Notes under the pieces: model-generated | The model's database searches: none | What the model was told of the DNA's origin: nothing | The model's input: only the letters and a program-made list of their open reading frames with translations | Shown here: positions 1-64,000 of the stretch, piece by piece | Position numbering within the stretch: the stretch's first letter is position 1 | Layout: every line of letters starts with the position of its first letter | Assembly: GCA_022575985.1 (NCBI GenBank) | Contig: JAKSXM010000132.1 | Span: 2,542,001-2,606,000, forward strand | Source of the DNA: Anagrus nilaparvatae | Lineage: Eukaryota > Arthropoda > Insecta > Hymenoptera > Mymaridae | Direction: 5' to 3' | Length of the DNA stretch: 64,000 bases | Made by a program: the position numbers and the translations under genes

Positions 1-2500
1 TGGATCGTTAGGAGGCTACTGTCTCTGCGAAGGTTACTGGAAAGTCTTATTTTCTTCATTTCTTTATCTTTTAATTTTCTTCTCTATTTTGGAATTCAGT
101 CAAAGTTTCATTCGCTGTTCTTCCCTCCCTTTTATTTTTATTAATTTTTATTTTATTTATACAGGTCTATGATAACCAACATTACAAAAAGTCACTATTC
201 TATTATATTACTATTTTATAAAAAGTATTTTAGTTTAAAAAAAAAATAATTAAATAATGAAAAAATCTTATAATTCAAAGACACAGAAAAAAGTAAAAAA
301 TGAAATAAAAAAAACTTTAAATATTTATTAAAATAAAAATTAACGTATTTTATTTAAAAAAAAAAAAAAATTCTTTCGGGCTATAAATTATAGTCTGGTC
401 AAACAAACTATAACATTATTAAAAAAAAAAAAAAAAGATTTGCTTATTTTTGCATACACGAAAAAGTGAAAGAGAAAAATAGAAAGAGATAAAGAGAGTA
501 AAATTCATTTATAATTTATAATTACTTTACTTGTGAGGTTAATGAGCGAGCTTGTTAATTTATTTTATTATACATATTTTTTTTTTTGTGCATTTATATA
601 TTTTTTTCTTTTAATATCTTTTTGATAAAACTTTTTTTTTTAAACTTGTTTTTAAAGATTGAATTAATGTTATTATAAAGTTTTTTGATAAAATTTTTAA
701 TAAAGTTGTTGGGTTTAAGACAATAGTAAAGCAAACTAACTTAATGGGAAAGTTGTCTATAATTTGTATCTCTTCAATTGTTAAATTCAAAAATATAGAA
801 GAAAGGTTAAATAAATTTGGTTTTAAACGCTAGATTTTTAGTAAAAAACAATTTCTTAGCACATGATTCAGCTATTTGAGTTAACCAAAGGACAAAGTTT
901 TGAGTTTGTATGCAATTGTATTGACAGATAGCATGCAAACGTTGCCTGCAAGCAGTGAAATATTTTTAAAGCCTCATTCATCTTTGAGTAATCAAGATAC
1001 GATTTAAACTTTATTTACGGCTTGGTGCTAATAAATTCAATGAACGTAACCATCTAATATTATTAAAGCTATAGGTAAGTTTTATAAATATAAAGCTATG
1101 TTTCAAAAATGAATCTTTACCTACCTTAAACAAATAAAGTAAAGCATTTTTTTGTACAAGTGTAAGACTAAAAGCAAATATGTATTTACGTAAGAAAAAC
1201 ATGTCTTTTAACAGATTTGTCAAATAAATAAATAAAATATATTTATCACGATTCTTTAAATTGTTAGTACACATGATATAGATTTATTGTATTGATATTT
1301 GATATAATGGATGAAGCTTAAAATTTATAAAATATTAAATATAAAGCGAATATACAGAAAAAGTGGATGGAAGCCACAGGTTTTTTTTTTACTTAGTTAA
1401 ATATTCATCAAATTTATGCAAATAAATATTTTAAATAATACTTTTTTTTAAATTAAATTATTTATTGTACAAGCTTGTTCAAAAAGGAGAATTACAAATA
1501 CTTTACAGAAATGATGTTATTATGACATTACGACTTGCTGAACCAAAAAAATTCAAAAATATGGTGGATCTGATAATACATTGATATCCCGCAGTAGTCT
1601 TTGCTAAATTTACGAAAATTAAAAAAAATTGATCTAAAGTTGTTGCAAATTGTTAAAAAAACTAGGTTATATTTTTAGTATTAAAGGTTCTGGGTAACTA
1701 ATTTTATTGCTCCAAATTGGTTTTTTAATCTTACATATTTTTTAAAGCTAATTTCTATGGTGAATTTATATTTTTATTTTACTATCAGCAGTTTACTTTT
1801 ACCATTCGACTCTATTTTTATCACGAATAATGTATTTTATTCAAAGTAATTTGTTCTATCCACAGGGCTTAATTAGTACTTCCAGAAATTATTTTTGATC
1901 ATTTTATAAGTTTTCCGAAAATTTTCAGTAATAACTTTGTATTCTTTTCGACCTGGAAATTAAAATGATCATTTCATCAATTATAGAATGCTTAGTTCGG
2001 TATCTTTTTATCCAGTCAAACATTATTTTGAAACTCAAATTTATATTTTTTTCTCAATGTAGAAATATTTTGAAAAAATGAGACTGTAGAACAAAACACT
2101 GAAAATATGAAAAATAATTACTTTTATATTCCTTTGAAAATCTGAATCAATTTTAGGATCTAAAAACTAAAACTAATAGGAAGTATTATTTTAAAAAATT
2201 TGAAAAACCAATTTAATTTAAAAATAAATGACAAGCATCATTTTTTTACAGATGTAAATTTGTTAGAAAAATAAATAAAAAAAAAATTCATTAAAAAAAA
2301 AGTATTTATTTCTACTCTTTTTATGTATCATATTTCAATTGAATAAAATTTTTTTTTACAATTTATCCATCTGCGTTATTTGAATGCAAACATAAAATAA
2401 AGTATTAATTGTAAATATTAAATATTTATTTTTACGAATTAAATTCAGCTATAAATCAGATTTACATATAAAATGAATTAAAAAATAAAATTTTATTTAT
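1..2500. other. AT-rich intergenic sequence, no gene recognised
   Basis: Long A and T runs and no reading frame with recognisable protein character. The short frames here are AT-rich chance openings. The first ~45 bases are richer in G and C than what follows and could be the edge of a feature lying outside the window, but nothing can be identified. Confidence 0.6.
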
Positions 2501-2502
2501 TT

Positions 2503-5500
2503 TTATGTACTATCAATTTTATTTTTATTATTTTTCATCTCATTCAATTTTCTTCTTTTTAAATTGTCTAAAAGTTTTTTTGAAGTAATCTGTAAAAATA
2601 CAAAAATTAAAAAATTAATTAAAAAAAAAAATATGTAATTTTACCTCAGGATGATTACTCAAATAGTTAATAAACGAATTAACACTATCAAGATCCATAA
2701 TATCATTCCATATCAGATCCATAGTTTCAATTTCACTTGGAATATTTTCAACATTTAACCATTTTGACGAAATATGTTTTTTTGGCGGTACATTTAAATT
2801 ATTGTCATTGGACAAACATTTACCAAAAGCAATAGTTTTTTTAGGTTTCTTTATTTCTCTTAAGTCTTTTAAAACGTGTTTTTGTGACATTTTTAGTTCA
2901 CTCGAATTTTGACAGTTTCTTATATTAGCGACTTCAACTGGTACCGTTGGCATTTCCTTCGTCACAAACTAAAAAAGATTCATTTGGTGTAGTTTAATAC
3001 ATAATTTTTTCAGTAAAATAATTTCTTATTACCTGCGTGGTTTTACAAATTTCAGCTGAAAAATTAATTTCGAACATATCTTTCAAAGTATCGGTGTCGA
3101 TTATATTCTCATTACCTTCACTAATATTATTTAACCAATCACAAAAATCAGTACATATTTTGTTCATTAATCTTGCTACTTTTTTTTCTAGAGTTGCTTC
3201 TGGATCGTATCCTTGTAAATCTTTAGATGTTAATTGTCTCCATATTACTGCCTATTAAACACGAATAAAATAAATAATTATTTGTACTTTTGAATAAATT
3301 ATTTACATAAATACAATTTAATAAATGGACATTATTAATTTAATTGTTTTTAACAAGTTTTGCTTATTAAAATTCTTCTTTTATTTCTAAGATATTTGTT
3401 TTAAAATTATCTTAAACCTTTTGAAATTAAAATAATTGTTATAATAGACATTGTTTATTAGATTCGAAAAATTTTTTATCTCATTTGTGTATAAATAATT
3501 AATAAACGCATATGGATTCTAAAGATAAAACACGTGCAATTTTACGCCATGTTTTCTTTTTGAATAAAATTATGGTTTGAAGGATTTCTATAAGGACGTT
3601 TTATGAATTAAATTCTAATTGTTTGTTTCTATTCAAGGATTTTAAAGAACATATATGGGGTAATCTTGAAAATACAGTTTTCTTTCAAAAATTTTTATAA
3701 GGTTGAATATTCACGAATTACAAAAATTAACTCTCAAGTATTTATTTTTTATATGAAAAATAATTTATAAAAGAATCTGTGTTTTTTTCTAAAATAAAAA
3801 GATACTTTTTTTGCTGAAAAACTTTAAAATTTTCATAAAATAAAAAATGATTGAAATGTTTGCAAGTTTCTACGCTAAATGGGCTAAATTTGGTCTCGGA
3901 AATCAGTCAAAATTATTTTTATTCTGAAAATGCAACTAAAAATAAGCCCTTTTAGCCATTTTGAGCCTTCTACTTAGATCCAATCCCTGATTTCAGGCAG
4001 CGATTTTTGAGTTTTTAAACTTTTTTGTAAATTAATTCAAAAATTTTCTAATTTTATTTATTTATTGATTCTCAGTGGAATTCGATTCCGGTAAATAAAA
4101 ATTGATTTAAACTGTACGTGCACCAGAAAATCCTTATTTAAAAATGGGTGGGAATTCTTCATATCATTATGAAAACTTTTTCAGAATTTTGTATAAAGTA
4201 TTTTAAGTAATGAAAAACCTTTATCCTCAAAGCTTTTTATCTTTTGATTTTTCTGATGGTTTCCAGACAGGTATTTTAAAATTTTGGTGGTAGGCAGAGA
4301 ATATAATTTAAGTCAGAGAAGTTTTACTAACCTTTCTTGCTGATTTTTTAAGAAATAATGCATATGGATTTAAGCTATGTTCTTTAAATTGTTTATTTAT
4401 ATCTGCTATAGATTCTTCTGATTCTGGTGGCTGAACCTAAATGAAAATAAGTAACTTTTCATAAGTAAATAAAAAAAGTAAAATAATTTTTAAAAAAATT
4501 CTTACTATCATATCAAAATTTGAATTTTCACTGTCCTCTTCATTGTTGGAAGAATCATCAAAATGTTTTACACTTGAAAATTTTTGTAATTTTTTACTTT
4601 TTTTATAATATTTTTCTTCGTCACATTGTAACATATTCAGTAAAGGCACAATTTTATTATACGAATCAAAATTTAAAAAATTTCTTAATTGACGTGAATT
4701 TGATAAAGGAGGCTGAGAAGGATAAGAATTTTGATATAAATTAGGATTTAAATATTTTCTCGACTCAATTAAATTATTTAATAACTTTAGCAATAAATTT
4801 AATAATTTAGGTTGATTATTTTTAAATTTAAATTTTAATCTTTTACTATACTCGTTGCTTATTTCTTTTAATAAATCAAAAGTTGAAAAATTTTTTTCAT
4901 TATTTAAAATATATTGTTTTATAATATTTATTATATCATTTAATGGCATTATTAAATTTTTATTTTCTTTATTGTTATCTAAAACTTTACTTTCTGAAAC
5001 TTTTGATTTTTCAATATTATTACGAGTTTTAAAAGTATCATTTACCGCAACAGGAATTTCTATACAAGTTTTTGATCTCTTGAGTATACTACTAGAACTT
5101 TTATTTGTTATATCGTTATTATTATTATTATTTTCAATATTTTCATCCTCAGTATTTATTGATGAATTTTTTAATAATTTATCATTTAATGTTTTCATTC
5201 GATTTAATCTTTTTTTACTTTTTTTTTCATCAATTTTATTTTTTTTGTTAGTATCCTCGTTATTGTTATTATCGGAATCAGTATCGTCAGCGCAAGTTTT
5301 AGTCATAGCTTGCATTCTCATTTTCATAGTTGTTGGTTTTCTTAACTTTAAAGCATTAAGTGGTTCTAAACTGTGTTTCCAAACTAAAGGTGCATGACAA
5401 GGAGCACGAAACTTTGATGATGGAATCCTTTCTTCTTGTATACTGAAATCTTCAGAATCTGAACTTTGTATACTTGAAGTTTGAGAACGGTCAGTTACTA

Positions 5501-6780
5501 ATAATTTTTCTTTTGAAGATGAATATAATTTTGATGATGTGGTACTTTTAGTTGATGAAAAATTTTCGATACTTTTATAACTTTCGTCTTTACTCTCATC
5601 TGAACTTATTTCATCGTTTGAATTATTCAATTTATCTAAATCGTAATTCAATTTTTCTGATGAAGATGATGACGATGATAAATATTCTGATTTTTCGTTA
5701 ATAAACGCTGTTAAAATTGTTAATGGCAATTCGCGATATATTTTGTCTAAAATTTTTTTTAAAGATTTAGTCAAACATGCGTAGCATCTGTCGTTTGTTT
5801 TTCTGTACAACATTTTCGTTACTGGAATATTAATTAAACTTTTTTTTAATGACGAATCTGTTTTTGTACTAACATTTGTTGTGCTAGACGTGATTTTACT
5901 TAAATTTGATTTTAATTCCAATTTTTTTTTTTTATATAAAATTTGCGGCTTTTTACGAAATAAATAATTTTTGTACTTTAATTGGGTATCTAAAATTTTG
6001 TAATTTAAATTTTTTATTTTATTATGCTTTTTTAATGATTTTAGTAATTTAAAATTTTTTTCTTTTATTTCGTTAGTTAAGTCTGTTTTAGAATTAATTG
6101 TATGGAATTTTTTAAGCTTCTTGTTAGTATAATTTAAATTTGGTATTTTTAAATAAATGCTGTCCTTTTCATCATTTTTTTTTAAATTCTTTAAAACTTT
6201 TTTAGAATTTTTTTTTATATCATTTGATGAAAGTACTTTTATATTTAAATCTTTTTGTGATTCAAAAGAAGCACTACTTTCTTTAGAAACTAACTTTTGA
6301 AATTTTACTGTTTCTTTTGACATTATTTTACTCTTTTCAAAATTTAAATAAAATGAATTTTTTTTTTCAATTATATTTTTTTTTAATTTTAAAGTATTTT
6401 TTTTATTTTTTAATGATTTTAAATAAAAAGTTTTAGGTAAAGGATATGAAATATTAGATGATATTTTAAATTTAATACATTCGGGATTTATATTTAGATT
6501 ATCGGATTTAATATTTTTTGATAAAATAGGATAAAAGGAATACATTTGGCTTACTTTTTTGTACTCATTTTCAATATTTAATATTACATTTTCCCAATAA
6601 TTTTTTTCGTTTTTTGTACGTAATTCCCATCTATAATTAAAATATTTTTTCATTTTTTTTTTAAGGTTATATCAAAATAAATAATTTGAAATTTTTAACT
6701 TACTTTGATAATTTGACTCGTTTGAAATGATTTTTGTTAGTTATTGGTTTTCTTGAATCGAGTAAATTTGAATTAGACAT
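2503..6780 (-). CDS. Six-exon gene for a 978-residue low-complexity protein, function unknown
   Basis: Assembled by eye on the minus strand from GT..AG introns. Exons, in transcript order: 6780-6704, 6630-4506, 4436-4332, 3251-3033, 2968-2645, 2589-2503, with stop TAA at 2503-2505. Introns are 73, 69, 1080, 64 and 55 nt; exon 1 ends in phase 2 with donor GTAAGT and the other introns are phase 0. All five junctions keep frame, giving 978 residues, which is strong evidence for a real gene. Exon 2 supplies about 708 codons: a Lys/Asn/Ser-rich N-terminal half; a Cys-containing helical segment near residues 305-345 (YACLTKSLKKILDKIYRELP); an acidic Ser-rich tract near 345-410; a short block near 434-455 that starts RAPCHAPLVWKHSLEPL and looks conserved in character; Asn/Asp/Lys-rich linkers; and a helical Leu-rich segment near 580-640. 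Exons 3-6 (735-978) encode a less biased region (SLNPYALFLKKSARK, then CTDFCDWLNNI) and a basic tail. No signal peptide or membrane segment is seen. It is not recognised as any family. Low complexity suggests rapid evolution, and a nuclear or germline protein is possible but unproven. Confidence 0.8.
6704..6780 (-). other. Exon 1 and start codon of the 978-residue gene
   Basis: The start ATG (6778-6780) opens 25 codons (MSNSNLLDSRKPITNKNHFK, then RVKLS) plus two bases before a perfect GTAAGT donor at 6703-6698. The 73-nt intron ends in TTAATTATAG, and joining restores AAA TGG in the frame of exon 2. The long open frame of exon 2 has its own upstream ATG at 6651-6653, but that lies inside this intron; the spliced start is preferred. 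Confidence 0.7.
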
Positions 6781-9700
6781 TTTTGAAAATAAACTTTGTA
6801 AGAGAATTTTTGCACTTTAAGAATTTCCTTGCATAAACAAAGTGTATCGATCAAACATTTATCCTAAACCTAAAAATGGTTATTTTATTAAACGAAATTT
6901 AGCAGCACATAAACAATCTCTTGGGCTAATGAAAATTTTAAGTGAAATTTCAAGCTTTCTTTTTATTTTGATGATGAAAAAAAAAATTAAATTTTTTATA
7001 TTTAAAAAAAATCAATAAAAATTAAGAGCCAGGATAAATAAACAGCAACTGATAAAGATTATTTTTATCAGTTATTTTTGCTTTTAGTTAATGTCGGTAA
7101 CTTACCATTGCGTAATAAGCACAAAAAGCTTGCAAGCTTTAGTTTAGAAAGCTTTCTATTTTATCCATGGTAAATTTATTCAACAGTAGGTAAAAAAAAA
7201 GTTTAATTTATTAGTTTTAATAAACTTTATAATTTAAAGAAGGTACAAAAGTCTAAGATTCTGAAAAACGGATTAATCTGGGTTTGGAGAGATTTTATAT
7301 CGTTCATTCATATCTTCCCAAGTGCGAATTATAAAAACTTTAAATTTATTAAAGCAAATATGCTCAGAAAAATTTTCAGACAAAAATAACTTTTTTGGAT
7401 ACATTTCTCGATTTTTGACTATTTTTAAAAAATTGCAAAAAATTTATTATTTTTTCTTTTAAACGCATATTTTAACACAAAAAAAAATTCGTAATTTAAA
7501 GCTCGAATATTTATCATAAAAAATTTAATTTGAAACACCACTTTTATTTTTTAGTTTAAATACTCGCTAAAATATTTTCAAAATAAACATGTTAACTTTT
7601 TAATTGACCTTAATTTTTTTTTTACCTCTTTTTCCGAACAAAGAAAATTATCCGCAGGATAAGTTAATCTGGATGCTTTAAATTAAATCAATAATAACTT
7701 TTAAAAATAGTATGTTAAGTATCAAGGGTGCAAAAGTTTTGGTACAAGCGTGACAACTAGCAAGAATCCTCGATGAAGCCGGGTATGAATGATATGCCCT
7801 CAGGCTATAGTTTGCTCGTTAGTTTTTTAAAGTTTATCGCCCATGGTTCTTACAATATTTATTTGCCTAACTATAAATATCACTAGAAAAAATTATCTCT
7901 ATATAATATTTAATTTGTAAATTTTTAATTATTTTAATTGTTATTTTTTTACAGAGTGATGAATTTAGTATTAAATTAAATGGATTAAATTTGAATTTAT
8001 TTATAATAATAATTAATTGTTGAAAATTGTCTGTCCACGAAAAACAAGTCGTTAGTTGAAAATTTTTTATTTTATTATATTACGAAACGTGATATACGTT
8101 TAAATATTATCAGCAATTTTTTCGTAGAAAATTATTGAAAAATTCTTTGATCAATTTTACAAAAATTTTATTTATCTGAAAATTGTGTAATGATGTTATA
8201 AACACAAATTAATTGAAAAAAAGTGATTTTAATAAGGTATTTATTTACTTCTGAATCAGCAAAAAATTTCACGATTATAACGATTAGATGTAGAAAACCT
8301 TTATCAATAAAAGTTGGACTTACAATGTCAATTGAACTTTTAAAGCAGTAAGTACTGGTTTTATAATTCCTAATTCTTTTGCTAAAAATATTAATTAAAA
8401 TTTAATTTTTAGGTACTCCTGTTATCGTATGGTTTTTTAAATACTCTGCCTAACTAACGATAGTAAAAACTTATTTTCTCATTGTCAGTATAAAATATTT
8501 TTCTGTAAAACTTATTATTGCTTTAGTAAAATAAATAAAAAATTTAAGTAAAATACGTAAAAACGTATTATTTATAATACAAGAATTTAAATTTCCTACT
8601 ATTTACCTACAGTAATAACGAAAAAAATCAATGGTAATTTAAAAAAATATTTTCCTCAAACATTTCTTATTGAACTAAAAAAAAAAAAAACAAGGCTGTG
8701 AGTAAAAAATTACAAAAAAAAACTGTATGTAAAACATGAGATAATTTTAAGTTTCTGTTAAGTCTAGTAAACTTTAAAAAAAGCTGTGTTACTAAAAAAA
8801 ACAAACTGTTAAAAGTTTTTATATCATCTTGGAGAAATTTTAGTAAATAAATTATAAACTTATAATAAGTTATAAATTTATTTTTTCTCATACAGTAAAG
8901 AAAAACTAAAGATAAATATGTTATATACAGAAATTTTTTTAAAGTAAAAAAAGAGCATATTATAAAAATTGAGATTTAGATATACTGCTTGTATATAATA
9001 GATGTTTTTTTGTATTATTTTAGTAAGCATTTTGGGTGCTGTTTAGAAGATGCTACTAAAAGTTACTAAAATTTATCTTAGAGCTTTATTGCTAAAGTTT
9101 TTATTTTATTAAAAGTAAAATCACTTTTTTTATTTTTATGGGTTTTTGAAAATTTTTTAAATTTTGTATTTAAGGTAGTTTTAAAATAATGAAAAATTAA
9201 TGAATTTATTTTGATTTTTCATTTGCTAATTAAAAATTGCAAGCAACTTTTTAAAACAATTTTAAACTTTAATTAAAAAAATAAAAAAAAATTATTAAAT
9301 TGGGTTTTAAATTCTGGATGAAAAATAAATAATATATTTCACAATATGCATATTTTATGCATTAGCAAAAAAAATAATATCTCTTTGTTTCACAAATGCG
9401 TGTATAAATTGAGAAACAAATAGTAGGATATTATAAGTAATGAAAAAAAAAATGGACAATAGAAAATTAAAAAGTAAGGTTCTTTTACAAAAAGTATAAA
9501 AAAAGTATTGATTAGTTTGTTTGAAATATTTTATCATAACAAAAGTACTACATAATGCACAGTATTCTAATATCTAAGGATAAAAATTTGATAATATTCA
9601 CTTGAAGCAAGAAAAAATAAAATAATTTTTTTTAATATCATGCATCTTTGCCTCTAAAATTTTATCAATTTAATTCCAAATTTTTGTGAAAAACAAATTA

Positions 9701-10100
9701 CTAGTCTTAATTTTTGCATGCAAGCTTCAATTTTCTAAAACTTCCTTATTCGCTTCTCTTCATTGAACTGTTTCAAATTTTTAATTCAAATTCGAAGTTA
9801 CAATTCGAGATTTCTTTAAAAAATTTAATTTTGAAACCCTTTTTTTATCAAAAATCGTAATTTTTGAAAAAGTTTTTAAAATGATAATTTTTGGATCAAA
9901 AATGGGCAGTTGCTTTATTAAAGATATACAAACTATAGAACGTTTCAAAAATTATTTAAAAAATTTGTAATTTATACGTGACTTAAAATAAAAGTATATA
10001 CTCTTTCATTAAAAAATGAGGCATTCGAATCTTTTTGGTTGATTTGCAAGATAGCTGGGAGATTTAGAATATTATGAAACACTGCTTTATAATATTAAGA
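6781..10100. other. AT-rich spacer, no gene recognised
   Basis: Mostly A/T runs with scattered short frames of no protein character. Frames at 8667-8891 and 9355-9537 are Phe/Leu/Lys-biased translations of T- and A-runs and are not called as genes. A small GC-richer patch near 7735-7830 is unexplained. Upstream control of the minus-strand gene starting at 6780 should lie at the beginning of this stretch, but no clear promoter motif is visible. Confidence 0.55.
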
Positions 10101-10239
10101 ACGATACTAAAAAAATCCGGTTGTGGCAGCCGGAATATTGTTTTGTTTTTAAATTCAAATGACATAAAACCTAAAGAAAAGTTTAATTACTCCTTCAACT
10201 CGAGGCTACAGTTTTTAATACATTCTATAGTAATTCCCA

Positions 10240-10450
10240 ACTCCTGGAATTGATAGTCAGCATTAATGTTTTGGTGCTGCAGTCTCCAGCAAAAATAATA
10301 TTACCACATTTATATTCAATGGTATCCTCACTAAGGGCTAAGTTTGCTATGATTAATTGTGCAGTATTGTCAATGATCTACTTTCAAGTTTCAATCAAAT
10401 CAAGCGTTAAAGGTTGTCCCTATATTTATTATTTTGGCAAGTTATTATTA
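10240..10450 (-). pseudogene. Possible decayed LINE endonuclease fragment
   Basis: On the minus strand around 10270-10330 one frame reads GNIIFAGDCSTKTLMLTINS. This resembles the IIFAGDFNAKH motif of AP-type endonucleases in Jockey/I-type non-LTR retrotransposons. Surrounding frames contain stops and shifts. The match is short, so this may be coincidence; if correct it is an old dead copy unrelated to the fresher LINE at 12.7-16.6 kb. Confidence 0.3.
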
Positions 10451-11782
10451 ACTTAATTTCACATTAAAACTCAACAAAATTATAATAAACAATAAAAATG
10501 GCTTTTGATCAAATACTCAAGTATTTTATATAATATATTTAGCTGATTAAAAAATGTATAAAAAAATAATTTTATAATTGAGAATATTTAAAATAATTCA
10601 AAAAACAAATTTATAAATTCATTATTTAGAAATTTTTCTAATGGTTTATTAAATTAAATAAATATTGCTTTATTGATTAAAAAAGTTATTATTAACTATT
10701 GAAAAAATTAATTTTTATTTTTATAAAAATAATCAAAATAATACAGAATTAATACAGTATAAGTTTTGTAAAATTAAAATTATCGGTTTTCAATTTTTAA
10801 TTTGTTATTTCCACTTCAGTAACTGAAAATATATTAATCATTTGTTTATTTGTTTAATATACACATACATGTTCCGTTCCAAGTTACTAAAGCAAAGCAA
10901 AAATTTTTACTCCAAATTTTAGATCGACTTTTTTACCGGATTTTTGGTAATCAATCTTAGCTCCTCTTTAAAATAGTTCTCAATTACTATGCTCAAGGAC
11001 TGGAAAATATTGCAAAAAAAGGTATTAAATTTTACACTCATTAAATAAATTTTGGTTTTTGATCAAATACAAGAAAAAATTTTTATAAGAAAGATAAAAA
11101 TGGAGTAAGAGAATTAAATTGATTCCGATTAAACTATACTGTAAGAAATTGTAAATTTATGCAAATATTTTAATAAAAAACTTTTTCTAATTAAATTTTT
11201 TCAGTTTGAAATCGAATATAATTTAATAATGCAAAATTTTTATTTAACAAGATTTTAAAAAAGGAATAACTTTAAAACTTTAATGTAAACATTTTATTTT
11301 ATCCACTTATCAAAAGTCTTTGATAAATATACTTTCTTAAAAAGTATAAATTTTAATAATTTTCACTTATAAAACCTAAATTACTTTAAATTATTATTAG
11401 TTGATTAAAAATACTCTGTGTTTCAGTTAATTTGTAAATTCAATAAATTTATATTAAAAATTTTTTAATATAAAATTTTTTTTTTAAAATAGAGCAAGTT
11501 AAAATTTGTTGAAATTAATTTATACTTTATAGAAATAAGATACTTTTCTCATCAGCAACTGACCAGTAAATTTATCCTTAGAAAGTTTTCAAGTAATAAC
11601 TTTCCTCGTCAACTTCGAAATTATTACTTTGTTTTGTATATATAGAATTTACTTTTACAGTTAGAAATACATATTACTGACTGTGCATGTAAGTATTAAA
11701 TTTTAGAAATATTAATTAAAACTGTAAATTTAATTAAATTTTTATAAACTAAAGAAAATTTTTTTTAATTATAGTCCGATAT

Positions 11783-11948
11783 ATATCCTATCCTATCCTA
11801 TCCTATCCTAGGATAGGATAGGAATATCCTAGGATATTCCTTTTTCTAGGACTAATATTATTATTTCCTATTTCCTATCCTATCCTATCCTATCCTATCC
11901 TATCCTATATATATATAAATCTTTAATTATGTGTGTGTGTGTGTGTGT
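11783..11948. repeat. Pentanucleotide TATCC/GGATA microsatellite and GT repeat
   Basis: Runs of TATCC at about 11788-11810 flip to the complementary GGATA phase at about 11811-11822, then short inverted pieces, then TATCC again at 11876-11905. A TATATATATA stretch and a GT run of about nine units (11931-11948) follow. The strand flip means the tract can form a hairpin. It abuts the probable Helitron 5' end. Confidence 0.85.
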
Positions 11949-12664
11949 CCGAACGCGATAAACGAGAACACGATAAAAGCTACAGACATGGGGTTTACGG
12001 CAAAAGACGGCAAAAATTACGGGTCAAAACATAGGCTAGGTTTTATTTCGATTGATAACGACAAAAAAATTTTATGTTGAAAAAACTGAATTTCCAAGAA
12101 AAAAATTTTTATCAAATTTTCAAAAAAAACCAAAAAAACGGAAAACCGAGGAAAAATTTTACTATCAAAAAGAATTTTATTCGATTCAGGCATATTTTTT
12201 ACGTATCCACCTAAATTTTCAAGCTAATCGGCTGGATCTGTCAAAAGTTACAATCATTTTTCAAAAATTTTAAAAGTTTAGGACTAATATTATATATATT
12301 CGTAATTCTTACCGGTTACTAATTTGGTACCTCAATAGAGTAATTTACAGAAACTTGTACAAGTATTATCAGGGTGAATCCTAGAATTGGTAGTTGAGGG
12401 AAGCAACTGCTACTTGCGGATCCTAGGGAAGGGTAATCAAGCTTTGTATCGCTGATCACTAAATATCCGCCTGAGTTCCAACGTCCGTGATTTTTATGAT
12501 TCAGTAAATTTTAGATAATAATTCGGGTAAAAAAAGGTTGTTTTATAAAATATTGAGTAAGCTAAAACAACATATCTTTGTGAAAAATCAAGTTGCAGGG
12601 GTCCAGGGGGGCGCAGCCCCCTTGGCGGTTGCCGAGGTGAGCGAAGCGAGCCGGAGGCAGCTAG
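11903..12664 (+). mobile_element. Probable non-autonomous Helitron
   Basis: The right end has a GC hairpin in an otherwise AT-rich region: GGGGGC (12607-12612) and GCCCCC (12616-12621) with loop GCA, followed by a second short GC-rich self-complementary stretch (GAGCGAAGCGAG) and CTAG (12661-12664) before a T. Helitrons end in CTRR, usually near a hairpin, and insert between A and T; here the hairpin lies about 40 bases from CTAG, further than usual. The left end is less certain: a TCCTATATATA start preceded by A near 11903 fits the 5' TC rule, and the internal TCCGAACGCGATAAACGAGA stretch (from 11948) resembles Helitron 5' regions in insects from memory. No Rep/helicase frame is present. A 14-bp direct repeat TAGGACTAATATTA (11847-11860 and 12279-12292) inside the region is unexplained and might mark a different insertion. 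Confidence 0.5.
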
Positions 12665-12665
12665 T

Positions 12666-14204
12666 TTATAAATATAAATATATGTTCAGATCCAGTTTAA
12701 AGTTAATAGGCATTGCATTAAAAACTTTTACAGCATTGTAATAATGATCTTTTTTCATTATTTCTTTTGTAAATTTAGGTAATTCAACAACTAATATTCT
12801 TTCACTTTTTTTTTCTTTGGAGTCTAGCTTTATTTTTAAATTTAGGAATTCTTTTTTAATACAGAAGTAATAAAAAGTCTGCCTAATATTCAAGATATGG
12901 TCGGTATTATTAAAGTAATTAAATAATCTTAGAATTCTATTTTGAGCGTTTTGTAACCTGTTAACGTAAATTTTATAAACCCCACCCCAGCCCAAAATTC
13001 CATATGTTATTATAGAATTGAAAGCTGAAAAATATACAGTCTTAGGTTGGGTATAGTTCAAAAATTTTTTTAATTTGTAAAAAAGAAATAGAACAAACTT
13101 GGTTTTTTTAAGTAACGTACTAATATGTTTGTCCCAGTGCATATGATGGTCAATTATAATGCCAAGATATTTAGCTTCCTTAACCCGATTTAAGTAGACC
13201 AATTCATCATTCTCTTTAACATATATGCTGGTAGTATCTGGTACCATGTCTTCAGCCATAGAGAAGGTAACGTACGATGATTTATTAAAATTTACAGTTA
13301 ATAAATTATCATCAAACCACGAGCTAACATCCTTTATCAGATTATTTATCCTGATCTCAGTCTCAGTCCAAGTTCTACCGCTTACTAACAGTACAGTGTC
13401 ATCCGCAAAAGCAACCACATTTTTGTCAATCCTCAATAAGTCATGAATAAAAATATTAAAAAGGATCGGTCCCAACACAGTCCCTTGTGGGATTCCTGTA
13501 TCTGTACAAATGAAGTCACTCATAACATTGTTAACTCTAGTTGTTGCTTGTCTGTGAGAAAGATAGCTTTCAAAAAATTTAAGAGGAGTACCCCTTATTC
13601 CTATAGTACATAGTTTGTCAAGAAGTATAGCATGGTCAACCGTATCAAAAGCTTTAGCCAGGTCAAAGAAGACAGCCAGTGGTTTTAATGACTTATCTAA
13701 ATTGTTATATATAAAATTCGTGACAAAAGCTATGGCATCATTAGTAGAAATTCCATCCCGGAATCCAAATTGTCTATTTGATAGGATTTTATTTTTATCC
13801 ATAAAGGATGTTAACCTTATTTTGATGAGTTTTTCAAATATTTTTGCAAAATTAGATGTTAATGAAATAGGTCTATAATTAGTTTTATTTGTAATGTCAC
13901 CACTTTTATATATAGGTACGATAACTGCAATCTTAAAGTGATCTGGGTATATACCCATCTCTATCGATTTGTTAAAAATACAGGAAATTGGTAATAGCAA
14001 AAATTGACTCAAGGTTTTAATAACCACATTACTGACTCCATCAATTCCTTCTGCCGATTGGTCGTTTAGGGTATTAATTATTTTATTAACCTCAACAGTA
14101 TCAGTTGGTTCAAAAAATAGCGAGTTAGTATTTGTATCAGTTTTAAGTAGATTAGCAGGTTTTTTTCTTTTTTTTTTTATTAAGATTCTTACCAACATTG
14201 GCAT
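12666..14204 (-). CDS. LINE ORF2, reverse transcriptase part
   Basis: This frame holds 512 codons, of which about the last 500 are the RT domain. Visible motifs by residue of this frame: NYRPISL at 109-115, FFDLAKAFDTVDH at 179-191 (first catalytic Asp), GIPQGTVLGP at 237-246, FADD at 266-269 (catalytic Asp pair). A later LGWGGVYKIYVNRLQNAQNR is the typical thumb/linker region of CR1/Jockey-type RTs. The first residues (MPMLVRIL) overlap the endonuclease part out of frame and are unlikely to be native; the protein should enter from the upstream endonuclease frame through the Lys-rich A-run at 14160-14178. The C-terminus ends in LNIYLYL just before the Helitron CTAG and may be cut short. The enzyme copies element RNA onto nicked target DNA. 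Confidence 0.9.
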   Translation of the reverse strand: MPMLVRILIKKKRKKPANLLKTDTNTNSLFFEPTDTVEVNKIINTLNDQSAEGIDGVSNVVIKTLSQFLLLPISCIFNKSIEMGIYPDHFKIAVIVPIYKSGDITNKTNYRPISLTSNFAKIFEKLIKIRLTSFMDKNKILSNRQFGFRDGISTNDAIAFVTNFIYNNLDKSLKPLAVFFDLAKAFDTVDHAILLDKLCTIGIRGTPLKFFESYLSHRQATTRVNNVMSDFICTDTGIPQGTVLGPILFNIFIHDLLRIDKNVVAFADDTVLLVSGRTWTETEIRINNLIKDVSSWFDDNLLTVNFNKSSYVTFSMAEDMVPDTTSIYVKENDELVYLNRVKEAKYLGIIIDHHMHWDKHISTLLKKTKFVLFLFYKLKKFLNYTQPKTVYFSAFNSIITYGILGWGGVYKIYVNRLQNAQNRILRLFNYFNNTDHILNIRQTFYYFCIKKEFLNLKIKLDSKEKKSERILVVELPKFTKEIMKKDHYYNAVKVFNAMPINFKLDLNIYLYL

Positions 14205-15486
14205 AAAAGGTATTCATGGAGTGAGCAATGGTAGCGTTATCAGTAATCTTTATATTACCCTCAACCAGGGACTGTATATTTTTTTGTTTTTTAGCTTTAC
14301 CAAAGATATTTTTATTTGCAAACTGCCAAAATTTTCTATTGTCATTTTTGATATTTAATATTTCGTTATTTCTATGTGCATCACTTGCTTTTTTCAATAA
14401 TATATTTAAGTGATAGTTATACCGTTTATAAGCAGACTTTTTATCACTAATTCTTCTATCATTTCTCCAAATCTTATATAATTTTTCTTTCGTTTTACAT
14501 GATTTTATTAATCCCCTGGTAATCCAAGGTTTTCTTTTTTTAGCTTTATTATTAATTTTATACTCTGATTCTTTGACTAGTTTTTTAACTTTATTAATTA
14601 ATGTATCTATTGCAACATTGACATCATCTAAATGACATACTTCATCCCAGTTGGTTTTTGCAGCTAAATTAAATAACTTTTTATGATTAATTTTGTTTAA
14701 ATTTGGTTGAGTTGTATTTATGAATTTCTCTATTTTTAGAAAGGTAATAAAATGATCAGAAATATTATTTTCATAAATAATTGAGGTATATTTTTTATTA
14801 TACCATGTAGATTTAAGAAAGATGTGGTCAATGCAAGTTCCACCATCATGGTTTTTACTGGGTCTAGTTATGTTGTTTACAACAGAAATGAAACCATGTT
14901 CATGAAGGTCATTAAGATAGGTGTCAATATTACTATTATATTTATTTTTTTCATAATTATTATCTAATATGTCAATATTCATGTCACCAAATATATAGTG
15001 ATTTTTTGTTTTATTATTGTTATTTAAATATATATTTAAGTCACTAAGAAACAATTTAATATCTATTTTGTGATTTCTGTATATAGCAGAAAAAATTTCA
15101 TATTCAAGACTAATTTCAATAATGTTAGTGTTACCAATAGTAATTATTCTGCTATTTGCTTGAAGAGTCTTGTCGATGTATGCTGCAGTTCCATCAGCTT
15201 TTGTTATCTGACTATTATTATTATAGATTAGGTCATATCCTTCTATATGGTGAAAACCCGTATAAGGAATCATCCATGTTTCTGTTAGGAATATGATTTT
15301 AGGCTTATGATGTAATGTTTCAAGAAAAACTTCAAATTGTTGAAAATTTGCATTGATAGATCTTATATTCAATTGCATTACTAATAAGGAATTTTCACAA
15401 TTAATGGCGGTATTTAAATCTTCAATCGTATTATATGTTAATTCATCACATAGAGAGTCTCTAATCTCATTTTCTTGTATATCCAT
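14152..15486 (-). CDS. LINE ORF2, AP endonuclease part
   Basis: 444 codons starting at the TAATG overlap with ORF1. AP-endonuclease motifs by residue: QLNIRS 38-43 (Asn40), LTETW 67-71 (Glu69), FGDMNIDIL 166-174 (Asp168, Asn170), TCIDHIF 217-223 (Asp-His), NISDHF 241-246 (terminal Asp-His). All expected catalytic positions are present, so the nickase looks intact. The C-terminal part (NTFYANVGKNL) is the normal linker to the RT, but the frame then runs through consecutive Lys codons in an A11-G-A7 tract and stops within three codons; the RT continues in another frame. One gained or lost base in this homopolymer explains the break. Confidence 0.9.
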   Translation of the reverse strand: MDIQENEIRDSLCDELTYNTIEDLNTAINCENSLLVMQLNIRSINANFQQFEVFLETLHHKPKIIFLTETWMIPYTGFHHIEGYDLIYNNNSQITKADGTAAYIDKTLQANSRIITIGNTNIIEISLEYEIFSAIYRNHKIDIKLFLSDLNIYLNNNNKTKNHYIFGDMNIDILDNNYEKNKYNSNIDTYLNDLHEHGFISVVNNITRPSKNHDGGTCIDHIFLKSTWYNKKYTSIIYENNISDHFITFLKIEKFINTTQPNLNKINHKKLFNLAAKTNWDEVCHLDDVNVAIDTLINKVKKLVKESEYKINNKAKKRKPWITRGLIKSCKTKEKLYKIWRNDRRISDKKSAYKRYNYHLNILLKKASDAHRNNEILNIKNDNRKFWQFANKNIFGKAKKQKNIQSLVEGNIKITDNATIAHSMNTFYANVGKNLNKKKKKKTC

Positions 15487-16629
15487 TAGTTAAGCAGGGG
15501 GGATGTATTGTATCCTATTTTTTTAATTGAAGATTTTTTGAATTGTTTGTAAACAGTACAGTATGTTACATTAGAAGCTGTGTGGTCTACCCGAACATTA
15601 GTTCCACAGTTCTTGTTAAAAGAAATGCAGTTGATGCATTTTATTTGACTTTTTTGTTCACACGGTGTATCTTTATTATGGGTTTTTGCACATGTTAATG
15701 TTATAATCTGCTGGATTAAATCCCTGTTTTAACGCTTTTTTAGTTTCATTTGAGTCATAACAGTTGTTAAGTTGTATTACAATTCCAGGAATATTGGTCA
15801 GTTTATCAGATTTTGCAATTTCTGCATAAGTAATATTGCTTTTATTATTGTTTAACGTGTTTGATTTATTACTATCAATAATTTCTTGAAGAGTTTTATT
15901 TGCTTCAGATAGCATGATGTTAGTATCCTTTAATAATTTATTTTCTATCATATTTTTATCTTGGTAACTATCTAGTAATTTCTTCATGTTAATATTTAAA
16001 TCTTCCTTTGTTTTCACTAAATCTTTCAATATTACTATTTCATCTTTTAGAACAATATTTACTTCACATTCTTTATGAATAGTCATCTCATTTTTTTCTA
16101 TGTCATCATTATCATTTATGTCATCATTATCTGATTTTATTTTACTAATAGTTTCTAGAAGAGTTGCATTCTCTTCAGTCAGAATATTAATTTTATCTAA
16201 TGCATGATTAAGTTCTTTTTGTAACTTATCAAGCTGTATTTTGTCATTATTCTTTTTATGTAAATCATTTATTTCTTCTAATAACGAAATACTTTGATTA
16301 GCATAACTTTTTGAATTTATTTTTTCTTCTTGTAGTTTATCATTCAAACTAAAAATTTCTTTATTTAAAAGTTTAATTTCCTGCTCATAGTACTTAACAT
16401 CTTTTATTTCTAATTCACAACAACTTATGAGATTACCTATAAGATGGTAGGAAGTTTTTATTTTTGAGATGCATGAAAAATGGTAACACTTTCCACATTT
16501 AATACATACGAAAGATGTGGGTTTGCTTTTATTTTTTGTACAATTACAGGCATAAGTTTGTTGTGCTTCTTTGTTCATAGCATCAATGTCTTTAGCATTC
16601 ATTTTTGTAGATTTTGATATAATATACAA
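15486..16629 (-). CDS. LINE ORF1 (PHD-like finger, coiled coil, Cys-rich tail), frameshifted
   Basis: The main open frame is 16629-15676, 317 codons. Residues 28-71 have C28, C30, C42, C45, H50, C53 and C70/C71, a PHD-like zinc-binding pattern seen in CR1-group ORF1 proteins. Residues ~74-245 are Lys/Glu/Asn/Leu-rich with heptad-like spacing, predicted coiled coil. The frame ends NMCKNP and stop. A different frame opens from ~15707 to 15486 and carries a Cys/His-rich tail (CAKTHNKDTPCE, then CINCISFNKNC, then H and C) resembling a nucleic-acid-binding knuckle, ending in the TAA that overlaps the ORF2 ATG. A one-base shift near 15690-15710 therefore separates body and tail. The role is RNA-binding chaperone of the element. 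A programmed frameshift cannot be excluded, but simple mutation is likelier. Confidence 0.8.
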
Positions 16630-18090
16630 TGTGTTAAATGTATGTATAGTTATACTAGATTTAAATACTCAATATACATTCAATATACGTAGCAGGTATT
16701 TTACATAATTGAATTCTATAGTATACTTAGACTTATATACATTTTAAAATAAGCACACAATAACGGCTGATTGCACCATGATTTTGAATATTATATTGGC
16801 TATTTCTTTAAAAAAAAAAATAATTAAAAATATACACAGAGTTTAATTAATGTATGTATAAAAGTCACTTTTAAAACTATTATGATTTGCTATGCAGTAA
16901 ATATACAAAATGTTTGTTTTTTTTCTTTTTAAATTATTTTTTAAATCTCAGAAAACATAACGAAAAAGTAAAGGTGGAACAAGGACAGCAATAGCGATGA
17001 CTTTGTTTATGTTGAATGATTGAGGTTATAAACTTGGTTAAAAATTATTAGGTTTTTTAATATGTAAAGGCTTTGTATTTTTGAAAAATCTATTATTCTA
17101 TTGCAGAGAAAAACAGCTGAACTTATCTTCCAATAAAAATTTATCACAAATTATTGTCACACATGTAATAATTAACTATTACTAATAGAGCACATTTTAT
17201 ATACATACACTTCGTTGAGTCCCACACATTATTAATATATATTAATAATATATATTATTGATTTATAGTAAGTCATTAAATTATGAAATAATTATGTATC
17301 TTTTCAAGAAACTTATATGTTATAAAATATATGCTTTCACGTCAAACTACGTATATATTTTGAGAACTTAATTCTAAATAGTTTTGCCTTATAGTCAGTA
17401 AAATGAATTTGAATATAGATTATAGATTTAAGTTGAACTGATTCCATTAAAAAATTTTAAATACGTTTACATAAAATTTATTCAATATAAGTTATTAATA
17501 AGCAAATATTTTTATTTTGTAATATATGTACTGATCCAGATAATTTTTTTAAAATGAAAATTTTTACAAATATTAAGATCTAGGTATTAAGTGTTTATGA
17601 AGGAATTTCTCTTGACCAGAATTAAATTGGTTGGAAGGTTGTGAGTCTTTTTTTGTACTTTTTAATTTTAAGAACTCCAGAAACTAAAATATTTTTTCAT
17701 TATACGCTGCCAAATAGATCTACTTTTTTATTTTTAGGTGATCTGAAGAAATTTAGGAATTTTTACTTTTAATTCTGTCTGAAATCAGTATTGCATGTAT
17801 AGCATTAATTACTCAAAATTGGACATCAGAAAATAGAAGAAAGCCTCAAAATCGTTGTTAGTAACCAAAAATATTGAATCAATTAAAAATTTCAAATGCA
17901 TTTAAGACTGCTCATGCCTTGACTACAGTCATAAATAAAAAAAAATGAATGTTAAAAATTCTTAAGATATCCGTTGAGAGGTATAAAATATTGCAAAAGG
18001 AACAATATTAATAGAATTATGATAAAAGCTAAATATAAAGCGAGTAAAGGAAGATGTAGAGAAATGTAAAAGAGAGTAAGAGTGAAAAAG
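16630..18090. other. AT-rich spacer, possibly including LINE 5' UTR
   Basis: No gene is recognised. The first few hundred bases upstream of the LINE ORF1 could be its 5' UTR, but no end or target-site duplication can be fixed by eye. A short AT palindrome (TATTAATATATATTAATA) sits near 17231. Confidence 0.5.
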
Positions 18091-18095
18091 AAAGA

Positions 18096-18860
18096 AACAG
18101 TTTGTAATTTCCTTAAGAGAGGCGTGAAGAGTTTATATTATAAGCTTTAAATTCCTATAAATCTATTCAAACCAAGAAGACTACACTAAATAATATTGAT
18201 GGAAAACGGAAATTAAAAACCGTTATAATTTTTATGTATTTTAATGTACACGTGTTAATATTTATGTATGCAAATTTTAACGTTAAAAAGGATTTTTATA
18301 GTACTTACTAATTTTATTAATGCTAATCAATGTATTATAAGTATTTAAAATCAATAAACAAAACTACTTAGTAGAATTTTAGAAAAATCACTGACTTCGA
18401 GTTTATCTTGTTTGATATGATGTCCACCTTTCAAAAATATTTGAAGCGTTAGCTGAATATAATTTTAAGAAAATTGTTGAACCACGAAAACTGAATTTAT
18501 TGTTTGCTGGTACTTCATTGCATTTTAGTTTAAATGTGGTTTGAAAATTGGTCTTACTTGGACACTCTTGCTCTTAGGTAATTGAAATTATTTCAAAAAA
18601 TTAAAATGTTTGCCTTTCAAGATAATCAGACCAGGTCTTTCTGTAAAATTTATTCCATTCAAGTTTTTGACCCTAATATCGTTTTTATAAAAATATTTTG
18701 CAAGAAAAGATTAATTCGGTACCAAAATAAAAAAATTAATTTTTTGTTAAAAAAAAAAGCTGTGAATCATTTAGGATTCTTACAGTCATACATATATTTA
18801 AACAAGACAAATATTACAAAATGATGAAAAATGAGAAGCTTAAAATTTAAACGAGTGTAC
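18096..18860 (+). repeat. Dispersed AT-rich repeat, copy 1 (partner at 34304-34890)
   Basis: Shares colinear blocks with 34304-34890: TTTGTAATTTCCTTAAG near 18100 and 34310, then CTAAATAATATTGATGGAAA (18187 and 34392), and AATCATTTAGGATT near 18763 and 34778. Spacing and order are similar with much divergence, so this is an old repeat or duplicated segment. No coding potential is seen. Confidence 0.5.
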
Positions 18861-21540
18861 AAGTAGAGATAGTTGACTTATATTTTTTTCTTTTTTAAAC
18901 TTTCTTGAATGCATTTATTTATGTTTATAAATTTTAGCAAAGAAAAACAAACTTTTTTAATAAATATTTTACTAAAATAATATTTTATTTTAAATTCTAG
19001 AGACAAAACTAATGCAATCTATTATTTTTATTTCTAAAAACAAGTTTTTGAAAATTACTTAAGCACCATTTACTGGTCATTACCCTGTCGTTACCAATCT
19101 GTAGCTGTTTTCAGAATAATAAAAACTAGAATGATTAAAAAACAGATAAATCAAAAAAATTCATTATTGAAATTACAGTTTATTTTCTAACCCATGAGTT
19201 TATATGTTTGAATCAATCTACTCATATTTTTTGTTTAATTAGCCCAAGTAAAATAATTATTAAATTACATAATTAATTTTCAAATAGCAAAAAAAAGTAT
19301 TAGCTTGTTTTTTTTTTTACTATTTACTTGGTACTCATTAATTTCATTCAATTAAGGCAATTTTTCAGAGTACATTTTGCTTACGAAATGATTAAATGAT
19401 TAAAAACAGTAATTTATATAAATTTAGACAAGAAAAGCCTTTTCAAGCATTTTCTCTTAAAATCGTTTTTTTCATTATTTATCTTACTTAATAATTTATT
19501 ATTTTATATGATATTATCGTTATTATTTTACAATCGTATTTTTTTTCTTGTTTTTTAGTATTAGAGATACTTTTTAAATATTAATAAAAATATTTTTTAT
19601 CTGCTTGTTCAAGCTAGCTAGAGGAAGATATTCGATTCGTAATTGTATAACATTTACAAACTTGTTACACTTGTAATACTATTTTATGATAGATTTAAGT
19701 GTAAAACCAGAACTGTGTTTCGATTGTAATGGTTTCTAGTACAGAATGCTAGATGTACTTGTAGATTTCTGAACAATACTATTAAATATTTCGCTTTTTT
19801 TAATTTTAAAAAAGTATCTACAATTTTAGGAAAGCAAAATAATTATTTCAGATCTTATTTAAAAGTCTTATGATCCATAAAAAATTTTCTTGCTACTTCG
19901 AATGATATTGTTTGCAGTATTCTTTTACTTATAGACACCAAAAACGGACTTCAGTCTTGAACATAAACAAGCGAATACATCTAATTAAAAAAGTCAAGCG
20001 TAGTAGCTTTACAGTGTACGTGTAATAAATAAAAATTATTTTTTTACTAAATATCAAAATTTTTTATAATTAAAGCAATTACGCGTAAATTACAGTAAAA
20101 ATAGCTTACAAAAAAAAATTTTTGCGCGCGCAATATTATTGAATAAAGGCTCACGTGTTTGGTTAAAAAGAAAAGAAATACAAGAGATAGAAAGTACCTG
20201 GGAATGAAGTAACGAAATTCATGAACGTTCAGTACAAGACGGCTAGCCGTCAAATGTAAGCGAAAGAAATATTTAAAAAATTTTTTAAATATTTGCTTAT
20301 TTACAATAAAAATGAATTAAACTTGTAAAAATATAACTCTTTAATATTTAAGCATTTGCTAATTCATTTGAAAATGCTAGAAATTTATTTCAAACTTTGC
20401 TCGACTGTCATGGGGCCAAAAATTATTAAAATAAAAAAATTTGCATATTATCAGCAAATTTCATAATTTAAGCATCCGTACAAAAAAAAGATAATTCAAG
20501 CAATTTATTTTTACAGTGTAATTTTTTAATATAAATATCTAATAAACAAGGGACTTAAATGTTCAAAAATTTTGTATTCTAAGAATTTAATTTAAATGCA
20601 TAATAATTTCAATAAAAATAATTAGGTCGCTATAATTAAATTTTTCTCGAATAAAAAAATCTCTTTGATGACAGAAATTGAAACTTCGATACGTAACGCG
20701 AACAACATGTTAAAATTTAAATTGACTTATTTATCAGTATTTTACAATTATTTGATTTCTATTGAACAGAAAAAAAAAATAATAATTTAATCAATCAATC
20801 AATTTCAATGAATAAAATTATCTGCATTCAGTTAATTGAAAATTGAATATTTTATAAAATTCAAAAAATAGTCCAAAAAATTTTTTAATAAATTAAAATG
20901 ACTTATGTTTAAAATAATTGCATAAAAATTTAAAATAAGCTTAAAATTATTTATTTTTTTTATTAAATTTCGTGCAATTAAATAAAGACTAAAATTAATA
21001 AAGATTAAAATGTCATCAGTATACTTAAAATAAAATGAACTCGAGCCAGATAATAGAAGTTATCTCGAAGAAAATAACTAAAACTTTTGTATAGGTATAT
21101 ATAGACAAGTTTATTTCTTGGCAGCAAGTAAACCAATGAGACAGAAACTTTAAAAACCACAAAGTTGTAAATAATTTTAAAACATAGAAAATAATATTTA
21201 AAATGGAATTTAATTTATTTTAGATAATTGATTAACCAATAAATATGTGTTATAATCATTAATAATTTATCGTATTTATTAGTAATTTATGTATCTAATT
21301 TTCGATACAAATATAAGCTTCATTACTTAATTTAAAATACAGACACGGGAGATGTGTGAAATTTAATTGATTAGTATTCGATTTGGAAGTGTAGATTTCG
21401 ATAATAAATACGATTATTGGAAATAGTGACCTGAATTGATTTTCTGAAATTTTAATATTTTTGAGAAAAATACTTAATTTTAAGTAAAATTTAATGAATT
21501 AAAAATAATTAGCATTGACAAATAAAAAATTTTTTTAGTA
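18861..21540. other. AT-rich spacer, no gene recognised
   Basis: Short frames such as 20047-20253 are not supported by composition or similarity. Two TTTACAGTGTA-like motifs (near 20007 and 20510) resemble ends of the ACTGTAAAAAG MITE family found at 21.8 and 32.3 kb, but no partner end was identified. Confidence 0.5.
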
Positions 21541-22382
21541 CTGTCTAGAAGCCGTATATGTTAGATGCATGCACTTTTTTTCTGATTTTTGTGCAAAGCT
21601 ATTCATATTTGATAGGCAAGTTTTTTGATACGCTGATTTGAAATTTTTAGGTCCCGACCTCGAGAAAATAGCCCTAATACAGGAAAACTTTATTTTTTGG
21701 TCGTTTTGAAGGTTATTTTGACATATTTCATAAAATCATTTCTAATTGTCCTTAAACTTATAGGTAATTTCACTGTAAAAAGTAAAAAAATTACAATATT
21801 TTCGAAAAATTAGTAAATATTACTAATTTTTCGAAAACATTCTATTTTTTTTTTGTTAATCTAAAAAAATTACTTTTTACAGTGATGTTTTCGATGTCCC
21901 TCAATAAGAATACTTAGATCCTGGTCTCGAAAACATCAGATATGGTTTTTCGGTATTAGGGCTAATTTTTTGAGGTCAGTATCTAAAAATTTAGAATCAG
22001 TGACCCCAAAAATATAGCATAGTCATTTTTATACAAATTAGATAAATATCTTATGTTTTGCAAAAATCATGCCGATAGATGCCCATACATGGCATTCGGA
22101 AAATGTTTTTAGGGTCGGGACATAAGTATTCTAATTCAACGACCTCGAAAACATTACCCATCATTTTAAGGACAATTAGAAATGTCTATTATTAAATATG
22201 TCAAAATAACCTTTAAAATCGACCGAAAAATACGGGTTTTTGGTATTACGGCTGTTTTCTCGGAGTCGGGACCTAAAAATTTGAAATCAGCGTACCGGAA
22301 AACTTATCTTTCGCATTTGAGTAGCCTTGCACAAAACTTAGAAAAAAAATACGTGCCTCTAACATAGACAGCTTCCAGACCA
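21541..22382. mobile_element. Foldback MITE with ~250-bp inverted arms
   Basis: The left end (CTGTCTAGAAGC, then TGTTAGATGCATGCAC and TGTGCAAAGCTATTCA) is mirrored by the right end (TTGCACAAAACTTAG, ACGTGCCTCTAACATA, GCTTCCAGACCA). Inner arm blocks also match, for example TCTAATTGTCCTTAAA near 21740 and its complement TTTAAGGACAATTAGA near 22165. TA lies on both sides (21539-21540 and 22383-22384), compatible with a TA target duplication. The centre holds a smaller MITE (21771-21884) and further partial copies of the arm. No transposase frame is present. Confidence 0.75.
21771..21884. mobile_element. 114-bp MITE with CACTGTAAAAAGTAA ends
   Basis: The left terminus CACTGTAAAAAGTAA and the right terminus TTACTTTTTACAGTG are exact inverted repeats, and almost the whole interior is palindromic. 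It is nested inside the 21541-22382 foldback. The same terminal sequence bounds 32273-32536, so this is a family of at least two. Confidence 0.8.
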
Positions 22383-22384
22383 TA

Positions 22385-23678
22385 TTATTAAATTGTAAAA
22401 AAATTTCTAAAAATTGATAAAATATAAATAAAAAAAAAGATATATTTATATAAATGCATTTAAGTATAAAATATATTGATAGGTAAAAAACAAAATATGT
22501 GGGTATGAAAAATGAGGTCAAAAAATATAATATAATAATAATAATAAATGTCTATACTGTTTACAATTGATATTGCTCTGATATATAAAAATATTATGAA
22601 AGAAATTTTGAAATAAAAATAGTAAAATATAATAAAAGAAAAAAAATTTTAATATATATGGGTAAAAATATGATGTTTGGGCTGTAATTTTAATAAAAAG
22701 CATATTAGGAGTTCCACGTCAATTGAGACCAACTTGGACTTGATGTTCCAAACTAATTTTTCCCCGTGCGTGTAACTAAAAGTAAGGCGAAAATAATACT
22801 TTTGTAAAATTTTCTTTCTAAGGAATTTCGAGGTATTTAAGCTGAAAAACAAAATCGTAAATCTTTTACGTATGTGAAGATTACAATGTACATAAAATTT
22901 TGAGTCAATTTATCAAAAAGGATCAAAAACATGAAAATGGTTGTAATTGAATTTAGAAGGGAAAAAATAGTTGGAAGAATTGCACTTTCAAAAAATAATT
23001 TGTACTGATTTCGGTGTGCTTTCAGCCAAACTTCGGCCCAAATGACGTTAAATCCCTTATATGATAAATAATTATTTTTATACTAACCCTTTTATTTTTT
23101 GGCATCAATATCTAATATATTATTTCGCTTCATTATTTTAATAAATGATAATTTTTTTTATTATTTCACTAAAAGACCCTTAAATTCCATTTCTCTATCC
23201 ATTTACATTATTATATTCGAGTGCTTAAAACATGTACATAAAAATAATAATTAAAATTTTATTTTAATTATAAAAATTTTAAAGATAAGTATAACACATA
23301 AAATTAAGCGTAATAAAGATAAGATTATGTAACACAATGTGAAACTATTAAGTACATAATTATTTTATTTTAAAAGTATTCTCTGTTATATACTAAAAAA
23401 AGCGTGAATAGAATTATTAAATAATTATCATTTATTTTCTGATTTTGTTTTTATCTATTCTTAAATTGTTTTACTCGAGGATGGAATTCACTACTTATCA
23501 TTGATCAGCGTTTTATGTAATAAATAAAAACTTACAAAACTGTTTTGTGAAATGGTAAATTATGACCATTGAACATATTCAACAACAAATTAATTCTTTT
23601 GAACAACACTTATACAAGAAAATTATCACTTTCTTATGCGGATGATTCAATCATAAAATTTTACTTTAAAGTTTTGGG
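22385..23678. other. AT-rich spacer, no gene recognised
   Basis: Several overlapping minus-strand frames (22273-22852) are Phe/Tyr/Ile-rich translations of A/T runs with no motif. Nothing else is supported. Confidence 0.5.
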
Positions 23679-23680
23679 TA

Positions 23681-23934
23681 CACTGAGAAAACTAACATAT
23701 AAATATTCCTATATGTTCTAGTAAAAATTACTGTATTTTCTAGTAATTGGGCACCCTTACTAAGTTTATTGTAATATTTATTATTTAATATACAGTAAAA
23801 ATTGCTTGTACTTTAAAGAAATATAAGTATAATATAAATTAATAATTACTGGATTAATTTAGAATTTTTACTATACGAGGAATATAATTTTTATTTCAGT
23901 ATTTTTTTAATGCAAATTAAAAACATTAAAAAAT

Positions 23935-23974
<40 letters not shown>

Positions 23975-24642
23975 CTGGTATATTTATTATTTTTTATTTA
24001 TTTATTATTATTATTTTTTTTTATTTAATTTTTTTTTTTTTTTTTTTTTTTTTCTTTTGTAAGTCAGTTAGGAGTTTTCGAACGCGGGTCCTCAGCATTG
24101 CCGGCTTATCACTTCGTCCACTAGGCTACAGTTGCATACGCGTGAGAGAATCAAAGTTTGAAAACTATATGTTTTGGATACTCCTCACTTACGCCCCCTG
24201 TATATTAAATAGATATTACTTTCTCGCTCTTTTTTTTCTTTATATAATTCACACCTATACCTTTATTAAAACTTTTTATTTTATTTATTTGTTCAATTTT
24301 TAGTAACACGTGTTTATTTTATATGATTAGTTTTGCTTTAAAATACCGTAGTACGGAGAAATGTGCCTGTACGTATGTTAAAACTAACTAAAAAAGAGGG
24401 GTGACAAGAAGAGAGAAAAATTACTTTATCTATGTAAGAAAAATTACTTTATCTATGTATTAAAAATTCCTATACGTGTACTGGAATTTTTATAAACATA
24501 ATTTTTACTATATTTTATAGTAAAAACAAAGGCGCGCGCAGTAATATTTCTTATATATTATATTTTTTTTTCCCTGAATTGAAGAGTGGGTGCCGCACTA
24601 CTATAAAATACAGTAAAAAATACACATCGTGTTTTCTCAGTG
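23681..24642. mobile_element. ~960-bp inverted-repeat element with TA duplications
   Basis: The termini CACTGAGAAAAC (23681-23692) and GTTTTCTCAGTG (24631-24642) are perfect inverted repeats bordered by TA on each side (23679-23680, 24643-24644), the footprint of Tc1/mariner-type insertion. Subterminal blocks also match imperfectly (ACTGTATTTT near 23730 and AAAATACAGT near 24605; GGGCACCC near 23748 and GGGTGCCG near 24588). No transposase frame is present. The interior contains very long T-runs (23939-23973 and 24031-24053), a SINE-like tRNA segment and a 22-bp tandem duplication (TTACTTTATCTATGTA, near 24421-24460). Confidence 0.75.
24031..24135 (-). repeat. tRNA-derived SINE-like segment
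   Basis: The minus strand carries a perfect pol III A-box match TAGCCTAGTGG (24128-24118) and, 45 bases on, a near B-box GTTCGAAAAC (24083-24074), the spacing expected of a tRNA. Arms do not pair well, so it is not a functional tRNA. The minus-strand sequence then runs into a long A-rich tail (T-run on the plus strand at 24031-24053), as in a SINE. The source tRNA is not identified. Confidence 0.5.
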
Positions 24643-24644
24643 TA

Positions 24645-27600
24645 GCTGTTTGAATACTTTCTTAAATTTTTAAGCAAACAAAAGTAAAATACAAATTTTT
24701 AAGTATTTGCTTGAAATGTTTGAAGATTTAAGCAAATGCTAAAAGTATTCTTAATGTTTTGGGAATGATTTATAATTCATTTTTTTACAATATGCCACAA
24801 AAAAATCTTTGGAAGCAATCCTCTGCCAAAACCTTTATCAGAAAAATCTGCTACGCGTCTTTCGAAAAACCATATTGCTCGAGAGCACGTTTAGTCCTAT
24901 TTCCTCTAAAAAGACACTTTAATCCACCTCTATTACTGACATTTTTCAAATACTTCTCCTTGAAACTTCCTATAAACAAGTCACATATTAATATCTAATG
25001 ATAAATATCTTTAAAATATGCCTGACTATACACTGACTTTTTCTACTTACAAAGTATAAACGAACTTTCTCTAACAAAATTGGTAGTTGAAAATCAATAC
25101 CTGAAAATAATCTATAGTCAGATGTTTGTTTGGTACAAAGTATTGATTTACTCTACTTTTATTTTTTATTTGAATTTTCGTTAATTAAATTTAAAAATAA
25201 ATAAAAAATTTGTTTTTAAACTGTACCAATTAAAAGTAAATTATTTAATCAATAGTAAAATAAAAAGGGGAATTAAATCAAATAGAATGAGATGAGTTGG
25301 CACACATAATATACTTTATTTTTATTTTTTAATTAAAAAAAAAATTAAAATATAGTACCTATTACGTATTTTGCTCGAATTTCATTCATTTTATTAGATA
25401 AAAAATTTTGAGTAATTATAATTTTAAAAAATTTGCTTCTGGTCCATCCCACTTGCGGAAAATGAAAATCCATTTGTAGCAAGCTTAATTTCGTTCAAGA
25501 GGATTTTTTTTTATTCAAAAGTGACTTGAAACAAAGAAAATTATTTTAAAAAATTTTTTTTTCTTGTTTAATAAAGTTTTTCAAGTCTCAAGACATCATG
25601 CCGCTCCGCGCTTAGTCTAAATACATCGAAAAAATTTTCATCACTTTTTTAAAAAAAATGTTAAATTACAACATGTATTTTAAAATTTGGCTATTTTATG
25701 AAAATCTTTTGAAAGATATTAAAATTTCCTTACCCATGTGAAATTTTCGAGAATTTTGAATCTGAAGTCAGCTTTTTGTTTGGTCAAGTGATTTTATGAG
25801 AAATTAAAGTAGTAATTTGAGAAATATCATTTTTTATTTAAAGTATTCAGATTCTTTTATCTTCTAAAATTTGTTGTTTTTGTAAAAAACAATAAATTTA
25901 AGATTAATTAGGAGCAGAACCTCGCCTGATAGCGAGTCATAAATTCTCATTTTCTCTCACATGCGTATTTTTAATTTTTGAAACTCAGAGCCGAATGCTA
26001 CAAAAAATTAAGTATAATCACCCACAAATAAAATATTGTTCATTGTAAAATAAACATTTGGCCGTAAAAATAAGAAAAAAATTAACTAATTTAAAAAAAA
26101 ACCCAAAAACACATAAAATCTGTCAAAATTCAAAAACTGATTTTACAAACCTGGAAATTAGCAAAAAAAACTTATTTTTAATAGAATTTTCAACTAAAAA
26201 TATTTAAAACCAATTTTCGTGTCCCTTCAATCCAACTTAAGTTTTGTTAGTATGAAATCCTTCATATACATTTTATTAAATTAAATTGTCAAATATTTTC
26301 AGTGAAATTAATGGCAAGAAAATTTAATAGACTAAAAATTTAATATATATAAAACTTTATTGTTTACGAGTAATATAATAACCAGATACAAACCATATAT
26401 GGGTATAGAATTTATAAGTACTTACACTTAAAAGATTTATTGTATACGAAAAGTTTCTTAAAATATAATGTCTATACTTTTAAAAGAAATATGTTACAAA
26501 ATTTAACTATAATTATTATTATTATTATTTTATAAAAGAAAAATATTATGCTGCTTGATTAAGTAATATTTGAAAAAAAGAATTTTTTGTAATTTAATAA
26601 GTTCATTTTCAAGTTTTAGTGATTTTTATTTTTAAGACCTTTGGTGGCAAGGGTCTAAAAGAGTGTATATGGTAATGATTTAATAATTAATAAATTATAT
26701 TTGATTTAATGCAAATTATTATTTTTACACAGAAGATAATATATTTTTTTATAATACTAGCCATAAATTTCAAATAAAAGATACGGGGCCTAAAAGATAT
26801 CCTATCGTAAAAGTCTTTTTCAGTGTACGAACATAACCTATGATTATAGGCTTTTGTTTCACAACATTTTTGTTTTTTTTTTGTAGATCTTCACACCAAT
26901 GCATAAATAGTATGGACACAAATTTTCGGTACTAGCGTGAGCCCTAGCACGAGTGCTCAGCGAATCCAGACATTATTATGCATTCAAACTTGTGTCTACG
27001 ATATTTTTTGCTTTGACTGCCAAGGTGTCGACAGAGAGCAGAAAATTTCGTTCCTAATTTTACTGCATGCTTGTTGGTTGTGTGAACACAAAAATTGGTT
27101 GTAAGTTTTTTTTTAACAGTTTTGTTATGAAATGAACATAAATTAGACTCAAATTATTTAAATTAAAACTCTTTTTAAAAGATTTTAATCGGAAGATAAA
27201 TCTTTACGGTATTAAAAAAAAGATTTATAGGATTTGGTGTATTTTTAATAAGATTAAAGTTACTTTTTAAATATAGATAAAGCTTTTTACCAAACATATA
27301 AAATTATAATTCATCGTAATCAAGTTGAAGTCATATTATGGTAAGCCAAACAAAAATTATAACTTTGTAATCCTGATATTTCAAGAACAGTAATATTCTC
27401 GATATTTCTATAAAAATAAAATAAGCATTTTTTTATTCATAAATTTTTTTTTACTTTCCCTGGAATCACTAACGAATTCGATTTGATTGATACAAAATAC
27501 GATGTAAATATTTTTATTTTATTTTTATTTACTTATGAATTGTTTTTCTAAAATTATTTAATCAAATATTGTTTTGAATATTAAAATAATCAAAAAATGT

Positions 27601-28170
27601 ATTTTATTATTTAAATATTGATTTTTATTTAAATTTCATGATGTAAATAAAAAAATTTATTTTCTTAAAAATATATTTTACATAAATTAAAATAAATTTT
27701 TAAGTAATGCAAAACAAATTAATATAATAATTTACCATATTCTCTTCTGATTCATGAATTATAAAACTTATGTAATATATAGAATAATGCCTACGCCACG
27801 TTTAATACTTACAATACTTGGCATGAATGATCCAATATTGTACCTGCTGCACGTTCTTGGCTGTACGCTACATGTGGAAGCTTGGCTTGTGCTGCACGTC
27901 ACTGAGAAGACGCTTGAATATTTCTTATTCTTTTTTTTTAGGTATATAAATTAATTTGTGTTTGTGGCTGACTCCAGTGATGTTTGATTGTGAATATTTT
28001 GTCAAATCTAGGTGGCTAGAGTCCACAGCAGAGAACCGGTTATGGTGGGTTATGGTTAGCTGCAGCAAGCCCAAGCTGCAGTGGCAGTGGTAAACCAAGA
28101 GAAAATCAATGGACTTCATAGAGAAGTTAGAGAGTAAATCTGTAAGTCTGTAAATGCTTGTGGAGTATTC
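24645..28170. other. Spacer with GC-richer islands, no gene recognised
   Basis: Mostly AT-rich. Two stretches stand out by higher G+C: 26880-27075 and 27780-28160. The second contains self-complementary GCTGCAGCAAGCCCAAGCTG-like sequence. Both contain short frames but no coherent splice structure or recognisable motif. They could be exons of an unseen transcript or old repeats. Confidence 0.4.
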
Positions 28171-28177
28171 TGATTTT

Positions 28178-28330
28178 AACATGGAGCATGTTCATTTGAT
28201 GGGATATTTGAAAAAGTCCGTCTTAGCAGGGGGAGATTGAAAAAATGACGTTTCTAGGGGGGAGGGGTGAAGGGACATAGAATAATTTGAATTGTGATTC
28301 AGGGCCTGATTAGGCCGTGATACGAACAAG
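28178..28330 (-). repeat. C-rich dispersed repeat family, minus copy
   Basis: The minus strand matches the family seen at 33.0, 33.4, 49.2 and 56.2 kb: an ATGTTCCATG-type core (ACATGGAGCATGTTCAT on the plus strand at 28180), then C-rich tracts (G-rich on plus, 28228-28275) and an ATTATTCTATGTCC-like stretch. It is divergent and of unknown origin. Confidence 0.6.
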
Positions 28331-31300
28331 AACTTAGAATACTTTATTTAAGTTTATGGACTTTATAGGATAATTTATATTTTGGGATTTATTGTAATTT
28401 CGGTTTTAGGATTTATACTAATTAGGGAGTATATGTTAAAATTGTTATAAGTGAACATGAGAGTATATACTTAGGCCGTTTTCAGAACCACCAACTACTC
28501 AAACGTAAAAAAGCAATTTTATAAAACTTACACCACTAATCAATTTATTTATCCTATCCATTTTTCTCATTTAAAATGTAACAGTTTCAGAAATAAAATT
28601 CTTTATAAATTTATTTTTTTATGTTAGTTTAATAAATTTAATTTAAATCACATCCAAGATAATCGATTGAAAATTTCTTATAAAACATTAATTTTCAAGT
28701 ATGTCATCGCGTCTTTTAACTTTCAAATAATTAAAAGATTAAAATAAACTTTCAAAATATCTATAATTAATCTTGATCACTTAGAAATTAATAAAGTCTA
28801 AAATATTTTTAATATTAAATTCATGCAGCTAAATAAAAATTAAAAAAAAAAAGTTCAAGACAAGTAACATATTTTTAAGATAATAATTTTTTTTTCAAGT
28901 AAGTATATAAAAAGGAATAAGAAAGTTAAAGTAAGTTTAAAATAATAAAATTAAAATAAATCATATTAAATTATGAGGTTATAAATTTTTTTTTCTACTG
29001 TACAAGTTACTTTAACCTTTACTTAATTATATCTAAAACATCTTTTATTTTTTTTTTTTTAAACATTCTTAAACTTACCTCTTTTTTTATTCTCTTCTTA
29101 TTGTTACTGCCATAATCGTACTTCTTATTATTTTTTTTTCTTTTGTACGTTTAAATTTTTTACTGTAAAGAATAACAGAAAAGAGTTATAAATGTTTTTT
29201 TTTTAAGGAACAAAAATATATATGTATTACTTGAATTTTTATTGTTGAAAGTTTTTAAATTTATATGTTGGATAATTAAATTTTTTTATTTTTTATTGTT
29301 TACTTGAATCTACTTTAACTGATAAAAAATAGTCGATTTTTGGTCAAAAGCAGTTTTTTATAAAACGGGTTTCGATTTCATAAACTTTGATTTGTGTAAA
29401 TCTCTAAACTCAAGTTATTCTAATTTTCTAAACCTAAATTATTTTAAGCTCGAGTAATTTGAGGTCCCTAATTCCAGTACCCATACACATAAGTCCTTAA
29501 ATCGAAATTATTCTAAGTCCCATTTCACGGGAGGTACGCGGTTTTGGAAAATGATGGTATACATGAAATTATTTATGAATACTCAAAAAACGTTGTTCTT
29601 ACAATTTACATCGTGTTATATTTTGTTTTTTTTACGCGTCAAAAAAAAGTATTAGCCTCCTCAAAAATGCTGAATTATTTTCCTCCGAATTTTAGGTGCA
29701 ATATTTACAATATAAAAATTTATTTGTCCAACCATTTTCTAACCAATTTTTTTTTTTTAAGTTTTATACTTGCTTTATAAGGCTAGCAATTAGGGAAGTG
29801 CGGTTACCCGAATTTTCGGTTTATTTTTCGAGATCAGTCGGTTTATGGGTAAACCTGTAATGTTTCAGAAGTTTATAGGTACGGTTTTAAATCGTATGTA
29901 CGATTTTAAATCTCCGAAAATTTTCCTGTCATTTAGATTCTATGGAAATTTTTTCAACAATATTTTTTGTTAACGCTGAAAAAAGAATAGTAATAATAAG
30001 AAAAAATATTCCTATTTTTAAAAAATAATGATTTACTACTTATAATTAGCAAAAAAGTTAAAAATTTTTTTTATTGAATCGTAAAGCAAGGAGAATCTCC
30101 GATTCAAATATACCTGCAGGTATGTGTACCTCTGAAGTCCCAGTGAAAATAAATTTAAACCTTTTTTGATCAGATGAGAGTAGATAGATCAGATCATATA
30201 TAAAATAGGCATTTAAGGTTAGTTTCTCTGAGTTTTGAAATAGGAAATCGATTTTTTTTTTTTTTTATTGGTTTGGGTTGAAAAAGTATTCAAGAATATG
30301 GAAAAAAAATTGCAAATGAATCCCGCAAATAATAAAGAACCAACAGCGCCTAAAAGTGAAATTATTAGTATGCAAGAATACAAGATCCGAAACTTTAAAC
30401 GCGTTTTTCTCAAAACGAACTTTTTGAAAACGCGTCGCACTATTACAAAAAAACTATTTCTCTGATTTCCATTTTTTTTTTTTTAATCAATTCGTTATGC
30501 AATTTTACACAAAGTAGACTACAATGAACCTGATCGGAGAATTTTTTAGGTCTCTAGGCTCCGTTTTGTGGCTAAAAACACGGTCAAATTTCGAATTTTT
30601 TCTATTTACCTTCATAACTTTCTTAATTTTTTTGATTGTAGTCTACTTTATGGTTTTTTTTTTTTTTTTTTCTGAAGATTCTGAACCGAGTTATCATGCG
30701 GCGCGATTGGGAACTTTTTTTTCAGACACCAACTTCAACACCATCTCATCATATGTAACAAAAGAGACAATAAAAAAAATTTTTATAAAATAGCTGTAAA
30801 AAAATCTTTTTATTATGCAATAAACTTTTTGAGAAAACTAATCAGAAAAAAAACGTTATTTTTACTCAAAACTCAAAGAACCTACCCTTAACCAACTTAA
30901 TTTAAATATAAAGCAAAAAATAACATTTTTTAACAATTTTGTTTATCAAAGTACCCAATACAATTATATTTAACCCAAGTAATTTAAAAAAAAACTCAAT
31001 TAACAAAATTACTTCAAAATTGAAGAATCTTTAGGATATAATATTTTGTAACTTAAAACGTTTTTTCTTTTATATATTTATAAAAAAAAAAAATGTACAA
31101 GTTATTAAAACTTTATATTTTTCTCACGTATATATAAATAAACTTATATACTAAGTTATTTTTCTGTAATAGCTTTTTTTAACTTTGTTTATAACTTATA
31201 TATACAAAAAGAAAGTATAATTTATACTTTTTTTTTTTTTTAATTGTTTAGTATACTTTAATTTATTTTTTTTTTGTACTTTTATCTTAAAAAATAATCT

Positions 31301-32270
31301 ATAAAAAATTCACACATTGATTAAAAAAATACAAATGTAGGTGTATATTAGGCTGGTTGGAATTTTCAATATTTAATTTTTTAAATTTAATTTTCGAATT
31401 TTATAGTTAAAATTTAAATAATTAAGATACAATTTTTTTTTTATCTTGGTCTATTCCGTGGTAAATTTTTGTTTGTTAATTATTATGATAAAAAAATGTC
31501 CAAGAAACTGCAAAATATAACCTATTTGCAGAAATTTTCAGGTAAATATTCATATTCAGCAACCCTAAAAAACTACAATTTGAGAATATTTGATTACAAA
31601 ATAGGGATCTCTAAGTCCACATTCTCTATGCCAGGCTAATATACATTTTAGATTATTGTTAAAGACTCGTTTAAAGACTAATACAGCTTTATACATTAAT
31701 CACTGGTTAATTTTATATTCTTTTGAAGTTTTTTTTTCTTTTAAAAAGAAGAAAACAAAGGGCTTTTCATTATATTTTTTTTTTAGAAAATTCTTACTTT
31801 AATTCTACAAAATTTAACAAAGTTTTGATAAAACAATTTTTTCAAATTTAAAATACTATAATAACAAACTGTAAAGTTTATAAGTAAAAGAAAAAGTAAA
31901 ATTGATACGACATTTATTAAAGAATAAATTTAACATAAATTAATACTTATAAATATTTAACTTAAATACTAAAACCAAAAAAAAAACTAAGTAAAAGTTA
32001 AATGAGCGTTTCAAATTATACAAAAAAAAGGAATTCATAATAGAATTATAATTGTAAGACATTTATTCTGGTACTTTACTTTTTTTAATAGTCTGACTAT
32101 TTAACTATAATACTACTTATAAATATTGCTAAACTTTGCACATTAAAAAAAATGTAAGAATAAATTCTTTACTTTTTTTTATTATGAAATAAAAATTATT
32201 TAACATAGAATTTGATATAAAAGTAAAAAGATTAGAATTAAAATAAATTAAATAGTTGAATATGATAAGT
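28331..32270. other. AT-rich spacer, no gene recognised
   Basis: 29400-29535 resembles the flank of the C-rich repeat family (ATTATTCTAAGTCCCATTT near 29507). A pair of exact inverted blocks AAAGTAGACTACAAT (30510) and ATTGTAGTCTACTTT (30637) brackets about 110 bases, and AAACGCGTTTT with AAAACGCGT near 30397-30434 makes another short hairpin. A short hydrophobic frame at 30524-30793 spans the first hairpin and is not convincing as a gene. Confidence 0.5.
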
Positions 32271-32272
32271 AC

Positions 32273-32536
32273 ACTGTAAAAAGTAACTTTCTTAGATTTC
32301 CAAAAAAAATAGAATTTTTTCGAAAAATTAGTAAATTTTCAAAAAATTTTGTAAATATTCGATAAAAATTGTAAATTTACTAAATTTAGTATATTATCGA
32401 AAAATTCGAGAATTTTCGATTTTTTTTTTGTGAATTTACTAAATTTAGTAATTATACAATTTTTTTCGAATATTTATAAATTTTTTCGAAAATGTTCTAA
32501 TTTTTTTGTTAATATAAGAAAGTTACTTTTTACAGT
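32273..32536. mobile_element. 264-bp palindromic MITE
   Basis: The left end ACTGTAAAAAGTAACTTTCT and the right end AGAAAGTTACTTTTTACAGT are exact inverted repeats. The interior is a series of TTTTCGAAAA and TAGTAAATTTAC-like self-complementary blocks, so nearly the whole element folds. It shares termini with the 114-bp MITE at 21771-21884. No coding capacity. Confidence 0.8.
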
Positions 32537-32705
32537 ATGACTATATAGGATGTCTATTTACACATTTAATATATTTTTGGTGAATACAGAGCTTTATGGA
32601 AGTTTTGAAGATTATCAAACAGTAATATGACCATAAGAAAAAACTTCAAAATAATTTTTATTACTATATTTCTGAGTATCTCAAACTGGAATTCGAGTTT
32701 TAAAG

Positions 32706-33437
32706 ATAATAAAAAAAACTTATAACCGGTTTGTGTACACACAACCAAAATGCATGGAACATGTTTACTTACATCTGTAATCTTACAGCATAGACACACA
32801 AAAAACAATACAATTTCCTATTTTTATAATTTGTAATTATTACCTTTACTAAATGTTAAGATTCTAAACCCAAACTATTATGATTTCCTAAACGTGTATT
32901 ATTCTAGGTCCCTAAATCAAAAATATTCTAAGTCCCTAAACCCGAATTATTCTAAGTCCCAAAATTGAAATTATTCCAAGTCCCATTTGACCCCCCCCCC
33001 CCTTAAATGGGACATATTTGACCCCCCCCCCCCTTAAATGGGACAAATTTGACCCCCCCCTTAAATGGGACATATTTGACCCCCCCCTTAAATGGGACAT
33101 ATTTGACCCCCCCCTTAAATGGGACGAATTTGACCCCCCCCCCCTTAAATGGGACATATTTGACCCCTTAATTTTCCAGTTCCGAAGTACCCCCTCCCTA
33201 TAAACATGTTCCATGTTAAAAAAACTTATAACTGGTTTGTGTAAACACAATCTAAATGCACGGAACATGTTTACTTCCAGCTGTTGGCTAGGTATAATGC
33301 CAATGTTACGCATCGTTACAATACAATTTTCTAATTTTATAATATGTAATTATCACCTTACTAGTTGTTAAGATTCTAAACCCAAACTATTTTGCTTCCT
33401 ATTAATAAATGCGTATTATTCTAGGTCCCTAAATTGA
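32706..33437 (+). repeat. Duplicated ~220-bp segment flanking a C-rich minisatellite
   Basis: 32706-32930 and 33217-33430 are diverged direct copies (shared landmarks: AAAACTTATAAC, GGAACATGTTTACTT, TTAAGATTCTAAACCCAAAC, TATTATTCTAGGTCCCTAAA). Between them lies the minisatellite at 32988-33175. This makes a direct tandem of about 510 bp. Confidence 0.8.
32988..33175 (+). repeat. C-rich minisatellite, ~30-bp unit, six copies
   Basis: The unit is a C-run of 7-12 followed by TTAAATGGGACATATTTGA (one or two units read AAATTT or GAATTT instead of ATATTT). Units differ mainly in C-run length. The frames crossing it on both strands give an artefactual repeat peptide and are not genes. Long C-runs could form i-motif or G-quadruplex structures. 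Confidence 0.9.
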
Positions 33438-33560
33438 AATTATTCTAAGTCTCATTTGACCCCCCCCTCTCCTTAAACCGGACAAATTTACCCCCACCCC
33501 CCTTAAGTTTTCAAGTTCTGAAGTACCCCCTCACTATAAGCACGTTCCATGTTAAAATGG
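33365..33560 (+). repeat. C-rich dispersed repeat family copy
   Basis: The same order as the neighbouring minisatellite region: AAATTGAAATTATTCTAAGT, C-run, a GGACAAATTT block, TTCTGAAGTACCCCCTC, then CACGTTCCATGTTAAAA. Only one or two C-run units are present, so this may be the unexpanded form. Confidence 0.7.
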
Positions 33561-35122
33561 CTGAAATTAATCTTATGTATCACTATAGAATTATGAAATT
33601 TTATGTTTATAGAAGAAGTCTTGCAAATCGGAAATTAATAGTGATTCCCTTAAATCATTTAAAAACGATTTTTACGGATGCTTTGGGAATGTTTTCGAAA
33701 AATAATAAGTTTTGATTATCATGATTTTTTTGGATCGGTTGTAAAAATAATATGGTAAGTATAATCTGTGGTACGTTTGCATGGTTAGCCAAATTTTGTT
33801 ACTTTTTGTTAATATTTGCCAAATACCCCAAATAACCCGTAAAGAAGAGGTGTTTTTGATCAAACTATTCCATGAATTAAGAGCAAGCAAAATCGCAATT
33901 TTCTGGGTTCAGCAATTCATATACCTGTAGTAGAGATATTTCCTTCCGGGTTAGGAACCCCAAAACTACATTATGACTGGAGTAGTTTAAAGGAAGCAAT
34001 AAAATAATTCAAAAATTTAATTTTGTAAAATTTGTGCTATCAAAAAAAAAAACTAGGTATTTTCAATAATTATTTATAAATGTGTTACAAAAGAAAGTAA
34101 AATTAATATAAGATTTGGTCTTAAAAGCTTAATTAAGTAATCCATTCTAACATATCATTTTTTTAAGATATAAAAATATAATCAAACGACGTAACCAATA
34201 CATTAACATTAAATACAATATACCTTTAACATTTCCTTAAAATGTCCCAAAACTATAAATAATATTGAAAAATAAAAAAAATAAAAAAAATATCACGAAA
34301 AGATTTGTAATTTCCTTAAGGAAGGCATGAATAGCTTACGAAACATTTAAGTACAATAAATTTGTTGAAGACATTAACCAAAAACTAAACTAAATAATAT
34401 TGATGGAAAATGGAAATTGAAAACCACTATAGTTTTCTTGTTTGTTAAATTCAAAACTTTAAAATTTTCATATTATATAAATGAATAAATTAAATGAAGT
34501 ACAATTATATTGTTTAATTAGATTAGTGAATATTTTAAATAATATTACATAAAAGAAAATCACAATAAAGAAGTAATTACTTACAACTGAAAAATTAAAA
34601 TTTAATCTCTCTTTGATTAGTATTATTCATTTAAAAATTAGAAAATTAATTATATTTTTGTTAAATGAAAAATATCTGTAAATTTTAAATAAAATGAAAT
34701 TACAAAGCAATAGGATATGCAGCTTTAAAAAGACAGTAATATATAAAGAAAAGAAAAAAAATATTTTTTTAAAAGTGTAAATCATTTAGGATTTTTCAGA
34801 GTATTATATAAATTTAATGTAAGACAAGTTATACATAGAATGAAATATTATAGTAGTTACGTTAGCTTAAAAATATGCGAGTGTACCATATACGATAAAT
34901 GTCTCAAAATATCATATTTAATATATGTAACAAATTTTTTCTAAATACACTGTTAAGCTACTGTATTTAAAAATTTTAGTAAAATTTACAAAGAAATTTT
35001 TTTTTGGTTTAGTAATACTGTTTTTATTATAATGTTTGATCTGTAAAATACAAAGTAGGCAAAAGTAAACGCATGGTATTATGATTATCTTAACTGCCAG
35101 ACTGCTGCGCTTGAATTTTCAA
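33561..35122. other. AT-rich spacer; carries copy 2 of the 18.1-kb repeat
   Basis: 34304-34890 is colinear with 18096-18860 (see that entry). No gene is recognised; a 72-codon minus frame at 33672-33890 has no recognisable motif. Confidence 0.5.
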
Positions 35123-35130
35123 GCAAAACT
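35123..35130 (+). repeat. Left target-site duplication GCAAAACT
   Basis: An 8-bp sequence immediately before the left inverted terminus; identical to 44651-44658 immediately after the right terminus. An 8-bp duplication fits hAT, P/Galileo-like or some MULE-type transposases. Confidence 0.85.
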
Positions 35131-35365
35131 ATGTAGCTGAAGTTTCGACCGTTCGATGAACGAAATTTTTTTTTTAGCTCAAATCAGCTAAAAAGTATAT
35201 ATAATAAATAAATATAGTAAAAATTTCAAAAAATTAAATATGGAGCCGATAGAAACAGATAAAAACCAATAAATCAACCACAATATACAATAAAAAATCA
35301 TTCTCGCACTTCAAAGGATTTTGAGATCCTTAGATGAGATCTTCACCAACTACTAATTTCTTATG

Positions 35366-38300
35366 TTGATTGAAATATGTTTTTCAATACTCAAAAAAAT
35401 TTTGAATATATTTATAGGTGGTAAACTACCTAAAATGCGGCTGCGAATCAAATTACGTAAATATCAAATTTTAGTTTCCAAGCATTTTCAGAACCTTGGC
35501 AAGGCATTACCCCGAATTTCTTTTTACGATATTAATCTAATTCTATGCCAAGACTCCCAAAAAATTTTTGAGCCCATTTTAAGAGGGTTAAGTTGGTCAA
35601 ATTAAGTCGATTAAAGATTGGTCATTTTTTGAAAAACAGCTTTTTTAGAATTTCCTGGGATCTGACCCCAACTATTGGTTTCTTATATTGATTTAAATAT
35701 GTTCCTCAAAACTCAAAAAAATTTTGGACATATTCCCAGGTGGTAAACTACCTCAAATGCGGCTGCGATACAAATTACGTAAATAACGTATTTTAGTTTC
35801 CAAGCATTTTCAGAACCTTGGCAAGGCATTACCCCGAATTTCTTTTTACGATATTAATCTAATTCTGTGCCAAGACTCCCAAAAAATTTTTGAGAACTTT
35901 TTAAGGGGGTTAAGTTGGTCAAATTAAGTCGATTAAAGATTGGTCATTTTTGGAAAATCCGCTTTTCTGAATTTCATGAGATCTGACTCCAACAATAGGT
36001 TTCTTATTTTGATTTAAATATGTTCCTCAAAACTCAAAAAAATTTTGGACATATTCCCAGGTGGTAAACTACCTCAAATGCGGCTGCGATACAAATTACG
36101 TAAATAACGTATTTTAGTTTCCAAGCATTTTCAGAACCATGGCAAGGCATTACCCCGAATTTCTTTTTACGATATTAATTTAATTCTGTGCCAAGACTCC
36201 CAAAAAATTTTTGAGAACTTTTTAAGGGGGTTAAGTTGGTCAAATTAAGTCGATTAAAGATTGGTCATTTTTGGAAAATCCGCTTTTCTGAATTTCATGG
36301 GATCTGACTCCAACTATTGGTTTCTTATTTTGAATTAAATATGTTCCTCAAAACTTAAAAAAATTTTGGACATATTCCCAGGTGGTAAACTACCTCAAAT
36401 GCGGCTGCGATACAAATTACGTAAATAACGTATTTTAGTTTCCAAGCATTTTCAGAACCTTGGCAGGGCATTACCCCGAATTTCTTTTTACGATACTAAT
36501 CTAATTCAGTGCCAAGAATCCCAAAAAATTTTTGAGCCCATTTAAAGGGGGTTAAGTTGGTCAAATTAAGTCGATTAAAGATTGGTCATTTTTGGAAAAA
36601 CAGCTTTTTTAAAATCTCCTGGGATCTGACCCCAACTATTGGTTTCTTATATTGATTTAAATACGTTGCTCAATAGTCAAAAAAATTTTGGACATATTCC
36701 CAGGTGGTAAACTACCTAAAATGCGGCTGCGATTCAAATTACGTAAATATCGTATTATAGTTTCCAAGCATTTTCAGAACCTTGGCAAGGCATTACCCCG
36801 AATTTCTTTTTACGATATTAATCTAATTCTGTGCCAAGACTCCCGAAAAATTTTTGAGACCTTTTTAAGGGGGTTAAGTTGGTCAAATTAAGTCGATTAA
36901 AGATTGCTCATTTTTGGAAAATCCGTTTTTTTGAATTTCATAGGATCTCACTCCAACTATTGTTTTCTTATTTTAATTTAAATATGTTCCTCAATACTCA
37001 AAAAAAATTTGGACATATTCCTAGGTGGGAAACTACCTAAAATGCGGCTACGAATAAAATTACATAAATATCGAATTTTAATTTCCAAGCATTTTCAGAA
37101 CCTTGGCAGGGCATTACCCCGAATTTCTTTTTACGATATTTATCTAATTCTGTGCCAAGACTCCCAAAAAATTTTTGAGCCCATTTTAAGGGGGTTAAGT
37201 TGGTCAAATTAAGTCGATTAAAGATTGGTCATTTTTTGAAAAACAGCTTTTTTAGAATTTCCTGGGATCGACCCAGCCTATTGGTTTCTTATATTGATTT
37301 AAATATGATCCTCAATACTCAAAAAAATTTTTGACATATTCCCAGGTGGTAAACTACAAAAAATGCGGCTGCGATTCATATTACGTAAATACCGTATTAT
37401 AGTTTCCAAGCATTTTAAGAACCTTGGCAAGGCATTACCCCGAATTTCTTTTTACGATATTAATCTAATTCTGTGCCAAGACTCCCAAAAAATTTTTGAG
37501 AACTTTTTAAAGGGGTTAAGTTGGTCAAATTAAGTCGATTAAAGATTGGTCATTTTTGGAAAATCCGCTTTTCTGAATTTCATGAGATCTGACTCCAACT
37601 ATTGGTTTCTTATTTTGATTTAAATATGTTCCTCAAAACTCAAAAAAAATTTGTACATATTCCTAGTTGGTAAACTACCTAAAATGCGGCTGCGAATAAA
37701 ATTACATAAATATCGAATTTTAGTTTCCAAGCATTTTCAGAACCTTGGCAGGGCATTACCCCGAATTTCTTTTTACGATATTAATCTAATTCTGTGCCTA
37801 GACTCCCAAAAAATTTTTGAGCCCATTTTAAGGGGGTTAAGTTGGTCAAATTAAAACGATTAATAATTTGTCATTTTTAGAAAAAAAGCTTTTTCAGAAT
37901 TTCATGGGATCTGGCCCCATCTATTGTTTTCTTGTGTTGATTGAAACATGTTTCTCATTACTCAAAAGAATTTTGGACATATGCCTAGGTAATAAACTGC
38001 CTCAAATGCGGTTGCGAATCAAATTACATAAATATCGAATTTTAGTTTTCAAGCATTTTCAGAACCTTGGCAGGACATTACCCCAAATTTCTTTTTACGA
38101 TATTAATCTAATTCTGTGCCAAGACTTCCAAAAAATTTTTGAGCTCATTTTAAAGGGGTTAGGTTGGTTAAATTAAGTCGATTAAAGACTTATCATTTTT
38201 GGAAAAACAGCTTTTTTAGAATTTCATGGGATCTTACCCCAACTATTGGTTTCTTATGTTGATTTAAATATGTTCCACAATAATCAAAAAAATTTTGGAC

Positions 38301-38695
38301 ATATTTCTAGGTGAAAAACTACCTCAAATGCGTCTGCGATAAAAATTACGTAAATATCGTATTTTAGTTTCCAAGCATTTTCAGAACCTCAGCAGGGCAT
38401 TACCCCGAATTTCTTTTTACGATATTAATCTGATTCTGTGCCAAAACTCCCAAAAAATTTTTGAGCCCATTTTAAGGGGGCTAAATTAATCAAATTAAGT
38501 CGTTTAAAGATTGGTCATTTTTGGAGAAACAGCTTTTTTAGAATTTCCTGGGATCTGACCCCAACTATTGTTTTCTAATGTTGATTGAAAAATGTTTCTC
38601 ACTACTCAAAAAATTTTTGGATATATTCCTAGGTGGTAAACTACCTCAAATGCGGATGCGATACAAATTACGTAAATATCGTATTTTAGTTACCA
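35366..38695 (+). repeat. Left arm: ~10.5 tandem units of ~321 bp, forward
   Basis: Each unit runs from GGTAAACTACCT through ATGCGGCTGCGA, TTCCAAGCATTTTCAGAACC, GGCATTACCCCGAATTTCTT, GTGCCAAGACTCCCAAAAAA, TTAAGTTGGTCAAATTAAGT, GATTAAAGATTGGTCATTTT. Unit ends recur at 35605, ~35926, ~36247, ~36569, 36891, 37212, ~37533, 37854, 38176 and ~38497. The last unit is cut off near CGTATTTTAGTTACCAATCT at the pseudo-centre. Units toward the centre (37868-38560) are more diverged. Confidence 0.95.
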
Positions 38696-41600
38696 ATCTT
38701 TAATGGACTTAATTTGACCAACTTAACCCCCTTAAAATGGGCTCAAAAATTTTTTGGGAGTCTTGGCACAGAATAAGATTAATATGGTAAAAAGAAATTC
38801 GAGGTAAAGTCCTGCCAAGGTTCTGAAAATGCTTGGAAACTAAAATACGATATTTACGTAATTTGAATCGCAGCCGCATTTTAGGTAGTTTACCACCTGG
38901 GAATATGTCCAAAATTTTTTTGAGTATTATGGAACATATTTAAATCAATATAAAAAAACAAAAGTTGGGGTCAGATCCCAGGAAATTCTATAAAAGCTCT
39001 TTTTCAAAAAATGACCAATCTTTAATCGACTTAATTTGACCAACTAAACCCACTTAAAATGGGCTCATAAATTTTTTGGGAGTCTTGGCACAGAATTAGA
39101 TTAATATCGTAAAAAGAAATTCGGGTTAATGCCCTGCCAAGGTTCTGAAAATGCTTGGAAACTAAAATTCGATATTTATGTAATTTTATTCGCAGCCGCA
39201 TTTTAGGTAGTTTACCACCTAGGAATATGTCTAAATTTTTTTTGAGTATTGAGGAACATATTTAAATCAAAATAAGAAAACAATAGTTGGAGTGAGATCC
39301 CATGAAATTCAAAAAAACGGATTTTCCAAAAATGACCAATCTTTAATCGACTTAATTTGACCAACTTAACCCTCTTAAAAAGGTCTCAAAAATTTTTTGG
39401 GAGTCTTGGCACAGAATTAGATTAATATCGTAAAAAGAAATTCGGGGTAATGCCTTGCCAAGGTTCTGAAAATTCTTGGAAACTATAATACGATATTTAC
39501 GTAATTTGAATCGCAGCCGCATTTTAGGTAGTTTACCACCTGGGAATATGTCCAAAATTTTTTTGACTATTGAGGAACGTATTTAAATCAATATAAGAAA
39601 CCAATAGTTGGGGTCAGATCCCAGGAAATTCTAAAAAAGCTGTTTTTCAAAAAATGACCAATCTATAATCGACTTAATTTGACCAACTTAACCCCCTTAA
39701 AATGGGCTTAAAAATTTTTTGGGAGTCTTGGCACGTAATTAGATTAATATGGTAAAAAGAAATTCGGGGTAATGCCTTTCCAAGGTTCTGAAAATGCTTG
39801 GAAACTAAAATACGATATTTACGTAATTTGTATCGCAGCCGCATTTGAGGCAGTTTACCACCTGGGAATATGCCCAAAATTTTTTTGAGTATTGAGGAAC
39901 ATATTTAAATCAATTTATGAAACCAATAGGCTGATTCAGATCCCAGGAAATTCTAAAGAAGCTGTTTTTCCAAGAATGACCAATCTTTAATCGACTTAAA
40001 TTGACCAAGTTAACCCCCTTAAAATGGGCTCAAAAATTTTTTGGGAGTCTTGGCACAGAATTAGATTTATATCGTAAAAATAAATTGGGGGTAATGCCCT
40101 GCCAAGGTTCTGAAAATGCTTGGAAACTAAAATTTGATACTAACGTAATTTGATTCGCATTCGCATTTTAGGTAGTTTACCACCTACGAATATGTTCAAA
40201 ATTTTTTTAAATATTGAAAGCATATTTTAATCAACATAAGAAACCGATAGTTGGGGTCAGATCCCAGGAAATTCTAAAAAAGCTGTTTTTCCAAAAATGA
40301 CCAATCTTTAATCGACTTAATTTGACCAACTTAACCCCCTTAAAATGGGCTCAAAAATTTTTTGGGAGTCTTGGCACTGAATTAGATTAGTATCGTAAAA
40401 AGAAATTCGGGGTAATGCCCTGCCAAGGTTCTGAAAATGCTTGGAAACTAAAATACGATATTTACGTAATTTGTATCGCAGCCGCATTTGAGGTAGTTTA
40501 CCACCTGGGAATATAGCCAAAATTTTTTTGAGTTTTGAGGAACATATTTAAATCAAAATAAGAAACCAATAAATGGAGTCAGATCCCAGGAAATTCTAAA
40601 AAAGCTGTTTTTCCAAAAATGACCAATCTTTAATCGACTTAATTTGACCAACTTAACCCCCTTAAAAAGTTCTCAAAAATTTTTTGGGAGTCTTGGCACA
40701 GAATTAGATTAATATCGTAAAAAGAAATTCGGGGTAATACCTTGCCAAGGTTCTGAAAATTCTTGGAAACTAAATTGCGTTATTTACGTAATTTGTATCG
40801 CAGCCGCATTTGAGGTAGTTTACCACCTGGGAATATGTCCAAAATTTTTTTGATTTTTGAGGAACATATTTAAATCAAAATAAGAAACCAATAGTTGGAG
40901 TCAGATCCCAGGAAATTCTAAAAAAGCTGTTTTTCCAAAAATGGCCAATCTTTAATTGACTTAATTTGACCAACTTAACCCCCTTAAAATGGGCTCAAAA
41001 ATTTTTTGGGAGTCTTGGCACTGAATTAAATTAGTATCGTAAAAAGAAATTCGGGGTAATGCCCTGCCAAGGTTGTGAAAATGCTTGGAAACTATAATAC
41101 GATATTTACGTAATTTGAATCGCAGCCGCATTTTAGGTAGTTTACCACCTGGGAATATGTCCAAAATTTTTTTGACTATTAAGGAACGTATTTAAATCAA
41201 TATAAGAAACCAATAGTTGGGGTCAGATCCCAGGAAATTCTAAAAAAGCTGTTATTCCAAAAATGACCAATCTTTAATCGACTTAATTTGACCAACTTAA
41301 CCCCCTTAAAATGGGCTTAAAATTTTTTTGGGAGTCTTGGCACAGAATTAGATTAATATGGTAAAAAGAAATTCGGGGTAATGCCTTGCCAAAGTTCTGA
41401 AATTGCTTGGAAACTAAAATACGATATTTACGTAATTTGTATCGCAGCCGCATTTGAGGTAGTTTACCACCTGGGAATATAGCCAAAATTTTTTTGAGTT
41501 TTGAGGAACATATTTAAATCAAAATAAGAAACCAATAGTTGGAGTCAGATCCCAGGAAATTCTAAAAAAGCTGTTATTCCAAAAATGACCAATCTTTAAT

Positions 41601-41808
41601 CGACTTAATTTGACCAACTTAACCCCCTTAAAATGGGCTCAAAAATTTTTTGGGAGTCTTGGCACTGAATTAGATTAGTATCGGAAAAAGAAATTCGGGG
41701 TAATGCCCTGGCAAGGTTCTGAAAATGCTTGGAAACTATAATACGATATTTACGTAATTTGAATCGCAGCCGCATTATAGGTAGTTTACCACCTGGGAAT
41801 ATGTCCAA
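36688..41808. other. Recurrent 67-102 codon frames inside the tandem units
   Basis: Many units contain an open frame reading out from the unit, e.g. plus-strand 36688-36891, 37009-37212, 37651-37854 and 37868-38176 (102 codons), and minus-strand 38709-38912, 39352-39555, 40317-40520 and 41605-41808. The peptide core is GGKLPKMRLRFKLRKYR, then SKHFQNLGKALPRISFYD and LILCQDSQKIFE, always ending LSWSN and stop. It is basic with no signal peptide. Roughly half the units are broken by an in-frame TAA at the Arg-Lys-Tyr position. Conservation may simply reflect DNA-level homogenisation; not called as a gene. Confidence 0.35.
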
Positions 41809-44414
41809 AATTTTTTTGACTATTGAGGAACGTATTTAAATCAATATAAGAAACCAATAGTTGGGGTCAGATCCCAGGAAATTCTAAAAAAGCTGTTTTT
41901 CCAAAAATGACCAATCTTTAATCGACTTAATTTGACCAACTTAACCCCCTTAAAATGGGCTCAAAAATTTTTTGGGAGTCTTGGCACTGAATTAGATTAG
42001 TATCGTAAAAAGAAATTCGGGGTAATGCCCTGCCAAGGTTCTGAAAATGCTTGGAAACTAAAATACGTTATTTACGTAATTTGTATCGCAGCCGCATTTG
42101 AGGTAGTTTACCACCTGGGAATATGTCCAAAATTTTTTTGAGTTTTGAGGAACATATTTAATTCAAAATAAGAAACCAATAGTTGGAGTCAGATCCCATG
42201 AAATTCAGAAAAGCGGATTTTCCAAAAATGACCAATCTTTAATCGACTTAATTTGACCAACTTAACCCCCTTAAAAAGTTCTCAAAAATTTTTTGGTAGT
42301 CTTGGCACAGAATTAGATTAATACCGTAAAAAGAAATTCGGGGTAATGCCTTGCCAAGGTTCTGAAAATGCTTGGAAACTAAATTACGTTATTTACGTAA
42401 TTTGTATATCAGCCGCAATTGAGGTAGTTTACCACCTGGGAATATGTCCAAAATTTTTTTGAGTATTGAGGAACATATTTAAATCGAAATAAGAAACCAA
42501 TAGTTGGAGTCAGATCCCATGAAATTCAGAAAAGCAGATTTTCCAAAAATGACCAATCTTTAATCGATTTAATTTGACCAACTTAACCCCCTTAAAAAGT
42601 TCTCAAAAATTTTTTGGGAGTCTTGGCACAGAATTAGATTAATATCGTAAAAATAAATTCGGGGTAATGCCCTGCCAAGGTTCTGAAAATGCTTGGAAAG
42701 TAAAATTTGATACTTACGTAATTTGATTCGCATTCGCATTTTAGGTAGTTTACCACCTAGGAATATGTTCAAAATTTTTTTGAATATTAAAAAACATATT
42801 TTAATCAACATAAGAAACCGATAGTTGGGGTCAGATCCCAGGAAATTCTAAAAAAGCTGTTTTTCCAAAAATGACCAATCTTTAATCGACTTAATTTGAC
42901 CAACTTAACCCCCTTAAAATGGGCTCAAAAATTTTTTGGGAGTCTTGGCACTGAATTAGATTAGTATCGTAAAAAGAAATTCGGGGTAATGCCCTGCTAA
43001 GGTTCTGAAAATGTTTGGAAACTAAAATACGTTATTTACGTAATTTGTATCGCAGCCGCATTTGAGGTAGTTTACCACCTGGGAATATGTCCAAAATTTT
43101 TTTGAGTTTTGAGGAACATATTTAATTCAAAATAAGAAACCAATAGTTGGAGTCAGATCCCATGAAATTCAGAAAAGCGGATTTTCCAAAAATGACCAAT
43201 CTTTAATCGACTTAATTTGACCAACTTAACCCCCTTAAAAAGTTCTCAAAAATTTTTTGGGAGTCTTGGCACAGAATTAGATTAATATCGTAAAAAGAAA
43301 TTCGGGGTAATGCCTTGCCAAGGTTCTGAAAATGCTTGGAAACTAAAATACGTTATTTACGTAATTTGTATCGCAGCCGCATTTGAGGTAGTTTACCACC
43401 TGGGATTATGTCCAAAATTTTTTTGAGTTTTGAGGAACATATTTAAATCAAAATAAGAAACCAATAGTTGGAGTCAGATCCCATGAAATTTAGAAAAGCG
43501 GATTTTCCAAAAATGACCAATCTTTAATCGACTTAATCTGACCAACTTAACCCCCTTAAAAAGTTCTCAAAAATTTTTTGGGAGTCTTGGCAAAGAATTA
43601 GATTAATATCGTAAAAAGAAATTCGGGGTAATGCCTTGCCAAGGTTCTGAAAATGCTTGGAAACTAAAATACGTTATTTACGTAATTTGTATCGCAGCCG
43701 CATTTGAGGTAGTTTACCACCTGGGAATATGTCCAAAATTTTTTTGAGTTTTGAGGAACATATTTAAATCAAAATAAGAAACCAATAGTTGGAGTCAGAT
43801 CCCATGAAATTTAGAAAAGCGGATTTTCCAAAAATGACCAATCTTTAATCGACTTAATCTGACCAACTTAACCCCCTTAAAAAGTTCTCAAAAATTTTTT
43901 GGGAGTCTTGGCAAAGAATTAGATTAATATCGTAAAAAGAAATTCGGGGTAATGCCTTGCCAAGGTTCTGAAAATGCTTGGAAACTAAAATACGTTATTT
44001 ACGTAATTTGTATCCCAGCCGCATTTGAGGTAGTTTACCACCTGGGAATATGTCCAAAATTTTTTTGAGTTTTGAGGAACATATTTAAATCAATATAAGA
44101 AACCAATAGTTGGGGTCAGATCCCAGGAAATTCTAAAAAAGCTGTTTTTCAAAAAATGACCAATCTTTAATCGACTTAATTTGACCAACTTAACCCTCTT
44201 AAAATGGGCTCAAAAATTTTTTGGGAGTCTTGGCACAGAATTAGATTAATATCGTAAAAAGAAATTCGGGGTAATGCCCTTCCAAGGTTCTGAAAATGCT
44301 TGGAAACTAAAATTTGATATTTACGTAATTTGATTCGCAGCCGCATTTTAGGTAGTTTACCACCTATAAATATATTCAAAATTTTTTTGAGTATTGAAAA
44401 ACATATTTCAATCA
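38696..44414 (-). repeat. Right arm: 18 tandem units of ~322 bp, reverse
   Basis: The same unit as the left arm on the opposite strand, with unit boundaries near 38709, 39030, 39352, 39674, 39996, 40317, 40639, 40961, 41283, 41605, 41927, 42248, 42569, 42890, 43212, 43533, 43855 and 44176. Two sub-types alternate, told apart by GGGCTCAAAAAT versus AGTTCTCAAAAAT after the CCCCCTTAAAA block. Neighbouring units at ~43533 and ~43855 share private variants (AATCTGACC, GGCAAAGAATT), indicating very recent duplication. Unequal arm lengths indicate independent expansion of the right arm or loss on the left. Confidence 0.95.
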
Positions 44415-44650
44415 ACATAAGAAATTAGTAGTTGGTGAAGATCTCATCTAAGGATCTCAAAATCCTTTGAAGTGCGAGAATGATTTTTTATTGTATATTG
44501 TGGTTGATTTATTGGTTTTTATCTGTTTCTATCGGCTCCATATTTAATTTTTTGAAATTTTTACTATATTTATTTATTATATATACTTTTTAGCTGATTT
44601 GAGCTAAAAAAAAAATTTCGTTCATCGAACGGTCGAAACTTCAGCTACAT

Positions 44651-44658
44651 GCAAAACT
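44651..44658 (+). repeat. Right target-site duplication GCAAAACT
   Basis: An exact copy of 35123-35130, directly abutting the right terminus of the 9.5-kb foldback. Confidence 0.85.
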
Positions 44659-44770
44659 TGTGTATCATTATAAAATCATTATTTTTTTAAGGTTTTAGGT
44701 CTGGTTTTCTTAGTAAATACTTTAATTAAAAACTAAAAAAAAAAAATAAATTATTCTTGTTTTGAATTTA

Positions 44771-45581
44771 CGGAAGCCACATATTATCATGGAGAATTAG
44801 AGAGAGGGTGGGTAAATAGTCGAGAGACTTATTGAGAGACTTGTTGTGTGAGTTGTTGGGCGAGTTGTATACATTAGAAAATGAACTTTCTACGTTACCG
44901 GAAGGTTTTTGAGTTCGAGAAAAACGAATTTAAGGGAGAAAATTTTCAATTTTTCAACCAGAAATATTTTCCGATTTTTCAAAATGGCGGAAATAAAAAA
45001 TATTAAAATGAACATTCTACTTTATTGCGGGGTTTTTGAGGTCCAGAAAAACAAATTTCAGAAGGAAAATTTTCAATTTTTCACCCTAAAATATTTTCCA
45101 ATTTTTCAAGATGGCGGTCATAAAAAATATTAAAACGAATTTTAGAGGGAAAATTTTCAATTTTACTTTTAAAATTCGTTTTTTTCAACCTCAAAAACCC
45201 ATCAGTAACGTACAATTTTCAGTTTCATATTCTTTTTATGTCCGTCATCTTGAAAAATCAGAAAATATTTCTGGGTGAAAAATTGAAAATTTTCTCCCTT
45301 AAAAATTCGTTTTTCTCGACCTCAAAAACGCGATAAAGTAGAATGTTCATTTTAATATTTTTTTATGTCCGCCATTATGAAAAATCGGAAAATATTTTAG
45401 AGTGAAAAATTGAAAATTTTCTCTTTGAAATTCATTTTCCTTGACTTCTAAAACCTTCCGATAACGTAGAAAGTTCATTTTCTAATGTATTACAACTCGC
45501 CCAACAAGTCTCTCAACAAGTCTCTCGACTATTTACCCACCCTCTCTCTAATTCTCCATGATACTACCTATGTGGCTTCCG
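44771..45581. mobile_element. 811-bp foldback element with 9-10 bp target duplication
   Basis: The left end CGGAAGCCACATA mirrors the right end TATGTGGCTTCCG. The arms continue through GGAGAATTAGAGAGAGGGTG and CACCCTCTCTCTAATTCTCC, then TTCTACGTTACCGGAAGG and CCTTCCGATAACGTAGAA. The middle holds several partial direct/inverted copies of a block containing AAAATTTTCAATTTTTCA and an AAAATGGCGG or CCGCCAT motif. The flanks TTTGAATTTA (44761-44770) and TATGAATTTA (45582-45591) match at 9 of 10 positions, fitting a MULE-like duplication. No transposase frame. Confidence 0.85.
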
Positions 45582-45591
45582 TATGAATTTA

Positions 45592-48500
45592 AAAAGAAAA
45601 TATATTTTACAGTGCATTTTTGTAATAAATTAATCAAATATTTTATAAAGTTTTTATAAATTTTTTAAAAACTTTTAAACAAGCAAGTAATTACTATTTC
45701 TTGTTAAAATTTTTTATTTATATAAAATTCTAGGTATTAATCACTTTAAAAAAAATTAATTTTAACATTTTATAATTATATAAAATATCCTATGTATTTG
45801 AAAAATTTTTTTATAATATTTCACATTATATTAATCACAGTAATAATTGTAAAAAGTTAAATATTTTTAATATAATTGATATACAGTAGAGTCTTGATAA
45901 TTTTAAATCTGTAAAACATTTATTTATTTTCTGTGATCTTGCTGACTGTAGAGACAAGCGGAATGTTTTGACTTATAATATTTTTTGCCTGCCTAGGTGT
46001 AAAATAAGTGCAGAAAATTTCATGCGAAGTTAAAAAAGAATTTTTTTTACAAAACAAAGTATCCCGAATATCGTTTTTACAGATGTTGGTTAATTAACGC
46101 AATCTAATAGGACCTAAAATATAAATACTTTGTGCAAACTTACGAGTCATTTCTCCTCATTTTGTTGTCGCAAAAAACTTTATGTAGTTATACTGTTAGC
46201 AGATGAAATTATTGCAGTTTTTTTATCCAGATAACACTGTATATTATATTGAAGCATAATTTATATGCATTATGGAATTAAAAAATTTTAACATGTAAAT
46301 AAAGGATTTCTATTTTTTTAGTTTTATTGTATTATATTTTAAAATATACATTATAGCTGTTTATACACTTATGAAAAATACATGAAAATTAAGTATGAAA
46401 CCATAAAATGTTAATATTGAATGCTATAAAAAATAGGTTAACTTTTGCGTTAAGCATGGGTAAATTTTGCATGAAGGTATAGAAATTTTCAGGTTTCTGA
46501 AAGTCTCTAAAAATCTGTTTTCCGGTTCAGGATGGCAAACTTTGATTAGGAGAATTATTTTTTTATTGTGTTAAATTATTAAGAGAGGGGGGGGGGAGAA
46601 AATGATATAAAAATTGTTGAGAAATATTTTCTTACTTATTTTGAATGGATTATCCAATATAAAATTTTTGAATAAGAAATCTTAAATAATTCATTTTTTT
46701 AATTAAAATAAAAATCTATTAGAATCTAATAAATAAAAATTTATTAAGATTGAGATAATAATTAGTTACATAAAATTGATGAATTTTCATAATTTTTGAG
46801 ATTTACTTTGCAGACATCATAAAATACCTAACTTACAATATTTTATATTATACATCTATCAAAAAGTTTTATTTTTTTCAATATATATATAATATCAGCA
46901 ATCTTAAGTCAGCAAAAAGAAATAATTGCTTGAATATAAAATCAATATTTTAATAAAAATAATAAATCAAAAATTTTATAATAAAGTTTTAATGAAGAAA
47001 TAATCTTAATCGATCATTAGAGTTTAACTAATTATATTTTTTTTTATATTTAATTATGTGTATAAATTTATGCTTCAGAGCATTTTCTACGCTGGGTTAA
47101 TACAGTTTTTGGAGTAGAGAATTTTCTGATCCATTTTACCCATTAACCTGTATTAATTTTTTTGATTTTTAGGCAATGAGAGACGTGACTCTTGGATTAC
47201 GGATTCTGGAGTTTTGTTTCCCAATACACGAAGGCCTGAATGAACGTAGGCCCAAATTACATTTTGTATCCGTTTTTTCAGAATTTGGGGTCTCAAAATG
47301 TCAAATATTGAGTAAACAAAAATCTCTTGATCACATTTCACTAGTATTACAACTTTTAAGGATTTGAAAGAGTTATTTTATCAATTTTGCTCTTGCAAAC
47401 AACTGAATTGGATGAAACCCATATTTTATAATAATAAATAATATTAAAAAATTATTGCTAACAGCAAAATAATAATTAATAGATTGAATATAAAAATGAA
47501 CTTTTTTTTGCTGAATTAAACATTATTAAATGTAAAATTGAATAAAATGCGAATGAGTAAATACAAAAATAATGAAAAATAATATATAAATAAAATTATT
47601 TTTTTTTTAAATTAAATTATTTTACATAAATAAATATTTATAATTGGATTAACATGATAAATAAAATTTATTACTTTTTTAACAATAATAATAATTAATA
47701 AACAATAATATTTAACAAGAAATTATATATATTGTATCTATCAATTTTATTTTTTGTAAATTTGTTTTAAAAAGATTGAAAATGAATTATTGTAACGCGG
47801 ATTGATGAAAAAGGATGTGTAATGAAGAACAAGGGAGCTAGCACGCTTTAAAAATAGATTTTACAGTAGACTCCAGTTTGGTACATCAAAGTGAAAAGAA
47901 GAATGTTTTGAAAATTACCATGGATGAAAATTTTTAAAATTAAATTCTACCCCACAACCTTTATTTTATTTTTAGAATATTTTTAACTAAAAATAAAATT
48001 AATCAATATTTATTCCAAATTAATTTACTTCCTGTTCAAGATTGCAAGTGATACTAAATATAAAAAAAGAGTTAAAAGAAGATATGTCTAGATTAGATTC
48101 TAGGATGCACGTCAAAAGATGACAAGCGGAACAAATCGAATTTGAAACAGCAATTCTCTCGTGTAAACTGCTTATATGCTTTCCTTTAAATCATATTAAA
48201 CAATTCACGTTATTTTGATATTATAATAATTCATTTTATACATTCAAATGTATGCAATGTTATATAACGTTTGATATTTAAAAAAATGCTGACAAACCAT
48301 TGGCACTGAGGCTTTGAATGAATGGAGAAAAAGAACTTTTTTTATGTTTTGATGAAAAATGGTTAAAATTAAAAATCCGAGAAAATGGTTAAATACGCAC
48401 ACTTACGCATACATACGGGGCGTAGAAAATTGATTTTTTCGGTATCTAAAAAACGTGCTTATTTGCAAAAAAAAACAATCAAAATTTTAGCAATAACAAA

Positions 48501-49125
48501 GATTCTTCTTTGAGGAACCTAAATTAAAAAATAAGTATTATATAGTGAGAATTAATCATAAAAATTTAATATGAAAAAAAATGTTGTACTTTATAATTTA
48601 TTGATGTACTATTGAATGTTTAAAATTTTCTACTTATCCCAGAATACATGATTTCTAACTTTATACAGTTCTAAGTAACTTAATACTCAGAATTTTAAAT
48701 ACAACTTTAAACTTTTTAAAACATAAATAATTTAAAATAAATACGTATATAAATAGCAGATTTAAAATATATTTAAGTTTAGTCAGCGAAATGTAAATAT
48801 ACATTTTATAAATAAAATTTATCTATATTGAGAAAAATAATGATAAAATAGTTTTTTAAACATCTAGTGATAACAGCTACGTGTTTAAGAGTTGCTAATC
48901 TCTTGCTTGAAATAATAATTTTTTTCGCTAAATATTTAGTTTTTTACGTTCATTTCATTTTAAAAAGTTTTTATTGAGGATAAAGTTTAAATACATGGGA
49001 TATTCAAGTTACACTAAAATATTATAAATTTTGTACATTGGAAAAAATTACTACCTACGGCACCAATTGTATCGTTAACAGAAATGGGAAACTAAAATAA
49101 AAATATTTTTCTCGTCAGCGGAGAG
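45592..49125. other. AT-rich spacer, no gene recognised
   Basis: One GC-richer stretch at 47085-47360 has overlapping short frames on both strands without motifs. A G-run lies at 46569-46577. Nothing else is supported. Confidence 0.5.
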
Positions 49126-49129
49126 AAAG

Positions 49130-49240
49130 CACGTAACATACGATTCTCCTCCCCTAAATATGGCACATTTGACCCCCCACCCTTGATTTTCAGATTTCCA
49201 GGGTACCTCCCTCCCTATAAACATGTTCCATGTTAAAAAT
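49130..49240 (+). repeat. C-rich dispersed repeat family copy
   Basis: CTCCCCTAAATATGGCACAT, TTTGACCCCCCACCC, TTTCCAGGGTACCTCCCTCC and CTATAAACATGTTCCATG follow in the same order as at 33.0-33.2 kb. One C-run unit only. Confidence 0.75.
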
Positions 49241-50200
49241 ACCGTTCCTCTATTTATATTTTTCAATGAGTTTTAAACATTTCAGAAACTAATACTCACA
49301 GAATGTAAGAATACTTTTTTAACCAATTTTTATACATTCTTTGCATATTATAAGCTCCAAAAAAAACCCTGTATTCTCGTATAAAGTTTCTAAACAAAAA
49401 ATTACTTCAACTTTTTTTCAGTGTATTAAATTCATGAAAATTGCCATTAAAATAAAAAATTACTGAGCAGAATATATTTTTACACATTTAATACATTTTC
49501 TGTCACATTGGTTAAAATTTTGATTTATCTATACAAACACGTAACAGTTTATAATCACACTTTAGCAAGTCATTCATATTATTGTAAATGTAATCAAAAT
49601 GCATATATAATGAGCATCAATATCGGAAATATGATCAATTGGTATATGATTATCATCGGAAATTATTACATCCGGAATATATATATTATAAGCTAATGCT
49701 TTTCCGTTAATGTGGTTTTGTATCTGAATTTTTTATAAAACATCTCAGTTATAATTTTTTCTTTTTTTAATTGTATTAATTTAATTGTTATTTTGATTAA
49801 ATTAGTTTAGAAAGCTTTTATATAATAAAATTTTAAACAAAAATTGTTAAAACTTTGAGTAAATTATTAAATTAAAAATAAATAAATAAAGAAATTATTT
49901 ACTATTTAATGAAAGTTTTGTATTTATAAAAAAACTAAAAGTTAGACAAAAAGTTTAATGAACCAAAGTAATTAAAGGCTGAATTAAAAAAAAAGAAAAA
50001 AAGTAAAATTGTTACTTTTATATCGACAGTTCTAAATATAATTTCAAAGAGGATTCTTTGCCTTAGACAAAATTTCAATTTTATTTATTGTTTAAAAATA
50101 CAACAGATTTTTTTTTTATTTAGAAATAATAAAAAAAAATTTTAAATTACGAAATCTTAGCACTATTAGATTTTATTGGCTCGAATGTTAGTTTAAGTGT

Positions 50201-50864
50201 TTTTGCGCAGCACATTTTGAAATTAAGATTTTTTAACCATATATTTATTTATAATAATTTTTTAATTAAAAAGTCAATGCTTTTCAGTATTTGGTACAAA
50301 AATACAAAAAAAAATATTTAATGTTTATTTTTGTTAAATTTTTGAAATATCTGTGTCAAAAAAGTCTGAGTTTTCAGATCTGGGCAACTTGGATAAAAAT
50401 TCTGCTTTGCTGATATTAAAGATCACCCAATTCTAGGGGGAAGTAACGTGAAAAATTTTAAACCTGTTCAGTAATGAGTTATAGCTATTTTTTTATAAAT
50501 TTTAGAGCATTTTTAACATTTTTTTTATAAACAATTAACTGCAAATCATTACTGAAGAGGTTTAGCGAAAAAATTTTCATGATGTGAAAACACTCTGCCT
50601 AGAATTTAAGAGCAAAGCAGAATTTTGATCTAAGTTCCCAAATCTAGGAACTCAGACTTTTATGATCCAAAATTTTTTAAAATTTAACAAGTCGGTTTTG
50701 TTTAAACAAATAAACATTTAAAAAAATTTTTTATTTATTCTTGTACTAAATACTGAAAAGAGTTGACTTTTTTATTTTAAAATTATTGTAAAAAAATATA
50801 TAGAAAAAAAATATATAAAATATATGGTTAAAAAATCTTAATTTCAAAATATCCTGCGCGGAAG
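50201..50864. repeat. Diverged ~660-bp palindrome
   Basis: Left landmarks (TTTTGCGCAGCA, AAATTAAGATTTTTTAACCA, CTTTTCAGTATTTGGTAC, GTCTGAGTT, TCTGCTTTGCT) recur as complements on the right (AGCAAAGCAGA, AACTCAGAC, GTACTAAATACTGAAAAG, TGGTTAAAAAATCTTAATTT, TCCTGCGCGGA). The pseudo-centre is near 50530. Arms are about 330 bp with many substitutions, so it is older than its neighbours. No clear flanking duplication. Confidence 0.8.
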
Positions 50865-51925
50865 CACCCAGTGGTGGAGTAAGGTATGAAGATTAAGAAA
50901 TTTAGGACCCAGAAACACGAAATTCACTGAAAGACATATTTTTTTGCCATTTTGGAAAAAATAGGCAGTTTTTAGTATTTGTTCACGTTTTTTAATTCTT
51001 GTTCAGATATAATCTATTTTAATCGATTGAAACTGATAAAAATGTTTAACGTGGATATTTAATAAGTTTCACAATTCAAAATGAGCCATTTTAGGGTTAG
51101 TTTTAGCCTAAAAATGACAAAAAATCAATAAAAATGAAAGTTTACACACTAAACCTAAAAGAATTTTTGGTTATACCCAGAAAAGAATTAATGTTTAATA
51201 ATTAAGCTTTCTTTGGTTAATTAAGCTTACGAGTAAGCTTACCCAAAATGAAGCTTATTGGTAAGCTTAATCTTTTTACGTAGGTATGTACTAACTTATA
51301 CTTTTGAAATTCAAGTTTAAAAAGACTAATATTAATTAATAAAAAACTTTTTTAAATACAACATTTTTTGTAAATTACACGTAAAAAAAATATAAGACAA
51401 ACTAAACGTATTACGTTACTGAAATATGATTAGTATTGTAAGTTTGTTGAATGGAAAGATTAAACGTTGAATTGTCAAATAAAAACATTAGACCAACAAA
51501 TACTTTGTTGATTCAAGCAAAATTAAAATCGTTAAGTTAACCACTTAAATCTTTGTTGAATCAACATAGTGTTAGATAAACCAACAACCTACAACATTAA
51601 TATGATTAATTTTTATAGTTAGGTCAATGCTTTTTCTTTTATATTAAAATATTTATTCATTCTTTCTCTTTCTATCCTTTTATGTATTTAACACCGCGGC
51701 CGGCGACAAGTTGAAACCTGTTCTTCAGCAGCGCGCTTTTGTTTATATTATTATTCATTATTATTATTATAAAGAAATGGAATTTCCTAAAAATTATTTA
51801 TGATAGTTTTAACTATTATTTTTAAATATGCATTTCGCTGGGTATGCATAATTTACTCTGCATATAATTTCGAAAATTATTATCTGTAACATATAGTACT
51901 TAAAATTTTTTTATTAAATACAAGT

Positions 51926-51996
51926 GTCCTGTTAGCAGAATGGATAATCACGCTGTCTCGGAAGCCGGCGGACTCAGTTCGATCCCAGTAGCAGTC
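51926..51996 (+). pseudogene. tRNA-Arg-like pol III promoter segment (pseudo-tRNA)
   Basis: Perfect A-box TAGCAGAATGG (51933-51943) and perfect B-box GTTCGATCC (51977-51985), 44 nt apart as in a true tRNA, with the AATGGATAA D-loop typical of tRNA-Arg. By hand-fold the acceptor stem pairs at about 3 of 7 positions and the T-stem at about 2 of 5, so it is a dead tRNA or a SINE head rather than a working gene. It lies ~45 bp outside the left arm of the 52-54 kb palindrome and has no mirrored copy on the right. Confidence 0.6.
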
Positions 51997-52038
51997 AAAA
52001 TTTTTCTTCGATTTTTTTTTAACAGATTTTAAATTAAT

Positions 52039-54332
52039 AAATGGGTCAATATTTGTGAAGTGTATACAGTTTGGATTTTCGAGTCTCAGAATGTACTCCA
52101 AAGTATGTTTGGTCGAAAGTATATATAAAAAAAATAATTTTCTCCAATTTTTAGCTTTTTAGATCCGATCCTCTATTTTTTACAGCGATTTTTGTTTTCT
52201 TCAATTTTTTGAAATTTTTAATTTTTGAGAAATTTATGTTCATTAATTTTTCTCGCAAACGCGCACTTTACAATAAAATTTTTTTTCCTTAAAGTACCCC
52301 ATAGGAAATTTCCCGTAGAATTCGATTCTGGGGTCCAAATTTTTTTTTGAACTGCGCATGCGCGAGAAAATCAACTTTCTTGCTTTGCCTTTTCTAGCTT
52401 ATATGCCTCAGCTGCAGACAGCTCAATTTTCATCCTGTTGGTCTCAAATTGTAGGTTTTTTCATATACTTTCAGCATATGAAATCATTTTTTTGGGTAAA
52501 TTTATTTTAAAAGCACTAAAATTGAAAAATAGCGATTTTAAAAAAATCATTTTTCACAAATTTTGAATTTTCCGCCAAGTCACGTGACCAAATGAAAATC
52601 TGACTGAAAATTCGGATTTAGCGGAAAATTTTACATAAGGACACCAATTTTCGTCTTATTTCATTAAATAGTTTCTAAGATATCCCATTTTAAAGATAAA
52701 GATTAAAATTGACTTTTTTTAAAAAACCCTAAAAATGGGACTCTGACTTGAATTATCATATCTGTTAAACAAATAATTATAAAAAGACGAGTAAAAATTT
52801 TTTGGAAACTAAGGGCTTGTAAAACATTTTTGAGACCTATAGAACTCGTTTCTTTTAAAAATTAGAATTTTGGCAGCAATTTAAAAATTGGTCATTTTTG
52901 GGTAAGAATAGGGATTTGGTTTATTGACTATCGTCATGAGAGAATTAACAACAAATAAATGTGGTGTACGGTAAATAAATGTTGATATGTATACCGAAAA
53001 AAGAAGACCAATTGGAAGTATTTTGGTTAGCTGGCGAGGTTGCAGCTTTGTATTAAAGATTATGAAAAAAAATCCTATTTTATAACATTGTTGTATTTTG
53101 TAGCTATTCTATCTTATTTTCAATTTTCCGAATTTTCTAGTTACCTAATGAAAATTTTGACGAAATTTTCGGATTCCTCGAGAAATTTTACAAAAAACCC
53201 CCTTTTTGGAAAAAGTTTTGGATGTTTCCGTAACGCTATAGAAATAAAAGAAATAGCAAAATACTAAATAACTACAAAATACCACAATGTTATCAAATAG
53301 GATTTTTTTGTAATCTTTAATACAAAGCTGCAAACTTGACAGTTAACCAAAATACTTCCAATTGGTCTCATTTTTTTGGTATAAGTGTTACCATTCAGTT
53401 ACCGTACACTGCAATTATTTGTCGGTAAATCTCTCATGCCGATAGCCAATAAACCAAATCCCTATTCCTACCCAAAAATGACCAATTTTGAAATTGCTGC
53501 CAAAATTCTAATTTTTAAAAGAAACGAGTTCTATAGGTCTCAAAAATTTTTTACAAGCCCTTAGTTTCCAAAAAATTTTTACTCGTCTTTTTATAATTAT
53601 TTGTTTAACAGATATGATAATTCAAGTCAGAGTCCCATTTTTAGGGTTTTTTAAAAAAAGTCAATTTTAATCTTTATCTTTAAAATGGGATATCTTAGAA
53701 ACTATTTAATGAAATAAGACGAAAATTGGTGTCCTTATGTAAAATTTTCCGCTAAATCCGAATTTTCAGTCAGATTTTCATTTGGTCACGTGACTTGGCG
53801 GAAAATTCAAAATTTGTGAAAAATGATTTTTTTAAAATCGCTATTTTTCAATTTTAGTGCTTTTAAAATAAATTTACCCAAAAAAATGATTTCATATGCT
53901 GAAAGTATATGAAAAAACCTACAATTTGAGACCAACAGGATGAAAATTGAGCTGTCTGCAGCTGAGGCATATAAGCTAGAAAAGGCAAAGCAAGAAAGTT
54001 GATTTTCTCGCGCATGCGCAGTTCAAAAAAAAATTTGGACCCCAGAATCGAATTCTACGGGAAATTTCCTATGGGGTACTATAAGGAAAAAAAATTTTAT
54101 TGTAAAGTGCGCGTTTGCGAGAAAAATTAATGAACATAAATTTCTCAAAAATTAAAAATTTCAAAAAATTGAAAAAAACAAAAATCGCTGTAAAAAATAG
54201 AGGATTGGATCTAAAAAGCTAAAAATTGGGGAAAATTATTTTTTTTATATATACTTTCGACCAAACATACTTTGGAGTACATTGATAGACCCACCCATGC
54301 AAAGTCATATACAGTTCACAAATATTGACCCA
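52039..54332. repeat. 2.3-kb palindrome with ~1-kb near-identical arms
   Basis: From ATGTACTCCAAAGTATGTTT (52091) to its complement ending 54282, the two arms match almost base for base for about 1 kb, including AACTGCGCATGCGCGAG and CAAGTCACGTGACC on the left and their complements on the right. Further out, TGGGTCAATATTTGTGAA and TTCACAAATATTGACCCA extend the match with an indel. Arms diverge only near the pseudo-centre (~53110-53260). Two mirrored short frames (53040-53267 plus, 53145-53333 minus) are by-products of the symmetry. No transposase; target duplication not evident. Confidence 0.92.
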
Positions 54333-54339
54333 AATATAT

Positions 54340-54500
54340 AAGTACATAAATAAATATAAAAAAAATAATTAACAAAAAAAAAATTATTAATAAAAAAAAA
54401 TACCCTAAATAAATATAAAAAAAATAATTATCAAAAATAAATAATCAATAGAAAAAAAAAAAAAAAAATAATAAAAAAATAATTTTTTTTAAACAAAATT
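54340..54500 (+). repeat. A-rich low-complexity tract with direct repeats
   Basis: Repeats of AAATAAATATAAAAAAAATA separated by short spacers. Simple-sequence DNA between the palindrome and the right end of the outer element. Confidence 0.7.
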
Positions 54501-54609
54501 TTCACTCTGTTTGAATCAACTAAGTAACTATGACAATTCAACAAATACTTTGTTGGCATATTTCAACAAAGTTATTTGTCAATACAACTTAGAATTTTTT
54601 TCCGTGTAC

Positions 54610-55933
54610 ATATTTTATAAAAACTTTCTGTTTTACTAGAGATTTTTCATAACTAACCAACTTAAATAAAATTTTCATTAAGCTAAATAACTAATAATGA
54701 ATATTAATATTCAAAATTTCTTGTATCGCTCGATGGCAAGGAGAGTATTTAAATAATTTTTTTTTAACTTGCTCGTAAAGGTTGTCATTATTTCAATTAT
54801 TTTCATTAAGCTAGTTATTTACAGAAAGTAAATTAACTTTTAAGAAATAAGTTTCAATTACAAGTTGAAATTTTGAAAGTCTTACATAAAAAAAATGCAA
54901 ATAATAAAGATAGATTTTTTATTCTGAAACCTTGTAGTATTTAATAATGTGTGTAGCAATATGATATTGTTCTAATTTAAAAAATGAAGTCACAGACGGG
55001 GCTTACAATGAAATTATCTCTTACTTATAAAATTTTATATTGGATGCTGGATAGACCATTCAAAGATTTCCTAATGTTTCTTATGATTAGTAGGTTCCAT
55101 TATCTTGATAATCAAGATGTTTCGGAACTACTTTTTATGGTTTAATTGGCTTTAGTAAGTTCTACTAAACTGGCAAAATTTTTGTGAATCGTTAAATTAT
55201 AAATGTTTGTTTATTTATTTCTAATGTACCTTACATACCTCAAGTCTTTTTATCTAAACGAAACTCAAGCAATGCAAGCTATCAGTGTACTAAAAAAATT
55301 AAAGCTAGGTGCAAAAAGAACTTACTAGATAAAAAAAAACGTAAAGTGATTTTAATGTATTATTTTTTTAGTTTTCCATAACTTTAATCTTATTACTTTT
55401 AGTTTTTTATTTGTCTCTTTTTAATCTTTTTAATTACTGGCATTATCTTTTATCGAGTAAAAATAAAACACTTGTAGATCTTCACTTAAAGGTAATTTTT
55501 TAGTTTTTTTTTTTTTTTTAATAAATCATAATCTTGTAATTTAAGAATCACTTTATTTCTTAAAGATTTATTGAGAAAAAAAGCTTACACAAGAATAAAT
55601 ATTTAAATTGTTTGAGATTTAAAAATAATGATTACTACGATATGACTTTAAAAGCTTTTATTTCAATAAATAAATAAAAGAACGAGATTTTAAATTTATC
55701 TGAAAGTACTTTAACATTTTTTTTTCTCATGCTTTTCAAAATTTGTTTAATTAATTAGTTTTCTAAATTTAAACTAAAAATTTTTTTTTAATTTTTGAAC
55801 CCTGAAAATAAGCATTTACTAAGGCGAAAAATAATTGAATGCAACATTCTTATATGATAAATCCAACATTTATATATTTACACTAATTTTCAATTTTCGT
55901 TTAATTATTTTGCTCAAATATTAAAAAAAAACT
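54610..55933. other. AT-rich spacer, no gene recognised
   Basis: No frame of protein character, no repeats of note beyond A/T runs. Confidence 0.5.
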
Positions 55934-55935
55934 TA

Positions 55936-56104
55936 CGAGGGGCAGTTCAAAAAATACGTCACGCAAAACACGCATGCAGAGTTAAACAAAAATGTTACGG
56001 TCCTATCGAAACAACATTAAAGTTACTAAAAATAGTGTCATTTTGCCTTCGCCTGGATGGGTTTTTTCATAAAATTCGTGATACTTATTTTTTGAACGTC
56101 CCTC
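55936..56104. mobile_element. 169-bp mariner-type MITE with TA duplication
   Basis: The left terminus CGAGGGGCAGTTCAAAAAAT and the right terminus ATTTTTTGAACGTCCCTC are imperfect inverted repeats flanked by TA (55934-55935 and 56105-56106). This terminus style (GAGGGGNNGTTCAAAAA) is characteristic of Tc1/mariner-derived short elements. No transposase. Confidence 0.75.
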
Positions 56105-56159
56105 TACTGGTTTGTTACTTAACACAGACATTTTGATTTATATAATTATCTTGTTATTC

Positions 56160-56285
56160 CCTACATTAAACCCGAATTATTCTTAGTCGAAATTATTCCA
56201 AGTCCACTTGACCCTCTCCCTTCCTCTGCATTTGGAGCCTTTTTCAAGTACCCCTCTCTATGAACATGTTCCATGCTAAAATTAA
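56160..56285 (+). repeat. C-rich dispersed repeat family copy
   Basis: AAACCCGAATTATTCTTAGT, GAAATTATTCCAAGTCCA, a short pyrimidine tract, CAAGTACCCCTCTCTATGAA and ATGTTCCATGCTAAAATT. The C-run unit has decayed to a mixed pyrimidine tract. Confidence 0.75.
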
Positions 56286-57240
56286 AATATTTATACAACA
56301 CAATATGTATGCAAATATAAAATAATTAATTTTTACATTCTATACTTAAATATTTTATAATAAACGAACTAATAAAATATTTTTATTAATATTTAACTAA
56401 TTTTTGTGTCGTATACTTTATTATTCCATTCGTACGGTAATAAACTAAAACAATAATAATAATGTTTTTTTAGAAAATATTTATGGTCAAAATTATATTT
56501 GTATGATTTTGTAAATTCGATTTTATATATAAATATTAGCCTGGTAGTTAAAAAATGAAATCTTATGGATTTTTGATTAATTTAGGTGTCACTTGTAAGA
56601 TGTCACTTATAATGTCAAATGTAAGATCTCCTTTATAGCTCATTTAATTGCTCTTAAGTATTTATAACTTAATATATAGGACCAAAAATTCGCTGCAAAA
56701 CATCCCACATATTTTAAAGAAATATTAAGAAATTAATAAAATGATTTACAGTTTCTATTTTCTAAAAAAATGGATTTCTTGAAATATTTATACTACTTCT
56801 GAATAGAATTGGAAGTTAAGAAATAATTTTTTTTTTTTTTTAAGTATCGGTCTAATATATAAATATATATACCTTTAGTATAAAATATAAAGCTATCAAA
56901 AGTCAATGGTCTGAATAACGAAAAAGCAATTACCAATAATTCTTTGATCTGTATGGTATTGTAGTATATTTTTGTGGTTTTAATATATAATATCATGTTT
57001 ATTTATATTTTTTGTTTCATTTATTTTTTATAAATTTATTTTTTTATTTTTATGTACTTTAAAAATATATTTTTTATCATCTTACATTATTTTATTATTC
57101 AAATTAGGATTGAAGTATTCAATTATTTGAAAATTTATTATAAGTATGTATTATATTTATGAGAGTCAGTTAATATTATTTAATTTTTCTTTGAAACTTC
57201 TACTTTTTTTATACAAAGAACCTGCCTTTTTAAAATCTAT
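56286..57240. other. AT-rich spacer, no gene recognised
   Basis: Only A/T-biased short frames. Nothing supported. Confidence 0.5.
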
Positions 57241-57244
57241 TGTA

Positions 57245-57510
57245 GAATGAACCATATGCTGATTTAAGCACCCAAACGATGCTTATGGGATATTATGAAA
57301 GGTGTTGGTTGCTTAAGACAGCAGAATGGTGGCTTTGGAAGTTTAAATCCGCTAAGGAGAGTGTAACTACTAACCTGGCTGAAGTAACTAGCCCTGAAAA
57401 TTGATAGCTCTGAAGAGTCGGGCTTAAGATCAGCTGCTAGTGGCAGAAATGTGGTTGGTATGAAGCTCTGGTGAGCATATGATCGCAGTAGTGAGTACAG
57501 AGGGGTCCGA
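57245..57510 (+). pseudogene. Diverged 28S rRNA gene fragment
   Basis: The GC-richer block reads through recognisable conserved large-subunit rRNA landmarks in the right order: GAACCATATGCTGATTTAAG, AGGTGTTGGTTGCTTAAGAC, AGCAGAATGGTGG, ATCCGCTAAGGAGAGTGTAA, ACTAGCCCTGAAAATTGATA, GCTCTGAAGAGTCGGGC. In true eukaryotic 28S genes the same segments read with a handful of differences (for example CCTGAAAATGGATGGCGCT). Many substitutions and A/T drift show it is not under rRNA constraint. Neither the rest of the 28S nor 18S/5.8S is present, so this is an isolated pseudogene fragment. Confidence 0.85.
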
Positions 57511-57548
57511 GACTGACTCTAATTAACTGAATTTAATTAACCGAATGG

Positions 57549-57625
57549 ACATTTTTGGCTTAAAATCATAAATTTTTAAATTGCTGCAAAAATGAAATTT
57601 AAAAAAATAAGTTTTATAGGTCGGC
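57549..57625 (+). repeat. Diverged fragment related to the 52-54 kb palindrome arm
   Basis: TTTTTAAATTGCTGCAAAAA, then AAGTTTTATAGGTC, parallel the arm sequence TTGCTGCCAAAATTC ... GAGTTCTATAGGTC (right arm near 53490-53540). It directly follows the 28S fragment. Confidence 0.5.
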
Positions 57626-59350
57626 ACTGGTTCGTCTATCCTAAGCAGAAGGAATTTTTAGAGAAATCCTATATTGATGACGGTATTGGGTTCATTAGAA
57701 CTTGTACACTTCATACCTGTCGGACAAAAGGTTTATCCGAACCCCATTCCAGAAATTGGCCACTGAACCGCAAAAATTCGGGCCCTTGAAGAGTATTCGT
57801 CGAGATAACCAAAGAGGTTTTTCTTTTCTCTATAAACATTTGAATTACAAGGAAACGTATAGCATATATATATTTTTTCATTACAACGAGGAACACCGAT
57901 CTTCCTCCCAGACCTTGGAAATTCGGAACAGAGCTACACAATTATTTTCATCATCAAAATCAATTATTTTCATTATCAAAACACCATTATTTTCAGTATA
58001 AGTCTGAGCTTTATACAGCTTAATTAAAAATCTGTATCTATTATTAACATTAAATTTAAAAGTGTATATGTATTTAAAAATGAAATTAAAATCTTTTATT
58101 CAGGGATATTGGTAATTAATTTAAAAATAGGTATATACTTTAAAAATTGATTTATTTAAAAATTGTAAATTAATTAACTACAGGTTAATAACTTAAGATT
58201 CATGCTTACAACTTTAAAGAAGGTTAAAACCTATATTTTTGGTTCCTTGTTTTACAAATAGCTAATTTTTTGCATCCGTGACCAATAATTAATATTATAA
58301 GTAGTTTCTTTCATACATAAAATTTTAGTGTTTGCTTTTACTTAAGCATTCAAGGAAAGTAATATTATTCTTTAAAAATCTTACTTTCATTATTTAATAA
58401 AACAATTTATTGATTGTATATCTTGAATATTTTATCTTAATTATTATGCAAGTAATGATTTGTACAATTATATTACAATTTTGCTCTATATATATATATT
58501 CTAGAGCTATATAACACGTACTAATACTTTGATCATTACCTACTATTGAAATTTCAATGAATAATTTAATTCTTATTGAATTTTCTAAAGTAAAATGAAG
58601 AAATCTAGTCATTGTGGTTATAAACTTAAGAAAAGTAAGAAAATCAAGATAAAATGTATTATTTAATAAACCTACTTTATTCAATATTATTGGATACTTA
58701 ATTTACAAAATTTAAATTTAAATAAATTTCTCTCTTTATGATTTAAAGTGCAAGTAATTATACTAGTTAGTCATTATAAATAATGAGTAGTCTGAGTTAA
58801 GATATGCTGCAGTTTTTTTATTATTTAATTATTTATTATTTTCATATTATTAAATTTTATCGTTTTTCAAAAAATATATTACTCTTTTTCAACATTAATA
58901 ACATTTTTTCTTCTTAGCGGGTCGAATACAGTTTTCGGGAGTAAAAAAAGAATGATCTAGAAAGCAGTTTACCATCTGAGGAAGAAATGGATTCGCCTCA
59001 GATGATATTAAAGTTTCAATCTGAGCCATCCTTTTTTTTTTTGTTCCTTTAGCTAAAAATGTGCTACTTATTAATTAATTTAAATTACAAATTTGCTTTT
59101 TAATATTTACTAATATATGGGGTATTTGACCCCAAACATCCAAGGGTATCGGTGAATAATTTTTTCTGAATTATCGGTCAAGATAAATGTTGAATTAAAT
59201 GGAAAATTTACTCTTCTCTGCCAAAATAGTAGCACAATTGTTTGAAAATCCCAGAGATAAAATTTTTTAGTTAATAGCCATGCTGCATATTGGTCTTAAG
59301 TAACCTTTTAATTGAAGTATTCATAATGAATTTGAATATCCAAGTCACCT
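57626..59350. other. Spacer; GC-richer start, otherwise nothing recognised
   Basis: 57625-57930 is relatively GC-rich with overlapping short frames on both strands and no motif. An exact hairpin CATCTGAGG/CCTCAGATG sits at 58972-59004. The remainder is AT-rich. Confidence 0.45.
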
Positions 59351-59355
59351 TAATT

Positions 59356-59690
59356 AAAATGAGATATTTTTACCTTTGTTATATCCGTCTTGAGATTTTT
59401 AATTTTCTAAAATTAAAGTAAAATAAAATAAATAAAAGCCGTGTAAAATATGAATAATAATAGTGATAACAAGTGCAATATAGTGTATATAAGAAAAAAT
59501 CAAAGAAAAAGAACTTAAAATTAAAAAATAATTACTTTTTAGAAATTTTAATCATTATATTTATTTTTTAACATCTGGCAAATAATACACCTGATGATGG
59601 AATTTTCAATTCTGAAACGCGTAGTGTAAAATATTTATAAACGAAGTCACTCTCAAGACGGATATAATAAAGGTAAAAATATCTCATTTT
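59356..59690. repeat. Inverted repeat (40-bp arms) around a hammerhead-like core
   Basis: AAAATGAGATATTTTTACCT through TCTTGAGA (59356-59395) is mirrored by TCTCAAGACGGATATAATAA through CTCATTTT (59651-59690). Between the arms, CTGATGA (59591-59597), a hairpin GGAATT/AATTCT, and GAAACGC (59614-59620) occur in the order of a hammerhead ribozyme core. Such cores are known from Penelope-like elements. No coding sequence of such an element is seen here. Confidence 0.5.
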
Positions 59691-60364
59691 AACCTTTAAA
59701 AAAAAAAAAGAATAACCCTAGCCTTAAAGGTTCTTTATTGCAATGTTAGTTCCTGAATGCCATATTTAAAAAGTAATATAACCTTAATTCTTGGGGTTCC
59801 TTATAAGAGGGATCAGGTGCCAGTTTCAGAAAATGTTTTTTTTTAAATATAATTTTACCCTATTAGGTGTAGGGTGACATCCCCGGTAAGTGACCGCAAG
59901 CGAAAACCAAGAACTAAAATCGTTAAAAAAAAAAATTACTTGGTTTTATAGAGTCTTTATAAGTTTTTTTTTAATACTTATGATTGATTAAAAATTTTTG
60001 AGCATATCTAGAAGAGGTGGGATAATAAAGAAGAACAGGCAGCCTAGAAAAGCTCAGTTTTGAGCTTTTTTCAAAAAGCGCCTGGTCAATTATTTCAAAA
60101 TTCACTTTTTCTAGTTCAGGTAAGTGTATATTAAAAGAATTCTTTGAAATCTGGAATCGCATGTCAGGTTGGCGCTCATTCAGGGGACCCGTGATTACTT
60201 AGCATAATTATAGGAAAATAGAATAGGGAATACTGATAAAAGGGAGGGGAGAGGTAGGAAGTAATCTGAAAGTGGGTAGAAAATTTACTGAAGTTTATAT
60301 GAAAATTAATGAGAGAGAGGAGGAGGAGTCTTTTTGCAGAAGATACTGATAAATATTATAATAT
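59691..60364. other. Spacer or LINE-related remnant, no intact gene
   Basis: A 64-codon minus frame (59971-60162) is not recognised; it lies downstream of the LINE C-terminal remnant and could be 3' UTR or unrelated. The stretch 60230-60330 is purine-rich (GGGAGGGGAGAGGTAGGAAG). Confidence 0.4.
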
Positions 60365-60562
60365 TTAGCATATATGCTTAATTGAATCTATGGTAGGAGC
60401 AAGACGGATATGTTCAGGGAGAGTGTTCCAGAAATCTAGCACGTGGACTAAGGAGGAATTGTTATATTGAGAGCATTTGGAGTACAAAATGTGCTTTATA
60501 TCAAAAAAATATAAATATGTAATTCCTTTTTTTAATAAAATTAAATAATTGTATAGATTCAC
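60365..60562 (-). pseudogene. LINE ORF2 C-terminal remnant
   Basis: A 65-codon frame containing YNNSSLVHVLDFWNTLPEHI followed by RLAPTIDSIK. The FWNxLP...AP..xSxK pattern is the usual C-terminal tail of LINE reverse transcriptases after the RT domain. The upstream RT is absent, so this is a truncated dead copy on the minus strand, distinct from the LINE at 12.7-16.6 kb. Confidence 0.6.
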
Positions 60563-61135
60563 AAAATTAATTATTAATATTTAATCAGTATAATAAAAAA
60601 TATGAAAAAAATAACGTGAAATTAGGAGTTGCAAATCTTTTATTAAAATGTCAATAGAATGAAAAAATGTATACTGGTACTTGGTTAAAGTTTCAAAATA
60701 ATTTTTATTGATTACAAAATTCCGTATGTATACATCTAAACATTTTAAGTGGAAAATATTACAAACAAAAAGGTAATTAAAATAAATTAATTAAAAGAAG
60801 AAGAGTTTTAAATACACACCTATATTTTTTATTTTTAAATAATAGGTATATTTAAGGGTTGTCTTAAATCTTTCGCTTGTTTTTTATCTTTTTTAACGGA
60901 TTGGTAAGGAAGAACTGTTACCGACATTAATTTTTTGGAAATAATTAATTTTGTTTTTATTATAAAAATTTGAATTTTATTTCATCCATTCCTAGTAAAT
61001 TTTGAGCTATTTAGTTATTTTTTTTTTTAATCGACGCAGAATTTAATTACGAAGTGAATAAAATAAAATTCAAATTTTTACATGAATAACAAAATTAATT
61101 ATTTCCAAAAAACTAATGTCGGTAACTGTTCTACC
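60563..61135. other. AT-rich spacer with an inverted repeat
   Basis: GTTACCGACATTAATTTTTT (60918) and its near-complement AAAAAACTAATGTCGGTAAC (61106), with AAAATTTGAATTTTATTT and AAATAAAATTCAAATTTTT between, form arms of about 70 bases around a short loop, covering roughly 60900-61135. It looks like a small MITE abutting the 3' end of the next gene. Confidence 0.6.
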
Positions 61136-61820
61136 TTACCGACCCCTTAATTGGATTTGAACTTGTTGTCTAATTTTTTTTGCTAATTCGTTTGGTTTTT
61201 TTTTGGCAGATGCTTTAGTTTTTGTTTTCCTTTTCAAATTTTTTTGAACTAAAATTTCTTGCTGCTTTTTTTGCTTCAAAGCTTCATTATCAAGTTTTTC
61301 CCTTTTTTTCGCTTCTTCTTGATTTGCCTTTAAAATATTTGTTTCCTCAATTTGTCTTAACCTCTCTTCAATGTTATTTATTTCTTTTTCTATTTTTGGA
61401 ATTTATAATTCTTCTTTAAGCTTTTCTAAATCACTTTTTTCTTTTGCAATTTTTGCCATGCTAAATACTGTTGATGTATTTTTTTGTGATGTCTCCTTCA
61501 TTTGATGGTTTTGTTGGTTATTATTCGTTTTCACACAAGTAGAACTATTGAGATCCGTATGCTTTAAACATAAATCTAAGGCCACCTTATTAGCACTTTT
61601 ATCATCATTAATAGTTTTTACAGAATTATCAATCATTTTAGTGTCATTTGAATTATTAGTAAAATTTATATCTGCAAAAAATTGCAAAAAATTGCAAAAA
61701 ATTTTTTATTTAAACTAATTTATCTATTGTGCAAAAATATTAAGAAAAAATTTTACATACCTTCAGTACCAGTCATATTAGCAGATACGTTAATATTTGA
61801 ATGATTTATTTTTACAGGGT
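61136..61820 (-). CDS. 3' exons of a spliced coiled-coil protein gene with internal stop
   Basis: Minus strand. Exon 61820-61761 (60 nt, acceptor TTTTAG, donor GTATGT) joins in frame across an 89-nt intron (acceptor TTTTTTGCAG) to 61671 onward: SANMTGTE then DINFTNNSNDTKMIDNSVKT. The frame runs to TAA at 61405-61403, and the same frame continues open for a further 88 codons (IEKEINNIEERLRQIEET..., KKREKLDNEALKQKKQQ..., QVQIQLRGR) to TAA at 61138-61136. The two halves form one Lys/Glu/Gln-rich coiled coil, so the first TAA looks like a nonsense mutation or an early end of a decaying gene. A possible upstream 17-nt exon (62526-62510, TSAP) would also keep frame. Not recognised as a family; 5' exons are not found, and a LINE lies upstream. 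Confidence 0.5.
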
Positions 61821-61829
61821 CTAAAATTC

Positions 61830-62720
61830 AATAAAGAAAAGTTTTGTAAAAACATAAAAACTATGCAAAAACAAAAAAAAAAAGGCTGCCAAGTAATTGG
61901 CACTATGGTTCCTCATTAACAATAACAAAATATTCTTAATGGTCTTTTTACCTAGTAAAAACGATAATTATTATATGCGATAAGACATTCATAAAAATAA
62001 ATTTATCAAGAAAATATGAATCGAATGCTATACTGAGAAAATTATATAATTGTGACAATGATATCATATAATCATATTTGTACGATTATACATATAATCA
62101 CCCTGATGATATTATGTCATCAGGACAATATTGTTCTGTAATCGTGACAATTATATGCATATTAATTGTGTATTTTTACCTAATTTATTATAAATTCTTT
62201 TAAAGATTTCCGAGAATATAAAATTCAATAACAATGATGATCGGCGAGCGCTCGTTATTTCTCTATAATAAATATGCGATTAGATTAGATTAGATTAGGA
62301 TTACGGTATCGATAATTGATAACGAACGAAAGCGTGCGAGCGAAAAAAAAATTAACAAAAGAACCAAAGATAACAATAATAAAAATTCAAATCTTTAAAA
62401 ATCCTTAAAAGAACTCATAATAATTATTCCCAATTAAATATATGTGAGTTTCTTCATATACCCAAAAAATAAATATTTTGAAAAAAAAAAACAATAAAAT
62501 TAAATATACCAGGGGCACTGGTATCGCTTACAGATAAACAAAAATTTTTGTGTCTCAATTTTTTTAATAAAAAATAATTTTAAATTAATTTAAATAAATA
62601 AAATTTTTGTCAGCTCTGATTCACAAGTTTTAGTTTTATAAAAAATAATATAAATATTTACAAATAAATAAATAAGTGCATAAAAATACGCAGATTCAAC
62701 ATTGTAGTTTTTCTAACCTC
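61830..62720. other. AT-rich spacer with small hairpins and a GATTA repeat
   Basis: Contains the hairpin CCTGATGATATTATGTCATCAGG (arms CCTGATGA/TCATCAGG, 62112-62134; the site's left arm is CCTGATGATATTATGT), a block of near-palindromic ATATAATTGTGACAAT sequences (62043-62160), and a short GATTA repeat at 62280-62298. The 5' UTR of the plus-strand LINE may begin in the latter part. Confidence 0.5.
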
Positions 62721-62722
62721 AT

Positions 62723-63649
62723 GTGTTTGTTTACAAAATGGCATCATGTAAAATATGTGAAGAGACTATATACCAAAATGATACATATGTTAAATTTTTA
62801 GCATGCTCTGAATATTTTCATGCAGACACTAAAAATAAAAATTGTGCTGAAATTACAGCCTCTGAAGAAAAAGTTGCGCTAAAATCTACGCCTAAATTAC
62901 TATATAGATGCAATGAATGCTCCACAAACAACAACTTAAACAATGGCCTTACTGAAATGATACATAAATTTAATACTTCTGTAGTTATATTAAATACTGC
63001 TACTGAAAAACTAAATAAGCATGCAGATGATATGAATTTAATAAAAGCAGAGCACAAGAAAATTTCTGAATAAATACCTGTAATAGAAAATCGCTTAAAA
63101 GACTTAGAAAATAAAAATTCTAGCAATGAATGCAACGTGCAAGAGGTAATAGCAGAAATCAATCTACGAAAATTGAAAGAAAAGAATGTTATGATTTTTA
63201 ACTTAAAAGATCATAGTGAATTTAAAAAAGACCTAGAATTCATAAAAAATTTACTAAATAAATATAATATAAAAAGTAATAACTTTAGAATCAAAAGAAT
63301 CGGCGACTTTAACAAAGATAAACCTATGCCTTTAAAATTGATATTTAATACCAAGTTTAATGCATATAATCTTCTAAAAAAATCAAGACAAATAATTGTT
63401 GATTCGAAAGAAAATATTTTTATCACAAACGATAAAACTTTAGCTCAGCAAAAACTTGAAAAACAAGTAAGATTAGACTTAAAAACAAGAAGAGAAAATG
63501 GGGAAGATAATATTCGAATAAAGTACATAAATTCATGTCCTATTCTTATTGAAATACATGAATTCTCTGATGAAGAAGAAATTTCTGGCCATGAATATAA
63601 TAAATCAGAATCTAATAGCTCTTTTTCCTCTAATAAATCTAATCATTAA
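62723..63649 (+). pseudogene. LINE ORF1 interrupted by one in-frame stop
   Basis: One frame from 62723 to 63649 (309 codons including stops) broken only by TAA at 63071-63073. Residues 9-66 (start MASCKICEE at codon 6 is likely) have C9, C12, C28, H33, C41, C63 and C66, a PHD-like pattern. After a helical linker and the stop, the frame continues with KEKNVMIFNLKDHSEFKKDL, FRIKRIGDFN and PMPLKLIFNT, the NVxIFN...RxG...RPLKxxF pattern of LINE ORF1 RNA-binding domains, and ends in a Ser/Asn-rich tail. A single point mutation explains the break. Confidence 0.75.
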
Positions 63650-63719
63650 AAACAATCATCAACTCATTCAACCACATCAAAGAAGAATGCTGAACCAATT
63701 AATATATATTAATATAAAA

Positions 63720-64000
63720 TTTCATCCAAAGATCGCACTGAAAAGATTATTCATAAAAATTTAAAGGTAAATAAACATGTAAACATAGAAAATAATCAAA
63801 TAAATAATAATAAAGATAATAAAAAACATTCTTATTCAAAAAACTCATCAAGCCAATCCTCACATCACAAAAAAAAAATCATAAAAAATAAAAAATCAAA
63901 TACAAATAATAGCAAATGTTATAATTTCTATTACCAAAACGTACAGAGTATCGTCAATAAATACGATGAATTAATTGAGAATATTAATTTATCAGTAATT
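63720..64000 (+). CDS. LINE ORF2 N-terminus (AP endonuclease), partial
   Basis: An open frame leading into CYNFYYQNVQSIVNKYDELI then ENINLSVI at 63917-64000. FYYQNVxSxxNKxDEL is the first conserved block of LINE AP endonucleases (Asn is catalytic). Upstream codons are Lys/Asn/Ser/His-rich and may include part of the ORF1 tail in a shifted frame. The true start is not fixed and the rest lies beyond the window. Confidence 0.75.

What the first reader, a model, noticed from the sequence alone, without database searches (positions are those of the whole stretch)
35123..44658. 9.5-kb foldback transposon built of two opposed satellite-like arms, with a perfect 8-bp target duplication
Two arms of ~321-bp tandem units point at each other, capped by ~235-bp unique inverted termini (ATGTAGCTGAAG... 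and its complement) and flanked by identical GCAAAACT on both sides. The arms differ in length (about 10.5 and 18 units). The exact flanking repeat is direct evidence of insertion of the whole structure as one unit and argues against a chimeric assembly. Known relatives in design are Drosophila Foldback and Galileo and plant/insect MULE foldbacks, but none recalled has ~320-bp arm units of this kind. It could also be a source of dispersed satellite arrays.
Basis: partly seen in the sequence, partly recalled or inferred. Interest (0 to 1): 0.88.

Follow-up and report, generated by a model that had tools for sequence, protein, structure and literature searches.

The report
Jumping DNA made of opposed satellites
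This is one copy of a family of gene-less jumping DNA elements that consist almost wholly of two opposed arms of satellite-like repeats, so it shows how long repeat arrays can be carried to new places in a genome and change length there.

Summary
Bases 35131-44650 (9520 bp) are two opposed arrays of ~321-bp units (about 10.5 and 17.9) with a ~204-bp terminal domain at each end and exact 8-bp target duplications GCAAAACT. The outer 369 bp of the arms are identical.

The transposon reading is supported. The 25-base terminus, up to 2 mismatches, has 132 places in the 489-Mb genome; the reversed control has 0. Of 29 loci read (the window and 28 fetched), 24 hold a complete element (1201-18084 bp); 23 of these 24 have an exact 8-bp duplication. 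One other copy (C373) has a related empty site inside this window.

New points: in 16 of 16 elements examined there is no middle domain and no frame over 118 aa. Twelve elements share one central junction with arms of different length, and the same arm is longer in 12 of 12. The unit is an old dimer of ~155+167 bp. One copy carries an inverted copy of its left flank at its right end, which suggests arm-templated repair.

It works like Tetris and Galileo. Transposase searches did not complete, so the superfamily is open. Verdict: new variant of a known kind.

The parts
35123..35130 (+). left 8-bp target-site duplication GCAAAACT
44651..44658 (+). right 8-bp target-site duplication GCAAAACT
35131..44650 (.). 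whole foldback element, 9520 bp, no middle domain, longest stop-to-stop frame 111 aa
35131..35334 (+). left terminal domain (~204 bp), begins ATGTAGCTGAAGTTTCGACCGTTCGATGAACG
   Evidence: identical at the right end; 40 scored genomic matches at 94-100% for a 235-bp query
44447..44650 (-). right terminal domain (~204 bp)
35131..35499 (+). outer 369 bp of the left arm, identical to the reverse complement of 44282-44650
44282..44650 (-). outer 369 bp of the right arm
35335..38691 (+). left array, ~10.5 units of 320-323 bp
38692..44446 (-). right array, ~17.9 units of 320-324 bp
38686..38703 (+). central junction of type I (TTAGTT/ACCAATCTTTAA); same breakpoint, with some sequence variants, in 8 of 24 complete copies
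32267..32426 (+). related empty site (MITE copy) of another family member, C373 = L012; single AAAATTTT where C373 has two
   Evidence: joined C373 flanks align at 96.9% over 160 bp through the insertion point

Best explanation
This is a non-autonomous cut-and-paste DNA transposon of foldback design, a member of a family with at least 24 complete copies. Shown: the ends are kept, insertion makes an 8-bp duplication of A/T-rich sites, and the elements examined carry no gene. Inferred: a transposase encoded elsewhere binds the ends, cuts the element out and inserts it whole. Shown: two subfamilies each keep one central junction while their arm lengths differ, in the larger one nearly always by whole 321-bp units; some long arms hold near-identical units at repeated spacings. 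Inferred: the arms grow and shrink like a satellite array, by unequal exchange or by repair synthesis that slips between units. Inferred from copy L040: the arms can also template each other during repair, which would explain the identical outer 369 bp of the window copy and the unit types shared between its arms.
For: Exact 8-bp TSDs in 23 of 24 complete elements. Terminus pattern with up to 2 mismatches: 60 forward and 72 reverse places, reversed-pattern control 0 and 0. Related empty site for C373. Type II junction in 12 elements of different length; B arm longer in 12 of 12; A arm x.4 units in 11 of 12 (L039 is 5.2), B arm x.5-x.6 in 12 of 12. In the 7 type II elements compared, the outermost full unit of the A arm best matches the outermost full unit of another A arm in 6 of 7, and likewise for the B arm in 6 of 7. 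In C239, 24 of 37 unit pairs at 99% identity or more are 7, 11 or 4 units apart. L040 carries a 109-bp inverted copy (108 of 109) of its left flank plus a second 12-bp terminus at its right end, then the TSD.
Against: No transposase or autonomous partner was found; the family searches did not complete, so trans-mobilisation is inference. C229a lacks an exact 8-bp TSD; its flanks share 6 bp, TTATTC, at the ends. Of 16 joined flanks tested against the window and L001-L028, only one gave a good empty site, and the window copy's own was not found. Collinearity of unit order between the arms of the window copy is not significant (p = 0.11, and 0.35 without unit 1). The A-A and B-B excess over A-B is small (0.927 and 0.931 against 0.922; 2 of 128 label flips as high, the true labelling and its mirror included). 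Of ten long arms checked for near-identical units, three had a single pair, among them the window's right arm. Unit counts rest on an assembly whose read support I could not check.
Confidence: 0.88

Rival explanations
1. An assembly or sequencing artefact: two unrelated satellite arrays, or the two strands of one molecule, joined head to head.
For: Tandem arrays and palindromes are prone to misassembly, and the arms meet without a spacer.
Against: The arms differ by about 6.4% over 3.57 kb and in unit number, the flanks differ, and the TSDs match exactly. The same type I junction occurs at 8 different loci and the type II junction at 12.
Confidence: 0.03
2. An ordinary satellite array that inverted internally and was not inserted as a unit.
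For: The units look like a satellite: 90% mean identity among 341 units of 16 elements and a hidden dimer.
Against: The 24 complete copies are bounded by the same terminus, with an exact 8-bp TSD in 23, and one related empty site lacks the whole element.
Confidence: 0.02
3. The family is a derivative within one known superfamily. Mutator (Phantom-like) would fit the foldback precedents; hAT or P would fit the strict 8-bp TSD. This concerns the unseen partner and is compatible with the best explanation.
For: The Tetris authors suggest Mutator for Tetris from its 8-10-bp TSDs, and Tm1 encodes a Phantom-like transposase. Strict 8-bp TSDs are usual in hAT and P (recalled).
Against: No transposase was seen; the termini start ATGTAGC, which I do not recall as typical of hAT or P.
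Confidence: 0.6

Closest known systems
Tetris (Drosophila virilis, D. americana; PMC4079207, parts 1-2 of 6 and passages seen)
   Same: Foldback element; terminal flanking domain; ~220-bp tandem units in the arms with variable unit number; no conserved ORF; 8-9-bp TSDs in complete copies; arm units linked to satellite DNA.
   Different: Tetris arms reach 1,735 bp, with a variable middle domain, and only 3 structurally complete copies were found in that assembly. Here arms reach ~16 kb (50.6 units, C239), 16 of 16 elements examined lack a middle domain, and 24 complete copies were read. Sequence relation to Tetris was not tested.
Galileo (P superfamily, Drosophila; PMC3573991 and PMC3688188, abstracts and passages seen)
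   Same: Long internally repetitive inverted termini; in the F group the unit number differs between the two arms of one copy; repeats in Galileo-G carry secondary transposase-binding sites.
   Different: In the passages seen, arms are up to about 1.26 kb with up to three or four repeats, and the family has a transposase; no coding copy or binding site is known here.
Tm1 (Meloidogyne, Mutator/Foldback; PMC3169594, abstract and passages seen)
   Same: Foldback-like composite inverted termini with tandem motifs; some groups without transposase.
   Different: ~14-bp motif, mostly 9-bp TSDs (8-10 bp in 45 of 53), asymmetric 7-bp end motifs, and a predicted transposase.
Foldback FB (Drosophila melanogaster) and TU elements (sea urchin), details recalled
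   Same: Inverted arms made of tandem repeats; TU is recalled with 8-bp TSDs.
   Different: Arm units are recalled as short (about 10-31 bp).

Membership tests
Foldback (structural class) | Long inverted arms containing tandem repeats | tested here: met
Foldback (structural class) | Insertion as a unit with target-site duplication | tested here: met
   8/8 in 23 of 24; related empty site for C373
Foldback (structural class) | Dispersed copies with the same termini | tested here: met
Tetris | Middle domain between the arms | tested here: not met
   terminal domain or unit everywhere in 16 of 16 elements apart from 0-13 bases
Tetris | Sequence homology of terminal domain and TIR-220 units | not tested
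   no Tetris sequence was compared
Mutator superfamily | TSD typically 9 bp (8-10) | tested here: inconclusive
   8 bp in 23 of 24, inside the range but not the mode
Mutator superfamily | MULE transposase in a copy with the same termini | not tested
   PF10551 searches unanswered
hAT superfamily | 8-bp TSD | tested here: met
hAT superfamily | hAT transposase in a copy with the same termini | not tested
   PF05699 searches unanswered
P superfamily (Galileo) | P-type transposase in a copy with the same termini | not tested
   PF21788 searches unanswered

The most novel reading that the evidence does not exclude
This is a transposon whose body is a satellite that grows as part of its life cycle. 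Break repair after transposase cutting copies one arm from the other or from itself, so arms lengthen by whole units and in one preferred direction (B arm longer in 12 of 12 type II copies). Repair that overshoots takes flanking DNA into the inverted repeat (L040). Mobile, self-extending satellite arrays are thereby delivered across the genome.
Probability: 0.3. Interest if true: 0.78.

Novelty: new variant of a known kind. Interest (0 to 1): 0.62.

Why it matters
How satellite arrays reach many places in a genome is an old open question. Here one satellite-length unit sits in TSD-bounded mobile elements from 1.2 to 18 kb, with shared central junctions and nearly quantised arm lengths, so array growth and movement can be followed copy by copy. 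L040 looks like a snapshot of a repair event that could homogenise or extend foldback arms.

Tried and rejected
Rejected: assembly chimera and plain inverted satellite (see rivals). Not found: a coding middle domain; the longest stop-to-stop frame in 16 elements is 118 aa, and the non-unit interior of L031 is an internally repetitive stretch that in part resembles the minisatellite repeat at window 32.7-33.5 kb. Rejected as not significant: collinear unit order between the two arms of the window copy. Not pursued: similarity between terminal domain and unit; the score is weak (p = 0.023), its best BLAST piece lies at 205-234, where the array begins, the next at 180-201. Half A of the unit is slightly better conserved than half B (0.963 against 0.936, Mann-Whitney p = 0.005), but 19 of 322 circular shifts do as well, so I draw no function from it.

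Led nowhere: exact-pattern scans of viral contigs and genome contigs, 0 matches each; a search with the 744-aa frame at 4437-6671, nothing at E <= 0.001; PMC2927773 is not held. A MAFFT alignment of whole arms slipped by a unit and was not used; the unit-by-unit table was used instead. In one search a print of the neighbouring foldback's ends used wrong coordinates; the ends were read.

Full report
OBSERVATION. The element runs from 35131 to 44650 and is flanked by GCAAAACT at 35123-35130 and 44651-44658. The inverted repeat stops exactly where the direct repeat starts on both sides. The left array has about 10.5 and the right about 17.9 units of 320-324 bp in opposite orientation. The outer 369 bp of the arms are identical without gaps, and the arms match at 93.6% over 3.57 kb. 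They meet at about 38691/38692 without a spacer. An 8-base match at fixed borders is expected with probability of about 8.5e-5 to 2.1e-4. A self-comparison of the window showed no match between the element and the rest of the window.

UNITS OF THE WINDOW COPY. Unit-by-unit identity shows close cross-arm pairs: L01-R01 98.8%, L03-R04 98.8%, L04-R08 98.1%, L05-R16 96.6%; the inner left units L08 and L09 have no close partner (best 89.2 and 91.0%). In a tree of the 26 full units, left and right units are mixed, with 8 changes of label against a shuffled mean of 7.6-7.7. So unit types are shared by both arms. Whether the order of units is shared is not shown: the chain score gives p = 0.11, and 0.35 without unit 1. 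The consensus unit is itself a diverged dimer of about 155 and 167 bp: its best half-to-half alignment scores 19, while 60 dinucleotide shuffles, searched on a coarser grid, give a mean of -14.8, s.d. 5.3, maximum -4. Three odd spacings between units fit one and a half units (478 bp twice in C175, 489 in C229a); others do not clearly (188, 498, 669, 108 and several of 302-315).

GENOME-WIDE FAMILY. The window is G000:C113:2542001-2606000 of a 488.7-Mb genome in 393 contigs. The 235-bp terminus had 184 candidates, of which 40 were scored and all 40 match at 94-100%. The 25-base terminus, up to 2 mismatches, has 132 places; the reversed control has 0 (only part of the 132 is listed). The 40 termini lie in 28 loci, the window and 27 fetched; one more locus was taken. 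Of these 29 loci, 24 hold a complete element. The other five: L026 has one end and 1.8 units in its 9.9-kb stretch; L031 has one end and is interrupted by other DNA; L034 has a truncated left end; in L035 and L037 the likely mates lie beyond the fetched stretch, at C316:82581 and C147:7779967. Eight more inward-facing pairs are known by coordinates only. Lengths of the 24 run from 1201 to 18084 bp, median 7964. The right terminal domain of L033 is split or rearranged.

INSERTION. 23 of 24 have an exact 8-bp TSD; C229a has only a 6-bp match. For L040 the TSD counted is the one outside its extra right tail. The 23 TSDs have 13% G+C, with A commonest at positions 1-5 and T at 6-8. I joined the flanks of 16 elements and compared them with the window and L001-L028. 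One, C373, gave a good related empty site: 96.9% over 160 bp through the insertion point, in a MITE copy at window 32267-32426. Two further spanning hits, both of C373 and on the other strand, are at 77 and 80%, in the window MITE and in C373's own flank. No empty site was found for the other 15, the window copy included.

ANATOMY OF THE FAMILY. In 16 of 16 elements examined, every base matches terminal domain or unit apart from 0-13 bases, and no frame exceeds 118 aa; the other eight were not put through that test. Eight of the 24 share the type I breakpoint (window, C337, C317a, C10, and with variant sequence C229b, C365, C147, L033), 12 share type II, and four (C229a, C317b, L038, L040) match neither motif. 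C317b and L038 have left arms of only about half a unit. A shared junction with different arm lengths suggests that the palindrome was made before the copies spread and that the arms changed afterwards. In type II the A arm has 3.4-8.4 units and the B arm 4.6-50.6; B is longer in 12 of 12. The copies are related, so these are not 12 independent trials. In type I the direction varies: C337 has 22.5 units in A and 3.9 in B. Among seven type II elements, A arms resemble A arms and B arms B arms slightly more than A resembles B. Their outermost full units correspond between elements in 6 of 7 for each arm. Some long arms contain near-identical units at repeated spacings: in C239 7, 11 and 4 units (24 of 37 pairs), in C175 7 (7 of 9), in C113b 6 and 5 (8 of 15); of ten arms checked, the window's right arm, C147 and C195 had one pair each. 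Block duplication within an array would leave such a pattern.

A REPAIR SNAPSHOT. L040 (C196:2472247-2473926) is a short copy. After its right terminus comes a 109-bp inverted copy (108 of 109) of the DNA just left of the element, then a second copy of the last 12 bp of the terminus, then the TSD AGAATTTT that matches the left one. The simplest reading, an inference, is that a strand ending in the right terminus paired with the left terminus, copied outward into the left flank, and switched back at a short T-rich match. C10 has two extra internal right termini inside one TSD-bounded element, which may come from similar events. If arms template each other in this way, identical outer arms (369 bp in the window copy) follow naturally. 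In the 12 type II elements the two ends are perfectly identical only for 3-55 bp, 55 in seven of them, so homogenisation is not constant.

WHAT IT IS LIKE. Tetris of Drosophila virilis has the same plan, with ~220-bp units, 8-9-bp TSDs, no conserved ORF and a link to satellite DNA (PMC4079207; parts 1-2 of 6 and passages seen). Galileo has variable tandem units within its termini, and in Galileo-G these hold secondary binding sites of the transposase (PMC3573991 and PMC3688188, abstracts and passages). Tm1 of root-knot nematodes is foldback-like with mostly 9-bp TSDs (PMC3169594, abstract and passages). A review of satellites from transposons (PMC12628747, passages) cites Tetris and describes array growth inside MITEs. 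The new aspects are arm size, absence of a middle domain, nearly quantised arm lengths around a fixed junction, and the L040 event. Searches for earlier descriptions of this design (listings and abstract openings seen) showed no closer case than Tetris; they cover open-licence papers only.

LIMITS. No transposase search was answered, so superfamily and mobility in trans are open. Free arrays without termini cannot be judged: 16 of 126 candidates were scored. Unit counts depend on the assembly.

Noticed in passing
window 44770-45582: A second foldback of other sequence, with arms of ~127-bp tandem units and ends starting ACGGAAGCC, lies 111 bp to the right; its flanks TTGAATTT and ATGAATTT match in 7 of 8 bases.
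   Followed up: partly
window 52042-54332: Inverted repeat with two ~1.07-kb arms at 95.5% identity and a 158-bp loop, starting TGGGTCAATATTTGTGAA.
   Followed up: no
window 60893-61150: Short palindromic MITE-like repeat whose ends read TTAA.
   Followed up: no
window 32712-33557; L031 2022-6419: Minisatellite-bearing repeat with 24-27-bp units. A 4.4-kb internally repetitive stretch, similar to it in part, interrupts a foldback arm in L031, so another tandem-repeat-carrying mobile element may exist.
   Followed up: partly
window 12666-16668, - strand: Non-LTR retrotransposon with reverse transcriptase and endonuclease frames.
   Followed up: partly
L020-L021 (G000:C10:28995-40272): One TSD-bounded element carries two extra internal right termini and two type I junctions: a composite copy.
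   Followed up: partly
L033, - strand, frame at 592: 282-aa frame near a foldback copy that looks like a trypsin-type serine protease by eye (family by recall, not searched).
   Followed up: no
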